NCBI GenBank assembly: GCA_903832735.1
Contig: CAILCO010000111.1
Span: forward strand, 1 to 64,000
DNA from: an uncultured Sterolibacterium sp.
GTDB lineage: Bacteria; Pseudomonadota; Gammaproteobacteria; Burkholderiales; Rhodocyclaceae
Reading direction: 5' to 3'
DNA: 64,000 nt
Shown here: one piece after another, positions 1 to 64,000 of the stretch
Layout of the letters: each line of letters starts with the position of its first letter
Numbering within the stretch: the first letter of the stretch is position 1
Position numbers and translations under genes: made by a program
The notes under the pieces: model-generated
Database searches by the model: none
The model's input: only the letters and a program-made list of their open reading frames with translations
Told to the model about the DNA's origin: nothing

Positions 1-74
1 CCCCTCAATGCCTCCAGGCCGACCTTCGCCTTGAACTCAGGCGAGTGAACCTGCCGATGCTTAGCTTCCTTCAT
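1..74 (-). CDS. IS3-family transposase OrfA, N-terminal fragment cut by window edge
   Basis: Only the first 24 codons are inside the window. From the ATG at 74-72 the protein begins MKEAKHRQVHSPEFKAKV and continues GLEALRG. The pattern S-P-E-F-K-A-K-V-x-L-E-A-L is the first helix of the helix-turn-helix of IS3-family OrfA proteins, which bind the element ends before transposition. Whether the rest of orfA and the catalytic orfB are intact cannot be seen. Confidence 0.7.
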   Translation of the reverse strand, partial: MKEAKHRQVHSPEFKAKVGLEALR

Positions 75-133
75 ATCTTCTCGTTCCTCATGACAGCGGA
101 CAGCTTAAACCACTGTCTTGAAAACGGGGGCCA
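1..133 (-). mobile_element. Terminal part of an IS3-family-like insertion sequence
   Basis: The left edge of the window contains the start of a transposase OrfA reading leftward, and about 60 bp outside it a likely element end. Read on the minus strand, the end begins TGGCCCCCGTTTTC at 133 and continues as an A/T- and G-rich terminal stretch before the OrfA start codon. The TG dinucleotide at the tip and the short leader are what IS3-family elements usually show. The other inverted repeat and the target duplication lie outside the window, so the boundary at 133 is inferred. Confidence 0.55.
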
Positions 134-1123
134 CTATAGTTTTCTCCGATTTCAAAAATGAGTCGCGAAACGTGAGGAGTGGCAATAGCCACCGATCAGT
201 TGCCAGCTTCCGCGGCGCGGATTTCACTTTGCCACAACAAAGGCGCGGCATGTTTCTCCGGCGCGATTGGCGGCAGCGGGCCGATTACCACGCTCAACTC
301 CAGAACGATTTGCCGACGAGCTTGTAGCGATGCAAATTGCGCAAGGGTTGCCCGACTCGGAACAGTTGCGCAAAGCGGTTAAGGACGACTTGGTGGGCCG
401 CGAAATCATTGTGCAGGAAACCCAGAAGAAGGGCTATGCGAGGAGCGCCTTGTCGCTCCGTGCGGAAAATGGTGCCGGCAGGGCTATATTCGATGAAACA
501 TTACGTCGGATCGATGCGCAGGAGATTTGGAACCTCGATTTGGTATCGAGTCTCCATCCCCGCGCCCCACTTCCACAGACGGAATGCCTGCCTTGCCTAC
601 CGCCTCGTCGGGCAGAACTCCTCTGAAGATAAGTTTTCTTTGACACGAGGGGTGGACCATTCCTTCCGGTGATATCCACGACTCGGTGCGGAAAATGTAC
701 CGCTTGCCGATGTCGAGGCTATCAATGTCCATGCAGAGCTGATCCTTGTTTCTAGACGGGGAGGCCGATTACAGGGCTTGATTATACGGCCTCGCTGACA
801 GGGATTTGACTCAGAAGGTTCACCGCCGACCATCCTGGACATGCTGCTCTGCGGCAATACACGGTGCCACCGGACAAAAGCGCGTTGATCTGCTGCGTCG
901 GCCGTTCGATCACGGCTAACGGAATTCTGAGATTACATTAACCCAACATATCAAATCGCAGTGATTCTAACGAACTTTACATTATTTCCGGATGCGCTAA
1001 GCTTCGCACACCAAACAATAAGGAGCCGCGTAAAGCGACGGCTTCCGTAACAGCTAATCACCCATCCAGCAGCCCGATGGGATTGAAGAGTGCCGAGGAT
1101 TACAAACAGGGGGAGGCAATCGC
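134..1123. other. Intergenic stretch of decayed DNA between the IS end and yeiH
   Basis: This 990-bp interval has no convincing intact gene. It holds a recognisable PPIase remnant (297-437). Short open frames on both strands, the longest about 80 codons at 484-732 on the minus strand, resemble no family I know. The last 150 bp before 1124 are more AT-rich and presumably carry the yeiH promoter, but I see no clear -35/-10 pair. Confidence 0.5.
297..437 (+). pseudogene. Remnant of a parvulin-type peptidyl-prolyl isomerase (PpiC/SurA-like N-terminal region)
   Basis: A 47-codon stretch reads in one frame with a string typical of the chaperone helices of periplasmic SurA/PpiC foldases: a helix ending ALVAMQ-like, then GLPDSEQLRKAVKDDLV and GREIIVQETQKKGY. 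In the family this region precedes the catalytic parvulin domain and follows a signal peptide with a short TVNG motif. Neither is present: upstream codons are unrelated and after residue 57 of the frame the similarity stops. It is therefore a gene fragment, probably left when the neighbouring insertion sequence or a deletion removed the rest. Confidence 0.55.
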
Positions 1124-2506
1124 ATGTCGACAGCGGAATCTGTGAGCGCGGCAGGTCAGGTTGTGCGCAATTCCGGGTGGAGCGACCTCTACCTAAAGGA
1201 GGATTGGTGGGCGATTTGGATTGGACTGGGCATTTTGGCGCTCGATGTCGCGCTGTTCAATGGCGGCAGCAATCTTTTGAAGTCCCTGGCGATCAATCCC
1301 GGCGGCCTGAAGTGGTCATCCTTCGATCAACTCGCCAATCACTTCTCGCAGAATGCACAGCTATATTTATTCCAGTTCGTCGCCTGGTTGCTGATCTTCG
1401 GCGTGAGTTGCAGGGTGATGGGCATGAAGCTATCAGAGTTCATCCCCTCTTTCGTATTTCTCTATGTCCTCTCCCTCATCATGTTCTCCGTCGCCGGGTG
1501 GGTGGATGCCACGAAATACAACCTCGAGCCGCCACTAGTCGCCCTGGTCGTCGGACTGGTACTGGCAAACGCAGCAAGACTTCCCACGTGGATGGACACG
1601 GGCTTCCGTGTCGAATATTACGTCAAGCTCGGTATCGTACTCCTCGGCGCGACCTTCCCGATCGCCCTGGTCCTCTCCGCAGGCCCCGTCGCCATCGGGC
1701 AGGCAACCGTCATTTCACTGGTCACCTGTCTGGTCATTTTCTTTGTCGGAACCCGGGTATTTGGACTCGATAAGAGGCTATGCGCAGTCATCGGTGTCGG
1801 CGGATCTGTTTGCGGCGTCTCGGCTTCAATGGCGATCGCCGCGTCGGTAGGAGCCAAGAAGGAGGACCTGTATACTTCCGTGACTCTGGTGGTGGGCTGG
1901 GCTCTGGTCATGATCCTGCTCCTGCCATTCGTATCTAAGATACTTGGCTTACCCTCCGGCGTGGCAGGCGCCTGGATCGGCACCTCAGAATTCGCTGACG
2001 CGGCAGGCTTCGCCGCAACCAGCGCCTACGGCAAAATGGTCGGCAACGAGGACGCCGCAATCAAGGCATTCACTTTGATGAAGGTCATCGGAAGGGATAT
2101 GTGGATTGGCATTTGGTCCCTCGTTTTTGCGCTCATCTCCACCCTGGTGTGGGAAAAGAAGGAAGTGGGTGCTAGACCGGGCGCCGGCGAGATCTGGCGG
2201 CGATTCCCGAAATTCGTCATCGGTTTCTTTATCGCCTCCATTTTCATGAGTCTCGTCATCAGCGGCTATTCACCGGAGGAACTCAACAAGACCGTGAAGC
2301 CCAGCCTGATACTACCTCTCAACTCCCTGCGCACCTGGGCGTTCATCTTCTGCTTCCTGAGCATAGGCCTGACGACGCGTTTCCGGGATCTAAAGGCAAT
2401 AGGGTGGAAGGTCTTTACGGCATTTACCATTGGCGTCCTCGTCAATGTTGTACTCGGCTATATCCTCTCGGTCGAAGTGTTTGGCAGTTACTGGGCGAAG
2501 ATCTAG
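1124..2506 (+). CDS. YeiH/UPF0324-family putative sulfate exporter
   Basis: The 460-residue protein is an inner-membrane transporter with about ten or more hydrophobic segments. The family signature is clear in the centre: LGIVLLGATFPIAL, then the glycine-rich GVGGSVCGVSASMAIA and the EFADAAGFAATSAYG loop. The family is annotated as putative sulfate exporters from its linkage to sulfonate or cysteine catabolism in some bacteria; substrates are mostly unproven. The N-terminus is about 100 residues longer than compact family members. The ATG is preceded by a strong GGGGGAGG Shine-Dalgarno sequence. A small Cys-rich gene follows after 4 bp, so the two are probably co-translated. The neighbourhood offers no sulfur-metabolism gene that would confirm the substrate. 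Confidence 0.85.
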   Translation: MSTAESVSAAGQVVRNSGWSDLYLKEDWWAIWIGLGILALDVALFNGGSNLLKSLAINPGGLKWSSFDQLANHFSQNAQLYLFQFVAWLLIFGVSCRVMGMKLSEFIPSFVFLYVLSLIMFSVAGWVDATKYNLEPPLVALVVGLVLANAARLPTWMDTGFRVEYYVKLGIVLLGATFPIALVLSAGPVAIGQATVISLVTCLVIFFVGTRVFGLDKRLCAVIGVGGSVCGVSASMAIAASVGAKKEDLYTSVTLVVGWALVMILLLPFVSKILGLPSGVAGAWIGTSEFADAAGFAATSAYGKMVGNEDAAIKAFTLMKVIGRDMWIGIWSLVFALISTLVWEKKEVGARPGAGEIWRRFPKFVIGFFIASIFMSLVISGYSPEELNKTVKPSLILPLNSLRTWAFIFCFLSIGLTTRFRDLKAIGWKVFTAFTIGVLVNVVLGYILSVEVFGSYWAKI

Positions 2507-2510
2507 GCGA

Positions 2511-2705
2511 ATGGAAGGCAACACCTGCGAGAATTGCCTATTCTTTGTCGGCGAAGGTCGTGATCTGGAAAGAGAAATGCCGGGGCTAAGCATCCTCAGT
2601 TCGGCTTTCTCTACTACGCGGGGAGACACGGCCTTCTGCCGCTTACACGATGTTTTCTTTGTTCCAAGTGCTGCTTGTTCCTGCTACCGTCCGAACAGCG
2701 GCTGA
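2511..2705 (+). CDS. Small cysteine-rich protein, possible metal binder, coupled to the YeiH exporter
   Basis: The 64-residue product starts 4 bp after the exporter stop, with AGG just upstream of its ATG, which suggests translational coupling. It contains C6-x2-C9 near the N-terminus, C43-x2-H46 in the middle and C56-x-C58 near the C-terminus, giving six potential ligands in a very short protein. Such spacing would suit a zinc ribbon or a small Fe-S site. I do not recognise the family. It could be an accessory subunit or redox sensor of the exporter, but that is inference from position alone. Confidence 0.55.
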   Translation: MEGNTCENCLFFVGEGRDLEREMPGLSILSSAFSTTRGDTAFCRLHDVFFVPSAACSCYRPNSG

Positions 2706-2740
2706 CCGGCATTTGCAATTCCTGCAGCGCCCAAACCATC

Positions 2741-3133
2741 TCACGCTGCCCCCCACTCCCTCGGCAACATAGCCCAGAGCAACCGCTCCAGCGCCAACCG
2801 CAACACGTCATTCACGGTACTTCTGATTATGCCCTCGCGTTTCGCGATCTCGGCAGTATCGACCACCGCGTCGGTATCGAGCAGATGCTGCCAGTAATGT
2901 GCGCGACCCAGTGCGCGGAGCAGCACGGAGTCGTGCGATGGCGCAATGACGGGCGCAGTACACCACGTCACAGCCTCGCCTATGCCATCGGGCGCAACCA
3001 GTACCTTCTTGATACCGCGCTTATTGAACCGCAGTGGCACGAACGTCGTGATCTTGACGCCGCCGTCGGCAAGGGGATGCCGGCGCTCATGAGGTTCACC
3101 GGCAGGCACCAGCTTCTTGGCACTTCGATTCAC
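2741..3133 (-). pseudogene. Recombinase-associated HTH protein, C-terminally degraded
   Basis: The 130-codon frame starts with GTG overlapping the TGA of the upstream recombinase-like remnant (GTGA), a coupled arrangement typical of serine-recombinase modules. The region LLRALGRAHYWQHLLDT followed by EIAKREGIIRSTVNDVLRLAL matches the helix-turn-helix block seen in proteins next to, or at the end of, large serine recombinases. The usual continuation (LAPDIVEAILAGRQ-type) is missing and the frame jumps to ERLLWAMLPREW, resembling the far end of the same family. I read this as an internal deletion followed by a frameshifted tail, so the gene is probably dead. Confidence 0.5.
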
Positions 3134-3348
3134 GCGGCCTCCATCTCCAGCATCTCGGCGCCGATAGACTCCGGCGCCAGTTCGCCGGCCAGTTCCTTCC
3201 AGCCCACCTCGCGCCAGACGATGTCGATGCCGTCGGACAGCCGAACGACGCGATCAATCAGCAGGTTGACCAAGCGGCCTCTGAAAACGGCAGAGACGAT
3301 CACCGCCCAGGAAGTTTTCCAGCGGCCGGTCAGGCCGCTTACGAAAAG
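3130..3348 (-). pseudogene. C-terminal remnant of a serine recombinase-like gene
   Basis: On the minus strand a frame open from 3348 to the TGA at 3130 ends with FRGRLVNLLIDRVVRLSDGI, then DIVWREVGWKELAGEL. This resembles the C-terminal beta-strand segment of large serine recombinases. The catalytic resolvase domain and the zinc ribbon are absent: a stop codon at 3351-3349 closes the frame and the DNA upstream to livF holds no continuation. With the downstream HTH gene it forms a broken integration/excision module. Confidence 0.45.
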
Positions 3349-3616
3349 CTAGGCGCCCGGACCGTGCCAAATGGCGCCTCCCGACAATTTTCAGCCCTGC
3401 CACTAGGCGCTGGAACCCTGCGCGCCGAAGCTGACGCTCTCGATGCGCGGTCATCTAATCGAAGCTGATCTTGGGCGAGAGTTGCACAGGCTAGTAACCA
3501 GCCCTGTGCCGTCAGACAGAGTTTGTGAAAGAGATATCGGGCTAACAAATTCGCGAGTCCACTCCCCTTTACGCTCTGGGTTCAAACTAGGCTCGGCACA
3601 ATTTTGGCTGACGGGA

Positions 3617-4345
3617 TTAATTTTGATTAGCGTCTACACCGCCGAAGCCAAGATAACTTTCGATGACTCTGGAATCCCCGGCCAATTGCGAGGCAGGGCC
3701 CTGCATAGTGACTTCGCCAAGTTCCATCACATAAGCGTAGTCGGCCACCTGTAATGCTGCGCGAGCGTTTTGCTCAACGAGAAGGATTGCGACACCATTT
3801 TGGCGCAGTACGGTAATGATTTGAAAAATTTCACGAACAATGATTGGAGCTAGGCCAAGACTCGGTTCATCCAGCATGAGCAGTTGCGGCCGCGCCATCA
3901 AGGCTCGCCCCATGGCCAACATCTGCCGCTCACCTCCGGATAGCGTGCCAGCCATCTGACTACGCCTTTCCCTGAGTCGCGGGAAGCGCCCGAATACGTC
4001 GCCGATGCGTTGGTCGATCTCGCGACGAGCGCAACGATTCGCGCCGAGAATCAGGTTGTCCCGTACAGACATGGTGGTGAATAAGTCACGGCTTTCCGTC
4101 ACGAGGCTCATTCCAAATGAAAAGCGCTTCTCGGTGGGACTCCGTGATATCGACTTGCCTCTGAACGTCACCTCCCCTTGGGCCGGCAACAGGCCCATGA
4201 TTGCATTCAAGAGACTGGTCTTCCCGGCACCGTTGGCGCCAATCACCGTCACAATGGAGCCCGGTGTGATTTCCAGCGAAACGCCCTGCACGGCCTGAAT
4301 CCTGGCATAGGCGACAGACAAGTCCGACACGGTGAGAAGGCTCAT
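3617..4345 (-). CDS. ABC transporter ATP-binding protein, LivF type
   Basis: The 242-residue protein is the second nucleotide-binding subunit of a branched-chain-amino-acid-type (HAAT) importer. It shows Walker A GANGAGKTS near residue 36, the signature LSGGERQML, and Walker B LLMLDEPSLGLAP, followed by the switch region ILLVEQN; LivF-type proteins carry exactly this EPSLGLAP form. The ATG overlaps the stop of the upstream fused permease/ATPase gene (ATGA), so it is the last gene of a livK-livH-livMG-livF operon. Given the flanking catabolic genes, the cargo is more likely an aromatic acid than an amino acid, as is known for several HAAT systems in aromatic degraders. Confidence 0.93.
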   Translation of the reverse strand: MSLLTVSDLSVAYARIQAVQGVSLEITPGSIVTVIGANGAGKTSLLNAIMGLLPAQGEVTFRGKSISRSPTEKRFSFGMSLVTESRDLFTTMSVRDNLILGANRCARREIDQRIGDVFGRFPRLRERRSQMAGTLSGGERQMLAMGRALMARPQLLMLDEPSLGLAPIIVREIFQIITVLRQNGVAILLVEQNARAALQVADYAYVMELGEVTMQGPASQLAGDSRVIESYLGFGGVDANQN

Positions 4346-6117
4346 ACGACGCCTCCAAGATACGCTTCCAGTACGATTGGGTTCTTTCTGATTTCGGCTG
4401 GCACGCCCTTGGCAATCAATTTTCCGAAATCAAGGACGACGAGGTGATCGGTCAGCCCCATCACGAATTCAACATCGTGTTCAACAAGCAGAATGCTCAT
4501 GCCTTCCGCTCTCAGCTTGTTCAGAAGCGCCGCCAGTTCGCGCTTTTCCAGATGGCGCAGGCCGGCGGCCGGCTCGTCGAGGAGCAATAGAGCCGGATCG
4601 AGAGCAAGGGCGCGTGCTATTTCAAGTATGCGCAATTGGCCCAATGCCAGGGAACCCGCGGGCCGATGCATATATTCGCCAAGCCCGACCCGTTGCAGCT
4701 GGCGTGCAGCCTCACCCAGTAGGCACTTCTCTTCAGCACGGTCCAGACGCAGCATGCCCGCCAGCAATCCGGCAGAACCGCGGATGTGCGCACCGATCGC
4801 CACGTTTTCCAGCACGGACATTTCCGGCGCCAGTTCGACGTGCTGAAATGTGCGAGCGATGCCTAGCGCGGCTATGTCGCGTGCTGGCATGGCATCGATC
4901 CGGCTTCCTCGAAAGAGTACCTCGCCGCCGGTCGCCCTAAGGAGGCCGGTGACCAGGTTGAAAGTCGTACTCTTGCCGGCGCCGTTAGGACCGATCAGGC
5001 CGACAATTTCCTTTGCGCCCACGAGGAACGTGACATCATTGACTGCGACAAGTCCGCCGAAGGACTTGCAAATGCCGCGAACATCGAGAACGGGGACGGC
5101 GCCGCTTTTCGGCATGGCTCGCTGCGCCAGGGAATCGTCAGACGGCACCGGCAATTTTTCCGGCCCGGCCGGAAAAGCATTGATGATCAAAGGCCATAGC
5201 CCATTTCGCGCGCTTTGCAAAATCACCACCAGCATGAAGCCGAACACGATGGTTTCGTAACTCCCTTGACCGCCGATCAGTTTGGGCAATATATCCTGTA
5301 GCTGATCTTTGAGGATGGTGACTATCCCGGCGCCCAGCACCGCGCCGAAGACATGACCCGCGCCGCCAACGACGGCCATCAGCAAGTATTCGATGCCGAT
5401 GTTGATACCGAATGCGGTCGGGTTGATGCTGCGCTGCAAGTGCGCATAAAGCCAGCCTGAAAGGCCTGCCAGCACCGCCGCGTAGACGAATACGATCAGT
5501 TTCACCTGTGCCGTGTCGATGCCGAATGCCTCGTTGGCGATCGTCCCGGAGCGCAGCGCGCGGATGGCGCGACCTAACCGGGTGTGGAGCAGATTGGTCG
5601 TCAGAAACATTGCCGCCAGCACCACCAGCCAGACGACCGGGAAGAAGGCGCGGCCATCAAACAGATCGTGGTGACCGATGCGCAGTGGTGGAATGCCGTT
5701 GATGCCGTCGTGTGCGCCGAGGAATTCCAGGTTGCCGAAGAGATAGAAAAAAGCCAGGCCCCAGGCCATCGTGCCTAGTGGCAGGTAGTGGCCGGACAAG
5801 CGGACGGTGATGCTGCCGATGGCGAGTGCAGCCGCGGCCGTCAAGACTAGCGCTATCGGCAGGGTGAGCCAGGGTGATATGCCGTAGGTGGTGGACAGTA
5901 CGGCCGTCGTATAGGCGCCGAAACCGACGAAAGCCGCCTGTCCGAACGAAGTCATGCCGCCAACTCCGGTGAGTAGGACTAGCCCCACGGCGACCAATGA
6001 AAATAGGCCGATGTTGTTAAGCAGGGAGATCCAGTAATCCGGGATGGGCGCGAGAGGAATGGTCAATATGACGAGGATCAGGATGACGGCGACGACTCCT
6101 GGATGTTTTGGATTCAT
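4342..6117 (-). CDS. Fused ABC permease-ATPase (LivM-LivG fusion)
   Basis: The 591-residue protein joins two subunits that are usually separate. Residues 1 to about 310 are a LivM-type permease: several membrane helices and the conserved stretch GVGGMTSFGQAAFVGFGAY. After a Pro/Ser-rich linker, residues from about 343 form a LivG ATPase with Walker A GPNGAGKST, signature LALGQLRILEIARAL and Walker B LLLLDEPAAGL. It overlaps livH upstream and livF downstream by 4 bp each. Fusion fixes a 1:1 permease:ATPase ratio; such fusions are known in HAAT operons of proteobacteria that import aromatic or carboxylic acids. Confidence 0.93.
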   Translation of the reverse strand: MNPKHPGVVAVILILVILTIPLAPIPDYWISLLNNIGLFSLVAVGLVLLTGVGGMTSFGQAAFVGFGAYTTAVLSTTYGISPWLTLPIALVLTAAAALAIGSITVRLSGHYLPLGTMAWGLAFFYLFGNLEFLGAHDGINGIPPLRIGHHDLFDGRAFFPVVWLVVLAAMFLTTNLLHTRLGRAIRALRSGTIANEAFGIDTAQVKLIVFVYAAVLAGLSGWLYAHLQRSINPTAFGINIGIEYLLMAVVGGAGHVFGAVLGAGIVTILKDQLQDILPKLIGGQGSYETIVFGFMLVVILQSARNGLWPLIINAFPAGPEKLPVPSDDSLAQRAMPKSGAVPVLDVRGICKSFGGLVAVNDVTFLVGAKEIVGLIGPNGAGKSTTFNLVTGLLRATGGEVLFRGSRIDAMPARDIAALGIARTFQHVELAPEMSVLENVAIGAHIRGSAGLLAGMLRLDRAEEKCLLGEAARQLQRVGLGEYMHRPAGSLALGQLRILEIARALALDPALLLLDEPAAGLRHLEKRELAALLNKLRAEGMSILLVEHDVEFVMGLTDHLVVLDFGKLIAKGVPAEIRKNPIVLEAYLGGVV

Positions 6118-7151
6118 TCGTGATGCTCGGCGGGAGGGCTGAACAGAGAGCGCCAGAGTAGTACGGGGATGATGATCGTAAACACGATGACTTCCTTGAA
6201 TGCACTGGCCGAGTATGACGAAAAAGACTCTACGGTGCCGACCAGGAGGGCGGCCGCGGCTGCCAGCGGGTAGCTGTTCAGGCCGCCCAGAATCGCGGCG
6301 ACAAAGCCTTTCAAGCCAATGATGAAGCCGGAATCGAAATAGATAGTCGTCAGCGACCCGATCATCAGCCCTGATACGGCACCAATCATTGCCGTCAGTG
6401 TGAATGCCAGATAGCCAGTGCGGTCTGTCGAGATGCCGACCAGCCGGGCACCGCGGCGGCTGATTGCCGCCGCCCGTAGCGTTTTGCCGCTTACCGTTCG
6501 TTCAAAGAAGATATACAGGGCAATGAGTAGTGCCGCAGTCGTCGCGACCACCCAGAGGCTCTGTGCGCTGACTGTCATGATTCCAAGGTCGAATACCGTT
6601 TCCGAGAACGCGCTGGTCTGATAGCCCTCGGGCCCAAAAAATACCAGGCCCAGACCTGTCATGCCCATATGCACGCCGACGGCTACTATCAGCAGGACGA
6701 GGATGGAGGATTCCGCCAGGGGTTGAAAGGCGATACGGTACACAAAAGGTCCGAGTGGAACGACTAGGGCCAACGTAAGGATCATTTCGGGGATCAAGCC
6801 CAACTTCATCGGCGCAACCCACTGGACGATCAGCAACATCACAGCGGGCAGGCCGATATCGGTGATGATGATGCGGATCGCTGTTGTCAAGCTCAGTGCA
6901 TGGCGCAGGCGAAACAGTGCCACGACGGCTGCGACAACGCCGACACCGAGCAGCAGCCAGGCAGTTCCCGGCACGCGTCCGGCCTCTAGGGCTGCCAGTG
7001 TCAGTGCGCCGTAAGTAACAAACTCACCCTGAGGAATAAACAGGACTCGCGTCACTGAAAACACCATGACCATGGTCACGGCAAGCAGCGCATAGATGGA
7101 CCCGCTGATGAGGCTGTCCTGCCCCAGCAGGAGCAGGGTTGTGGCGTCCAA
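6114..7151 (-). CDS. Branched-chain-type ABC transporter permease (LivH)
   Basis: The 345-residue integral membrane protein has the LivH hallmarks: an N-terminal segment SLISGSIYALLAVTMVMVFS, and near the C-terminus GSLTTIYFDSGFIIGLKGF then AAILGGLNSYPLAAAAALLV, which contains the conserved G-G-x-x-S/N motif that contacts the ATPase. It is slightly longer than the usual 290-310 residues, through an expanded central loop and helix. It lies 5 bp after the binding protein gene and overlaps the permease-ATPase fusion, so these are one transcription unit. Confidence 0.93.
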   Translation of the reverse strand: MDATTLLLLGQDSLISGSIYALLAVTMVMVFSVTRVLFIPQGEFVTYGALTLAALEAGRVPGTAWLLLGVGVVAAVVALFRLRHALSLTTAIRIIITDIGLPAVMLLIVQWVAPMKLGLIPEMILTLALVVPLGPFVYRIAFQPLAESSILVLLIVAVGVHMGMTGLGLVFFGPEGYQTSAFSETVFDLGIMTVSAQSLWVVATTAALLIALYIFFERTVSGKTLRAAAISRRGARLVGISTDRTGYLAFTLTAMIGAVSGLMIGSLTTIYFDSGFIIGLKGFVAAILGGLNSYPLAAAAALLVGTVESFSSYSASAFKEVIVFTIIIPVLLWRSLFSPPAEHHE

Positions 7152-7156
7152 GGTGA

Positions 7157-8308
7157 TTACCTGATCAACTTGAAGGCGCCATTTTCGACCCTGACCATCA
7201 CCCTGGCCCGGTCGTCGTAACCTGAGTGGTTGGTCGGCGACATGGACAGTATGCCGTTGATCAGGACCACCGATTTCGCACTCTCTAAGCCATCGCGAAG
7301 CGCTGCGCGGAATTCAGGCGTACCCGGTTTGGCAACGTTGAGCGCTGCCGGAACCGCATCCGAAATCAAATGAACACTGTCAACGAGGTGCGGACCGAAT
7401 GCGGCATAGGGTATCTTGTTGAGCGCTTCGTAGCGCTGGATATAGTCGAGAGCCAGTTTCTTGATCGGATTGCTGTCGGGAAGTTCACTGGCGGCGATGA
7501 TCGGTCCGGCCGGCAGTATGGCCCCCTCCACAAATTTTCCGCCGACGCGGATGAAATCCATCGATGCGACGCCGCTGGTATGATAAATCTGACCTTTATA
7601 ACCGCGCTCCTTCAATGCCTTTTGGGGCAGAACGGCCGGCGTTCCCGAAGCGCCGACCCAGACGGCGTCCGGTTTGGCTGCGACGATTTTTAGGATTTGG
7701 CCGGAGACGCTGGTATCAGTGCGGGTGAAAGATTCCTTGGCGATGATCTTGATGCCGCGCTCATTCAGCGTCTTGACCGCCGCAGCGTACCAGTTCTCGC
7801 CAAACGCATCATTGAATCCGATGAACGCTACGGTCTTGACGCCATTTTTCGCCATGTGTTCGGCGATTCCCTTGGCCAGGAGGGTATCGTGAGGCAGGAT
7901 CTTGAACACCCACTTGCGCTTTTCGTCCATCGGTTCAACCAGACCTGTGGCCGGATTCATCACGATCAGCGGGGTCTTGGTTTCGGCAGCAATGTCCACT
8001 AAAGGAAAAGTCGTCGGGCCGATCGATGAACCGATCAAGGCGTCCACATGCTCCACAGTGATGAGCTTGCGCGCGTTGGACACTGCCCGGGTGGCATCGG
8101 AAGCATCGTCAAGCACTATGTACTGAACCGGCTGTCCGGCAATCGTTGGAGGCAGCAAGGCCACGGTATTTTTTGCTGGAATGCCAATTGCGGCTCCCGA
8201 ACCGGTCGCGGATATGGTGATGCCAATCTTGATATCCGCCATCGCGCCACTTCCCCAGAACATCCCGAATGCGAAGGTCAGCGGAATGATATTTCGGGGT
8301 ATCTTCAT
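7157..8308 (-). CDS. Periplasmic binding protein of the branched-chain-type ABC importer (LivK-like)
   Basis: The 383-residue protein begins with a Sec signal peptide (about residues 1-24, ending GSGAMA before DIKIGITIS) and folds as a type I periplasmic binding protein. Early residues GITISATGSGAAIGIPAKN and the following ALIGSSIGPTTFPLVDIAAE are typical of ligand pockets that bind small carboxylates, including aromatic acids. A GAGGAG Shine-Dalgarno precedes the start. It is the first gene of the importer operon and shares a 267-bp divergent control region with the CoA ligase gene; the 14-bp palindrome there could regulate both directions. Confidence 0.92.
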   Translation of the reverse strand: MKIPRNIIPLTFAFGMFWGSGAMADIKIGITISATGSGAAIGIPAKNTVALLPPTIAGQPVQYIVLDDASDATRAVSNARKLITVEHVDALIGSSIGPTTFPLVDIAAETKTPLIVMNPATGLVEPMDEKRKWVFKILPHDTLLAKGIAEHMAKNGVKTVAFIGFNDAFGENWYAAAVKTLNERGIKIIAKESFTRTDTSVSGQILKIVAAKPDAVWVGASGTPAVLPQKALKERGYKGQIYHTSGVASMDFIRVGGKFVEGAILPAGPIIAASELPDSNPIKKLALDYIQRYEALNKIPYAAFGPHLVDSVHLISDAVPAALNVAKPGTPEFRAALRDGLESAKSVVLINGILSMSPTNHSGYDDRARVMVRVENGAFKLIR

Positions 8309-8515
8309 GTCTTTCTCCTCAGGAGCCTTATGATGCCCAACCGGCCGGTCGGTATTTATCGATCCGTATATTGTCTAACTCCATCGTATCGGTCAAGTGC
8401 TATTTGCTGGCCAAACTGATTGTTGTGGGTAAGTTTGGTAATTCTTTCTGGCGAGGGGCATTTCTAGCAAGGGGGCACTTGACCAAGGGCTTAAAGAAAG
8501 ATAAAGTTGGCTATA

Positions 8516-8529
8516 ACCGAACGTTCGGT
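8516..8529. promoter_or_regulatory. Perfect 14-bp palindrome, probable TetR operator
   Basis: ACCGAACGTTCGGT is a perfect inverted repeat lying 46 bp upstream of the CoA ligase start and overlapping a -10-like TATAAC (8512-8517). A copy differing at one base lies upstream of the hydroxycinnamoyl-CoA lyase gene (16266-16279). Fourteen-bp perfect palindromes with this geometry are typical TetR-family sites, and the only TetR gene in the area (13011-13598) is the last gene of the lyase operon. Confidence 0.7.
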
Positions 8530-8575
8530 AGGTAGCGGTAACGCTCGACCCAGCTTAGACCGACTGTAGGTATCC

Positions 8576-10159
8576 ATGGATTGGCCAAAAATAGCAGTTT
8601 GGGGCGACATCGCAAGGCATAATGCCGCGGTTTTTCCGGACAAACCCGCCTTCGTGAGCGGCTGTCGCGCACTCGCCTATGCGGAAGTCAATTCACGGAT
8701 CAATCAGTTAAACCACGCTTTTACAGCGCTTGGCCTGGCTCCGGGCGATAGAGTTGCTGTCCTCTCGCGCAATCGAACTGAGTACTTCGAGATCTATGGC
8801 AGTGCCAAAACTGGCTTGATCACTGTGCCCTTGAATTGGCGTTTGGCAGCGCGCGAACTTCTTTTCACACTCCTCGATAGTCGTCCGGCAGTGATTGTTG
8901 CTGAGCCTGACTTTGTCCCTACCATCGACGCCATGCGCCCAGAGTTGCCTGGCGTTCGACACTACATCGTGCTTGGCGAGGCCACGGCGGCCTGGATCGC
9001 ATATGAAACCATGTTGAGTGGATCATCCGTCGCTGAGCCACAATTGGCGGTGCACCCTGACGATGCGCTTTGCCTGATTTATTCGAGTGGCACGACCGGT
9101 GCGCCAAAGGGAGCGGTCATGACCCATCGCCGCGCCATTAATACTTGCAGGGCGATTGCCGAGGACATGCTTCATCTGACTTCAGAGGACGTCGGCTTGT
9201 CCGTGATGCCCTGGTTTCACGCAGGTGGAATGTGGTACCACCTGCTGCCAAGTTTTGCCTCAGGCGGAACCACGATCGTGCTGCCGGAGTTTGACCCGTG
9301 CGCGGTATTGAACGCCATAGCGGCTCACGGCGTCACTCAGATCCATCTCGTGCCCACCATGATCAGCATTCTCCTGGACCAGCCGGAAGTGCAGAGCATG
9401 GATCTGACGCGCTTGCGCGCCATCAAGTACGCTGCATCGTCGATCCCGCTCAGTGTGCTCAAGCGAGCGCTGCAAGTGTTCAAAGGCTGTGGATTCGTCC
9501 AGTCCTATGGCTCGACCGAGATGGGAGCCGTCACGGCTTTACTGCCTGAGGACCATATCGCCGCGCTCAAGGATACGTCGAAGGAAAATTTGCTGTTGTC
9601 CTGCGGACGTCCTATGCCTGGCGTCAAGATCGAGATTCGAGATGGCGAAGGCCGGCCCCTGGATCCAGGCGAGATTGGCGAGATCACCGTGCAGGGCGAC
9701 AGGGTCATGGTCAATTACTGGGAAAGACCCGAGCTGACGGCGACAGCCTTGGTCGAGGGCTGGCTATACACCGGCGACCTGGGCTATATCGACGGGGCAG
9801 GTTACCTGTATATCGTCGACCGCAAACACGACATGATCGTCACGGGTGGCGAAAACGTTTTTCCCCGCGAGGTCGAGGACATCCTCTATGAAAACCCAGC
9901 CCTCGCCGAAGTGGCCGTCTTTGCAATTCCCGATCCCAAATGGGTGGAAAGGGTGGCGGCCGCAGTTGTCCTCAAGAAAGGCCACGCCACGACCGCCGAG
10001 GAAGTGCGTAGCCGCGCCGCCAAGCGACTGGCCCCCTACAAATGTCCGAAGACAGTTCTGTTTGTCGATAAGCTGCCGAAGAATGCGAGCGGGAAGATCC
10101 TGAAGAAGGAATTGCGCCGTGAATATGCGAATTTCCTGACTGCAGCACCCGGGAAATGA
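8576..10159 (+). CDS. Acyl-CoA synthetase, candidate hydroxycinnamate-CoA ligase
   Basis: The 527-residue enzyme belongs to the class I adenylate-forming family: it activates a carboxylic acid with ATP and CoA. The P-loop-like motif YSSGTTGAPKGAVMTH, the A5 motif SYGSTEMGAVT, the A7/A8 region YTGDLGYID with VDRKHDMIVTGGENVFP, and the C-terminal catalytic lysine motif LPKNASGKILKKEL are all present. It is followed by an acyl-CoA dehydrogenase and shares an operator with the hydratase/lyase operon, so an aromatic acid with an acrylate or propionate side chain is the likely substrate, comparable to Acinetobacter HcaC. Sequence alone cannot separate this from medium-chain fatty acid activation. 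Confidence 0.85.
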   Translation: MDWPKIAVWGDIARHNAAVFPDKPAFVSGCRALAYAEVNSRINQLNHAFTALGLAPGDRVAVLSRNRTEYFEIYGSAKTGLITVPLNWRLAARELLFTLLDSRPAVIVAEPDFVPTIDAMRPELPGVRHYIVLGEATAAWIAYETMLSGSSVAEPQLAVHPDDALCLIYSSGTTGAPKGAVMTHRRAINTCRAIAEDMLHLTSEDVGLSVMPWFHAGGMWYHLLPSFASGGTTIVLPEFDPCAVLNAIAAHGVTQIHLVPTMISILLDQPEVQSMDLTRLRAIKYAASSIPLSVLKRALQVFKGCGFVQSYGSTEMGAVTALLPEDHIAALKDTSKENLLLSCGRPMPGVKIEIRDGEGRPLDPGEIGEITVQGDRVMVNYWERPELTATALVEGWLYTGDLGYIDGAGYLYIVDRKHDMIVTGGENVFPREVEDILYENPALAEVAVFAIPDPKWVERVAAAVVLKKGHATTAEEVRSRAAKRLAPYKCPKTVLFVDKLPKNASGKILKKELRREYANFLTAAPGK

Positions 10160-10199
10160 AAACCCTGCGAAACCGCGCAACTATCTCAGGTCAGTGGCT

Positions 10200-11345
10200 A
10201 TGAACTTATATTTCGATGAGGATCTGGAGCAGTTCCAGCACAATCTGGCACGCTGGGTCGATGAGCGCCTGGTGCCACAGGCAGAGGCACTCGACCAGAG
10301 CACGGCATTTCCGCGAGAGTTGTTCAAGGAATTGGGCGCACTCGGATACTACGGGATCATGTATCCGGAAGCTTATGGCGGCCTGGGCCTGGAGAAGCCG
10401 TACCTCTATTACACGGTGTTGTGCGAAGAGTTGGCCCGAGGCTCAATGGGCTTTGCCGCCATCGTGGGGATGCACGGTTCGGCGGCCACCTACGCGGTGC
10501 ACACCTGGGGTAGCGAAGCATTGCGACAGCGCTATCTGGTGCCGGCGCTACGCGGAGACATGGTCGCGGCCTTCGCAATCACCGAGCCGAATGCCGGCTC
10601 GGATGCTGCCGCCATTCGCACCCGTGCGCGCAAGGTGGATGGAGGCTACCTCCTCACGGGGAGCAAGGTGTTCATCTCCAACGGCTGCAATGCAGACTTC
10701 ATCACCGTTGCGGCGACCACGGATCCACAGAAGCGCTTGAAAGGTGTGGCATTGTTTTTGGTCGATGCCAAGACTCCCGGGTTTTCCGTGGCACGGCGCC
10801 TCGACAAGTTCACCACCCATTGTTCGGATACGGCTGAACTCGTGTTTGACGACGTCTTTGTCCCAGATGAATGCAGACTGGGCAGCGAGGAAGGCGGATT
10901 CCTGAATGCCTTCAAGTCGCTCACCGTAGATCGCATATTTACGGCAGCATTGGCCATCGGGACCGGACGCGCAGCCTATGATGCCGCTCTGAAATACGCC
11001 AAGGAGCGGCAACAGTTCGGCCAAGCCATAGGCAAGTTTCAGGCAGTGCAATTCAAGCTCGTCGACATGCTGGCCGAACTGGAACAATGCCGCCTATATA
11101 CCTATCATGCGGCAACGCTGGCCGATCGTGGCCAGCCCATCACCATCGAAGCGGCACTGGCAAAAATCATCGCAGCGGATGGGTGCAACGAGATCTGCCA
11201 GAAAGCGCTGAATATTTTTGGCGGCTACGGGTTGATGAACGAATACCCCGTGCAACGCTATCTGCGCGACTCCTACTTTCCGATGATCGGTGGCGGCACC
11301 AGTGACATCATGCGCATGCTAGTAGCGCGCCAATTAGATATATAG
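10200..11345 (+). CDS. Acyl-CoA dehydrogenase with non-canonical catalytic position
   Basis: The FAD enzyme oxidises the alpha-beta bond of an acyl-CoA to the enoyl-CoA. I place the start at the ATG at 10200 (381 residues), which is properly spaced from AGG at 10188-10190; the GTG at 10194 is too close. FAD motifs AFAITEPNAGSDAA and GSKVFISNG and the C-terminal RQQFGQAIGKFQAVQFKLVD and NIFGGYGL are present. The canonical YEGT catalytic Glu of MCAD-type enzymes is replaced in IGGGTSDIMR (Gly at about residue 365), and the alternative helix-G position used in isovaleryl-CoA dehydrogenase holds Asp (TVDRIF, about residue 244). Downstream of the CoA ligase it fits HcaD-like oxidation of phenylpropanoyl-CoA. 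Confidence 0.85.
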   Translation: MNLYFDEDLEQFQHNLARWVDERLVPQAEALDQSTAFPRELFKELGALGYYGIMYPEAYGGLGLEKPYLYYTVLCEELARGSMGFAAIVGMHGSAATYAVHTWGSEALRQRYLVPALRGDMVAAFAITEPNAGSDAAAIRTRARKVDGGYLLTGSKVFISNGCNADFITVAATTDPQKRLKGVALFLVDAKTPGFSVARRLDKFTTHCSDTAELVFDDVFVPDECRLGSEEGGFLNAFKSLTVDRIFTAALAIGTGRAAYDAALKYAKERQQFGQAIGKFQAVQFKLVDMLAELEQCRLYTYHAATLADRGQPITIEAALAKIIAADGCNEICQKALNIFGGYGLMNEYPVQRYLRDSYFPMIGGGTSDIMRMLVARQLDI

Positions 11346-11384
11346 GGTAGTGTTACTGTCAATTTTTGACCACAGGAGGTGAGA

Positions 11385-11789
11385 ATGGAAGCTCAGACAA
11401 TTTTCTCGTTGGCGCGCTGGCTGACCTGCGGCGTCTGGATTGGGGCCGGCATCTACAAGGCATTTCACTATAGGCAAACCATAGGAGAAATGACCCACAA
11501 CGGGATCCCGTTTGCCCAGCTTCTGTTGATCCCTGTCCTTGTCCTGGAAATGTTCGGCAGCTTGTTTCTAATCGCTAACACCTATGTCTGGGCAGTTGCG
11601 GCGGCATGGATTGCATTCCTTATCCTGGCCACGCCTTTCTACCACTTCGGCTGGTATACCAAAGATCGAAAGTTTGTTTTCCCGCAGATGGTACAAACCA
11701 CCAAGAACTTGTCCATGATGGGTGGCCTGCTCTGCCTGATCCTGCTCGATCCGAGTACGCCCGCGTATCTCGTCTCGAACATCAAGTAG
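11385..11789 (+). CDS. DoxX-family small membrane protein
   Basis: The 134-residue protein has four hydrophobic segments and the overall DoxX layout, including an N-terminal ARWLTCGVWIGAGIYKAFHY and the FLILATPFYHFGWYT loop. DoxX-like proteins are linked to membrane quinone-dependent oxidations or act as membrane anchors; most are uncharacterised. The ATG at 11385 sits 6 bp behind AGGAGG, so I prefer it to the GTG at 11379, which overlaps that site. It lies between the acyl-CoA dehydrogenase and the OYE gene, suggesting it passes electrons or tethers one of these enzymes, but this is inference. Confidence 0.75.
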   Translation: MEAQTIFSLARWLTCGVWIGAGIYKAFHYRQTIGEMTHNGIPFAQLLLIPVLVLEMFGSLFLIANTYVWAVAAAWIAFLILATPFYHFGWYTKDRKFVFPQMVQTTKNLSMMGGLLCLILLDPSTPAYLVSNIK

Positions 11790-11851
11790 CCAATCGGCAA
11801 GACCCGAGACATTGATTAATTTTGATGCATCATTTAATGACGGAGATGTGG

Positions 11852-12949
11852 ATGACTAGTGCGCTGTTTTCCCCCTTGACCCTACGCGGCCTGACGCTGC
11901 CCAATCGCGTCGCGCTCTCGCCCATGGGCCAATATATTGCAGAAGATGGTGCCGCCAATGACTGGCACATCGTCCACTACGGTCAATACGCCATGGGCGC
12001 GGTGGGTCTGGTGATCACCGAGATGACCAACGTCAGTCCCGAGGCCCGGATTACCCTGAACTGCGCGGGGCTCTACTCCGATGTCCAGGAAGCCGCGGCC
12101 AAGCGTGTCGTAGATTTCTGCAAGAAGTTCGGGACCGCCAAGATCGGCATACAGATCGCCCATGCCGGCAGAAAAGGCTCCGCCAACGTGCCCGCGGCAG
12201 GCGGCAAGCCGCTGACTGCGGCTGAAGGCGCCTGGACGACGGTGGCTCCATCGGCCCTGCCATTTGCTCCGGACTGGCCGGTACCCGAAGCGCTGACCAA
12301 GGCTGGCCTGGAGAAGATCAAGGCAGACTTCGTCGCAGCGGTCAAGCGCGCCGACCGGGTCGGCTACGACCTGATTGAGTTCCATGGCGGCCACGGCTAC
12401 CTGATTCACCAGTTCCTCTCGCCACTGTCCAACCAGCGCACTGATGAGTATGGCGGCAGCACAGAAAACCGGATGCGCTTTCCCCTAGAGACCTTTGCCG
12501 CGATGCGGGCTGCCTGGCCTGCCGAAAAGCCCATGGGTATCCGTGTCTCAGCAACCGACTGGGTCGAGGGTGGCTGGACGCCGGAAGAGACCGTCCTGTT
12601 CGCCCGCGAACTGAAGAAACTCGGTTGCGACTTTATCGATGTCAGTTCGGGCGGACTCGACCCGCGCCAACAGGTCCCGCTCGCGCCCGGCTACAACGCC
12701 CAGTTCGCCGCCAAGGTGAAGAAGGAAGCGGACATTCCGACCAGCACGGTAGGCTTAATCGTCGATGCCAATCTGGCCGAAGAAATCATCGCTTCGGGCC
12801 AGGCCGACATGATTGCGATCGGCCGCGGCGCCATGTGGGATCCGCGCTGGTCTTGGCACGCCGCACTGGAACTTGGCGCCGAAATCAAGTATCCGCCGCG
12901 CGCAACGCCTTGCATTCCGGCGCTGCGTCCGCAGATTTTTGCGACGTGA
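11852..12949 (+). CDS. Old Yellow Enzyme family NADH:flavin oxidoreductase (YqjM/XenA class)
   Basis: The protein (365 residues from the ATG at 11852, which follows GGAGA by 5 bp) is an FMN TIM-barrel ene-reductase that reduces activated C=C bonds. It shows QIAHAGRKGSAN, the substrate His pair in HGGHGYLIHQFLSP and TDEYGGSTENRMRFPLE, all typical of thermophilic-like/YqjM-class OYEs. At the position of the FMN-tuning cysteine of YqjM/XenA (Cys26) it has Gly (SPMGQY, G26), while Tyr28 is kept. XenA-type enzymes reduce coumarins, so a coumarin or enone in the same pathway is possible. It ends the plus-strand operon, facing tetR. Confidence 0.88.
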   Translation: MTSALFSPLTLRGLTLPNRVALSPMGQYIAEDGAANDWHIVHYGQYAMGAVGLVITEMTNVSPEARITLNCAGLYSDVQEAAAKRVVDFCKKFGTAKIGIQIAHAGRKGSANVPAAGGKPLTAAEGAWTTVAPSALPFAPDWPVPEALTKAGLEKIKADFVAAVKRADRVGYDLIEFHGGHGYLIHQFLSPLSNQRTDEYGGSTENRMRFPLETFAAMRAAWPAEKPMGIRVSATDWVEGGWTPEETVLFARELKKLGCDFIDVSSGGLDPRQQVPLAPGYNAQFAAKVKKEADIPTSTVGLIVDANLAEEIIASGQADMIAIGRGAMWDPRWSWHAALELGAEIKYPPRATPCIPALRPQIFAT

Positions 12950-12978
12950 CTGCGAAGGCTCTAGATTGAAACAGGCCG

Positions 12979-13007
12979 GCGACCGTATTTCCTGCAGATA
13001 CGGTCGC
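12979..13007. terminator. Strong hairpin between convergent OYE and TetR genes
   Basis: GCGACCGTAT (12979-12988) and ATACGGTCGC (12998-13007) form a perfect 10-bp stem with a 9-nt loop, in the 61-bp gap between two convergent genes. There is no long T run on either side, so this may be a bidirectional transcription stop or an mRNA 3'-end stabiliser rather than a classical intrinsic terminator. Confidence 0.55.
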
Positions 13008-13010
13008 AGG

Positions 13011-13598
13011 TTATGAGAGCAAGCCCTTCATAAAGATATCAACGATGGTTCTGGCCGCTTCCTCGCCGCTTTCCGGTCGAGAATAATCGAACCAGAAGAC
13101 AATCCAGCTTGCGCTGCCAAGCGCTGCGAAGGTCGCAAATGCAGGGTTAATGTGTTTTGGGCAACGTCCCTGCTCCTGTAATTCCACTATGGCTTTTTGC
13201 AGGACGCCATAACTGCGCCGCCATACGCCACTTATTTCCTTGTAGTGCTCCGGCGACATGCGTCGCGCTTCGCTCAGCAAAACCGTCGCAGTCGGCTCGC
13301 GCGTGAGTTGCCGCGCCAGATCGTAAAGATAGGTTCTAAGGCGGGTTTCCGCGTCGGTGATTTGTTCCGCTTTTTCGATCAGAGGCAGCAGATTCTTTTC
13401 TACTGACTTCTTGTGCACTGCATAGAGGATATGTTCCTTGTTCTCAAAATGATGGTAGATACCCGCTTTGGTCAGACCGACTTCTTTCGAAATGAGCGAC
13501 ATCGGGGTATTGTCGTAGCCTCTTTCAAGAAAGAGTTTCAGGGACAGTTGAATGAGTTCATCAACCCGGTCCAGTTCTGCGGGTTCTGGTTTATCCAT
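13011..13598 (-). CDS. TetR-family transcriptional regulator, probable controller of the aromatic cluster
   Basis: The 195-residue protein has the TetR DNA-binding domain at the N-terminus: LSLKLFLERGYDNTPMSLIS then KEVGLTKAGIYHHFENKEHIL, in which the recognition helix is T-K-A-G-I-Y-H-H-F. The rest is the helical ligand-binding domain. It is the last gene of the lyase-aldehyde dehydrogenase operon, so it would be autoregulated from the palindrome at 16266-16279; a matching palindrome precedes the CoA ligase. In this family a CoA thioester such as coumaroyl-CoA is a plausible inducer, but nothing in the sequence identifies it. Confidence 0.88.
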   Translation of the reverse strand: MDKPEPAELDRVDELIQLSLKLFLERGYDNTPMSLISKEVGLTKAGIYHHFENKEHILYAVHKKSVEKNLLPLIEKAEQITDAETRLRTYLYDLARQLTREPTATVLLSEARRMSPEHYKEISGVWRRSYGVLQKAIVELQEQGRCPKHINPAFATFAALGSASWIVFWFDYSRPESGEEAARTIVDIFMKGLLS

Positions 13599-13619
13599 GA
13601 CGTTCGTAAAGACCGATCC

Positions 13620-13817
13620 TCAATTATCGAAAGATTGTCCCGCCAACCATGCAGCGCCCCGCGCATATAAACGGTCCACCGCCGGGCCCTTGAGCATCGG
13701 CATTTCACGCTTGACGGTAAAGCCGATCTTGGTTTGCAGGTAGGCGAGATGTCGGTAGACTGCCCAGTCTTCGATGACCTGTCGCACGCGCAGTCGTTCT
13801 AGCATATCGTTCGTCAT
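13620..13817 (-). pseudogene. NTF2/SnoaL-like protein with a large in-frame internal deletion
   Basis: The 65-codon frame joins the two ends of a protein that is normally about 180-190 residues. Its first 22 residues (LRVRQVIEDWAVYR) match the N-terminal helix of NTF2-like family members, which normally continue D-x-G-D-W-E-R-F; the remainder, HLAYLQTKIGFTVKREMP and VDRLYARGAAWLAG, matches the family's extreme C-terminus, usually preceded by G-Y-R. The join falls at a Tyr-Arg common to both ends, consistent with deletion between short repeats. The barrel core is missing. It sits in line between the aldehyde dehydrogenase and tetR. Confidence 0.6.
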
Positions 13818-13837
13818 CGTCGCAGTTTCTTTGCTAT

Positions 13838-15286
13838 TCAGAATGGATAATGTTGCGGCGTTGATTCAATCGTGATCCAGCGCAGTTCGGTAAATTCATC
13901 GATGACCGCACGGCCGCCGAATCGGCCATAGCCACTCGCCTTGGTGCCACCGAAGGGGATTTGCGCCTCGTCCTGCACCGTCGCGCCGTTAACGTGGCAG
14001 CTGCCCGATTCGATGCGCATGGCGACCGATAAGGCTCGGCTGACATCGCGTCCGAAAACCGCGCCAGACAAACCATAGGCCGAGCTGTTCGCCAGGCGGA
14101 TGGCATCTTCGACGCCACGGGCGCGAACCACGCAGGTCATGGGTCCGAAGGTTTCTTCGTCGTATACGCGCATTTGCGGCGTCACATGATCAAGAATGGT
14201 CGCTGCCATGAACGGTCCGTTGACCTTGCCGCCGGTAACCAGCTTTGCCCCTTCCTTCAGCGAATCCGCTATGAGATTCTCGAGGCGTAAAGAGGCATCC
14301 GGCGTAATCAGGGGGCCGATCACGCAGGCTCCCTTGCGCGGGTCTCCGACAGGTAGCGCAGCTGCTCGCGCCACAAACTTCTCGACGAATAGGTCAGCCA
14401 CAGTCTCGTCGACTATGATCCGTTCGGTAGACATGCAAACTTGGCCTTGATACACGAAGGCGCCGAAAATAGCTGCGTTCACCGCTTCATCGAGATCGGC
14501 GTCGTCCAGGACCAGTAACGGCGACTTTCCGCCCAATTCCAGCAGTACCGGTTTGAGGTGACGTCCTGCTGTCTCCGCGATGATCCGACCGACACGGGTC
14601 GAGCCGGTGAAATTCACCCGTCGAACCGCGGGGTGGGCGATCAGCGCGCTGACGATATCACTGGCGTCTGCCGGGTCGTTGGTGATCACGTTCAGGACAC
14701 CTTTCGGTATCCCCGCTTCGCACAGAACCTTGGCGATGAGAAGATGCGTTCCCGGACTTAATTCGGAAGCTTTAAGGACGACGGTATTGCCGCAGGCAAG
14801 GGGATAGGCAATGGCGCGCGTTGCCAGAATCACCGGGCCGTTCCAGGGGGCGATGGAGAGGACCACGCCCACCGGCTGGCGTATCGTCATCGACAAGGTG
14901 CCGGGTTTGTCCGTGGGGATTGTTTCTCCCTGTATCTGTGTCGTCAGCGAAGCCGCCTCGCGGAGAATTCCAGCGGCGAGATGCACGTTAAACCCCGCCC
15001 AGCCTGCTGAGGCACCCACTTCACCGGCCATTACTGCAGCAAAATCGGCGGTGTGCGCTTCCATCAAGTCTGCCGCTTTCAGGAGCAGGCGACGTCGCTC
15101 TGTCGGGCCGGTTGCCGACCATGCCGGCAATGCCGCGGCAGCTGCATCGGCAGCGGAGATCGCGTCTTCGACCGTGGCGGCAGATGCCCGCGTGGCTACT
15201 TCATTGCTTACCGGATCATGCCTGAGATAGGTAGCGTCCCCTGTGGCAGCAACGTCTTCGTTGTTGATGAACAGTTTTGTATCCAT
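13838..15286 (-). CDS. Aldehyde dehydrogenase, candidate vanillin/hydroxybenzaldehyde dehydrogenase
   Basis: The 482-residue NAD(P)-dependent enzyme oxidises an aldehyde to an acid. The catalytic Cys284 lies in YQGQVCMSTERI and the general base Glu250 in LELGGKSPLLVL; the nucleotide-binding part contains FTGSTRVGR and SIAPWNGP. The overall sequence style (CMSTERI, VNFTGSTRVG, GTKASGYGRFGG) is that of the salicylaldehyde/vanillin dehydrogenase subgroup. It lies 39 bp downstream of the hydroxycinnamoyl-CoA hydratase/lyase, whose product is a hydroxybenzaldehyde, so the assignment follows from both sequence and position. Comparable genes are vdh and hcaB. Confidence 0.87.
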   Translation of the reverse strand: MDTKLFINNEDVAATGDATYLRHDPVSNEVATRASAATVEDAISAADAAAAALPAWSATGPTERRRLLLKAADLMEAHTADFAAVMAGEVGASAGWAGFNVHLAAGILREAASLTTQIQGETIPTDKPGTLSMTIRQPVGVVLSIAPWNGPVILATRAIAYPLACGNTVVLKASELSPGTHLLIAKVLCEAGIPKGVLNVITNDPADASDIVSALIAHPAVRRVNFTGSTRVGRIIAETAGRHLKPVLLELGGKSPLLVLDDADLDEAVNAAIFGAFVYQGQVCMSTERIIVDETVADLFVEKFVARAAALPVGDPRKGACVIGPLITPDASLRLENLIADSLKEGAKLVTGGKVNGPFMAATILDHVTPQMRVYDEETFGPMTCVVRARGVEDAIRLANSSAYGLSGAVFGRDVSRALSVAMRIESGSCHVNGATVQDEAQIPFGGTKASGYGRFGGRAVIDEFTELRWITIESTPQHYPF

Positions 15287-15325
15287 TTGCTATCCCTTCA
15301 TTTAAGTGGGTGAGCGGCTAGGTAG

Positions 15326-16192
15326 TCAGCTTTCTCGCTTGTAAGCGCCGAGTCCGGGCTTAAACGTTTTTGTGTCGAGGAACTGGGTCATGCCTTTTTC
15401 GCGGCCTTGCTCCGGGTCGGACGCATAAGTTTCTCCCGACTTGGCGTATAGGTAGTCCTCCGAGACATCCCAGCTCATTTCCTTGACACGTCTATAGCTG
15501 AGCTTGATAGCGCGGACGACGTGGAGATTTTTTTCCATCAACTTCAGGGCCAGCTGTTTCGTACGTTCGCGCAATTGGGCTAGCGGCACAGCCTCGTTGA
15601 CCAGCCGGGTTTCGCTGGCCTTCTTGCCGTCAAAGGGCTCGCCGGTCATGAGAAAATAGAGGGCGTCGCTGGTGCTCATTTTCTCTGCCACTGCCCGGAC
15701 GACGTTGCCTGCCGGGATGATGCCCCAATTGACTTCTGACAGGCCAAAAATGGCTTCTTCTGCGGCAATGGATAGATCGCATGATACGAGTGAAGTGAAA
15801 GCGCCGCCGAAGCACCAGCCATTCACCATGGCGATGGTCGGCTTGGGGTAAAACATCAGCCGTCGCCATTGCCAAGCCATTGAATCGCGGCGTATTCTCA
15901 TCACCTCGATGGGTGTCGCATTGTCGGTCTCGCGGAAGTATTCCTTCAAATCCATGCCCGAGGAATAGGATTCGCCGGCTCCGGTCAATACCAATACCTT
16001 GCAACGATCGTCTACTTCCAGTGCGTCCAGCACCTCGATCATTTCCCTGTTCAGGCTTGGGCTCATGGCGTTGCGCTTTTCCGGCCGATTGAGGATCACC
16101 CAAGCAATGCCGTCTTCGAACTCGACTTTGATGTTCTTGCCCCAAGGTTCCAAGTTATTCCCTACGGACGCATCTTTATCGACTATCGACAT
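15326..16192 (-). CDS. p-Hydroxycinnamoyl-CoA hydratase/lyase (feruloyl-CoA hydratase/lyase)
   Basis: The 288-residue crotonase-fold enzyme hydrates hydroxycinnamoyl-CoA and cleaves it to acetyl-CoA and a hydroxybenzaldehyde. It carries the HCHL-specific residues: SSGMDLKEYFRE for CoA and oxyanion contacts, Glu153 in LSEVNWGI (Glu143 in the Pseudomonas enzyme), Tyr248 in EDYLYAK (the phenol-recognising Tyr239) and the C-terminal FKPGLGAYKR. The roughly 10-residue offset reflects a longer N-terminus. It is the first gene of an operon with aldehyde dehydrogenase and tetR and has the TetR-like palindrome 73 bp upstream. Confidence 0.92.
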   Translation of the reverse strand: MSIVDKDASVGNNLEPWGKNIKVEFEDGIAWVILNRPEKRNAMSPSLNREMIEVLDALEVDDRCKVLVLTGAGESYSSGMDLKEYFRETDNATPIEVMRIRRDSMAWQWRRLMFYPKPTIAMVNGWCFGGAFTSLVSCDLSIAAEEAIFGLSEVNWGIIPAGNVVRAVAEKMSTSDALYFLMTGEPFDGKKASETRLVNEAVPLAQLRERTKQLALKLMEKNLHVVRAIKLSYRRVKEMSWDVSEDYLYAKSGETYASDPEQGREKGMTQFLDTKTFKPGLGAYKRES

Positions 16193-16265
16193 AAATTTAG
16201 CTCCATCATCTAGCGCTGCTCTGGTATTAACCAGGAGGTGTATGTTCTGAGGTTCTCATTAACCT

Positions 16266-16279
16266 ACCGATCGTTCGGT
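16266..16279. promoter_or_regulatory. Second copy of the TetR-type palindrome, upstream of the lyase gene
   Basis: ACCGATCGTTCGGT matches the perfect site at 8516-8529 at 13 of 14 positions; both half-sites ACCGA and TCGGT are retained. It is 73 bp upstream of the lyase start in an otherwise empty 286-bp gap. The repetition of this motif in two control regions of one pathway is the main evidence for a local TetR regulon. Confidence 0.7.
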
Positions 16280-16478
16280 CAGGCATTGGACTCTATGTGA
16301 TTTCGGAGCATGCGTCAAGACATAACTTGTTTAGCGTCAGATAGAAGACCGGATCGAGTCCCGATTACACGACTGCCACCCCATCCAGTGTTTACGCCCC
16401 GGATCCCGTCCGTAATAGGCATAGAACCGAAGCTGTGTTCCAAATGGGTTCCCTGATATTTCCTGATCGGCCTGTACC

Positions 16479-17060
16479 TTATTTGGGAAGCCTCTTTCCA
16501 ACTAGGCGAACTTCGCCGATCAGATCTTCGATGGCCTTCAATACAAAATTGATCGTTGTCTCGTCAGTCAACTTTCCATCGACTATCTTCTGGTTGACCT
16601 GAGCGATGGCGACATGCTGTCGTGCGATCGGACGTGCCAAGGCTGCGCTTAGCACTTCGCGAATCTGGTATTGCGCGCGGACGCCGCCCGCCGTGCCAGG
16701 CGACGCGGTCATAATCAGCGCTGGCTTACCTTTTAGAGGCGACTGGAAGTTTGGACGGGAGGCCCAGTCCAGAGCGTTCTTCAGTACGCCGGGCATACCG
16801 TAGTTGTATTCCGGCGAACAGATGATTAAGCCGTCACTATGTTCAATCGAACTCTTAAGCGCGCGCACCGCATCGGGCGGTGAGTCGCCGTCTAAATCGG
16901 CGTTATAAAGGGGAATGTCGTTGAGTGGAAAAATCTGGAGTTCCAGTTCCTCGGAAAGGAGTTTCGCGATGGTTTGCAATACCGTCGAATTGTAGGACTC
17001 CCGCCGGATGCTACCTGAGATGCCAAGAAGTTGTATCGGCGAATGGCTGGCTTTTTTCAT
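16479..17060 (-). CDS. NAD(P)H-dependent FMN reductase (flavodoxin-like, ChrR/YieF type)
   Basis: The 193-residue flavodoxin-fold protein starts with the FMN phosphate loop GISGSIRRESYNS and contains the isoalloxazine loop SPEYNYGMPGVLKNALDW, both diagnostic for NADPH-dependent FMN reductases that act as quinone or chromate reductases. The product would supply reduced flavin or detoxify quinones formed from catechols. It stands alone on the minus strand, with a 286-bp gap (containing the lyase operator) downstream and a 402-bp gap upstream, so it is probably a separate transcription unit. Confidence 0.87.
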   Translation of the reverse strand: MKKASHSPIQLLGISGSIRRESYNSTVLQTIAKLLSEELELQIFPLNDIPLYNADLDGDSPPDAVRALKSSIEHSDGLIICSPEYNYGMPGVLKNALDWASRPNFQSPLKGKPALIMTASPGTAGGVRAQYQIREVLSAALARPIARQHVAIAQVNQKIVDGKLTDETTINFVLKAIEDLIGEVRLVGKRLPK

Positions 17061-17462
17061 AATCCTGTTTCGATAGGTGGTATCGGCAAAAAACCTCTGA
17101 GATGCTCAATAGGAAGACTCTGAAAGGAGACCTCACATCCAGCACTTTTCAAAATAATTACTTCACATCTGCTTGTAGATGACATCGTGCTGATCAAAAC
17201 AACAATCGCAAATGTCGGACTTCTAGGGCAACTCCGGTCGCAGGAACTCTCACTTTATTAGATCATACTGCTTCTCTAATTGCGCTGACGCGACTCCGAA
17301 CCAAGAAGAAGTAATGGGACCGATCCAATGTCCGGTCCCCAGTATGATCGTAGCGCAAGTGTCCCGAATGGAGAAGGGGCGGCCAGAGGCAGGAACTGGG
17401 CGAAAGCTGAGTTCGCCAAAGGCGGCTGCATGGAACCGGGAATCCAATAGCCAAGTTTGAGG
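17061..17462. other. Intergenic region with a hairpin
   Basis: The 402-bp gap separates the MaoC gene from the flavin reductase gene on the same strand. Apart from the hairpin at 17316-17339, I see only short open frames (up to 68 codons) without family resemblance. The 100 bp directly upstream of the reductase are AT-rich and presumably promoter DNA. Confidence 0.5.
17316..17339 (-). terminator. Putative terminator after the MaoC gene
   Basis: GGGACCG and CGGTCCC pair perfectly over 7 bp with a 10-nt loop. On the minus strand the stem is followed by CATTACTTCTTCTT, a T-rich but interrupted tail, located about 125 bp after the MaoC stop. A weak intrinsic terminator is the simplest reading. 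Confidence 0.4.
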
Positions 17463-18323
17463 TCAGGCGTCTCGCAGAACACATTTGCCGTTGGAAATGG
17501 CCAGGCGGCCGTTTTCCTTTATCCGCGCCTGAAAAGAAATCGTATTCCCATCACGCCACATTTCCACAATGAGTATTTGACCAGGAAGCACGGGCGAGCT
17601 AAAACGCCCCTGATGACTGGCGATGCGATCGGCATCGAACTCGACGTACGTTTCGAGAATTGCCCGACAGGTAATGCCGAAGCTGCACAGTCCATGAAGA
17701 ATAGGTCTGTCAAAGCCTGCAGCCAGAGCCGCTGCCGGTTCTGCGTGTATCGGATTTCGGTCTCCAGTTAGCCGATAGAGCAGTGCCGAATCTAGTCGGG
17801 TTGGCACCTCGATCGAACCGTCCGGCGCGCGGCTTGGCACTGTATGGGGTGGTGACGGGCGAGTTGTCGATCCGCCGCATCCGCCTTCGGCACGACCAAA
17901 GCAAGTGGTGGTAAGCGTTGCAATCGGCTGGCCATTGGCAATGTCGGTAATTTCGTGTCGTGTGACAACGATGGCGCCGCTGCCGCTGCCCTTATCGAAC
18001 ACATCGACGACGCTACCTTGTACTGAAACCTTGATCGGAAAGCTGATGCGATGGTGGAGTTCGATCCGCTGCTCGCCGTGCAGCGCAGTGACCGGATCAA
18101 CGCCTAGCTGCTCGAACGTCGGCTCGGCAATCCAGGCTAGCACAGTCGGGAACGTCGGAACAGCCTTGAGCGCCTGCTCATAGACAAATGGCAGTGCGCG
18201 GGGATTGAGAGGATCATTTCCCAGACCTAACGCCAGCGCATAAAGAATCGAATCGCTCTCATCCCACTCCCAGATCTGAGGGGCACTACGATGGTTGAGA
18301 ATCTCGGGATAGTGGATAGTCAT
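17463..18323 (-). CDS. MaoC-type enoyl-CoA hydratase (double hot-dog)
   Basis: The 286-residue protein has the two-domain layout of R-specific hydratase 2 enzymes such as peroxisomal MFE-2: an N-terminal degenerate hot dog (about 1-130) and a catalytic C-terminal one. The hydratase-2 motif is seen in YRLTGDRNPIHAEPAAALAA, with Asp and His as the catalytic pair, followed by GFDRPILHGLC. It hydrates 2-enoyl-CoA to a 3R-hydroxyacyl-CoA, often on bulky or steroid side chains in Actinobacteria and betaproteobacteria. It lies 51 bp downstream of the acyl-CoA synthetase gene, likely in one operon. Confidence 0.88.
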   Translation of the reverse strand: MTIHYPEILNHRSAPQIWEWDESDSILYALALGLGNDPLNPRALPFVYEQALKAVPTFPTVLAWIAEPTFEQLGVDPVTALHGEQRIELHHRISFPIKVSVQGSVVDVFDKGSGSGAIVVTRHEITDIANGQPIATLTTTCFGRAEGGCGGSTTRPSPPHTVPSRAPDGSIEVPTRLDSALLYRLTGDRNPIHAEPAAALAAGFDRPILHGLCSFGITCRAILETYVEFDADRIASHQGRFSSPVLPGQILIVEMWRDGNTISFQARIKENGRLAISNGKCVLRDA

Positions 18324-18374
18324 CGGTCGTCCTATTTGCTAAAGATCAGTGGTGCATACCAGCCAGACAACAGG

Positions 18375-20069
18375 CTACTTGAGCTCCGGAAAGTCTTCTT
18401 CAAAGAATTCCCATTCACTTCGGGCACCCTTGCTGCGTTGCTCCTCCTCGCGGGCACGTAACTGCACGCGGCGAATCTTTCCCGATATAGTTTTAGGCAG
18501 GTCGGCGAACTCGATGCGGCGGATTCGCTTATAGGGAGCAAGCTTGCCTCGCACAAAAGCGAAGATGTCGCGTGCAAGTTCACGGCTTGGCGCCGTTCCC
18601 TGAGTCAGTATCAGGAATGCTTTCGGTACCGCCAGACGCACTGGGTCGGGACTAGGCACAACGGCGGCTTCGGCGACGGCCGGGTGCTCAATCAATGCAC
18701 TTTCCAGTTCGAACGGACTGATTCGATAGTCCGATGCCTTGAAAACATCGTCGGCGCGACCAACATAGGTAATGTAACCGTCAGCGTCGCGATTTGCGAC
18801 GTCTCCGGTGTGGTAGTAGCCGTCGCGCATCACGTCAGCTGTCTTTTCGGCGCTATCCATGTAGCCGACCATCAGCCCCAGTGGGCGGGGATTCATTTTT
18901 AGGCAAACTTCACCTTCAACGGCTTCATTCCCATCGGCATCCAGCAGGACCACCTCGTAACCAGGAAGCGGGCGGCCCATCGAGCCTGGCTTAAGTCGCT
19001 GGTCTGGCGAGTTGCCGATCACTGCGGTGGTTTCCGTTTGTCCAAAGCCGTCACGCAACGTCAGACCCCAGGCATTCTTGATCTGATCGATAATTTCCGG
19101 GTTGAGCGGTTCGCCTGCGCCCACCAGTACGCGGATCTTGAGTCGGCTGCGATACGCGGCGAGATCCTCCTGGATCAGCATCCGCCAAACGGTGGGTGGC
19201 GCACACAGGGAGGTCACACCACAGCGCTCCAGTACCGAGAGCATGGTGTTGGCATTGAACCGGGAATAGTTGAATATGAATATGCAGCAGCCTGCGTTCC
19301 ACGGTGAGAAGAAGCAACTCCAGGCATGCTTGGCCCAACCCGGCGACGAGATGTTGCAATGGATATCGTCTGGCTGCAAGCCTATCCAGTACATTGTCGA
19401 TAGATGCCCGACAGGGTAGCTTTGCTGTGTGTGCAGAACCAGTTTTGGCTTCGAGGTAGTGCCTGAGGTGAAATAGAGCAGTAAGGGGTCGGTGGCGTTG
19501 GTCGAGCCATCCGGATTGAACATGACGTCGAAATTGTCGGCATCCGAAAATGAGTGCCAACCGGGAACAGCCCCCCCCACGGAAATGCGCGTGTAGTCTC
19601 CGGGGAGTGACGCGAACTTGTCGGTATTCGCATTGCCGACCACGACATGTCGAACATTCCCGCGCTCAAAGCGGTCGAGAAGGTCGTCGGCGGCTAGCAG
19701 CGTGGTTGCCGGAATGATGACCGCGCCTAGCTTCATGGCCGCCAGCATGGTTTCCCATAGCGGAACTTCGTTGCCCAGCATCATCAGGATCCGATCACCA
19801 CGCGCGACCCCGAGCGAACGTAGCCAGTTGGCCACTTGATTGGAACGTGCCGAAAGCTCGGCAAATGACCGCTTCTGTTCGCTGCCATCCTCGTCGATGA
19901 TCCATAGCGCCGGCTTATTGTTACCTACAGCGTAAGCATCGAAATAGTCGAGCGCCCAGTTGAATCGAGTTAGCGTGGGCCAATGGAAACCGCGGGTGGC
20001 GGCATCGTAATCGCCGCGATGCTGAAGTAAGAAGTCACGGGCTTCAATGAATGGTCTTGCATCAGACAT
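18375..20069 (-). CDS. AMP-forming acyl-CoA synthetase (ACSM/acetyl-CoA synthetase-like)
   Basis: The 564-residue ligase shows the adenylate-forming motifs YFTSGTTSKPKLVLHT, RDGFGQTETT, YYHTGDVANRDADGY followed by YVGRADDVFKASDYRISP, and the lysine motif LPKTISGKIRRVQLR. The KASDYRISP form and the order of motifs place it near medium-chain (ACSM-like) acyl-CoA synthetases. Its first residues (SDARPFIEARDFLLQHRGDY) are a conserved lead in that subgroup. It is the first gene of a two-gene operon with the MaoC hydratase, and has a striking palindrome 49 bp upstream. Substrate unknown; a branched or aromatic acid is possible. Confidence 0.87.
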   Translation of the reverse strand: MSDARPFIEARDFLLQHRGDYDAATRGFHWPTLTRFNWALDYFDAYAVGNNKPALWIIDEDGSEQKRSFAELSARSNQVANWLRSLGVARGDRILMMLGNEVPLWETMLAAMKLGAVIIPATTLLAADDLLDRFERGNVRHVVVGNANTDKFASLPGDYTRISVGGAVPGWHSFSDADNFDVMFNPDGSTNATDPLLLYFTSGTTSKPKLVLHTQQSYPVGHLSTMYWIGLQPDDIHCNISSPGWAKHAWSCFFSPWNAGCCIFIFNYSRFNANTMLSVLERCGVTSLCAPPTVWRMLIQEDLAAYRSRLKIRVLVGAGEPLNPEIIDQIKNAWGLTLRDGFGQTETTAVIGNSPDQRLKPGSMGRPLPGYEVVLLDADGNEAVEGEVCLKMNPRPLGLMVGYMDSAEKTADVMRDGYYHTGDVANRDADGYITYVGRADDVFKASDYRISPFELESALIEHPAVAEAAVVPSPDPVRLAVPKAFLILTQGTAPSRELARDIFAFVRGKLAPYKRIRRIEFADLPKTISGKIRRVQLRAREEEQRSKGARSEWEFFEEDFPELK

Positions 20070-20118
20070 GTCGATTCCTCACGCTACGCAGAAAAACGAA
20101 TTATCGAATGAATTGACG

Positions 20119-20134
20119 TTGACGTAAACGTCAA
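20119..20134. promoter_or_regulatory. 16-bp palindrome upstream of the acyl-CoA synthetase gene
   Basis: TTGACGTAAACGTCAA has 7-bp perfect arms around AA and lies 49 bp upstream of the start codon; another TTGACG half directly precedes it (20113-20118). The ACGT-centred arms resemble operators of MerR-type regulators of acyl-CoA and branched-chain degradation (LiuR-like). No such regulator gene is in the window. Confidence 0.55.
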
Positions 20135-20298
20135 TGCCTGCGAGGCGTGGCCGTCGAGCAGTCAAATCCGAGAGGCGCACAGATCATCGGCAATAATTCT
20201 GGTACGGGTGTTCTGAATGAATGGCGGCAATCAGCAAGCCGGCACCGACCATTAAGAAGATGCGTTGGTTAAGGCCTTGAATGACTGGTTGTGGCCTA

Positions 20299-20450
20299 TG
20301 TGTTGAAAAACGCGCTTCGCAGGCGCGGCAAACGGTCGAGCAAAAACAGACTTCTCAGCTCGCGCCAGGATCGACGCTCGTCATGTCGCCAAGGGTCAGA
20401 TGACCCCGGAAAATGCTTGCCAAGAGGGTCACGCCGAGTTTTTCAACACA
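20299..20450. mobile_element. 152-bp MITE-like element with perfect 13-bp terminal inverted repeats
   Basis: TGTGTTGAAAAAC at 20299-20311 is repeated exactly in inverse at 20438-20450. The interior has no usable transposase frame. The size and perfect ends fit a miniature inverted-repeat element or the collapsed ends of a longer insertion sequence; many IS ends in proteobacteria carry the GTTTTTCAACA motif. No clear target duplication is visible. Confidence 0.5.
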
Positions 20451-20638
20451 ATCGTCCGACTACCGGCTTTGGTGCGTCGTACCTCATACCGGGTACTGAA
20501 AACCGTCTTTTATTTTTAGTGGCAGCAATACGGAAGGCTCCGCCACAGGCGGGACCCGGCTATTTGCTGTCACAGGAGCAACTTGTAACCGGTCCCTCAG
20601 CGAACGAGACTCTCGGACCTAAACCGACGCTGGCACTG

Positions 20639-20656
20639 CTTAGCTTAGCTTAGCTT
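20639..20656. repeat. Short TTAGC tandem repeat
   Basis: Pentanucleotide units GCTTA are repeated three times and followed by GCTT, close to a weak 6-bp hairpin (CTTCTT/AAGAAG, 20659-20675). It may simply be slippage-prone intergenic DNA. Confidence 0.5.
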
Positions 20657-20731
20657 CGCTTCTTGCCAAAAGAAGTGCTAAGCAAATTGAACAACAGTGG
20701 AGGGGGTAAGCCGTCCAGATAGTCCGGAAAC

Positions 20732-21502
20732 TCAGCGAACCACAATCGCATTTCGAATTCGGCTTGCCAGATCGAGCAGTGGCTTATTCAAGTCACGAAC
20801 GAAATCCTGCGCTGCCACATCACCGCTCGTGCTCATATTGAGCACGTAGATTGGATAATCAGGTATGACGATAGGTGTCGCAATCGCCACGACTTCGGGC
20901 TGCCAGGAAGCACAGCAGTAACCCTGCTGACGAACTTGCTCGATGGCCGAGAGGATCTCGCGGGAAAGTGCGGTCCAGCGAGAAGACCGATGCGCGCGAA
21001 ATTGAGCAAACAATTCCTTGCGCCGGTCTTCGGGGGCCGCAGCAAGATAAGCTCTGCCGAGGGAGGTCAATTCCATCGGTACGCGCTGGCCGGCGACCAC
21101 ATTGCGCCATGAAACACGCCCACTGTAGCGAACCGACTCGAGGTAAACCATTTCATCACGGTCGGCGGCGGCTAGCCCCACATTGACCTTACGCCTTTCC
21201 GCTTCCTTGCGTATGAGCGGGCCGGCGGCAGCTAACACCGGCGAGCCTGTGCGCATCGCGTGAGCGAGCGATAACACGAGTGGGGCCAGACGATAAGCTC
21301 GCTGTCTTCGGTCGCGTTCGAGCATGCCGCAATCGACCAGCGTCTGCGCAAGGCGGCTGACCGTGGCCCGTGATAGCCCCGTGCGTTCGGCCAGTTCACC
21401 ATTGCCGTGCAGATCGGAGCCTGGCCTGAAAGCTTGCAGAATCTCCACTGCGCGATGAAGAGAGCGGTTGCGGTTACCTGAAACGATTTGTGATTCTTTC
21501 AA
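20732..21502 (-). CDS. IclR-family transcriptional regulator
   Basis: The protein has a winged helix at the N-terminus (LHRAVEILQAFRPGSDLHGN, then ELAERTGLSRATVSRLAQTL) and a C-terminal IclR effector domain with the typical GRAYLAA motif. I choose the TTG at 21502 (256 residues), which follows GAGG by 8 bp and gives the usual family length; the longer frame to 21589 would run through an operator-like palindrome. The gene is divergent from tctC and the isomerase/CoA-synthetase genes, so it probably controls them and itself. Confidence 0.87.
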   Translation of the reverse strand: MKESQIVSGNRNRSLHRAVEILQAFRPGSDLHGNGELAERTGLSRATVSRLAQTLVDCGMLERDRRQRAYRLAPLVLSLAHAMRTGSPVLAAAGPLIRKEAERRKVNVGLAAADRDEMVYLESVRYSGRVSWRNVVAGQRVPMELTSLGRAYLAAAPEDRRKELFAQFRAHRSSRWTALSREILSAIEQVRQQGYCCASWQPEVVAIATPIVIPDYPIYVLNMSTSGDVAAQDFVRDLNKPLLDLASRIRNAIVVR

Positions 21503-21569
21503 TTGGGTATCCTCGCCTCGGGGGAATAGAGTTCTGGCGCAAATTATGCGCTTTTCAATTTCCAACAGA

Positions 21570-21588
21570 TGGAATTTTGTGATTTCCA
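21570..21588. promoter_or_regulatory. Putative IclR operator in the iclR/tctC divergent region
   Basis: TGGAATTTTGTGATTTCCA is an inverted repeat (TGGAA, 9-nt spacer, TTCCA) whose arms equal the outer half-sites of the E. coli IclR consensus TGGAAATNATTTCCA. It lies 67 bp upstream of the TTG start proposed for iclR and 91 bp upstream of tctC. Confidence 0.5.
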
Positions 21589-21679
21589 CATTTGGATATC
21601 ACCTATAACCTTCGGGTCAAAGGTGAAACCGTTACGACTGGGCGTCCGCCAGTAGTGATCTAATTTCAAGGAGGATGCA

Positions 21680-22657
21680 ATGGCAAATATCTTTAATCAT
21701 GTAGTCGCAAGAATCGTTATCGCGATGGCCATTTTGACGCTGCCAGCGGGATTGGCCTTCGCCGCCTATCCCGATAGGACCGTGCGGGTAATCGTGCCCT
21801 TTGCCCCGGGAGGAGGAACCGACACTATCGCCCGCGTCCTTGGTGCGGAAATGTCAAAGGAACTGGGGCAATCAGTCATCGTCGAAAACAAGTCCGGCGC
21901 GGGCACCATCATCGGTACCGATGCTGTGGCAAAGAGCCAGCCTGACGGATACACGCTGCTCATTGCGACATTCGCCCACGCCGTCAACCCCAGCTTGCAG
22001 TCGAAGCTGCCTTTCGCTTGGGACAAGGCATTCGCGCCCGTGATCCTCATCGGGCGAGGCCCGAACGTGCTCGTGGTGAAAGCAGGTAGTCCATACAAGA
22101 GCGTCAAGGACGTGATCGCAGCCGCAAAAGCGAAGCCTGGGACGCTCACCTACGCTTCTTTTGGCAACGGAACCTCCGCGCATCTTGCCGGAGAAATGTT
22201 CACCAGCCTCGCAAATATTGAGATGACCCATGTTCCCTATAGAGGTAACGGCCCTGCCATCACCGACGTCCTCGGGGGGCAGGTGGATATGATATTTGGT
22301 ACGGCCGCAGGGGTTTCGGGATTCGTAACCCATGGTTCACTGCGCGCCATTGGCGTCACCTCTGCATCGAGATCCCCGGCGTTGCCGGCAGTTCCCGCTA
22401 TCGCCGAGACCGTACCGGGTTATCGAGTGGAAAGCTGGTATGGCATCTACGCACCGGCCGGTACGCCGCCGGCGGTCATTGCCCGACTGAATTCCGCAAT
22501 CGGCAAGGCTGCAAAAGCCGACAAAGTGCGCAAGCAGCTTGAATCGGAGGGGATCGCCATCAGCACGGGCACGCCCGCCGAGCTCGACGAATATGTACGT
22601 GGTGAAGAGGCAAGATGGCGTGCAATCGTCAAGAAGAACAACATTAAGCCGGACTGA
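21680..22657 (+). CDS. TctC/Bug-family periplasmic substrate-binding protein
   Basis: The 325-residue protein has a signal peptide (about 1-28, ending GLAFA) and the Bug family start YPDRTVRVIVPFAPGGGTDT, where APGGGTD forms part of the carboxylate-binding loop. Bug proteins bind organic acids and feed tripartite tricarboxylate transporters or act as sensors. No TctA or TctB gene is in the window, which is common for the large Bug sets of betaproteobacteria. AGGAGG precedes the ATG. It is the first gene of a plus-strand run with isomerase, ModA-like protein and CoA synthetase genes. Confidence 0.9.
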   Translation: MANIFNHVVARIVIAMAILTLPAGLAFAAYPDRTVRVIVPFAPGGGTDTIARVLGAEMSKELGQSVIVENKSGAGTIIGTDAVAKSQPDGYTLLIATFAHAVNPSLQSKLPFAWDKAFAPVILIGRGPNVLVVKAGSPYKSVKDVIAAAKAKPGTLTYASFGNGTSAHLAGEMFTSLANIEMTHVPYRGNGPAITDVLGGQVDMIFGTAAGVSGFVTHGSLRAIGVTSASRSPALPAVPAIAETVPGYRVESWYGIYAPAGTPPAVIARLNSAIGKAAKADKVRKQLESEGIAISTGTPAELDEYVRGEEARWRAIVKKNNIKPD

Positions 22658-22677
22658 TGCTACGGCGGGAGGCAAGG

Positions 22678-23484
22678 ATGAATAACGACTTGATATGCTT
22701 GGACGTGCAAACCGGTATCGCAACACTTGCGTTCAACCGGCCGGAAAAACGCAATGCAATGAACGACGAGATGCGCGCCGAGTTCATCGCCGCCCTCGAA
22801 CGTGTCGCCGCCGATAAGGCAATCAAGGCACTCGTCGTTACTGGAAATGGCAAGGGGTTCTGCGCTGGCGGCGATATCGCCGCCATGGAGCGGCGCATGC
22901 AGGCGCCAACCGGGGAGATTGCCATCAATGGCTGGCACCGTCAGCAACAAGTACATCATGCGCAGATGCTGCTGCACACCATGCCCAAGCCCACTATCGC
23001 CGCGGTTAACGGTGCCGCCGCGGGACTGGGGGCGGACACGGCGCTCGCCTGCGATTTCATCGTCGCCAGCGAGAGGGCCAGTTTCGTCTGGTCCTACATT
23101 CATCGCGGTCTCATTCCGGATGGCGGCGGCATGTATTTCCTGCCCCGCCGCGTTGGGCTAAGCAAGGCGAAGGAGTTGATCTTTTCAGGCCGGAAGCTTG
23201 AGGCTCAGGAAGCGCTGCAACTGGGTATTGCCGACCGTATCGAGGCGACCGATGCTCTGCTTGCCGCCGCACGGTCCTGGGCTGCCGAGTTGAGCCAGGG
23301 TTCGAGCGCGGCACTGGCCCTAGGCAAGGCGATCCTCAATCAGAGTTTTGAATTGCCTGCGAACCAAATCTTCGCCATGGGTAGCCAAGCCCAGGGTATC
23401 TGCTACACGAGCACGGAGCATCGCGATTCCGTCATGACTTTCCTGGAAACAAATGCAAACAAGAAAACAGGCAAGAGTGCGTAA
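22678..23484 (+). CDS. Enoyl-CoA hydratase/isomerase, PaaG-like
   Basis: The protein (268 residues from the ATG at 22678, which follows GGGAGG) has the crotonase fold: FNRPEKRNAMND, the oxyanion hole sequence GFCAGGDIAAME, and LIPDGGGMYFLPRRVGLSKA. The first catalytic Glu of enoyl-CoA hydratases (in PE-x-x-x-G) is replaced in FVWSYIHRGLIPDGGG, while the Asp of PDGGG is kept. This is the pattern of PaaG-type isomerases, which shift double bonds or rearrange epoxy-CoA esters. An upstream ATG at 22657 overlaps the tctC stop but lacks a ribosome site. Confidence 0.85.
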   Translation: MNNDLICLDVQTGIATLAFNRPEKRNAMNDEMRAEFIAALERVAADKAIKALVVTGNGKGFCAGGDIAAMERRMQAPTGEIAINGWHRQQQVHHAQMLLHTMPKPTIAAVNGAAAGLGADTALACDFIVASERASFVWSYIHRGLIPDGGGMYFLPRRVGLSKAKELIFSGRKLEAQEALQLGIADRIEATDALLAAARSWAAELSQGSSAALALGKAILNQSFELPANQIFAMGSQAQGICYTSTEHRDSVMTFLETNANKKTGKSA

Positions 23485-23510
23485 GTGCCGATTTATTGGA
23501 GGGAGTAACC

Positions 23511-24407
23511 ATGGATGCCGTTACCCAACATTTGAAGCCATGCAGTATCACAATCCAGCCGGAACCTGCTGAACCAATCCAATCCATAACCCGGAAAGAC
23601 AATTTGGCAGGCGCTGCAAAAAATCATTGGTTGCGACGGGCCTTGTCCTTCTCGTTGCTGCCACTAACAATCCTCCTGTCAAATGTAGTGTTCGCAGCCG
23701 ACATTCATGTCTTGGCAACGGGGGCGTTGTCAGCGGCGCTTAAGCATCTCGGCCCGGCGTTCGAACAGGCAACTGGCCACCGGCTCGTCATCGCATGGGG
23801 GCCTTCCTATGGCGCTTCGCCCGATACGCTGCCGATGCGAATCAAGAATGGTGAAGCGATGGATGTCTGTTTCATGATAGGGGCGGCACTTGACGACCAG
23901 ATAATGCAGGGGAAATTCCTTGCCGATAGCCGAACTGATCTCGCTGAATCGCGGATCGGCGTGGCTGTGAGGGCGGGATTGCCCAAGCCCGATATCAGTA
24001 CTACCGATGGCCTTCGCAAAGCGCTGCTTGCTGCTAACTCTGTCGCATTCTCCGAAGGCGCCAGTGGCACCTACATTATCGGCACCTTGTTTCCGAAGCT
24101 AGGTGTCGCCGACGGGATGAGAGCAAAGAGCGTCCTGATTAAGGGACGGGAGTTGGTCGGTACCGCCGTCGAGCGCGGCGATGCGGAGTTGGGATTGCAG
24201 CAAATCAGCGAGCTGCGAGCAATCCCGGGGATTCAGTATGTCGGTCCACTGCCGGAAGAGTTGCAGAAGGTGAGCGTTATTTCCGCAGCGGTAGCAACAG
24301 GCGCCAAAGAGCGGAAGGCTGCCGAGGCACTCATAGCCTATCTGAAGACCCCTTCTGCCGCAGAAGAGTTTGCGAAGACCGGACTTGATCCGATCAAAGC
24401 CCAATAG
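23511..24407 (+). CDS. ModA-like periplasmic binding protein with extended N-terminus
   Basis: The 298-residue protein has a type II periplasmic-binding fold. The mature part starts ADIHVLATGALSAALKHLGPAF and contains GASGTYIIGTLFPKLGV and RGDAELGLQQISELRAIPGI, features of ModA-like substrate-binding proteins. The membrane/signal segment begins only at about residue 47 (RALSFSLLPLTILLSNVVFA), after an unusually long polar leader, so the real start may be further downstream. No ModB or ModC homologue follows; instead it lies between an enoyl-CoA isomerase and a CoA synthetase gene, so an organic ligand is more likely than molybdate. Confidence 0.75.
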   Translation: MDAVTQHLKPCSITIQPEPAEPIQSITRKDNLAGAAKNHWLRRALSFSLLPLTILLSNVVFAADIHVLATGALSAALKHLGPAFEQATGHRLVIAWGPSYGASPDTLPMRIKNGEAMDVCFMIGAALDDQIMQGKFLADSRTDLAESRIGVAVRAGLPKPDISTTDGLRKALLAANSVAFSEGASGTYIIGTLFPKLGVADGMRAKSVLIKGRELVGTAVERGDAELGLQQISELRAIPGIQYVGPLPEELQKVSVISAAVATGAKERKAAEALIAYLKTPSAAEEFAKTGLDPIKAQ

Positions 24408-24572
24408 CCGCCGAGGCACACCCGGCGCAGCAAGGAGTGGCCATGATGACTTGGCTGGATAGGAACTGCTCGCCGCTACGTTCGCCCCATGTCGGCTAAG
24501 ACGCTCCGCGAAGAAGCGCCTGAAGGATCATCCATAACGATGTATGAGAGCGCCACTTTACGGATCATATGA

Positions 24573-26660
24573 ATGAATGCTATTTCCCGACTCTTCAAGC
24601 CGCGCAGCGTAGCCGTCATTGGCGCCTCCGCAGATGCAAGCAAAACCGCTGGTCGCCCCGTGGCGTACCTGCGCAAACACGGGTTCACCGGTGAAATCTA
24701 CCCCGTCAATCCTCGCGTGGAGAACATAGCCGGATTGCGCTGTTATCCAGACATTGCTTCTTTGCCGGCCGTGCCGGACGTGGCCATAGTCGCACTCGGC
24801 GCCGAGCGCGCAAATGTGGCCGTTCGAGAGCTTGCGGCAAGAGGTACTGCCGTTGCGATCGTACTGGCAAGTGGATATGGCGAAACAGGTGATGTGGGAA
24901 AACGGCGGCAAATGGAATTGATCGAGGCCGCAGGTCGGATGCGCCTGCTCGGCCCCAATACGATCGGGCTGGTCAACCTGACCGACAATATTCCCTTGTC
25001 GGCCAGCGGCGCCCTTGAAATGGATGAGTTTCCGGTCGGCTCCATTGGCGTCGTGTCCCAAAGTGGCGGCATTCTTGGCGCGCTGCTGTCGCGCGCAGCA
25101 GCAAGGGGAATTGGCCTGTCCAAGCTGATTTCCACCAGCAACGAGGTCGATCTCGAACTGGCCGACTTCATCGATTATCTCAGCGATGATGATGCCACCC
25201 TAGTCATCGCCTTGTACGTCGAAACAATACGCAATCCACTGAAGTTTCGTGCCGCCTGTTTGAAAGCGGCGCGCGCAGGAAAGCCGATCGTTGCATTTAA
25301 GATAGGCCGTTCCGAGGCCGGCGCCCGTGCTGCTGTTTCTCACACCGGAGCCATGGCAGGAACTGACCGCATGTATGACGCTTTGTTCAGAGAGGCTGGC
25401 GTGATCCGCGCTCAGACCTTTAGTGACCTTCTGGATATACCTGCCGCCTTGTCGAGCGGTCGCGTATTGTGGGGCAACCGTGTCGCGATCCTTACTTCGA
25501 CTGGTGGCGCAGGTGCCTTGATCTCTGACGCACTTGGAATGTCCAATTTTGAAGCACCACCGCCTGATGCCGAAACTGCAAACCGACTGCGCGCCCTTCA
25601 GACCGGAGACGAAGCAGCACTTGATCGTAATCCGATCGACGTGACCTTGGCAGGTTTGAAGCCAGACCTCCTTAGGGGAGCGATCAACACGCTACTCGAT
25701 AGCCCCAGCTACGACGCGTTGGTCATCATCGTAGGTTCATCAAGCTTGGTGATGCCGGAACTGATGGTCGGTGCGATCAAGGATTGCATGCCCAATAGCG
25801 ACAAACCCATCCTGGCTTATGTCAGTCCGCATGCGCCGGAACTGGCGGCCCTCCTCAATCGGCGGGGAGTACCAGCCTATATGGCGCCAGAAAGCTGTGC
25901 CGCCGCGCTTGGTTCCATGTTGCAGGTTTCGCGCTGGAAAGAACCGGATTCAGCCGGACATGCCACGCCCGTAGTTTCCGTCGCGGATATTCCCGTAGGT
26001 TCTTTGAACGAGGCGCAGGCGAAAGTACTGTTCTCGCGCTTCGGCGTACCCAGCGTCCGCGAGAAGATCGTATCCACGCCACAACAAGCCGAACAGGCGG
26101 CATTTACGTTTGGCGCGCAGATCGTATTGAAGATTCTTTCATCGGAAATCACCCATAAGAGCGATGTCGGCGGCGTCGCGGTGGCGGTTCCGGCCGCGCA
26201 GGCCGGGCAGCGCTTGACCTCCATGGCCGCTGAGGTTACAGCCAAGACGGGTGTTGTCCCGAATCGGTTCCTGGTACAGGAAATGGTAGTCGGTGGTACC
26301 GAGTTGATTCTCGGCATGCACCGTGATTCCTTGGGAACTGCTGTGCTTCTTGGGATGGGAGGCGTCCTGGCCGAACTCTTCAAGGATACGACCATGCGCC
26401 TGCTTCCCCCGCAAGGCAGCCTCAGCCGGGAAGAAGCGCTAGGCATGGCCCACGAACTGAAGACCTGGCCCCTCCTCGACGGTTTTCGTGGGCGACCCGA
26501 AGCGGATGTGGACGCCTTGGTCACGGCGATCGTTGCCTTTTCCTGGATGGTTTCGCAGATGGGGGACCGATTGATCGAAGCCGAAATCAATCCGCTATTC
26601 GTCTTGCCTAAAGGCCAGGGCGTGAAGGCTGCGGACGGTATCGCAGTGGTAAGGGCCTAA
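24573..26660 (+). CDS. NDP-forming acyl-CoA synthetase (acetyl-CoA synthetase family, FerA-like architecture)
   Basis: The 695-residue protein fuses both parts of an NDP-forming acyl-CoA synthetase. Residues about 8-100 form the CoA-binding Rossmann domain (RSVAVIGASADASKTAG), about 145-460 the flavodoxin-like ligase domains with the phosphohistidine His257 in AAVSHTGAMAG, and about 475-695 the ATP-grasp domain (LKILSSEITHKSDVGGVAV). It makes acyl-CoA with release of ADP and phosphate. Sphingobium FerA, a feruloyl-CoA synthetase, has this architecture, so an aromatic substrate is conceivable beside the local hydroxycinnamate genes, but substrate specificity cannot be read from the sequence. 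Confidence 0.87.
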   Translation: MNAISRLFKPRSVAVIGASADASKTAGRPVAYLRKHGFTGEIYPVNPRVENIAGLRCYPDIASLPAVPDVAIVALGAERANVAVRELAARGTAVAIVLASGYGETGDVGKRRQMELIEAAGRMRLLGPNTIGLVNLTDNIPLSASGALEMDEFPVGSIGVVSQSGGILGALLSRAAARGIGLSKLISTSNEVDLELADFIDYLSDDDATLVIALYVETIRNPLKFRAACLKAARAGKPIVAFKIGRSEAGARAAVSHTGAMAGTDRMYDALFREAGVIRAQTFSDLLDIPAALSSGRVLWGNRVAILTSTGGAGALISDALGMSNFEAPPPDAETANRLRALQTGDEAALDRNPIDVTLAGLKPDLLRGAINTLLDSPSYDALVIIVGSSSLVMPELMVGAIKDCMPNSDKPILAYVSPHAPELAALLNRRGVPAYMAPESCAAALGSMLQVSRWKEPDSAGHATPVVSVADIPVGSLNEAQAKVLFSRFGVPSVREKIVSTPQQAEQAAFTFGAQIVLKILSSEITHKSDVGGVAVAVPAAQAGQRLTSMAAEVTAKTGVVPNRFLVQEMVVGGTELILGMHRDSLGTAVLLGMGGVLAELFKDTTMRLLPPQGSLSREEALGMAHELKTWPLLDGFRGRPEADVDALVTAIVAFSWMVSQMGDRLIEAEINPLFVLPKGQGVKAADGIAVVRA

Positions 26661-27199
26661 AGATAGGAAGTTTATGAACTCCCCAAGAGGAACCCGGACA
26701 ATTGCAGCCGGTCGTGGGTACCTGCCGTCAGTAGGGCAGTACTCTTTCGAGCTTGAATGCCTCTTCCTAGCCGATAGTTGCCTACCATCGCTGTGCCGAA
26801 ATAAACATTAATCGCGTACCCTTCATGGCGAGACAGCGCGCCAGGGGCTCTTCCAATTTGGCCTAGCTCTTGGCATTAGGGACGATTCGCTTTCACTGCG
26901 ACGCCTAGGACATGCTGCTTCGATTGACGCCGGCACTCCGACCAAAAGCGGCACCCCTCGGGGCCTCATCCTCGTCCTGCGTCACGGGTAGCGACGGACC
27001 TCATAAACGGGCCGCTGTTGCATTTTCGGTGACCGGTTGACGGAAGGGTATCGCCTCGCCTCATATAATCTCGTGGCGGCCTTATAAACCACCCCAGGGA
27101 TCCGATGTGCATGCCATTTGATCAGGCTTTGTTCCACTTCGACCAGTCCCTCGGCGTTCAGGACTTAGCGGCCGCTATGGGACTAAATCTACATAGCCA
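26661..27199. other. Intergenic region at the boundary between accessory and core DNA
   Basis: About 540 bp without a recognisable family member. It marks the change from catabolic genes to conserved core genes. Its right part has TTGACG (27037-27042) and TATAAT (27064-27069), but with a 21-bp spacer, and a 46-codon open frame starting at 27105. Confidence 0.5.
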
Positions 27200-27245
27200 T
27201 CATTCTGATAAATTGCGCCTCGAAGTCACCGGCAAGACGTCCTGA
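27105..27245 (+). CDS. Possible small ORF overlapping the end of def
   Basis: The 46-codon frame starts with ATG 4 bp after AGGGA and has a TATAAT box 35 bp upstream. The product ([20 protein letters not shown] at the start, then a His-rich SHH region) is not recognised. It overlaps the 3' end of the convergent def gene by 46 bp. It could equally be chance. Confidence 0.25.
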
Positions 27246-27733
27246 AAGCCGAAGGAACGCATATCGGTCATCCGCATCGGGTAGAGGATACCGTCCAGAT
27301 GGTCGCACTCGTGCTGCACGACCCGGGCGTGGAAACCTTCCACTTCGCGCTCGAAGCGCTGGCCCGTAAAGTCGTAGCCGGCATAGTGCAGTCGCTTCCA
27401 GCGCGGCACCCTGCCGCGCAATCCGGGCACCGACAGGCAGCCTTCCCAGTCTTCCTCCTGCTCATCGGAAAATGACAGGAACTCCGGATTGATCAGCACA
27501 GTCAATGGCACTGGTTCAGCTTCTGGGTAGCGCGGGTTGGCGCCGAAGCCGAAGATCACCACCCGCAACGCCACGCCGATCTGAGGTGCTGCGAGGCCGG
27601 CGCCGTCGAGATGATCCATGGTGTCCTGCATGTCCGCCAACAAGGCAGCGAGTCGGGGAGAATCAAAGTCATCGACAGGTTCCGACCGTGCGAGCAATCG
27701 GGGATCGCCCATGCGCAGCACCTCGCGAATCAT
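27200..27733 (-). CDS. Peptide deformylase
   Basis: The 177-residue metalloenzyme removes the formyl group from nascent proteins. All three motifs are present: [19 protein letters not shown] and the metal-binding QHECDHLDG. The ATG at 27733 overlaps the stop of the preceding phosphorylase gene (ATGA) and follows GAGGA, so I reject a longer non-ATG start. The C-terminal tail after the HECDH helix is short, as in several betaproteobacterial second-copy deformylases that are not next to fmt. Confidence 0.93.
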
Positions 27734-28476
27734 GAGCAGTCCTCGCACAAGCAGCCGATCACCTGGCGCACCCGGACCATAGCCTCCTGGAGTACGGCCT
27801 CGAGAGTCTCGAAGCGTATCTCGCTCGCGCTGTCGCCCCGTCCCGCTGCCCAGTTGGCAACTACCGTCAGAGCCGCATAGGGCAAGCCGGCTTCCCGTGC
27901 CAATGCCGCCTCCGGCATGCCGGTCATGCCGACGATATGGGCGCCGTCGCGTTCAAAGCGATCTATTTCGGCGGCGGTCTCGAGCCGCGGTCCCTGACTC
28001 GCCGCATACACAGCGCCATCGACAAGGGGTTCATGGCCGCGCGCCGCCGCCGCGAGCAATTCTTGCCGCAGATCCTGATCATAGGGATGGGTAAAATCGA
28101 TATGCACCACCTGCTCATCGCAGCCCTCGTGAAATGTCATCTGCCGCCCCCAGGTGTAGTCGATGATCTGATCGGGAACAACCAGCATGCCGGGACCGAG
28201 ATCGGCACGGATACCGCCGACCGAGGCGACCGAGATTATCCGCGTCGCGTTTGCGGCTTTGGCCAGCGCCCAGATGTTGGCACGGTAGTTGACCCTGTGC
28301 GGCGGTATCGTATGGCCGTAGCCGTGGCGTGCCACGAACACCACCGCTTGCTTGCCGATGAGGCCGAAGGTAAGCGCACCCGAAGGCTCCCCATAAGGGG
28401 TGCGCACCACCTGCTGGTGAGATATTTCAAGACTGGAGAGTTGGGTCAGGCCACTGCCGCCGATGATTGCCAGCAT
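27730..28476 (-). CDS. S-methyl-5'-thioinosine phosphorylase (MTAP/PNP family)
   Basis: The protein (248 residues from the ATG at 28476; a GTG at 28488 is possible) belongs to the nucleoside phosphorylase family 2. It has the phosphate-binding [10 protein letters not shown] and [20 protein letters not shown], and [20 protein letters not shown] near the purine and ribose sites. Short proteobacterial members of this subgroup were shown in Pseudomonas to cleave methylthioinosine rather than methylthioadenosine, part of polyamine by-product recycling. The exact purine preference here is by family analogy. It is translationally coupled to def. Confidence 0.85.
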
Positions 28477-28553
28477 GAGTCTTTGCACCCGTTGAAAATG
28501 AGCTGAATTCTAGCATGCGGCTCTTAAGCAAGATCCGCCGGGGCTCGTCATGC

Positions 28554-28559
28554 TATAAT
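28554..28559 (+). promoter_or_regulatory. -10 element for typA
   Basis: TATAAT in the context CTATAATCCCGC lies 30 bp upstream of the typA start. No good -35 hexamer is visible at 16-18 bp. Confidence 0.45.
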
Positions 28560-28589
28560 CCCGCCCCCAATTGTGCACTGCAAAAATCC

Positions 28590-30404
28590 ATGTCCCGCTC
28601 CATCCGCAACATCGCCATCATCGCCCACGTCGACCATGGCAAAACCACCCTGGTGGACCAGCTGCTGCGCCAGTCCGGCACATTCGCCGCTCACCAGCAC
28701 GTGACCGAGCGCGTCATGGATTCGAACGATCTCGAGAAGGAGCGCGGCATCACCATTCTGGCCAAGAACTGCGCCATCGATTTCGAAGGCACCCACATCA
28801 ACATCGTGGATACGCCGGGTCACGCGGACTTCGGTGGCGAGGTGGAGCGAGTGCTCTCGATGGTGGATGGCGCGCTACTTCTGGTCGATGCCGTCGAAGG
28901 GCCGATGCCGCAGACGCGTTTCGTCACCCGGAAGGCGCTGGCATTGGGGCTCAAGCCGATTGTCGTGATCAACAAGATCGATCGTCCCGGTGCGCGTCCT
29001 GACTGGGTCATCGGCCATACCTTCGACCTGTTCGACAAGCTCGGCGCCACCGAAGAGCAAATGGATTTCCCCGTGGTCTTCGCCTCGGCCTTGAACGGCT
29101 ATGCCATGCTCGACGCGGCACACCCCGGCAGCGACATGCGGCCGTTGTTCGAAGCGATCGTGAAGCATGTGGCGCAGCCCAATGTCGACGTCGATGGACC
29201 GCTGCAATTGCAGATTTGTTCGCTCGATTATTCGAGCTACGTCGGCCGCATCGGTATCGGCCGGATCACTCATGGACGAATCAAGCCGGGCCAGGAAGTC
29301 GCGGTGATGTACGGCGACGAGGCCAAGGGTCGCGCCAAGATAGGCCAGATCCTGGTATTCAAAGGGCTGGAACGCGAACAGGCGCAAGAAGCCGAAGCCG
29401 GCGACATCGTCCTGGTCACCGGCATCGAGCAGGTCGGAATCGGCGTCACCATTTGCGACACCGATAATCCGCAAGGCATGCCGCCGCTGAAAGTCGATGA
29501 ACCGACGCTGACCATGAACTTCCAGGTCAACACCTCCCCCTTCGCCGGCAAGGAAGGAAAATTCGTCACCAGTCGCCAGTTGCGCGAACGGCTGAACAAG
29601 GAACTGCTTGCCAACGTCGCCCTGCGCGTCGAGGAGACCGAAGATGCCGACATCTTCCTGGTTTCCGGACGCGGCGAACTGCACCTGACCATCCTGCTCG
29701 AAACCATGAGGCGCGAAGGCTATGAACTGGCCGTGTCGCGGCCGCGCGTGATCTTCAAGGAAGTGAATGGCGAAAAGCTGGAACCCTACGAATTGCTCAC
29801 CGTCGATATCGAGGAAGTCCATCAGGGCGGCGTCATGGAAGAACTCGGCCGCCGCCGCGCCGACTTGCAGGACATGCAATCGGACGGCAAAGGTCGCGTG
29901 CGTCTCGAGTACCGCATCCCGGCACGCGGGCTGATCGGCTTCCAGGGCGAGTTCATGACTCTGACCCGGGGAACCGGCATGGCCAGCCACATTTTCGACG
30001 ATTACGGCCCGCTCGCCGGCATCATGGCCGAGCGCAGAAACGGTGTCCTGATCTCCGCCGAGAACGGCCCGGCAGTGGCCTATGCATTATGGAAGCTGCA
30101 GGATCGCGGCCGGATGTTCGTTTCCCATAACGATCCGCTCTACGAGGGCATGGTTATCGGCGTGCATAGCCGCGATAACGATCTCGTCGTGAACCCGATC
30201 AAGGGCAAGCAGCTCACCAACGTCCGCTCTTCCGGCACCGACGAAGCGGTGCGCCTGGTTCCGCCGATTCAGATCACGCTGGAATCGGCTGTGGAATTCA
30301 TCGCCGACGACGAACTGGTGGAGATCACGCCCAAGTCCATCCGCATCCGCAAGCGCTACCTGACCGAGCAGGATCGCAAGCGGGCCAGCCGCGCCGCGGC
30401 GTAG
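28590..30404 (+). CDS. Translational GTPase TypA/BipA
   Basis: The 604-residue ribosome-associated GTPase shows G1 [18 protein letters not shown]2/G3 RGITILAKN and [16 protein letters not shown], and G4 [13 protein letters not shown], then EF-G-like domains III and V and the BipA-specific C-terminal domain. It assists ribosome assembly and growth at low temperature or under stress. The start at 28590 matches the conserved N-terminus; the frame extends upstream but those codons lie in the promoter region. It stands divergent from the phosphorylase/def pair and convergent with galU. Confidence 0.96.
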
Positions 30405-30424
30405 CCCCCCGCCCGACGCGAGAC

Positions 30425-34515
<4,091 letters not shown>

Positions 34516-34519
<4 letters not shown>

Positions 34520-37500
34520 TGCGCCGCGACCTCCTCGCTCATGCGCAGCGCCTCCTCCATATCGACTTCGACCACGCGGGAGACGCCCTGCTCCTGCATG
34601 GTCACGCCGATCAGCTGCTGCGCCATTTCCATGGCAATCTTGTTGTGGCTGATGAATAGAAACTGCGTATGCTGCGACATCCGTTTGACCAGGGCGCAGA
34701 AGCGCTCGGTATTGGTGTCGTCGAGCGGCGCATCGACCTCGTCCAGCAGGCAGAATGGGGCCGGGTTCAGCTGGAACATCGCGAATACCAGCGCCGTCGC
34801 GGTCAGGGCCTTCTCGCCGCCCGAGAGCAAATGGATGCTGCTGTTCTTCTTGCCCGGGGGCTGGGCCATGACCTGTATCCCGGCGTCGAGGATTTCCTCG
34901 CCGGTGAGGATCAGCCTGGCTTCGCCGCCGCCGAACAGCTGGGGAAACAGCGCGCCGAAATGGGCATTGACGCTGTCATAGGTCTGCTGCAATTGTTCCC
35001 GCGTTTCCCGATCGATGCGGCGGATGGCATCCTCGAGCGTGGCGATGGCTTCGGCCAGATCCTCCGACTGGGCATCCAGGTAACCCTTGCGCTCCTTCGC
35101 CGTGTTCAATTCATCGAGTGCGGCGAGATTCACCGGGCCCAGGGCCTCGATCTCCTGATTGAGGCGGAGGATATCCGCCTGCAGAGCCGACTCCTTGAGA
35201 CCGGGCACAAGATCGGTCGCCAGATCCGCTTCGGCGGCCTCGGTATCGATCTTGGCCTCGGTCAGGCGCATCGCGAACTGCTCCTCATTGAGCTTCGCCG
35301 CCTGCGCCTTCAAGCGCAGATCGTTGATGCGCTCGCGCAAAGGGTGCAATCCCTGCTCGATGACCAGCCGGTTTTCATCGAGACCGCGCAATTCGCCGGC
35401 GGCTCCTTCGAGCGCGTTGCGTCGGCCAGCCAGCAGCGTCTCGCGTTCCTCGCGGGCGGAGAGCGCCGCCTGCAGCCTGTCCTGCAGCGCCTCGTCGCTG
35501 ATGCCGGACTTGTCGGCCTCGGCGGAAGCACGCTCCGAGGCGACGCGTTGCAGTTGACTCTTCGCCGTCGCGAGCGCTCGGGCGTTGTCCTCCAGCTTGG
35601 TGATGCACTCGCGCTCGGTGAACCGCACTTCCTGGGCCTCGCGAGCCAGCGCCTGTTCCTGGCCGCGCGCCTCGCGCAGCGCCGTATCGCAGGCGCGCTG
35701 CTTTTCCATGGTCAGGTCAAGCTGCGTCCGAGTCACCTCGACCTGCTCGCGGAAGCGGGTCGCCTGCTCTTCGGCACGCGCGAACTCCAGTCCTTCCGCG
35801 TCCTCTCCTTGTATGATTTCGCCCAGATCGCGGTCGATCTTGGCGGCATGTTCGTCGAAGCGCGCCTGCGCCTGACGCCGGGTCAGCGCCTCGACTTCTG
35901 CCGCATGGAGGCGGCTTTGCAATTCCGCGACAGTCCTGCGCGCCGCCGCGAGTCCTCCTTGCAGATCGGCCAGCGAACCTTCCGCTGTCGCCACGCCTTC
36001 GCGCGCGCTGCTCTCCTCCTGCTCGCGCTGTTCCAGCACGGCTTCGAGTTCCTCGATTTCGCGCTGCCGTTCGATCACGCCATGGATGCGGGCATCGGGC
36101 ACGTAGAGCAGGAGGCTGGAACGAGAACGCAGATGACCCTGGCGATTGACCCAGAGCCCCTCGCCGGTGATCTCGGCCGAGGCCAGATCGTCGCTGACGA
36201 AGACCTCCGCGAGCCATTCGTCGAGCACTGCGGCCCAGCGCGGATCGTCGCAGGCCACCCGGGCACGGAGGGACGCGGCAGCAGCAGCCGGACTGCCGGC
36301 GCTGGCCGACAAGGCCAGAGCAAAAGTCTTAGGCGGCGGATCGGCAAGCGCCGCCTGGAGCGTCGCGGCATCCGCCGCCAACGCCGCCAGACGCTCGCGC
36401 AACACGGATTCAAGCGCCGTTTCCCAGCCCGGCTCGACCTGGATTGCGCGCCACATCGGCTCGCTGGCCGAGAGACCGCGGCGCTTCAGCCAGTCGCCGA
36501 TTTCGCCGCTCTGTTCGACGCGACGCTGCAATTGCTGCAAGGCATCCCGCCGTGCGCGCGTTTCGGTGAGCAGACGCTGGCTGGCTTGCAATTCGTCGCG
36601 CCCGCGGCGCAACTGACTCTCCACCTCGGGCAACCGTGCCTGAGCCGCCGCCAGATGCTCCTGCTGGCCGGCCAGCGCGACTTCTGCCACAGCGACTGCT
36701 TCCTCGGAGGCGGCCAGAAGCGCCGGATCCGGTTCGACCAGCGCGGCGCGCTCCTGCTCGGAACGGCTGCGACGCTGGGCCAGACCTTCGAGGGCGCGCT
36801 GGGCATGAATACGGTTGGCCTCGCCCAGCCTGGCCCCCTGTTCCGCCTCATTGAGCGCACGCCGTGCGGCGCTGGCAGCCTCCTGGGCGGCATGGACGGC
36901 ATCCTCGGCCAGGGGCAAGCGCGCCGCCGCTTCCTCGTGACGGGCAATGCTGCTCTCGGCACGCTGGCGGGCATTGTCCAGCATCGCCTGCCAGCGCGTC
37001 TCGTCGCGCTCGAGTTCGACACGCTGGCTGCCCCAATGCGCGTCCTCGGTGGCCAGTTGCGCGATCCGCGTCTCCAGTTTCTGGCGCGCATCGCGCAGGT
37101 GATGTATCTCGCTCTCGAGCCGGCTCACTTCGGCATTGGCCGCGACCATCTCGCTTTGCGCGGCATGCATGGCATCGCTGGTCGCGAAATGAGCTTCGCG
37201 CGCGAGCTCGATGCGCGCTTCCAATTCGCGCAACTGGGCCGATTCCGCTTCGAGCCGGATCGCCGACTTGTCAACCTCCCGCGAAAGACGCAGGTGGTCG
37301 GCGCGGGCATCGTTCCTCTTCTTCAGCCACAGCAGGTTCTGCCGGCGGGACAGGCGGGCGTGAGCTTCGCGGTACTGTCGCGCCACCTCGGCCTGGCCCT
37401 CAAGCCTGCCCACCTGCGCCTCCAGTTCGCTGCAGATGTCATTGACCCGAGCCAGATTATCTCCCGCGTCGGCCAGGCGGTTCTCGGTCTCGCGGCGCCG

Positions 37501-38025
37501 CTCCTTGTACTTGGTGACTCCCGCCGCCTCCTCCAGGTAGAAACGCAGTTCCTCCGGCTTGGCTTCGATGACCCGCGAGATCATGCCTTGTTCGATGATG
37601 GCGTAAGCGCGAGGCCCGAGGCCGGTGCCGAGAAACAGATCGATCACGTCGCGGCGGCGAACGTGAAGATTATTGATGTGGTAGCTGGAATTTCCTTCGC
37701 GGTCGAGCACGCGCTTCACGGCGATTTCGGCGTACTGCGACCACTGGCCTAGGACGCGGCCCTCGGCGTTGTCGAAAATCAATTCGACGCTGGCCCGGCC
37801 GACCGGCTTGCGCGTGCCGGAACCGTTGAAAATCACGTCCTGCATCGACTCGCCGCGCAGCGCGGTGGCCTTGGATTCGCCCAGAACCCAGCGTACCGCG
37901 TCGATGATGTTGGATTTGCCGCAACCGTTGGGCCCGACCACGCCGACCAACTGGCCGGGAAACAGGACCGTGGTGGGGTCGACGAAGGACTTGAATCCGG
38001 CGAGTTTCAGCTTGGTCAGGCGCAC
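34516..38025 (-). CDS. Chromosome segregation protein SMC
   Basis: The 1169-residue condensin ATPase has Walker A GPNGCGKSNIIDAV at residue 31, long coiled coils (about 170-490 and 660-1000), a hinge domain near 500-650, the signature LLSGGEKALTATALVFAM and Walker B FCLLDEVDAPLDDTN near the C-terminus. It loops and compacts chromosomal DNA. Length and layout are normal for proteobacterial SMC. It heads the smc-zipA-ligA-galU operon. No ScpA/ScpB gene is nearby. Confidence 0.96.
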
Positions 38026-38102
38026 GTCTGTGTTTGCTGCATCATCTTCGATTGATAGTACGGAAGCTACTGAGCCGGGCGGCCACCCTGCGTTGCCGGC
38101 AT

Positions 38103-38108
38103 TATAAT
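38103..38108 (+). promoter_or_regulatory. -10 element for queF
   Basis: TATAAT lies 34 bp upstream of the chosen queF ATG at 38143. Its position makes the earlier in-frame ATG at 38107 unlikely, because that codon overlaps the promoter. Confidence 0.45.
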
Positions 38109-38142
38109 GGAAACCTTGTTCGTTTCCTTAGCTCGCCCCCTC

Positions 38143-38562
38143 ATGCCCAGCCGACCCGCCAAAACCCTGGAAACCTTCGCCAATCCTGCGGTTCACCGGG
38201 ATTATCAGATCCACATGGAGATTCCCGAATTCACCTGTCTGTGCCCGATCACCGGCCAGCCCGACTTCGCGACCTTGATCCTCGATTACATCCCGGACAA
38301 ACTCTGCGTCGAACTGAAAGCCCTCAAGCTTTATGTCTGGGCTTTCCGCGATGAAGGGCACTTTCACGAGGATGTCACCAACCTCATCCTCGACGATCTG
38401 GTCAGGGCCGTGAAGCCCCGTTTCATGCGCCTGACGGCCAAGTATTACGTGCGCGGCGGGATCTTCACCAACGTCATCGCGGAACATCGCAAGAAGGGCT
38501 GGAAGCCGCCGCAGAAAATCGACCTGTTGAGTTTCGAAGGACAGTCGAATATTCGCAACTGA
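38143..38562 (+). CDS. NADPH-dependent 7-cyano-7-deazaguanine reductase QueF
   Basis: The 139-residue T-fold enzyme reduces preQ0 to preQ1 in queuosine synthesis. The catalytic Cys34 and Asp41 are seen in [13 protein letters not shown], and the QueF motif ELKALKLY follows. The short single-domain form is the Bacillus-like (YkvM) subfamily, unlike the double-length E. coli enzyme. It is divergent from smc and precedes dapC by 57 bp with its own -10 box between. Confidence 0.95.
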
Positions 38563-38583
38563 AGCTTCAACTCTGGCGACAGC

Positions 38584-38589
38584 CTATAA
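38584..38589 (+). promoter_or_regulatory. -10 element for the dapC operon
   Basis: TATAAT in the context CTATAATCCGCGC, 30 bp upstream of the dapC start. The -35 region is not convincing. Confidence 0.45.
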
Positions 38590-38619
38590 TCCGCGCACCC
38601 AAAATTGAATCCCCAGGCC

Positions 38620-39822
38620 ATGAATCCCCAGCTCGCCCGACTCCATCCCTACCCCTTCGAGAAGCTGCGACAACTGGTCGCCGGCCTGGACGCGCCGCCC
38701 GGACTGACGCCGATCAAGCTCTCGATCGGCGAGCCGCAGCATGAGACGCCGGCGTTCATCAAGCGGGCGCTGGCAGAAGGACTCGCCGGTCTGGCGAGCT
38801 ATCCGACGACCCAGGGGTCGATCGCCTTGCGCAGCGCCATCGCCGCCTGGATAGCCCGCCGCTACGGCGTTCCCGTACCCGACGCCGAGACCCAGGTACT
38901 GCCGATCAACGGCTCGCGCGAGGCGCTGTTCGCTTTCGCCCAGACAGTTATCGACGGCAGCCGGCCCGGCGCGCTGGTGGCCTGCCCCAATCCCTTCTAC
39001 CAGATCTACGAAGGTTCGGTGATCCTCGCCGGGGCCACCCCGGTCTTCGTCAACACCCTGCCCGGCAACGACTTCGCAATGGATTTTGCGGCGTTGCCTG
39101 AGGACGCCTGGCGCCGGGTGCAGATGGCCTATGTCTGCTCGCCCGGCAACCCTACCGGCAAGGTGCTGGACCTGCCGGCCTGGGAGAAATTGTTCGCCCT
39201 TTCCGACCGTCACGACTTCGTCATCGCCAGCGACGAGTGTTACTCCGAGATCTTCTTCGATGAGGCGAAGGCGCCGCTGGGCGCCCTGGAGGCGGCACAG
39301 CGGCTGGGCCGCAGCGATTACCGGAATCTCTTGGTGTTCTCCAGCCTGTCGAAGCGCTCGAACGTACCCGGACTGCGCTCCGGCTTCGTCGCCGGCGACC
39401 GAGCCCTGATCAAGCAGTTCCTGCTCTATCGCACCTATCAGGGCGGCGCCATGAGCCCCGCGGTGCAGACCGCCAGCATCGCCGCCTGGAACGACGAAGC
39501 CCATGTCGTGGACAACCGTCGTCTGTACCGGGAAAAGTTCGCCGAAATCACGCCGCTGATCGCCCGCCATCTCGATACCAGCCGGCCGGATGCCGGCTTC
39601 TATCTCTGGGCATCGGTTGCCCGATACGCCATCAGCGACACGGAATTCGCCCGCGAACTGCAGCGTCAATATAATGTGGCGGTGCTGCCGGGCAGCTTTC
39701 TCGCTCGCGAGTCGGATGGCATCAATCCCGGCGCCGGCTTTTTGCGCATCGCACTCGTTCCCGACATCGCCGAGTGCCGCGAGGCGGCACGGCGTATCGC
39801 CGATTTTTGCAGCAAACTCTGA
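38620..39822 (+). CDS. Succinyldiaminopimelate transaminase DapC
   Basis: The 400-residue fold type I aminotransferase converts N-succinyl-2-amino-6-ketopimelate to N-succinyl-diaminopimelate in lysine/peptidoglycan synthesis. PLP binds Lys245 in [25 protein letters not shown] and [12 protein letters not shown] complete the cofactor site. It is followed directly by dapD, which makes the substrate of the same branch, supporting the specific assignment over a general aminotransferase. The ATG at 38620 is preferred over the TTG at 38605. Confidence 0.93.
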
Positions 39823-39833
39823 CAGGAACCAAC

Positions 39834-40658
39834 ATGCACCAGCATCTCAAAGTGACCATCGAGCAGGCATGGGAGCAACGCGCCGAACTCAAACCCGGCA
39901 GCGCGCCGGCAAAGATTGGCGAGGCAGTCGCCACCATCATCAACGAGCTCGACGCCGGCAGGCTGCGCGTCGCCGAGAAGCAGGACGGCGAGTGGGTGAC
40001 GCACCAATGGCTGAAGAAGGCGGTATTGCTGTCTTTTCGTCTCGAAGACAACCGCCTGATGGAAGGCGGCGCCACCAAGTACTTCGACAAGGTGGATAGC
40101 AAGTTTGCCGATTACGACGCCCATCGCTTCAACCAGGGCGGCTTTCGCGTCGTGCCCCCGGCGCATGCCCGGCGCGGCAGTTTCATCGGCCGGAACGTCG
40201 TGCTGATGCCCAGCTATGTAAATATCGGCGCCTATGTCGATGAGGGCAGCATGGTCGACACCTGGGCCACGGTCGGTTCCTGCGCCCAGATCGGCAAGAA
40301 CGTGCATCTCTCCGGCGGCGTCGGCATCGGCGGCGTGCTTGAGCCGCTGCAGGCCAATCCGACCATCATCGAGGACAACTGTTTCATCGGCGCGCGCTCG
40401 GAGGTGGTCGAGGGCGTCATCGTCGAGGAGAACTCGGTGATCTCGATGGGCGTCTTCCTGGGCCAGAGTACCAAGATCTACGAGCGCGCCACCGGATCGA
40501 TCAGTTATGGCCGCATCCCGGCCGGCTCGGTGGTGGTTTCCGGCAACCTGCCTTCGGCCGACGGCCGCTATAGTCTTTATTGCGCCGTCATCGTCAAGCG
40601 CGTCGATGCCCAGACGCGCAGCAAGGTCGGCATCAACGAACTTCTGCGCGGCGACTGA
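39834..40658 (+). CDS. Tetrahydrodipicolinate N-succinyltransferase DapD
   Basis: The 274-residue enzyme transfers succinyl from succinyl-CoA to tetrahydrodipicolinate. It has an N-terminal helical domain and a left-handed beta-helix made of hexapeptide repeats (for example [20 protein letters not shown], then [18 protein letters not shown]). The ATG at 39834 lies 11 bp after dapC behind AGGAACC. A longer frame inside dapC is not used. Confidence 0.96.
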
Positions 40659-40685
40659 AGCGCCGGCCGAACGGGATCGAGGCGC

Positions 40686-41837
40686 ATGATCTTCGACCAG
40701 CTTTTCCTGTTGATGGCCGAGAAGCGCGCCTCGGATATCTTCGTCACCGCCGGCGCCCCGATCCATATCAAGATCGAGGGTACGGTGATCCCGATCAACC
40801 AGCAGATCCTGGACCCGGCGACCATCAAGAGAATGGCCGATGAACTGCTGACGCCTCAGCAGTTATCGCACTTCGAGGAAGCCAAGGAAATCAACGTTTC
40901 CTTCGGCGTTCGCGGCGTCGGCAACTTCCGCATCAACATGTTCTACCAGCGCAGCAGTGTCGCCATCGTGGTCCGCTTCATCACCAGCGAAGTTCCCAGA
41001 CTCGAGGATCTCGGCCTGCCCAAACGTCTCTCCTCCCTGGCCATGGAGCAGCGGGGACTGGTGCTGGTGGTCGGGGCGACCGGCTCGGGCAAGTCGACGA
41101 CCATCGCGGCCATGATCGACCATCGCAACAGCAACCGCTCCGGCCACATCCTGACCCTGGAAGATCCGATCGAATACCTGTTCCAGCACAAGAAGTCGGT
41201 GGTCAATCAACGCGAAGTCGGCGTGGACACCCTGTCGTGGGCGGATGCCCTGAAGAATGCCATGCGCCAGGCGCCGGACTGCATCCTGATCGGCGAGATC
41301 CGCGACAGGTCGACCATGTCGCTGGTATTGGCCTATGCCCAGAGCGGCCATCTGTGCCTCGCGACACTGCATGCCAACAACAGCTACCATGCGCTGAATC
41401 GGATCATCAACTTCTTCCCGCTGGAAAATCGCACCGCGCTTCTGCTCGATCTTTCGACGAGCCTGCGTGGCATCGTCTCGCAGCGCCTGGTCAAGAAGCC
41501 CGACGGCAAGCGCCTGCCGGCGACCGAGATCATGCACAATACCCGGCATATCCGGGAGCTGATCGAAAAGGGCGAAGTCACTGCCATCAAGGAAGCGATG
41601 GAACAGAGTCTTGCACCCGGTTCGCAGACCTTCGAGCAGGATCTTTTCCGCCTCTACCGGGAAAGCACGATTACCCTGGACGAAGCCCTGGCCAACGCCG
41701 ACTCCCAGACCAACCTGTCCTGGCTGATCAACAACGTCCAACAAGGCAGCAGTGAGCCGCTCATGCCGCCGGAAGCGCTGAAGAAGCCCGAGACCAGCAG
41801 CGCTTCCTTTTCCGAATTCACTTTCAACCTGGAATAG
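40686..41837 (+). CDS. Type IV pilus retraction ATPase, PilU-like
   Basis: The 383-residue hexameric ATPase has the PilT/PilU N-terminal domain, Walker [10 protein letters not shown] (130-138), Asp and His boxes ([20 protein letters not shown]) and Walker [10 protein letters not shown]. The C-terminal extension past about residue 345 and divergence from PilT consensus point to PilU. It lies alone, without other pil genes, between dapD and dapE, 27 bp after dapD and 11 bp before dapE, and is therefore co-transcribed with lysine biosynthesis genes. Confidence 0.88.
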
Positions 41838-41848
41838 CCAGCTCCGCC

Positions 41849-43003
41849 ATGACCCGAAACGAAACCCTGGCCCTGGCTTTGCAACTGATCGCGCGCCGCT
41901 CGCTGACTCCCGATGACGCAGGCTGCCTCGATCTGATCGCAGAGCGGCTCATCCCTCTGGGCTTTTCCTGCGAACGCATCGACGCTGCGGGTCCGGTCAG
42001 CAACCTCTGGGCGCGGCGCGGCACGGGCGCGCCGCTGTTATGCTTCGCCGGTCACACCGACGTGGTGCCGACAGGGTCCATCGAGGCCTGGCAGAGCGAC
42101 CCGTTCCTGCCCGAGATCCGCGGCGAAAAGCTCTACGGCCGCGGCGCCGCCGATATGAAATCCTCGCTCGCGGCTTTCGTCGTCGCCATCGAGCGCTTCG
42201 TCAGGGAACAACCGAACCACGCCGGCTCGATCGCGCTATTGCTCACTTCGGACGAGGAAGGCGATGCCACCGAGGGCACCGTGCACGTGGTCGAACGCCT
42301 GCGTGAGCGTGGCGATGCGATCGATTTCTGCATCGTCGGCGAGCCGACCTCGACAGTCCGTCTTGGCGACACCATCAAGAACGGACGCCGCGGGTCGCTG
42401 TCGGGACGCCTGCTGATCAAGGGCGTGCAGGGGCACGTGGCCTACCCGCAACTGGCGAAGAATCCGATACACCTTTTTGCGCCGGCGCTGGCCGAACTTG
42501 TTGGACAGACCTGGGACCAAGGCAACGAATACTTTCCGCCGACCACCTTCCAGATTTCCAATGCCCATGCCGGCACCGGCGCCGGCAACGTCATCCCCGG
42601 CAGTTTGGAGTTGCTCTTCAACTTCCGCTTCGCCACCGCCAGTACGCCCCTGCAACTGCAGGATCGCATCCATGCCATCCTCGAGCGCCACGGACTCGAA
42701 TATGAACTGTTCTGGAGCCCGCCCGGCAAGCCGTATCTGACGCCGCGCGGCCGACTGGTGAAGATCGTCTGCGACGCGATCGAGAAGAACACCGGTATCG
42801 TGCCGGAATTATCCACCAGCGGCGGCACCTCAGACGGCCGTTTCATCAGCGACATTTGCGCCGAACTGGTGGAATTCGGTCCGGTCAACGCCACCATCCA
42901 CAGTGTGGACGAGTGCATCGCAGTCGCCGACCTGGAACCTCTGGCCAATATCTACCAGGCCACGCTGCAGACCCTGCTGCTTGCCGCAATCCCTTTGCCA
43001 TGA
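41849..43003 (+). CDS. Succinyl-diaminopimelate desuccinylase DapE
   Basis: The 384-residue M20-family zinc hydrolase removes succinate from N-succinyl-LL-diaminopimelate. Metal-binding and catalytic blocks are [38 protein letters not shown] and the C-terminal [10 protein letters not shown]. With dapC and dapD upstream the succinylase pathway for diaminopimelate is nearly complete here. Its stop overlaps the prmB start. Confidence 0.95.
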
Positions 43004-43914
43004 ACGAGAGCGTGAACGAGAACATCAACGAACTGATCACCCTGCGCGACTGGCTGCGTCACGCCGTCAGCCGCTTTACCGAGGCCGGCCTGTTTTTCGG
43101 CCACGGCTGCGACAATGCCTTTGACGAAGCCGCCTGGCTGGTCCTGCACACGCTGCACCTGCCCAACGAAAAGCTCGATATTTTTCTCGATGCGCGCCTC
43201 ACTCGCGCCGAGCGACTCGCCGTCCAGCGCATACTCGAATTGCGCATCGCCACGCGCCAGCCCTCCGCCTATCTGACGCACGAAGCCTGGCTGGGGGAAT
43301 TCCCCTTCTATGTCGATGAACGCGTTATCGTGCCGCGCTCCTATTTCGCCGAACTGCTGGCAGATGGTCTCTCCCCCTGGATCGAAGAACCCGGGCAGGT
43401 CAACAGGGCGCTCGATCTTTGCACCGGCTCAGGCTGCCTCGCGATCCTGATGGCGCACGCCTTCCCGGATGCCAAGATCGACGCCGTCGACCTGTCGGCA
43501 GACGCACTCGAAGTGGCCCGCCGCAACGTTGCCGATTATTCCCTCGCCGAGCGCGTCACTCTGGTCGAATCCGATCTCTTCGAAGCTCTCGCCGGACGCC
43601 GCTACGACCTGATACTGTCCAACCCGCCCTACGTCACGGCGGAAGCAATGCGCACGCTGCCGCCCGAATATCGTCACGAGCCGTCCCTGGCGCTGGCCGC
43701 CGGCGAGGACGGCCTGGATCTGGTCCGCCGCATCCTCGGCCGGGCGCATGCTCACCTGGTGCCGCACGGCCTGCTCGCGGTCGAGGTCGGCCACAATCGC
43801 GATATCGTCGAACGCGCCTTTCCACAGTTGCCGTTTACCTGGATCGACAGCGAGAGCGCCGAGGGCAAGATCTTTATCCTGCAGCGCGAGCAACTGCCCC
43901 GGACGAAGCGCTGA
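43000..43914 (+). CDS. Ribosomal protein L3 N5-glutamine methyltransferase PrmB
   Basis: The 304-residue SAM-dependent methyltransferase modifies a glutamine of ribosomal protein L3. The SAM site is [20 protein letters not shown], and the amide-binding NPPY motif is in [14 protein letters not shown]. The N-terminal [11 protein letters not shown] and [14 protein letters not shown] separate it from PrmC. The ATG overlaps dapE (ATGA). No prfA is nearby, also against PrmC. Confidence 0.92.
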
Positions 43915-43935
43915 TCAAGGGCTTGCGCCATCAAG

Positions 43936-43941
43936 TATAAT
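43936..43941 (+). promoter_or_regulatory. -10 element for prfC
   Basis: TATAAT in the context GTATAATCGCGGG, 29 bp upstream of the prfC GTG start. The -35 region is not obvious. Confidence 0.45.
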
Positions 43942-43970
43942 CGCGGGTTACTCATCGATGCCTGCCGCCA

Positions 43971-45545
<1,575 letters not shown>

Positions 45546-45570
45546 GGCCCGTAAAGCAGGTGCTAGGACT

Positions 45571-46755
45571 TCAGTCCGCCCGACAAGGCAACGCCCGCTC
45601 CACCAGGCGCAGCCAGTAGCGTATGCCGAGCGGAATTATTTCGTCGTTGAAGTCGTAACGCGGGCTGTGCAGCAGGCAACCGCCCTCGCCCGGACCATTG
45701 CCGAGCCAGACATAGCAGCCAGGCCGCTCGTGGAGCAAGAAGGCGAAATCCTCGGCACCCATGCTCGGCTTGAGATCCGTGCGGACATTTCCGGCGGTCA
45801 GGACTTCCTCGGCCACTTCCCGGCACAGCGCCGTCTCCGCCGCCGAGTTGATGGTCGGCGGATAGCCTCGCTCGAAGGCCAGAGCGATAGCCACGCCGTA
45901 GGTCGCAGCGACGCCGTCGCAGATCCGCCCCATGCCGGTTTCCATCATCACTTGCTGCGCCGCACTGAAGCTGCGGACGGTGCCGCCGAGCACGGCCTGT
46001 TCCGGCAAGACATTGTCCGCATGGCCGGCATGGAAGCGCGTCACCGAGAGCACCGCCGGCTCCAGCGGCTCGGTGTTGCGGCTGACCAAGGTCTGCAGCG
46101 CCTGGACCAGCGCGGCGCCGGCGACCACGGAGTCGGCCGCCTGGTGCGGCATCGCGGCATGCCCGCCGCGTCCCGTGACGGTGATCTCGAAACGATCCGC
46201 ACCGGCCATCACCGGCCCCTCGATCAGCGCCATCTGTCCGGCGGCAAGGCCGGGCCAGTTGTGCAAGCCGAACACCGCCTGCATCGGAAATCGTTCGAGC
46301 AGGCCCTGCTCGATCATGACCCGGGCACCGCCCTCATGCTCCTCGGCCGGCTGAAAGATGAAATAGACGCTGCCGTCGAAATTGTCGAGTTCGGCGGTCG
46401 CAACCAGCGCCTCCGCGGCACCCAGGAGCATCGCCGTGTGGCCGTCGTGGCCGCAGGCGTGCATGCATCCGGGATGACCGGAGCGATGGCTGAAAACGTT
46501 GAGCTCATCCAGCGGCAGGGCGTCCATGTCGGCGCGCAAGCCGATGGCGCGATCGCTGCTGCCGCGCTTCAGCCGGCCGACGACACCGGTGCCGGCCAGA
46601 CCGCGGTGCACTTCCAGCCCCAAGCTTTGCAGATGCGCCGCCACGACGTCGGCGGTGCGCCACTCGCCGAATGCCAGTTCGGGATGGCCGTGGAGATCGC
46701 GGCGAATTGCCGCGATCCTGGGCACTAGCGTTTGCAACAGTAGTTCGATATCCAT
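45571..46755 (-). CDS. M20-family amidohydrolase (hippurate hydrolase-like)
   Basis: The 394-residue zinc-dependent amidohydrolase has HACGHDGHTAMLLGAA, FIFQPAEEHEGGARVMI and the C-terminal MGAEDFAFLLHERPGCYVWL, all typical of the HipO/N-acyl-amino acid hydrolase group. It cleaves N-acyl amino acids such as hippurate or indole-acetyl conjugates; the specific substrate is unknown. It is a single gene, divergent from the oxidoreductase to its right. Confidence 0.9.
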   Translation of the reverse strand: MDIELLLQTLVPRIAAIRRDLHGHPELAFGEWRTADVVAAHLQSLGLEVHRGLAGTGVVGRLKRGSSDRAIGLRADMDALPLDELNVFSHRSGHPGCMHACGHDGHTAMLLGAAEALVATAELDNFDGSVYFIFQPAEEHEGGARVMIEQGLLERFPMQAVFGLHNWPGLAAGQMALIEGPVMAGADRFEITVTGRGGHAAMPHQAADSVVAGAALVQALQTLVSRNTEPLEPAVLSVTRFHAGHADNVLPEQAVLGGTVRSFSAAQQVMMETGMGRICDGVAATYGVAIALAFERGYPPTINSAAETALCREVAEEVLTAGNVRTDLKPSMGAEDFAFLLHERPGCYVWLGNGPGEGGCLLHSPRYDFNDEIIPLGIRYWLRLVERALPCRAD

Positions 46756-46844
46756 CGCCGCCTCGCTCTTGACGTTCCGCTCTAGAGGAGAGAACGCCCG
46801 CTTTCGGTTATGCTTCCCCGCTCATTCTGCCATAGCAATCCGAT

Positions 46845-47972
46845 ATGGAAAAAATTGACTGCGCCGTAATCGGCGCCGGCGTCGTCGGCCTCGCCGTGGC
46901 CAGATCCCTGGCCATGAGCGGGCGGGAGGTGCTGATACTGGAAGCGCAAGATCGCTTCGGCAGCGGCATCAGCGCGAGAAGCAGCGAAGTGCTGCACGCG
47001 GGCATCTACTACCCCGCAGGATCGCTGAAGGCGAGGCTTTGCGTCGCTGGCCGGAACTTGCTCTACGACTATTGCCGGGAACGCGGCATAGGCCACAGCC
47101 GCTGCGGCAAACTGATCGTCGCCACAGATGAAGCCCAGCGCAATCAGCTCGAAGGCATCGCCACCCACGCCCGCGCCAACGGCGTGGGCGAGATACAGAA
47201 CCTGACGCGCACCGAGGCGCAAACCATGGAGCCGGAACTGGAATGCGTCGCCGCGCTTTACTCGCCCGCCACCGGAATCATCGACAGTCACGGACTGATG
47301 CTCTCCCTACTCGGCGATGCGGAAAATGCCGGCGCCGTGCTGGCGGTAAACAGTCCCGTGGCGGGCGGATCAGTGACCGACACGGGCATCGTGCTGGCCA
47401 TCGCTGGCACCGAACCGATGGAACTTCTGGCCAGCACCGTGATCAACTGCGCCGGCCTCGGCGCGCAGGGTTTTGCCAGGTCGCTGGCGGGACTGTCCCC
47501 CGAGACCGTGCCGCCGCTCGCCTACGCCAAAGGCAACTATTTTTCCCTCTCGGGTCGCGCGCCCTTTTCCCGGCTCATCTATCCGGTGCCACAGCCGGGC
47601 GGCCTGGGTGTGCATCTGACGCTGGACCTGGCCGGCGGCGCGCGCTTCGGCCCCGACGTGGAATGGATAAGCAAGCCCGACTACGTCGTGGACCCGGCGC
47701 GTGCCGAGAAATTTTATGGCGAGATCCGTCGCTACTGGCCGGCCCTTCCTGATGATGCGCTGCTCCCCGCATACGCCGGCATACGCCCCAAGCCGCACCT
47801 GCCTGGCGAGCCGGCGCAGGACTTCCTGGTGCACGGTCCGAACCGGCACGGGATAGCGGGGCTGGTCTGCCTCTACGGCATCGAGTCTCCCGGACTCACC
47901 GCCAGCCTGGCCCTGGCCGAGTTGGCGCTGTTGCAACTGGTCGGTCAGGCCGCTGAAGGGTGTATCCTCTAG
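46845..47972 (+). CDS. FAD-dependent oxidoreductase, L-2-hydroxyglutarate oxidase-like (LhgO)
   Basis: The 375-residue DAO-fold enzyme starts with the FAD-binding [18 protein letters not shown] and has [20 protein letters not shown], the Ser/His region characteristic of L-2-hydroxyglutarate and related 2-hydroxyacid dehydrogenases. Near the C-terminus [20 protein letters not shown] matches the same group. It probably oxidises a 2-hydroxy acid and passes electrons to quinone. Weak alternatives are other DAO-family oxidases. Confidence 0.82.
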
Positions 47973-48017
47973 GCCAAGCGCAGGACCGCGCATTTATAGA
48001 ATACGTAGGAGAAAATC

Positions 48018-48299
48018 ATGAGTCCCATCATTCTGGAATCGCCCGCCGAGCCCGACAAGACGCGTATCATCGAGCGCCCCGACGGGTATTACTGGCAGTA
48101 CCGCGGCACGGCCGAGGAATTTGGTCCTTTCGTCAGTCTCGCCGAAGCCGTTGAAGACATGAAGTACAACGCCGATGCCGCCATCGAGCCTGGCGAGAGC
48201 CTCTATGAAGCCGAGGACGAGTTGGGTATCGCCGACTGGATCGATCCGGATACCGGAGAACCCGCCGAGGGCCACATCCCGCATATCGAGGATCATTGA
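48018..48299 (+). CDS. Conserved hypothetical acidic protein
   Basis: The 93-residue, strongly acidic protein has no signal peptide or membrane segment. Its core (RPDGYYWQYRGTAEEFGPFV, then SLAEAVEDMKY) suggests a small alpha/beta fold, followed by an acidic tail ending EGHIPHIEDH. A clear AGGAG Shine-Dalgarno lies 7 bp before the ATG, and a TATAGAAT-like box about 20 bp upstream. The function is unknown to me; it precedes nnr by 19 bp and is likely in the same operon. Confidence 0.75.
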   Translation: MSPIILESPAEPDKTRIIERPDGYYWQYRGTAEEFGPFVSLAEAVEDMKYNADAAIEPGESLYEAEDELGIADWIDPDTGEPAEGHIPHIEDH

Positions 48300-48318
48300 A
48301 GCTGCCGGCACTTCAAAC

Positions 48319-49821
48319 ATGAAACCAGCTGGAACCATCCTTCGGCAAGAGGCGCTACGCGCCATCGAAGTCCAGCATCGTGAAGCCCAGCCCTCGCTGA
48401 TGGAGCGCGCCGGCGCGGCTGCCGCCGAACTGGCCCTGGCCCTGATCGGCGACAGCGCGTTGCCGCCGCTGGTTGTTGCCGGACCCGGCAACAACGGCGG
48501 CGATGCCTTCGTCGTGGCGCGCCGCCTGAAACAAAATGGCCTCGCCCCGTTGCTGGTTTTCGCCGGCGCAGCCGGGAAGCTCCCTACCGACGCCCGCGCC
48601 GCCTATGATCTCTGGATCGCCGCCGGTGGCAGCGTGCATGAGGACGTTCCCGAAGGTCGGTTCGCGCTCGCCGTCGATGGCCTGTTTGGCATCGGCATGG
48701 GCGGCGCCACTGCACGGCCGCTCAGCGGCCGATTTGCAGCACTGGTGACGCGCATCAACGACCTGGGCTGCCCGGTGCTCGCACTCGACATCCCGAGCGG
48801 CCTGGACTCGGAGACCGGCCGCATCCTGGGCGTGGCGGTAAGGGCAGAGCACACGATCAGCTTCATCGCACTGAAGCCCGGCCTGCTGACTTTGGACGGT
48901 CCCGATCACTGCGGCATGATCACGGTTGATGAACTCGGCCTGGATATTGACCAGAGCAGCGGGCAGAGCGGCGGCCAGAGTGGCAACCACGGCCAGAGCA
49001 TCGCACCGGGACAGTTCGCGGCTGCGCTCCTGCCGAGATTACGGAACTCGCACAAGGGCAGCTACGGCAGCGCCGGGATCATCGGCGGCGCGCCGGGCAT
49101 GGCGGGAGCCGCGCTCCTGGCAGGACGCGCGGCGCTGCATCTGGGCGCCGGGCGCGTCTATCTGGGCATGCTGGAGCGAATAGCCATCGATCCCCTGCAA
49201 CCGGAACTGATGCAAAAGAGCCCCGAGGAAGTATTCGCTCTGGCCTCATGCCTCGCCGTCGGCCCCGGCCTGGGTCAGTCGGATGCCGCGACGGCCCTGC
49301 TGCGCCGCGCGCTGTCCTGCGAACTGCCGCTCCTGCTCGATGCCGATGCGCTCAACCTGCTGGCCGCGCATCCGGCGCTGCAACGACAACTCGCACGCCG
49401 CGATGCACCGACGCTGCTCACACCGCATCCGGCCGAAGCCGCGTGGCTCGCGCAATGCACCATCGAGGCGATCCAGGGCGATCGCCTCGCCTCCTCCCTG
49501 GGACTGGCGCAGCGCCTCCGCGCCTGCGTCGTCCTGAAGGGTTGCGGCAGCGTGGTCGCATTGCCTGACGGTCGCTGGTTCATCAACACCAGCGGCAATC
49601 CCGGGCTGGCTTCCGCCGGCACCGGCGACGTACTCGCCGGCTTCGCGGTCGCCCTCCTGGCCCAGGGCTGGGCCGCCGATCAGGCCTTGCTCGCGGCGGT
49701 GCATCTTCATGGCGCTGCGGCGGATGACTGCGTCGCGGCAGGCATCGGCCCGATAGGGCTCACCGCCGGCGAACTGATGGCCGCAGCGCGCAGCATGTTG
49801 AACCGATGGTGCCATGCCTGA
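48319..49821 (+). CDS. Bifunctional NAD(P)H-hydrate epimerase/ADP-dependent dehydratase (Nnr)
   Basis: The 500-residue fusion repairs damaged NAD(P)HX. The N-terminal YjeF_N epimerase domain (1 to about 205) has VVAGPGNNGGDAFVVARRL; the C-terminal ribokinase-like dehydratase (from about 240) has AVGPGLGQSD, LLDADALNLL, TPHPAEAAWL and NTSGNPGLASAGTGDVLAG. Between them lies a Gly/Ser/Gln-rich linker coded by imperfect repeats (48951-49005). ATG at 48319 is chosen since the earlier frame overlaps the previous gene. Confidence 0.93.
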   Translation: MKPAGTILRQEALRAIEVQHREAQPSLMERAGAAAAELALALIGDSALPPLVVAGPGNNGGDAFVVARRLKQNGLAPLLVFAGAAGKLPTDARAAYDLWIAAGGSVHEDVPEGRFALAVDGLFGIGMGGATARPLSGRFAALVTRINDLGCPVLALDIPSGLDSETGRILGVAVRAEHTISFIALKPGLLTLDGPDHCGMITVDELGLDIDQSSGQSGGQSGNHGQSIAPGQFAAALLPRLRNSHKGSYGSAGIIGGAPGMAGAALLAGRAALHLGAGRVYLGMLERIAIDPLQPELMQKSPEEVFALASCLAVGPGLGQSDAATALLRRALSCELPLLLDADALNLLAAHPALQRQLARRDAPTLLTPHPAEAAWLAQCTIEAIQGDRLASSLGLAQRLRACVVLKGCGSVVALPDGRWFINTSGNPGLASAGTGDVLAGFAVALLAQGWAADQALLAAVHLHGAAADDCVAAGIGPIGLTAGELMAAARSMLNRWCHA

Positions 49822-50707
49822 GGCCGCGAAGCATCCGTTTCACGGCGTACTCCTGATGCTCCTGGCGCTGTTCTTCTTCGCCGCCCTGGACGCCACCGCA
49901 AAACACCTGGTACTCACCTTCGCCTTGCCGCTTCTGGTCTGGGCGCGCTTCACCCTGCACTGCCTGTTGATGGTGGTGTTTCTGGCGCCCTCGATGCGCG
50001 GCAAACTGCTGGCCACCAAAAGGCCGCTGATCCAGGTGATCCGGGCCCTGCTGCTGCTCGGCGTATCCTTGTTCGCCCTTGCGGCTCTCCGGCTGATGCC
50101 GCTGGCCGAGACGACGGCGATCCTGTATGTGACGCCGCTCCTGGTGGTCCTGCTGTCCGGACCCTTTCTCGGCGAAAGGGTCAGCCTGCGGCGCTGGGCT
50201 TCGGTTGCCACAGGATTTGCCGGGGCCCTGCTGATTGCCAGGCCCGGCGGCGCCCTTTCGGGACTCGGCATTCTCTTCTCGCTGGCGGCGGCTCTGTGCT
50301 ATAGCGTCTATCAGATCCAGACGCGGCAACTGTCTTCGACCGAGAGCGCCGTCACCATGCTCTTCTACACCGCGCTGACCGGCACCGTCGCGATGAGCCT
50401 GGCCTTGCCCTGGTTCTGGAGCGGCCCGATGCCCAGCCCTGAGCAAGCGCTGCTGATCGCCTCGCTCGGCATTTCCGGGGGGGCCGGACATTTCCTGCTG
50501 ACGCGGGCCTTCCGCCACACCCCGGCCTCGACCCTGTCGCCCTTGATGTATGTCCAGTTGATCTGGGCAACGCTGCTGGGCTGGCAGTTGTTCGGCCAAT
50601 TTCCCGATCGCCTCTCCATCCTCGGGATGCTGGCCATCGCCGGCAGCGGCCTGTCGATCGCGCTCTCCGAGAGCCGCCGCGTCACGGCTAGTCACGCCGA
50701 GCAGTAA
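49814..50707 (+). CDS. EamA/DMT-family transporter
   Basis: The 297-residue membrane protein has ten hydrophobic segments in two EamA repeats (for example LLMLLALFFFAALDATAKHL and, in the second half, LFYTALTGTVAMSLALPWFW). RALLLLGVSLFALAALRLMP plus PLAETTAILYVTPLLVVLLS is typical of the RhaT/YdcZ-like drug-metabolite superfamily. Substrate unknown. It overlaps the nnr stop by 8 bp, so it is likely translated with it. Confidence 0.88.
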   Translation: MPEAAKHPFHGVLLMLLALFFFAALDATAKHLVLTFALPLLVWARFTLHCLLMVVFLAPSMRGKLLATKRPLIQVIRALLLLGVSLFALAALRLMPLAETTAILYVTPLLVVLLSGPFLGERVSLRRWASVATGFAGALLIARPGGALSGLGILFSLAAALCYSVYQIQTRQLSSTESAVTMLFYTALTGTVAMSLALPWFWSGPMPSPEQALLIASLGISGGAGHFLLTRAFRHTPASTLSPLMYVQLIWATLLGWQLFGQFPDRLSILGMLAIAGSGLSIALSESRRVTASHAEQ

Positions 50708-50729
50708 AGCCCTCCCCTCGTCACAAAGG

Positions 50730-52184
50730 CTAGCGGCAGCGCTCCTCGATGTAGCGCTTGATCGCCGGCGCGTCGGCCGCCATCACGACGAAGCGCTGCG
50801 GCAACTGCTCGATACCCATGAGGCCTGCGGGACGCTCCGGTTCACGGCCTAGCGCCGCGCGGATCGTTTCATCGAACTTGGCCGGCAAGGCGGTCTCCAG
50901 GCAGACCAGCGGAATGCCCGGCTCGCGCAACTCCAGGCCGACCTTGATGCCGTCGGCGGTATGGGTGTCCACCATGATGCCGTACTGCGCCCAGACTTTC
51001 CGGATCGTGGCCAGGCGGTCGGCGTGGTTGCTGGTTCCGGAGACGAAACCGTAATCACGAATGTGGGGGAAATGCGCACCGCCCGACAGGTCGAAGGCGG
51101 CGCCGCTTGGCGCACCCGACTCGATCCCCGCCCAAAGATCGCGTACCGTCGCCGCGTCGCGGCCGACCAGATCGAAAACGAAGCGTTCGAAGTTCGAGGC
51201 TTTCGAGATGTCCATCGAAGGACTGCTGGTCTGGCGCGTCTCGGCATTGCTGCGCGGGCGATAAACGCCGGTCCTGAAGAACTCGTCGAGGACGTTGTTC
51301 TCGTTGGTGGCGAGGATCAGTTGGCGGATCGGCAGGCCCATCATCCGGGCGATGTGGCCGGCACAGATGTTGCCGAAATTGCCCGAGGGCACGGAGAAGG
51401 AAACCTCCTGCTCGTTGCTGCCGCCCGCGCCGCCGGTCGCGGCGAAATAGCCTTTGAAGTAATACACGATCTGCGCCGCGACGCGCGCCCAGTTGATCGA
51501 ATTGACCGTGCCGATCCGGTACGCCGCCTTGAACGCGTGGTCGTTGCTGACGCTCTTGACGATGTCCTGGCAATCGTCGAAGACGCCCTCTACCGCGATG
51601 TTGTAGATGTTCGGGTCGGCCAGCGAAAACATCTGGGCCGTCTGGAAGCGGCTCATCTTGCCGGCAGGCGAGAGCATGAAGACGCGGATGCCACGCTTCC
51701 CGCGCATCGCATACTCCGCCGAGGAACCGGTGTCGCCGGAGGTGGCGCCGAGGATGTTGAGTTCCTGTCCGGTCTTTTCCAGGGCGTACTCGAACAGATT
51801 GCCCAGCAACTGCATCGCCATGTCCTTGAAGGCGAGCGTCGGACCGTTGGAGAGTTCCAGTAGCGCCAGTCCCGGCTCCAGCCAGCGCAGCGGCGTGATC
51901 TCGGCGCTGTCGTCGCCGGGACGGCTGTTTTGATAGACCGCCGGGGTGTAGGTGCGCTCTATCAGCGCCCGCAGGTCGGCGGCGGGGATGTCGTCGATGA
52001 ACTTCTCCAGCACCTTGAACGCCAGCGCCGGATAAGACAGCGCACGCCATTGATCGAGCTCGGAGCGGGAGACGCGCGGATAGGCTTCCGGCAGATACAG
52101 GCCGCCATCCGGGGCAAGGCCGGCCAGCAGGATCTCGGTGAAGGACTTGGCCGGCGAGTTGCCGCGGGTTGAGATGTAACGCAT
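50730..52184 (-). CDS. Threonine synthase ThrC
   Basis: The 484-residue PLP enzyme converts O-phosphohomoserine to threonine. PLP is bound by Lys120 in NGPTLAFKDMAMQLLG; the N-terminus MRYISTRGNSPAKSFTEILL and GATSGDTGSSAEYAMRGK are class-specific. It is immediately downstream of hom, the normal betaproteobacterial order, and convergent with the DMT transporter. Confidence 0.95.
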   Translation of the reverse strand: MRYISTRGNSPAKSFTEILLAGLAPDGGLYLPEAYPRVSRSELDQWRALSYPALAFKVLEKFIDDIPAADLRALIERTYTPAVYQNSRPGDDSAEITPLRWLEPGLALLELSNGPTLAFKDMAMQLLGNLFEYALEKTGQELNILGATSGDTGSSAEYAMRGKRGIRVFMLSPAGKMSRFQTAQMFSLADPNIYNIAVEGVFDDCQDIVKSVSNDHAFKAAYRIGTVNSINWARVAAQIVYYFKGYFAATGGAGGSNEQEVSFSVPSGNFGNICAGHIARMMGLPIRQLILATNENNVLDEFFRTGVYRPRSNAETRQTSSPSMDISKASNFERFVFDLVGRDAATVRDLWAGIESGAPSGAAFDLSGGAHFPHIRDYGFVSGTSNHADRLATIRKVWAQYGIMVDTHTADGIKVGLELREPGIPLVCLETALPAKFDETIRAALGREPERPAGLMGIEQLPQRFVVMAADAPAIKRYIEERCR

Positions 52185-53510
52185 CTACTTGTCCAGTTCT
52201 TCGAGGCGCAAACGGGTCACGCGGCTTTTCACCACCGGCAGCGCCTCGATCAGCAGGATCGCGGCATCGACATGCTTCTCGCGCGACAAGTGAGTGAGCA
52301 TGATGATGTCGGTCTGCTCCTCGCCCTCGCCCGGCTCGCGCTGGATCATCGCGTCGATGGAAATATGCTGGTCGGCGAGGATGCGCGTGATGTCGGCGAG
52401 CACGCCCGGCTGGTCGGAGACGGACAGGCGCAGGTAGTAGCGGGTCTCCACCTCGGCCATCGGCAGGATCGGCGTGTCCATCAGCGCATCGGGCTGGAAT
52501 GCCAGGTGCGGCACGCGGTGTTCGGGATCGGCGGTGTGCATACGGGTGACATCGACCAGATCGGCGATCACCGCCGATGCCGTCGGCTCTGCGCCCGCGC
52601 CCTTGCCGTAGTAGAGAGTAGCGCCGACGGCGTCGCCTTGCACCAGGACGGCATTCATCGCGCCCTCGACATTGGCGATCAGGCGCCGACTTGGGATCAG
52701 GGTCGGATGCACGCGCAGTTCTATACCGTCCGCGCCATTCCGGGAAACCCTCTTGGTGATGCCGAGCAGCTTGATGCGATAGCCGAGCTGTTCGGCATAC
52801 TTGATGTCGATCGCGTCGAGCCGGGCTATCCCCTCGACATGCACCTTGTCGAACTGCATCGGAATGCCGAAGGCGATCGCCGCCATGATGGTGAGCTTGT
52901 GGGCGGCATCGACGCCTTCGATGTCGAAGGTCGGATCGGCCTCGGCATAGCCCAGGCGCTGCGCATCCGCGAGCACGGTCGCAAAGGGCAGGCCCTTGTC
53001 GCGCATCTCGGAAAGGATGAAGTTGGTGGTGCCGTTGATGATGCCGGCGATCCACTGAATGCGGTTGGCGGTGAGCCCTTCGCGCAATGCTTTGATGATC
53101 GGGATGCCGCCGGCCACTGCGGCCTCGAAGGCCACCATCACGCCCTTCTTCTGCGCCGCCGCGAAGATCTCGTTGCCATGCGTTGCCAGCAGCGCCTTGT
53201 TGGCGGTCACCACATGCTTGCCGTTATTGATGGCCGCAAGCACCAGTTCGCGGGCTATGCCGCAGCCGCCGATCAACTCGACCACGATATCGATGTCGGG
53301 ATCGGTGACGACCGAGGTGGCGTCGTCGGTGATGACCGCCCTGCCCTGGGTGACCTGCCTCGCCAGTTCGAGGTTCTTGTCGGCGACCTTGCTGATGCGT
53401 ATGGGCCGGCCGGCGCGGCGGGTGATCTCGCTCTCGTTGCGCAGCAGAACGTTGAAGGTGCCGCCGCCGACAGTGCCGATGCCGAGCAAGCCTACGTTGA
53501 TTGGTTTCAT
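52185..53510 (-). CDS. Homoserine dehydrogenase Hom
   Basis: The 441-residue enzyme reduces aspartate semialdehyde to homoserine. The NAD(P) fold is VGLLGIGTVGGGTFNVLL, the catalytic domain has AAVAGGIPIIKALREGLTAN and INGTTNFILSEM, and a C-terminal ACT domain (LSVSDQPGVLADITRILADQ) likely mediates threonine feedback inhibition. thrC starts right after its stop. The ATG at 53510 is used; the open frame extends further upstream without conservation. Confidence 0.95.
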   Translation of the reverse strand: MKPINVGLLGIGTVGGGTFNVLLRNESEITRRAGRPIRISKVADKNLELARQVTQGRAVITDDATSVVTDPDIDIVVELIGGCGIARELVLAAINNGKHVVTANKALLATHGNEIFAAAQKKGVMVAFEAAVAGGIPIIKALREGLTANRIQWIAGIINGTTNFILSEMRDKGLPFATVLADAQRLGYAEADPTFDIEGVDAAHKLTIMAAIAFGIPMQFDKVHVEGIARLDAIDIKYAEQLGYRIKLLGITKRVSRNGADGIELRVHPTLIPSRRLIANVEGAMNAVLVQGDAVGATLYYGKGAGAEPTASAVIADLVDVTRMHTADPEHRVPHLAFQPDALMDTPILPMAEVETRYYLRLSVSDQPGVLADITRILADQHISIDAMIQREPGEGEEQTDIIMLTHLSREKHVDAAILLIEALPVVKSRVTRLRLEELDK

Positions 53511-53572
53511 TCGGTGAAATCCGGTGAGGAATTGCAGGAAATAAGGCAGGCGAGGCTTGCGCGCAGAACTGC

Positions 53573-54799
53573 CTAGGTTGCGTGCCTCTTGCGGTAATGC
53601 TCGAGGAAGCGCGCGACGCGACCTATGGCCTCGGCGAGATCGTCGGCATTGGGCAGAAAGACGACGCGGAAGTGGTCTGGCTGGGGCCAGTTGAATCCCG
53701 TCCCCTGCACCAGCAGTACCCGCTCCTCTTCGAGAAGTTCGAGGATGAATTGCTGGTCGTCGTCGATCGGATAGAGCTTGGGGTCGAGCCGCGGGAACAG
53801 ATACATCGCCGCCTGCGGCTTGACGCAAGTGACGCCGGGAATCTCGGTCAGCAGTTTCCAGGCGAGGTCACGCTGCCGGCACAGACGCCCGCCGGGAGCG
53901 ACCAGGTCGGCGATGCTCTGATAGCCGCCCAAGGCGGTCTGAATGCCGAACTGTGCCGGCACATTGGAACAAAGACGCATCGAGGCGAGCATGTTCAGGC
54001 CCTCGATGTAGTCCTGGGCGTGACGCTTCTCGCCGGAGACGATCAGCCAGCCGGCACGAAAGCCGGGTGCGCGGTAATTCTTCGACAGACCGTTGAAGGT
54101 GATGCAGAGCACGTCCTCGGCCAGCGATGCGATCGAAGTATGCCGGGCGCCGTCGTAGAGCACCTTGTCGTAGATCTCGTCGGCGTAGATGATCAGCTGA
54201 TGGCTGCGGGCGATTTCGACGATCTCCCGCAACAGCTCGACCGGATAAAGCGCACCGGTCGGATTGTTCGGATTGATGATGACGATGGCGCGCGTGGTCG
54301 GCCCGATCTTGGCGCGAATATCGGCCAGGTCGGGCAGCCAGCCGGCGCCCTCGTCGCAAAGATAGTGGCGGGCGATGCCGCCGGACAGGGAGACCGCCGC
54401 CGTCCACAGGGGATAATCGGGTGCCGGCACCAGAACCTCGTCGCCAGCATCGAGCAGCGCATTCATGGCCATCACGATCAGCTCGGAGACGCCGTTGCCG
54501 ATGTAGATGTCCTCGACCTGCACGCCGGCGATCCGCTTCTCCTGCGAGTACTGCATGATCGCCTTGCGCGCCGCGAACAGGCCCTTGGAATCGCAGTAAC
54601 CCGATGCCGCGGAGAGGTTGTGGATGACGTCCTGGACGATTTCCTCAGGCGTCTCGAAGCCGAAAGGCGCGGTATTGCCGATGTTCAATTTGATGATGCG
54701 ATGGCCGTCGTCCTCCATCTCCTTGGCGCGCGCCAGGACCGGACCGCGGATGTCGTAACAGACGGAGGCGAGTTTCGCTGACTTCAATACTGGTTGCAT
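53573..54799 (-). CDS. AlaA-like PLP aminotransferase (glutamate-pyruvate type)
   Basis: The 408-residue fold type I aminotransferase has PLP Lys240 in FNGLSKNYRAPGFRAGW, with IINPNNPTGALYP and YADEIYDKVLYD. Residues YDIRGPVLARAKEMEDDGHR and GNTAPFGFETPEEI match the E. coli AlaA group that makes alanine from pyruvate and glutamate. It is immediately upstream of hom-thrC on the same strand and could supply or drain amino groups in the same operon. Confidence 0.9.
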   Translation of the reverse strand: MQPVLKSAKLASVCYDIRGPVLARAKEMEDDGHRIIKLNIGNTAPFGFETPEEIVQDVIHNLSAASGYCDSKGLFAARKAIMQYSQEKRIAGVQVEDIYIGNGVSELIVMAMNALLDAGDEVLVPAPDYPLWTAAVSLSGGIARHYLCDEGAGWLPDLADIRAKIGPTTRAIVIINPNNPTGALYPVELLREIVEIARSHQLIIYADEIYDKVLYDGARHTSIASLAEDVLCITFNGLSKNYRAPGFRAGWLIVSGEKRHAQDYIEGLNMLASMRLCSNVPAQFGIQTALGGYQSIADLVAPGGRLCRQRDLAWKLLTEIPGVTCVKPQAAMYLFPRLDPKLYPIDDDQQFILELLEEERVLLVQGTGFNWPQPDHFRVVFLPNADDLAEAIGRVARFLEHYRKRHAT

Positions 54800-54871
54800 A
54801 ATTCACTTCACCACAGTGGCGCATCCGGAGGTGGAAAACGCCTCCTGGCTGCGAGGCCCGCGCCAAAAAGA

Positions 54872-54877
54872 TATAAT
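54872..54877 (+). promoter_or_regulatory. -10 element upstream of the Mth938-like gene
   Basis: TATAAT in AGATATAATCTTACC precedes the Mth938-arnT run. Transcription would begin near 54884. Confidence 0.45.
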
Positions 54878-54970
54878 CTTACCGAAGCTGGCAGCATGCC
54901 GCAAACAAACCCACACGACACCAACACCACACCCACACTACGCCTAGCCGACGCGCCACATCACTCCTGC

Positions 54971-55342
54971 ATGAAACTGCAAGCTGACCGCCCTCCCGGC
55001 CAAAACATCGTGACTGCCTACGGAGCGGGATATATCGCGGTCAACGGCGTACGCCACAGCGGCAACCTGCTGCTCATGCCGCAGCGTCTCGAAACCGATT
55101 GGGCCGTGGGCGGCTTCGAAACGCTGACCGAGGCCGATTTCGCAAGACTGGCGCAACTGGGCTGCGATGTCCTGCTGCTCGGTACCGGCAGCCGCCAGCG
55201 CTTTCCCCAGACGGTTCTGCTGCGCCCGCTGATCGCGGCAAACATCGGCATCGAGGTGATGGACAGTGGCGCCGCGGCCCGCACCTACAACGTCCTGACG
55301 GCGGAGGGGCGCAATGTCGCCGCCTTCCTGCTGCAGGACTGA
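54971..55342 (+). CDS. Mth938-like (DUF498/NDUFAF3 family) protein
   Basis: The 123-residue protein has the family core YGAGYIAVNGVRHSGNLLLM and LLLGTGSRQRFP, then MDSGAAARTYNVLTAEGRNV. Mitochondrial relatives (NDUFAF3) are complex I assembly factors; bacterial roles are undefined. I choose ATG 54971 because family members begin MKL; an in-frame ATG at 54896 would add a Thr/His/Pro-rich leader (CACACC-rich DNA) that looks non-coding. It is 5 bp before arnT. Confidence 0.78.
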   Translation: MKLQADRPPGQNIVTAYGAGYIAVNGVRHSGNLLLMPQRLETDWAVGGFETLTEADFARLAQLGCDVLLLGTGSRQRFPQTVLLRPLIAANIGIEVMDSGAAARTYNVLTAEGRNVAAFLLQD

Positions 55343-55347
55343 GCCTG

Positions 55348-57006
55348 ATGGCGCAGCAACGATCCTTACCCGCGAAGACGCTGCTGTTTCTGTTGGCGCT
55401 GTTCGCCGTACTCTGGTTCGGCACGCTCGACTATCGCAAACTGATCAAACCCGACGAGGGTCGTTATGCCGAAATTCCGCGCGAGATGGTGGCCAGCGGC
55501 GACTGGCTGACACCGCGGTTGAATGGCCTCAAGTATTTCGAGAAACCCGCTCTGCAATACTGGGCGACCGCCGCGGCCTTCACCGTTTTCGGCGAACACC
55601 ACTGGACGGCGCGACTGTGGAGCGCACTGGCCGGATTTCTCGGCGTGCTCGCGACATGGTTCACCGCGCGCCGCCTCTGGGATGAGGATGTCGCACTGTA
55701 CGCCGCCGGCGTGCTTGGCGGCAGTCTGCTGTACAGCCTGATCGGCCACGTCAATACGCTCGACATGGGTGTCTCCTGTTTTCTCTCGGTCGCCGTATTC
55801 GCCTTCGTTCTGGCGCAGCGCGATCGAGTCACCCCGTCGGAGAACCGCAACTACATGCTCGGCGCCTGGCTGGCGCTGGCGCTAGCCGTGCTCAGCAAGG
55901 GGCTGATCGGCCTGCTCTTGCCCGCCGCCACGCTGGTGCTGTACTCGCTGTGGCAGCGCGACTTCGACCTGTGGCGCAGACTGCATCTATTCTCCGGACT
56001 GCTGCTCGTGATCGTCGTGACGGCGCCGTGGTTCATCGCGGTCTCGGCAGCCAACCCGGAGTTCGCCCATTTCTTCTTTATCCACGAGCACTTCGAGCGC
56101 TTCCTCACCAAGGTGCATGGCCGCTACCAGCCGATCTGGTACTTCGTTCCCATCCTCTTCGCCGGCATGCTGCCTTGGCTGATCGGCCTATTGCCGAGCT
56201 TGTGGCGAGCGGCGCGCCGGGATCCTCAGAGCCGCTTCCAGCCGCGTCGCTTCCTGCTCGTCTGGATAGCCGTGGTGTTCTGCTTTTTCTCGGTCTCCGA
56301 CTCCAAACTGGCCTCCTACATCCTGCCGCTGTTTCCGGCGCTGGCCGCCCTGATCGGCTGGTATTTCGCCGAGATCACGCGGCGCGATCCGCGCGTCCTG
56401 CGCTGGCACGCCCTGCCCTTGATCCTGCTGGCGCTGGTCGGTCTGGCGCTGGCGCGCGAGGTCGCCCGGCTGGCCAGTCCGGAGGTGCCAGCCGCACTCT
56501 ATGCCGATTACCAGCCGTGGTTGCTGGCCGCCTGCGGCAGCCTGCTGGCAGGCGCGCTGGCGGCATACATCTGCTCTTTACGGGCGCGGCCGCGTGCGGC
56601 GCTGATCAGTCTCGCCGCCGGCGGCCTGCTCTTCTCGCAATTGATCCTGCTCGGCCACGACAGCCTGGCGCCGTCCAACTCGGCCTACGCGATCGCGCAG
56701 CAAGTCCGCGATCAGGTCAAGCCCGGCGTACCCTTCTACAGCGTGGCCACCTACGACCAGACCCTGCCGTTCTACCTGCAGCGCACCCTGACCCTGGTGG
56801 CCTACCGGGACGAACTCGGCTTCGGCATCGATCAGGAGCCTGCGAACTTCATCCCGGATCTGGCCGGCTTCGCCGCCGCCTGGCGCGCATCCCCGGACGC
56901 CTGGGCGTTGATGCCGCCCGACACCTACCGACGCCTCCTGGAACAGGGATTGCCGATGCGAGTTGCCGCACAAGACACCCGTCGCATCATAGTAAGGAAA
57001 CCATGA
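55348..57006 (+). CDS. ArnT-like glycosyltransferase (lipid A aminoarabinose transferase)
   Basis: The 552-residue membrane protein belongs to the GT83/PMT superfamily: about 12 helices and the N-terminal periplasmic loop motif KPDEGRYAEIPREMV, containing the acidic pair essential for these transferases. It would move 4-amino-4-deoxy-L-arabinose from undecaprenyl phosphate to lipid A, raising polymyxin resistance. The downstream arn genes support the assignment. Sugar specificity is inferred from this context. Confidence 0.88.
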   Translation: MAQQRSLPAKTLLFLLALFAVLWFGTLDYRKLIKPDEGRYAEIPREMVASGDWLTPRLNGLKYFEKPALQYWATAAAFTVFGEHHWTARLWSALAGFLGVLATWFTARRLWDEDVALYAAGVLGGSLLYSLIGHVNTLDMGVSCFLSVAVFAFVLAQRDRVTPSENRNYMLGAWLALALAVLSKGLIGLLLPAATLVLYSLWQRDFDLWRRLHLFSGLLLVIVVTAPWFIAVSAANPEFAHFFFIHEHFERFLTKVHGRYQPIWYFVPILFAGMLPWLIGLLPSLWRAARRDPQSRFQPRRFLLVWIAVVFCFFSVSDSKLASYILPLFPALAALIGWYFAEITRRDPRVLRWHALPLILLALVGLALAREVARLASPEVPAALYADYQPWLLAACGSLLAGALAAYICSLRARPRAALISLAAGGLLFSQLILLGHDSLAPSNSAYAIAQQVRDQVKPGVPFYSVATYDQTLPFYLQRTLTLVAYRDELGFGIDQEPANFIPDLAGFAAAWRASPDAWALMPPDTYRRLLEQGLPMRVAAQDTRRIIVRKP

Positions 57007-57109
57007 ACGCACCGACGCAGAGCCGCCTCAAGGTGGTGCAGCCAACAAGCTGCGAGCATAGCGAGCTATCGTCACCCCTTCCCTCGGGCAAGAGGATGGG
57101 GGATAGGCC

Positions 57110-57481
57110 GTGAACATTCTTAGCTTTTCTCTCGTCCTTACCGGCGTGCTGCTCAACGCCACCGCCCAGTTGTTGCTCAAGGCGGGAACCAACGCCGTCG
57201 GCCATTTCGAGTTCCAGTTGGAGAACCTCCTGCCGATCGGTTTGAAGCTGGCGCTGGAACCGCACATCCTGGGCGGCCTGGCCTGTTACGTGGTGAGCGT
57301 GATGGTGTGGATCATGGCGCTGTCGAGAGTGCCGGTCTCCATCGCCTATCCGATGCTGTCGATCGGCTATGTCATCAATGCCTTCATTGCCTGGCACTGG
57401 TTCGGCGAAGCGCTGACTGCGCAAAAACTCGCCGGCATCGCCTTGGTCGTCGTTGGCGTCTACCTGGTCGCCAGGTCATGA
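57110..57481 (+). CDS. Small multidrug-resistance-type transporter, ArnE/ArnF-like
   Basis: The 123-residue protein has four membrane helices and the EamA/SMR pattern ATAQLLLKAG and ALSRVPVSIAYPMLSIGYVI. In enterobacteria ArnE and ArnF together flip undecaprenyl-phospho-aminoarabinose across the inner membrane; here only one such gene is present. It starts with GTG. The 103-bp gap before it and the 112-bp gap after it are larger than elsewhere in the operon. Confidence 0.82.
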   Translation: MNILSFSLVLTGVLLNATAQLLLKAGTNAVGHFEFQLENLLPIGLKLALEPHILGGLACYVVSVMVWIMALSRVPVSIAYPMLSIGYVINAFIAWHWFGEALTAQKLAGIALVVVGVYLVARS

Positions 57482-57593
57482 GGACATACCCCCCGGCCCC
57501 CTTTCCGGGAAAACGGGTGACGACGGTTCAGTCGCTGACGCGGTTGCCAAATGTTGGCTTGCTGCCTGCTCGTGGCGGATTTTCGGAGGCAGC

Positions 57594-58712
57594 ATGAATT
57601 TTCTTCCCTTCACCCGTCCCACCATCGACGAGGAGACCATCGCCGCCGTCGCCGAGGTGCTGCGTTCGGGCTGGATCACCAGCGGACCCAAGGTCAAGGA
57701 ATTCGAGGCGGCGCTGTCCGACTATTGCGGCGGCCGAACCGTGCGCGCCCTCAGTTCCGGCACCGCGACCATGCAGGTGGCGCTGACGTTGGCCGGCATA
57801 GGCCCGGGAGACGAGGTCATCACCACGCCGCTGACCTGGGTTGCCAGCGCCAGCGTGGTGCTTGCCGCCGGCGCCCTACCGGTGTTCGTGGACATCGACC
57901 CACTCACCCGCAACATCGACCTGAATCGTATCGAGTCTGCCGTCACGTCCAGGACACGCGCCATCATACCGGTCGATCTGGCCGGCCTGCCGGTAGACCG
58001 CGAACAACTCTATGCCATTGCCGCAGCCCACAAGTTGCGCGTCATCGAGGATGCCGCCCAGGCATTCGGCGCCCAGTGGCACGGTCAGCGGATTGGTTCC
58101 ACGGGGGACTTCGTGTCCTTCAGCTTTCATGCCAACAAGAACATCACCACCGGCGAAGGCGGCGCGCTGGTGCTGCCTGCCGATGCCGATCCGGCGCTCT
58201 GCGAGCGCCTACGCCTGCAGGGCGTGATGCGCTTTCCGGACGGATCGATGGACGTGGACGTGCTCGGCGGCAAGTTCAATCTCACCGACATCGCCGCCAC
58301 GATCGGACTGGGACAATTGAAGCATCTGGCCGCATTCACGCAGAGGCGACGCGAGTTGGCGCATCGCTACTTCGAACGCTTCGATGAACTGAACATCGCA
58401 GGCCTGGAATTGCCGTTGCGCGATTTCGACAACTCCAACTGGCACATGTTCCAGGTGCTGCTGCCCCCGGGCAGCGATCGCGGGCGGGTCATCGCCGCGA
58501 TGAAGGAGCGCGACATCGGTATCGGTGTGCACTATCCGGCGCTGCATCTGTTTTCGCTGTATCGCCAGATGGGCCACCAGGAGGGAGATTTTCCGCAGGC
58601 CGAGCGGGTCGGCAGGCAAACAATTACACTACCTCTTTTCCCGGCCATGCCAGATGCCGACGTCCTCCGCGTCTGTGCCGCTCTGGCCGCCATTCTGAAG
58701 CCATCGGCATGA
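57594..58712 (+). CDS. UDP-4-amino-4-deoxy-L-arabinose aminotransferase ArnB
   Basis: The 372-residue DegT/DnrJ/EryC1 aminotransferase has PLP Lys182 in SFHANKNITTGEGG, and VDLAGLPVDREQL and EDAAQAFGAQW. It converts UDP-4-keto-arabinose to UDP-aminoarabinose with glutamate. The ATG at 57594 follows CGGAGG closely. Its stop overlaps arnC by 4 bp. Confidence 0.93.
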   Translation: MNFLPFTRPTIDEETIAAVAEVLRSGWITSGPKVKEFEAALSDYCGGRTVRALSSGTATMQVALTLAGIGPGDEVITTPLTWVASASVVLAAGALPVFVDIDPLTRNIDLNRIESAVTSRTRAIIPVDLAGLPVDREQLYAIAAAHKLRVIEDAAQAFGAQWHGQRIGSTGDFVSFSFHANKNITTGEGGALVLPADADPALCERLRLQGVMRFPDGSMDVDVLGGKFNLTDIAATIGLGQLKHLAAFTQRRRELAHRYFERFDELNIAGLELPLRDFDNSNWHMFQVLLPPGSDRGRVIAAMKERDIGIGVHYPALHLFSLYRQMGHQEGDFPQAERVGRQTITLPLFPAMPDADVLRVCAALAAILKPSA

Positions 58713-59650
58713 ACCACCCTGAAATATCCATCGTCATTCCCGTCTATAACGAAGAGGACGGCCTGGCCGCGCTGTTTGCCCGGCTCTATCCGGCGCTCGA
58801 CGCCCTGGGCGCCCGCTACGAGGTGATCTTCATCAACGACGGCAGCAGCGATCGCTCCGCCGCCATCCTGCGCGAGCAGTGGCAGGCGCGCCCTGACGTC
58901 ACCCGCATCGTGCTGTTTGCCGCCAATTTCGGCCAGCACATGGCGATCACCGCGGGTTTCGAGCAAAGCCGCGGCGACATGGTCATCACCCTCGATGCCG
59001 ACCTGCAAAACCCGCCGGAAGAAATAAGTGCGCTGGTCGATAAGGTGCGCGAGGGTTACGACTATGTCGGCACCATCCGCAAGCTGCGCCAGGACAGCCT
59101 GTTCCGCCGCTGGGCCTCGCGCGCCATGAACCGGCTGCGCGAGCGGATCACCCGCATCAAGATGACCGACCAGGGCTGCATGATGCGCGCCTACTCGCGC
59201 TCCATCGTCGAGACCATCAACAGTTGCCACGAAGTCAGCACCTTCATGCCGGCGCTGGGTTACGCCTTCGCCAAGCACCCGACCGAAATAGAGATCGGAC
59301 ACGAGGAGCGCTACGCCGGCGAATCGAAATATTCGCTGTACAGCCTGATCCGTCTGAACTTCGACCTGATGACCGGCTTCTCGGTGGTGCCGCTGCAATG
59401 GTTCTCGATGATCGGCATCCTCATCTCCTCGCTCTCCGTGCTCTTCGTCGCCTATCTCGCCATGCGCCGGATCCTGGTCGGCCCGGAGGCCGAGGGACTG
59501 TTCACCCTGTTCGGCATCGCCTTCTTCCTGATCGGCCTGACCCTGTTCGGCGTCGGCATGCTCGGCGAATATGTCGGCCGCATTTATCAGCAGGTGCGCC
59601 AGCGGCCACGCTATATCATCGAGGCGATCATCGAGACGCGCCAGCCATGA
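58709..59650 (+). CDS. Undecaprenyl-phosphate 4-deoxy-4-formamido-L-arabinose transferase ArnC
   Basis: The 313-residue GT2 enzyme has a cytosolic catalytic part (SIVIPVYNEEDGLAALF, DGSSDRSAAIL, TLDADLQNPPEEI) and two C-terminal helices from about residue 230. It loads formamido-arabinose onto undecaprenyl phosphate. It overlaps arnB and the arnA formyltransferase gene by 4 bp on each side. Confidence 0.93.
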   Translation: MNHPEISIVIPVYNEEDGLAALFARLYPALDALGARYEVIFINDGSSDRSAAILREQWQARPDVTRIVLFAANFGQHMAITAGFEQSRGDMVITLDADLQNPPEEISALVDKVREGYDYVGTIRKLRQDSLFRRWASRAMNRLRERITRIKMTDQGCMMRAYSRSIVETINSCHEVSTFMPALGYAFAKHPTEIEIGHEERYAGESKYSLYSLIRLNFDLMTGFSVVPLQWFSMIGILISSLSVLFVAYLAMRRILVGPEAEGLFTLFGIAFFLIGLTLFGVGMLGEYVGRIYQQVRQRPRYIIEAIIETRQP

Positions 59651-60585
59651 ATGCCGCCAGAGGCGCCAGCGCCGTTGTCTTCGCCTATCACCAGGTCGGG
59701 GTGCGCTGCCTGTCGGTCCTGTTGGCCCGCGGAGTCGACGTCAAACTGGTGCTGACGCATCAGGACAACCCCAACGAGACGATCTGGTTCGAAAGCGTCG
59801 CTGCACTCGCCAAGGTGCATGGAATCCCCTGCATTACGCCGACCGATCCTAACGCTGCTGCCATCCTCGAGCGCATTTCTGCGCTGGCGCCGGACTTCCT
59901 GTTTTCCTTCTACTACCGGCAGATGCTCGGCCAGCCCTTGCTCGCGGCTGCCCGTCGCGGTGCCTACAACATGCACGGCTCGCTGCTGCCGAAATACCGC
60001 GGCCGTACGCCGGTGAACTGGGCGCTGCTCTATGGGGAGCGCGAGACCGGGGCCAGCCTGCACCGCATGGTGGCCAAGCCCGACGCCGGCGCGATCGTCG
60101 CGCAGCAGGCTGTGCCCATTTTGCCGGACGACACGGCGGTCGAGGTTTTCAACAAGGTCACGGTCGCCGCCGAAATGGCTCTCCATGCGGTACTGCCGCA
60201 GCTCATCGCCGGCACCGCGATCGAGCGACCCCAGGATCCCCTCGCCGCTTCCTATTTCGGCGGCAGGAAGCCCGAAGACGGCCGCATCGACTGGCAACAG
60301 GGCGCGCAACGCATCCACGACCTGATCCGCGCCGTGGCCCCGCCCTACCCCGGAGCGTTCAGCGCGCTAGCCGGCAAGCGACTGGGAATCACGAAGAGTC
60401 TGCTACAGCCTCGGCACCTGACGAAAAGCTCCGCGCCCGGTATATATTGCGAAAACGGTGCCGTCTTTGCCGATTGCGCCGATGGCCAGGTGCTGCGCCT
60501 GCTCGCGCTCGAATACGACGGTGCGCCGCTCGATGCAGCCGGATTCCTTGCCCGTTTCGGTTCCGAAAAACGATTACTCACCTAG
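59647..60585 (+). CDS. ArnA formyltransferase domain as a separate protein
   Basis: The 312-residue protein is homologous to the N-terminal half of E. coli ArnA and to methionyl-tRNA formyltransferase. Catalytic Asn108, His110 (AYNMHGSLLPKYRGRTPVNW) and Asp146 (HRMVAKPDAGAIVAQ) correspond to E. coli Asn102, His104 and Asp140. It formylates UDP-aminoarabinose. In E. coli this domain is fused to the decarboxylase; here the decarboxylase is the next gene, 12 bp downstream. Confidence 0.92.
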   Translation: MNAARGASAVVFAYHQVGVRCLSVLLARGVDVKLVLTHQDNPNETIWFESVAALAKVHGIPCITPTDPNAAAILERISALAPDFLFSFYYRQMLGQPLLAAARRGAYNMHGSLLPKYRGRTPVNWALLYGERETGASLHRMVAKPDAGAIVAQQAVPILPDDTAVEVFNKVTVAAEMALHAVLPQLIAGTAIERPQDPLAASYFGGRKPEDGRIDWQQGAQRIHDLIRAVAPPYPGAFSALAGKRLGITKSLLQPRHLTKSSAPGIYCENGAVFADCADGQVLRLLALEYDGAPLDAAGFLARFGSEKRLLT

Positions 60586-60597
60586 CCACAGGTCATC

Positions 60598-61641
60598 ATG
60601 AAAAAAATTCTCATCCTCGGCGTCAATGGTTTCATCGGCCACCACCTCTCGCAACGCATCATCGAAACCACCGACTGGGAGGTCCATGGCATGGACATGC
60701 AGTCGGAGCGCGTCGCCGACCTGATCGATCATCCGCGCTTTCACTTCTTCGAGGGCGACATCACCATCAACAAGGAATGGATCGAATATCACGTCAGGAA
60801 GTGCGACACGGTGCTGCCGCTGGTGGCGATTGCCACGCCGGCAACCTATGTCAAGGAACCGCTACGGGTTTTCGAACTGGACTTCGAGGCCAACCTGCCA
60901 ATCATTCGCCATGCCGTGAAATACGGCAAGCGGGTGATCTTTCCCTCGACCTCCGAGGTCTATGGCATGAGCACGGACGCCGAATTCGATCCGGAAAATT
61001 CCAACCTGATCTATGGCCCGATCAACAAGCCGCGCTGGATCTACGCCTGCGCCAAGCAACTGATGGACCGCGTGATCGCCGCCTACGGCCAGCAGGAAGC
61101 ACTCGATTACACGCTGTTCCGTCCGTTCAACTGGATCGGCGCCGGGCTCGACTCGATCCACACGCCCAAGGAAGGCAGCTCGCGCGTGATCACCCAGTTC
61201 CTCGGCCACATCGTGCGCGGCGAGCCGATCAAGCTGGTCGACGGCGGTGCCCAGAAGCGTTCCTTCACCTACATCTCCGATGGCATTGCCGCCTTGATGA
61301 AGATCATCGAGAACCCGAACGGGATCGCCAGCGGCAAGATCTACAACATCGGCAATCCGGAGAACAACTACTCGGTGCGCGAACTGGCGAACATGATGCT
61401 GACCATGGCCCGGCAGTATCCGGAATACCGCGCGAGCGCCGAGAAGGTCGAGATTCAGGAAACCACTTCCGGCGAGTACTACGGCAGCGGCTACCAGGAC
61501 GTGCAGAGCCGCGTGCCCAAGATCGAGAACACCATGGCCGACTTCGCCTGGGCGCCCACGGTCAACATGCAGGATGCCTTGCGCCATATTCTCGACGCCT
61601 ACCGCGGCGATGTCGCCTCGGCGCGCAGCCTCGTTGATTGA
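60598..61641 (+). CDS. ArnA UDP-glucuronate decarboxylase domain as a separate protein
   Basis: The 347-residue short-chain dehydrogenase matches the C-terminal half of E. coli ArnA. The NAD motif is GVNGFIGHHL, and the catalytic pair Ser119/Glu120 lies in PSTSEVYGMS with Tyr122 nearby; Arg in GAQKRSFTYISDG corresponds to Arg619. The Ser-Glu pair is specific for the oxidative decarboxylase. It makes the UDP-4-keto-pentose used by ArnB. Confidence 0.93.
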   Translation: MKKILILGVNGFIGHHLSQRIIETTDWEVHGMDMQSERVADLIDHPRFHFFEGDITINKEWIEYHVRKCDTVLPLVAIATPATYVKEPLRVFELDFEANLPIIRHAVKYGKRVIFPSTSEVYGMSTDAEFDPENSNLIYGPINKPRWIYACAKQLMDRVIAAYGQQEALDYTLFRPFNWIGAGLDSIHTPKEGSSRVITQFLGHIVRGEPIKLVDGGAQKRSFTYISDGIAALMKIIENPNGIASGKIYNIGNPENNYSVRELANMMLTMARQYPEYRASAEKVEIQETTSGEYYGSGYQDVQSRVPKIENTMADFAWAPTVNMQDALRHILDAYRGDVASARSLVD

Positions 61642-62584
61642 TGCGCAATTGAAACTTGCCCTGAAGATCGACGTCGACACCTATCGCGGCACGCTCGAGG
61701 GTGTGCCGCAACTGGTGGAACTGCTGCGCCGCTTCGACGTGCAAGCCACCTTCCTGTTCTCGCTCGGTCCCGATCATACCGGCAGAGCCATCAAGCGCGC
61801 CTTCCGGCCCGGCTTCATGAAGAAAGTATCGCGCACCTCGGTGCTTTCCCACTATGGACTGAAGACCCTGATGTATGGCACGCTGCTGCCCGGACCCGAT
61901 ATCGGGCGCTGCTGCGCCGACGTGCTGAAGAGCGTGCGCGATGCGGGTCATGAAGTCGGCATCCATTGCTGGGATCACGTCAGATGGCAGGATGGCGTCG
62001 CACACGCCAGCCCCGACTGGGCCGAAGACGAGATGGGGCGGGCCTGCGCCCGCTTTTCCGAAATCTTCGGCAGCCCCGCCAGGACCCACGGCGCCGCAGG
62101 CTGGCAGATGAACGCCCATGCGCTGCGCCTGACGCAGCGACTCGGCTTCGATTACGCCTCGGACACGCGCGGCAGCCACCCCTTCATGCCGGTCTGCGAC
62201 GCCGAGGTCATCGCCTGTCCGCAGTTGCCGACCACCCTGCCGACGCTGGATGAATTGATCGGTCGCGCCGGCATGAAAGCCGAGGATGTCCATGAGATCC
62301 TGCTCAAGCAGACGCGCGTTTCATCCCCCCACGACCAGGTGTTCACGCTGCATGCGGAACTCGAAGGCATGAAGCTTCTTCCCGTCCTGGAACGCCTGCT
62401 CGCAGGCTGGCGCGATCAGGGTTATCAACTGACTTCCACACGGGCCATCTATGCCGGACTGGACCTGCAGAAGCTGCCCAGGCACGAGGTGATCCGGGGA
62501 GAGGTGGCCGGCCGCGCCGGCACCTTGATGTTGCAAGGCGATGAATTCCTCTCATCCGCCATACTTCAGGAGGAACCATGTTAG
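61610..62584 (+). CDS. ArnD-like deformylase (polysaccharide deacetylase family)
   Basis: The protein (324 residues from this ATG) has the NodB-type metal site of ArnD: LKIDVDTYRGTLEGVPQLVE, HEVGIHCWDHVRWQ, and HGAAGWQMNAHALR. It removes the formyl group from undecaprenyl-phospho-formamidoarabinose before transfer by ArnT. The exact start is uncertain: the E. coli protein starts near LKIDVDT, so a TTG around 61634-61649 could be the true start; the ATG used here overlaps the previous gene by 32 bp. Its stop overlaps the bcp start. Confidence 0.88.
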   Translation: MSPRRAASLIDAQLKLALKIDVDTYRGTLEGVPQLVELLRRFDVQATFLFSLGPDHTGRAIKRAFRPGFMKKVSRTSVLSHYGLKTLMYGTLLPGPDIGRCCADVLKSVRDAGHEVGIHCWDHVRWQDGVAHASPDWAEDEMGRACARFSEIFGSPARTHGAAGWQMNAHALRLTQRLGFDYASDTRGSHPFMPVCDAEVIACPQLPTTLPTLDELIGRAGMKAEDVHEILLKQTRVSSPHDQVFTLHAELEGMKLLPVLERLLAGWRDQGYQLTSTRAIYAGLDLQKLPRHEVIRGEVAGRAGTLMLQGDEFLSSAILQEEPC

Positions 62585-63048
62585 CAGTCCCTGATTTTTC
62601 CTTGCCCGCCACCGGCGGCAAGCGCTTCGAACTCGCCGCCTTGCGCGGGGGCATGGTCCTGCTTTACTTCTACCCCAAGGACAGCACGCCCGGCTGTACC
62701 ACCGAGGCAGGCCAGTTCCGCGATCTCTTTGACGAGTTCGTGAAACAGGGCTGCACGGTCTTCGGCATCTCGCGCGACAGCCTGAAGTCGCACGAGAACT
62801 TCAAGGAAAAGCTGGCCCTGCCCTTCGATCTCCTGGTCGACAGCGAGGAAATCGCCTGCAACCAGTTCGCCGTCATCAAGATGAAGAACATGTATGGCAA
62901 ACAGGTCAGAGGCATCGAGCGGTCGACCTTCCTGATCGACAAAAACGGTTGTCTAGCCCGGGAATGGCGCGCGGTCAAGGCGGATGGCCACGCCGCTCTC
63001 GTCCTCGATGCGGTCAAGGCGGTCAACGCGGGAGCCACGTCCTCATGA
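62578..63048 (+). CDS. Thiol peroxidase Bcp/PrxQ
   Basis: The 156-residue peroxiredoxin reduces peroxides. The peroxidatic Cys40 is in DSTPGCTTEAGQFRDLF. The resolving Cys found five residues later in E. coli Bcp is absent (Ala-Gly instead), so it acts as a 1-Cys enzyme or resolves with another cysteine (for example in KQGCTVF). GAGGAACC precedes the ATG within the end of arnD. Confidence 0.92.
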   Translation: MLAVPDFSLPATGGKRFELAALRGGMVLLYFYPKDSTPGCTTEAGQFRDLFDEFVKQGCTVFGISRDSLKSHENFKEKLALPFDLLVDSEEIACNQFAVIKMKNMYGKQVRGIERSTFLIDKNGCLAREWRAVKADGHAALVLDAVKAVNAGATSS

Positions 63049-64000
63049 ACGCCAAGCGCCTAGCCAACAACACCAAGCTGTTCGTGCTCGACACCAATGT
63101 CCTGATGCATGACCCGACCAGCCTGTTCCGCTTCGAGGAGCACGATATTTTCGTGCCGATGATGACCCTGGAGGAACTCGACAACAACAAGAAGGGCATG
63201 TCGGAAGTGGCGCGCAACGCCCGCCAGGCAAGCCGCCTGCTCGACGAAATCGTCTCCGCGGACGAGCGCGACATCCGTCAGGGCATCGCGCTGGCGGGAC
63301 CCTCGCGCGACCTGGCCAGCGGCCGGCTGTTCCTGCAGACCGAGGCGATCAACGACGTCATCCCCGCCTCGCTGCCGACCGCCAAGGCGGACAACCAGAT
63401 CATAGCGGTCGCCAACCATCTATCGGCGAAGTTCCCGCAGCGTCCGGTGATCCTGGTCACCAAGGACATCAACATGCGCATCAAGGCCCGCGCATTGGGC
63501 CTGGAGGCGCAGGACTATTTCAACGACAAGGTTCTCGAAGACAGCGACCTGCTCTACTCCGGCGCGCGGGAACTGCCCGCGGACTTCTGGGACAGCCACG
63601 GCAAGGACATGCAGTCCTGGCAGCAGGACAGCCGCGCCTTCTACCGCATCCAGGGGCCGCTCTGCGCCGATCTGCTGGTCAACGAGTTCGTCTGGCAGGA
63701 AGGCCCACAGCCCCTCCATGCCTGGGTGCGCGAAGCCGGCGGCAAGAGCGCCGTGCTGGAGACGCTGACCGACTACAGCCATCACCGGAATGCCGTCTGG
63801 GGCATCACCGCGAAGAACCGCGAGCAGAATTTCGCGCTCAACCTGCTGATGAATCCCGACATCGACTTCGTCACCCTGCTCGGCCAAGCCGGCACCGGCA
63901 AGACCCTGCTCACCCTGGCCGCCGGCCTCACCCAGGTGCTCGAAACCAAGCATTATGCGGAGATCATCATCACCCGAGTGACCATCCCGGTGGGCGAAGA
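63045..64000 (+). CDS. PhoH-family ATPase with PIN domain, cut by window edge
   Basis: The first 318 codons are in the window. The N-terminal PIN-like domain (KLFVLDTNVLMHDPTSLF, acidic residues for metal) is followed, at about residue 280, by the ATPase start FVTLLGQAGTGKTLLTLAAG (Walker A GQAGTGKT). This PIN-PhoH (YlaK/PhoH2-like) architecture is linked to RNA helicase/RNase activity. ATG overlaps the bcp stop. The ORF continues beyond 64000, so its C-terminus is unseen. Confidence 0.93.
   Translation, partial: MNAKRLANNTKLFVLDTNVLMHDPTSLFRFEEHDIFVPMMTLEELDNNKKGMSEVARNARQASRLLDEIVSADERDIRQGIALAGPSRDLASGRLFLQTEAINDVIPASLPTAKADNQIIAVANHLSAKFPQRPVILVTKDINMRIKARALGLEAQDYFNDKVLEDSDLLYSGARELPADFWDSHGKDMQSWQQDSRAFYRIQGPLCADLLVNEFVWQEGPQPLHAWVREAGGKSAVLETLTDYSHHRNAVWGITAKNREQNFALNLLMNPDIDFVTLLGQAGTGKTLLTLAAGLTQVLETKHYAEIIITRVTIPVGE

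Follow-up and report, generated by a model that had tools for sequence, protein, structure and literature searches.

A predicted TetR regulon with three operators over the importer, CoA ligase and hydroxycinnamoyl-CoA lyase operons of an uncultured Sterolibacterium sp.

Introduction

A TetR repressor of phenylpropanoid catabolism that senses CoA thioesters has already been reported. PprR of the betaproteobacterium Aromatoleum aromaticum EbN1 (Vagts et al. 2021) adjoins a phenylpropanoid-degradation cluster and, in the available excerpts, is described as a TetR-type repressor of the 3-phenylpropanoate genes with 3-phenylpropanoate CoA thioesters as effectors (PMC9765128, PMC10866074); response thresholds of strain EbN1 are given for compounds including p-coumarate and cinnamate. 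It is said to work alongside catabolite repression and an unknown activation, and the 2012 paper on its pathway names beta-oxidation of 3-phenylpropanoids in the title. MbdR of Azoarcus sp. CIB (4uds) is likewise a TetR repressor induced by an aromatic CoA thioester; it serves an anaerobic 3-methylbenzoate pathway, its operators (ATAC-N10-GTAT) span promoter elements and transcription starts, and a CoA-ligase promoter is also under its control. PfmR (TTHB023) of Thermus thermophilus HB8 (3vpr) regulates acyl-CoA metabolism genes and is tied to fatty-acid and phenylacetate-related genes; its published site is TACCGACCGNTNGGTN, with genomic sites such as ACTACCGACCGTTCGG, which typically overlap core promoter elements. 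Control of hydroxycinnamate catabolism by hydroxycinnamoyl-CoA effectors is described for CouR, FerC, HcaR and FerR, all of which are MarR-type. These accounts rest on excerpts of the literature on the comparison systems (PMC7022988, PMC4424350, PMC9765128, PMC10866074, PMC10715001, PMC10458429, PMC5343134), in which no motif letters were found for FadP or LiuQ and no effector is named for PfmR.

Here we give an account of a locus in which the proposed regulator, encoded in the presumed operon of a hydroxycinnamoyl-CoA lyase gene, is a TetR and not of the MarR type. The original prediction for this DNA had called a TetR controller a different solution for the pathway, a claim weakened by PprR, with which our locus is compared by description only. 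What is new, and well supported by sequence comparison, is a putative TetR regulon of three operators serving the hydroxycinnamoyl-CoA lyase route, in contrast to the beta-oxidation associated with PprR; no TetR regulon for this locus was found described in the open-licence literature searched.

Genes of the locus

The window, by which we mean the whole stretch of 64,000 nucleotides analysed, carries the following genes at the locus.

3617..7151, - strand, remaining genes of the ABC importer, namely an ATPase (3617-4345), a permease-ATPase fusion (4342-6117) and an ORF (6114-7151) taken as a permease by position
7157..8308, - strand, livK, solute-binding protein (Pfam; PDB matches led by 3sg0 and 4dqd, followed by the groups 3tx6/4f8j/4fb4 and 3ukj/4eyo/4eyq)
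8576..10159, + strand, acyl-CoA ligase (Pfam; top PDB matches 8weu and 8wev, which carry the names fatty-acyl-CoA synthase and feruloyl-CoA synthetase, respectively)
10194..11345, + strand, acyl-CoA dehydrogenase (Pfam)
11379..11789, + strand, DoxX-family membrane protein (PF07681)
11822..12949, + strand, old-yellow-enzyme-type NADPH dehydrogenase (Pfam, PDB)
13011..13598, - strand, tetR, proposed repressor of 195 aa (TetR_N and TetR_C_24, Pfam), at the end of the presumed lyase operon
13838..15286, - strand, aldehyde dehydrogenase (PF00171, E 6.9e-155)
15326..16192, - strand, p-hydroxycinnamoyl-CoA hydratase/lyase (equivalog NF006588, 429.6 bits against a curated cut-off of 276)

The lyase is also matched in the PDB by 6p5u (E 3.3e-118), 6l3o (6.9e-106) and 2j5i (9.1e-106). 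The livK product is probably a solute-binding protein of the aromatic-acid type; several of its PDB matches presumably hold phenolic acids. The acyl-CoA dehydrogenase plausibly oxidises dihydro-hydroxycinnamoyl-CoA, a substrate assigned by inference. The old-yellow-enzyme-type gene has no counterpart in the ORF list of L009, the orthologous Sterolibacterium locus in genome G006. The proposed regulator in the presumed lyase operon is a TetR without a MarR domain, and the sole MarR_2 match in the window (21311-21400) lies inside an IclR gene.

Operator sites and promoter geometry

Three near-palindromic sites were located in the window, none of them assigned a strand.

8340..8353, predicted operator O1, ACCGGCCGGTCGGT, 31 bp 5' of the livK start codon
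8516..8529, predicted operator O2, ACCGAACGTTCGGT, 46 bp 5' of the CoA ligase start codon
16266..16279, predicted operator O3, ACCGATCGTTCGGT, in gene direction ACCGAACGATCGGT, 73 bp 5' of the lyase start codon

O2 and O3 lie exactly where two near-identical palindromes had been noted, and their likeness exceeds the palindrome: read toward the downstream gene, both follow ACCGAACG(T/A)TCGGTAGGT, with 17 of 18 positions identical. O1, which the original prediction had missed, stands just 5' of livK and has one half-site base off the consensus. A single site common to livK and the ligase gene was rejected once O1 had been found, since the 8516 site then need not serve the importer, and a separate predicted operator precedes each of the importer, the ligase operon and the lyase operon.

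The strict motif ACCGANCGTTCGGT occurs at 2 places in the whole 4,329,657-base genome (4.33 Mb), both at this locus, against 0.155 expected from a first-order Markov model in which the composition of the window is applied to the whole genome; for the two intergenic gaps the expectation is 2e-5 against 2 matches found. The wider pattern ACCGRNCGNTCGGT occurs at 6 places, namely O1-O3 and three positions within open frames (contigs C73, C84 and C2), and the six further one-mismatch loci in the genome (L003-L008) also fall within open frames, counted as frames of at least 100 aa, some of them perhaps spurious. The strict motif is thus not scattered over the genome, and a random genomic spread, which the original prediction had named as contrary evidence, was rejected, all other wider-pattern and one-mismatch matches lying in open frames.

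Each site is preceded by a candidate promoter.

8368..8396, - strand, candidate livK promoter, TTGACC-17-CAATAT; O1 begins 14 bp past the second hexamer, with the same spacing in L009
8479..8507, + strand, candidate ligase promoter, TTGACC-17-TAAAGT; O2 begins 8 bp past the second hexamer, with the same hexamers and spacer in L009
16290..16318, - strand, candidate lyase promoter, TTGACG-17-TAGAGT; O3 begins 10 bp past the second hexamer

The second hexamer of the livK promoter is weak (3/6 bases), and this promoter is absent from a stricter promoter scan. The lyase promoter of L009 reads TTGACG-17-TAAAGT, likewise with 10 bp to the operator. Across seven promoters in three genomes, TTGAC(A/C/G) is followed by 17 bp, the second hexamer and then 8, 9, 10, 10, 10, 14 or 14 bp to the operator. 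A 17-bp spacer with the operator 8-14 bp downstream of the promoter fits repression at the transcription start.

Conservation in the genus

All three sites are kept in G006, where ACCGRNCGNTCGGT occurs at three places, all of them at L009.

10447-10464 of L009, O1 counterpart, in two overlapping registers
10331-10344 of L009, O2 counterpart
4008-4021 of L009, O3 counterpart

Between the window and L009, 26/28 and 13/14 site positions are identical, against 149/228 and 126/217 ungapped positions outside the sites, where the first codons of the flanking genes are counted as outside. A more distant genus member, G153, has a 14-mer identical to O1, 5' of a livK relative and beside a 47%-identical tetR; most other neighbours of this tetR differ, and the contig ends soon after. 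Its tetR adjoins an importer gene, and its lyase gene lies on a different contig next to a weak match of MarR type, so regulon membership varies by lineage.

The tetR gene is present in 3/5 genus genomes, and in all three a site accompanies it at the locus. Sites are therefore retained at the two other genus loci with tetR, and the loss of sites from such loci, also named beforehand as contrary evidence, was not seen. At the limits used, neither G071 nor G119 gave a tetR or lyase match; G071 has no ACCGRNCGNTCGGT match and G119 has one, inside an open frame. Absence counts as weak evidence in these two genomes, whose completeness is 87% and 80%. The full set of three sites is kept in only one close ortholog, that of G006.

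The TetR protein and its operator type

The TetR protein matches TetR_N (PF00440, E 1.5e-13) and TetR_C_24 (PF17932, E 1.4e-15), both above the Pfam cut-off. Its nearest solved relative by sequence is PfmR (3vpr, E 5.1e-21; 30-31% identity), which is also the best fold match (TMq 0.85) of a predicted structure with a mean pLDDT of 84.8, built on an alignment of 3 sequences. Closest in fold are PfmR and the structures of AibR with isovaleryl-CoA and of FadR with stearoyl-CoA; ranks 1-11 include 3vpr, 5k7h/5k7z and 3whb/3whc, and MbdR follows at rank 39. AibR of Myxococcus (5k7f, 5k7h, 5k7z; 24-25% identity) shares the recognition region TKAG-YHH-NKE and has a short acyl-CoA effector, isovaleryl-CoA. 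By letter comparison, O1-O3 are of the PfmR operator type, an ACCGAnCG-type near-palindrome at the promoters of the regulated genes.

The same operator type recurs among wider relatives, sought in 297, 369 and 398 genomes drawn from larger groups at family, class and phylum level. Among 40 other TetR relatives, partly fetched by the shared peptide YHHFENKE (38 have YHHFENK), 9 have a site at most 300 bp 5' of the match start, 5 of these with perfect half-sites, against expectations of 0.14 from shuffles that preserve single bases only and 0.36 from the remaining sequence of the same loci. By record title the nine form about six groups; the other 31 have no such site. YHHF is absent from a set of 27 weaker family TetRs, which gave one upstream site against 0.1 expected (orientation-aware), and the one TetR concerned carries the similar helix SKAGVYHYF. 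No site occurs at the loci of L054 and L110, the relatives from the class-wide and phylum-wide searches.

Some relatives' lyase genes have a MarR neighbour. At seven relatives' lyase loci, where regulators were sought by MarR_2 and TetR_N searches, the motif scan gave a single weak match in each of L076 and L080 and, in G175, a one-mismatch site in the promoter of a MarR-flanked lyase gene; similar palindromes can therefore arise without this TetR.

Alternative explanations

That the sites are functionless chance palindromes is highly improbable. A looser scan of the window with two mismatches is much less striking than the strict one, its 6 matches being reached by 4/100 shuffles, and the half-site pattern with one mismatch behaves likewise, but the two strict matches in the gaps, together with conservation and promoter geometry across genomes, speak against chance, which was rejected on genome rarity, the wider-pattern scans and the window/L009 footprint. 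It is unlikely, though less so, that the palindromes are operators of another TetR elsewhere in the genome, for example a fatty-acid or branched-chain regulator, and that the local TetR acts elsewhere. The genome has 12 TetR_N matches, a further TetR, on contig C79, matches the A1 profile (E 8e-16), and the same operator type is found beside other TetRs with similar recognition helices; against this, the wider-pattern matches in G006 are confined to the locus, G153 has the same 14-mer beside its tetR relative though most other neighbours differ, and in genus members lacking tetR any match falls inside an open frame.

There is an appreciable possibility, below even odds, that TetR binds the sites but answers to another effector, whether dihydro-cinnamoyl-CoA, some other acyl-CoA (for instance a steroid side-chain thioester) or a phenolic acid in free form. 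The acyl-CoA dehydrogenase in the ligase operon would suit saturated side chains, and PprR, as described, responds to 3-phenylpropanoate CoA thioesters. The genus Sterolibacterium is known for steroid degradation. Against these points, the lyase clears the hydroxycinnamoyl-CoA lyase cut-off by a wide margin, so hydroxycinnamoyl-CoA is at least a likely intermediate.

Proposed mechanism and significance

One TetR regulon over the importer, the ligase operon and the lyase operon is well supported at the sequence level. This part of the original prediction stood, backed by the scarcity and conservation of the sites, their placement relative to the promoters and the type of operator bound by the nearest characterised TetR; its account of the importer gave way to a separate operator, O1, and membership proved to vary by lineage. 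The sites, their rarity, conservation and promoter-like geometry, and the gene content are read from the DNA directly. We infer the binding of TetR to O1-O3, its repressing role, the operon structure and the CoA-thioester effector.

In our main reading, to which we give a probability of about 0.78, an acyl-CoA-responsive TetR of the PfmR type would repress the O1-O3 promoters until released by a hydroxycinnamate-type CoA thioester. The TetR dimer would bind the three near-palindromic operators preceding the importer (O1), the CoA ligase/dehydrogenase/DoxX/OYE operon (O2) and the lyase/aldehyde dehydrogenase/tetR operon (O3). The operators lie just 3' of the second hexamer and probably cover the transcription start, where bound TetR would block initiation. 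Hydroxycinnamate or dihydro-hydroxycinnamate entering the cell would be converted to its CoA thioester by basal ligase, and the thioester, bound by the C-terminal domain of TetR, would free all three promoters. With tetR apparently at the end of the O3 operon, its expression would be self-limiting.

More tentatively, and at somewhat less than an even chance, a TetR of the PfmR type, linked in its ancestral state to an aromatic-acid importer (cf. G153), may have captured the ligase and lyase operons in this Sterolibacterium-like lineage; it would then stand in for the usual MarR repressor of the pathway, giving one self-limiting three-operator switch over the full hydroxycinnamoyl-CoA lyase route from uptake to aldehyde oxidation. 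The proposal is well founded, but the switch would be a fairly ordinary case of a kind that related bacteria are known to have. If true, the proposal would offer a directly testable three-operator regulon and a candidate biosensor part for lignin-derived phenolics, the presence of the importer in the regulon would suggest a phenolic acid as importer substrate, and the TetR family would be seen in the role of the MarR family on the same pathway.

Probable operator sites and their distribution

A single TetR regulon over the importer, CoA ligase and lyase operons is, as a whole statement, well supported by the sequence (probability roughly 0.78), and the three sites taken alone are very probably operators. 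The elements concerned are as follows.

8340-8353: putative operator before livK, 31 bp upstream of its start
8516-8529: putative operator before the CoA ligase gene
16266-16279: putative operator before the lyase gene
11822-12949: OYE gene
13011-13598 (-): tetR, proposed repressor
L009, 4008: site before the lyase gene (motif scan of locus)
L009, 10331: site before the ligase gene (motif scan of locus)
L009, 10447-10464: site before livK, two overlapping registers (motif scan of locus)

L009 is the orthologous Sterolibacterium locus of genome G006, which comes from an uncultured member of the genus. The two palindromes of the original prediction, at 8516-8529 and 16266-16279, were confirmed at these coordinates, and the similarity runs beyond them (ACCGAACGTTCGGTAGGT and ACCGAACGATCGGTAGGT, each read toward its own downstream gene). 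A genome scan for random scatter found ACCGANCGTTCGGT at 2 places in the whole 4,329,657 bases, both inside the cluster, against 0.155 expected genome-wide under a Markov model built from the window. The proposal that two palindromes govern all three operons stood in that sites precede all three, but the importer has its own third site, at 8340-8353, which the window scan recovered as a two-mismatch match, ACCGGCCGGTCGGT; this separate operator follows from livK-side sites in both the window and L009.

The window's genome has ACCGRNCGNTCGGT at 6 places: three at the cluster and three (contigs C73, C84 and C2) inside open frames. By whole-genome counts of the other genus genomes, G006 has 3 places, all within the orthologous locus; G153 has 2, of which one accompanies tetR and the other falls inside an open frame; G119 has 1, inside an open frame; and G071 has 0. 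The acyl-CoA cluster at 17463-24407 (MaoC, second CoA ligase, enoyl-CoA hydratase, TctC and an IclR regulator) has no strict sites.

Conservation and promoter geometry

Between the window and L009, 26/28 site positions are identical in the livK-ligase gap versus 149/228 ungapped positions outside the sites; the lyase gap gives 13/14 versus 126/217. The expected co-conservation with tetR was borne out: the gene is present in 3/5 genus genomes (the two lacking it are 87% and 80% complete), and all 3 carry a site at the tetR locus. The G153 tetR, 47% identical to that of the window, adjoins the gene for a solute-binding protein that shares 47% identity with the window livK product, and a 14-mer identical to the 8340-8353 site lies between them.

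A promoter scan of 10.5 kb returned 8 candidates, including those for ligase (8479-8507, +) and lyase (16318-16290, -), versus 6.3 expected, and so proves nothing on its own; comparison across genomes is more telling. The candidate ligase promoter is TTGACC-17-TAAAGT in both window and L009, the operator following after 8 and 9 bp, respectively. For the lyase, the candidates are TTGACG-17-TAGAGT and TTGACG-17-TAAAGT, respectively, with the operator 10 bp beyond in both, and for livK TTGAC(C/G)-17-CAATAT, where the operator is 14 bp away in each case (18 bp if the second L009 register is taken). The livK relative of G153 has a candidate TTGACA-17-TATAGT, again followed by the operator after 10 bp. 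Operators so placed would cover the transcription start, as is reported for MbdR and discussed for PfmR.

The proposed TetR regulator and its relatives

The tetR product carries TetR_N and TetR_C_24 domains (Pfam), and its nearest solved relative is 3vpr, named in the fold search as PfmR of Thermus thermophilus. With the AlphaFold model (mean pLDDT 84.8, alignment of three sequences), PfmR was closest, followed by AibR with isovaleryl-CoA and FadR with stearoyl-CoA; MbdR ranked 39. For PfmR (TTHB023) the literature gives TACCGACCGNTNGGTN as the predicted site, with ACTACCGACCGTTCGG and CCTACCGACCGGTCGG among the sites that were measured.

Of 40 TetR relatives, ortholog L009 excluded, 9 carry a site no more than 300 bp upstream of where the match begins and 31 have none, against 0.14 expected from shuffles and 0.36 from the density elsewhere in those loci. 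The figure is indicative, since the record titles of the 9 point to about six groups and a shared peptide was used in part to fetch the set (38 carry YHHFENK). Weaker family TetR loci, none with YHHF, have an upstream site in 1/27, and the helix region of that one, SKAGVYHYF, is close to TKAGLYHYF of the G153 protein. The motif scan found no site in the loci of two more distant relatives, L054 and L110. In each of the loci L010 and L012 a perfect ACCGAACGTTCGGT precedes a distant TetR relative by about 90 bp, which suggests a widely shared operator type. L109 (genome G224) has ACCGGTCGGTCGGT some 246 bp upstream of a TetR with a helix region close to this group.

Pathway genes

Its score clearly marks the lyase as a p-hydroxycinnamoyl-CoA hydratase/lyase, and the best solved matches of the CoA ligase include one named feruloyl-CoA synthetase. 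In the PDB comparison, solved binding proteins came up as matches of the livK product. Several of these proteins hold coumarate or caffeate. With its acyl-CoA dehydrogenase the route would also be open to saturated side chains. The OYE gene is probably accessory, since no counterpart was seen in the L009 ORF list, where the ligase operon ends with DoxX, next to tetR. In the window tetR ends the presumed lyase/aldehyde dehydrogenase operon, and it is separated from the aldehyde dehydrogenase gene by a small open frame (13620-13820, -; roughly 65 codons as read by eye) that has no Pfam match and, also by eye, looks like a shortened version of a SnoaL-type gene. The two genes nearly touch in L009. 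An FMN reductase gene (16479-17060) lies upstream of the lyase operon in the same direction; in L009 a reductase-like gene, so named by eye, takes its place but is divergent.

Comparison with known regulators

With the limit set at E 1e-80, a lyase occurs in 9/297 family genomes (10 matches), and among these 9 this tetR adjoins it only in the window's genome and G006. MarR_2 matches lie beside 3/8 other lyases, one each in G198, G175 and G153 (the last below the family cut-off), and none is listed beside the remaining five (the second in G198, and those of G066, 248 bases from a contig end, G142, G116 and G121). The G142 lyase has a TetR_N match some 5 kb away, and no motif was found in that 14 kb locus. 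The MarR-lyase gap of G175 (L077, G175:C1:3478000-3493000, position 7071) contains ATCGATCGTTCGGT, one base away from the motif half-sites, so not every such palindrome should be taken for a TetR site.

MarR regulators with hydroxycinnamoyl-CoA effectors are the usual solution, and the original prediction had regarded a TetR controller as a different solution. It is not new in kind, since Aromatoleum aromaticum already has a reported TetR-like repressor, PprR, for its 3-(4-hydroxyphenyl)propanoate cluster. According to papers citing the original work (PMC9765128, PMC10866074), PprR responds to CoA thioesters, and catabolite repression and an unknown activation act alongside it. For the present TetR we infer a hydroxycinnamoyl- or dihydro-hydroxycinnamoyl-CoA thioester as effector. 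The features that still set this case apart are its tie to the lyase route, an operator for the importer and a layout of three sites.
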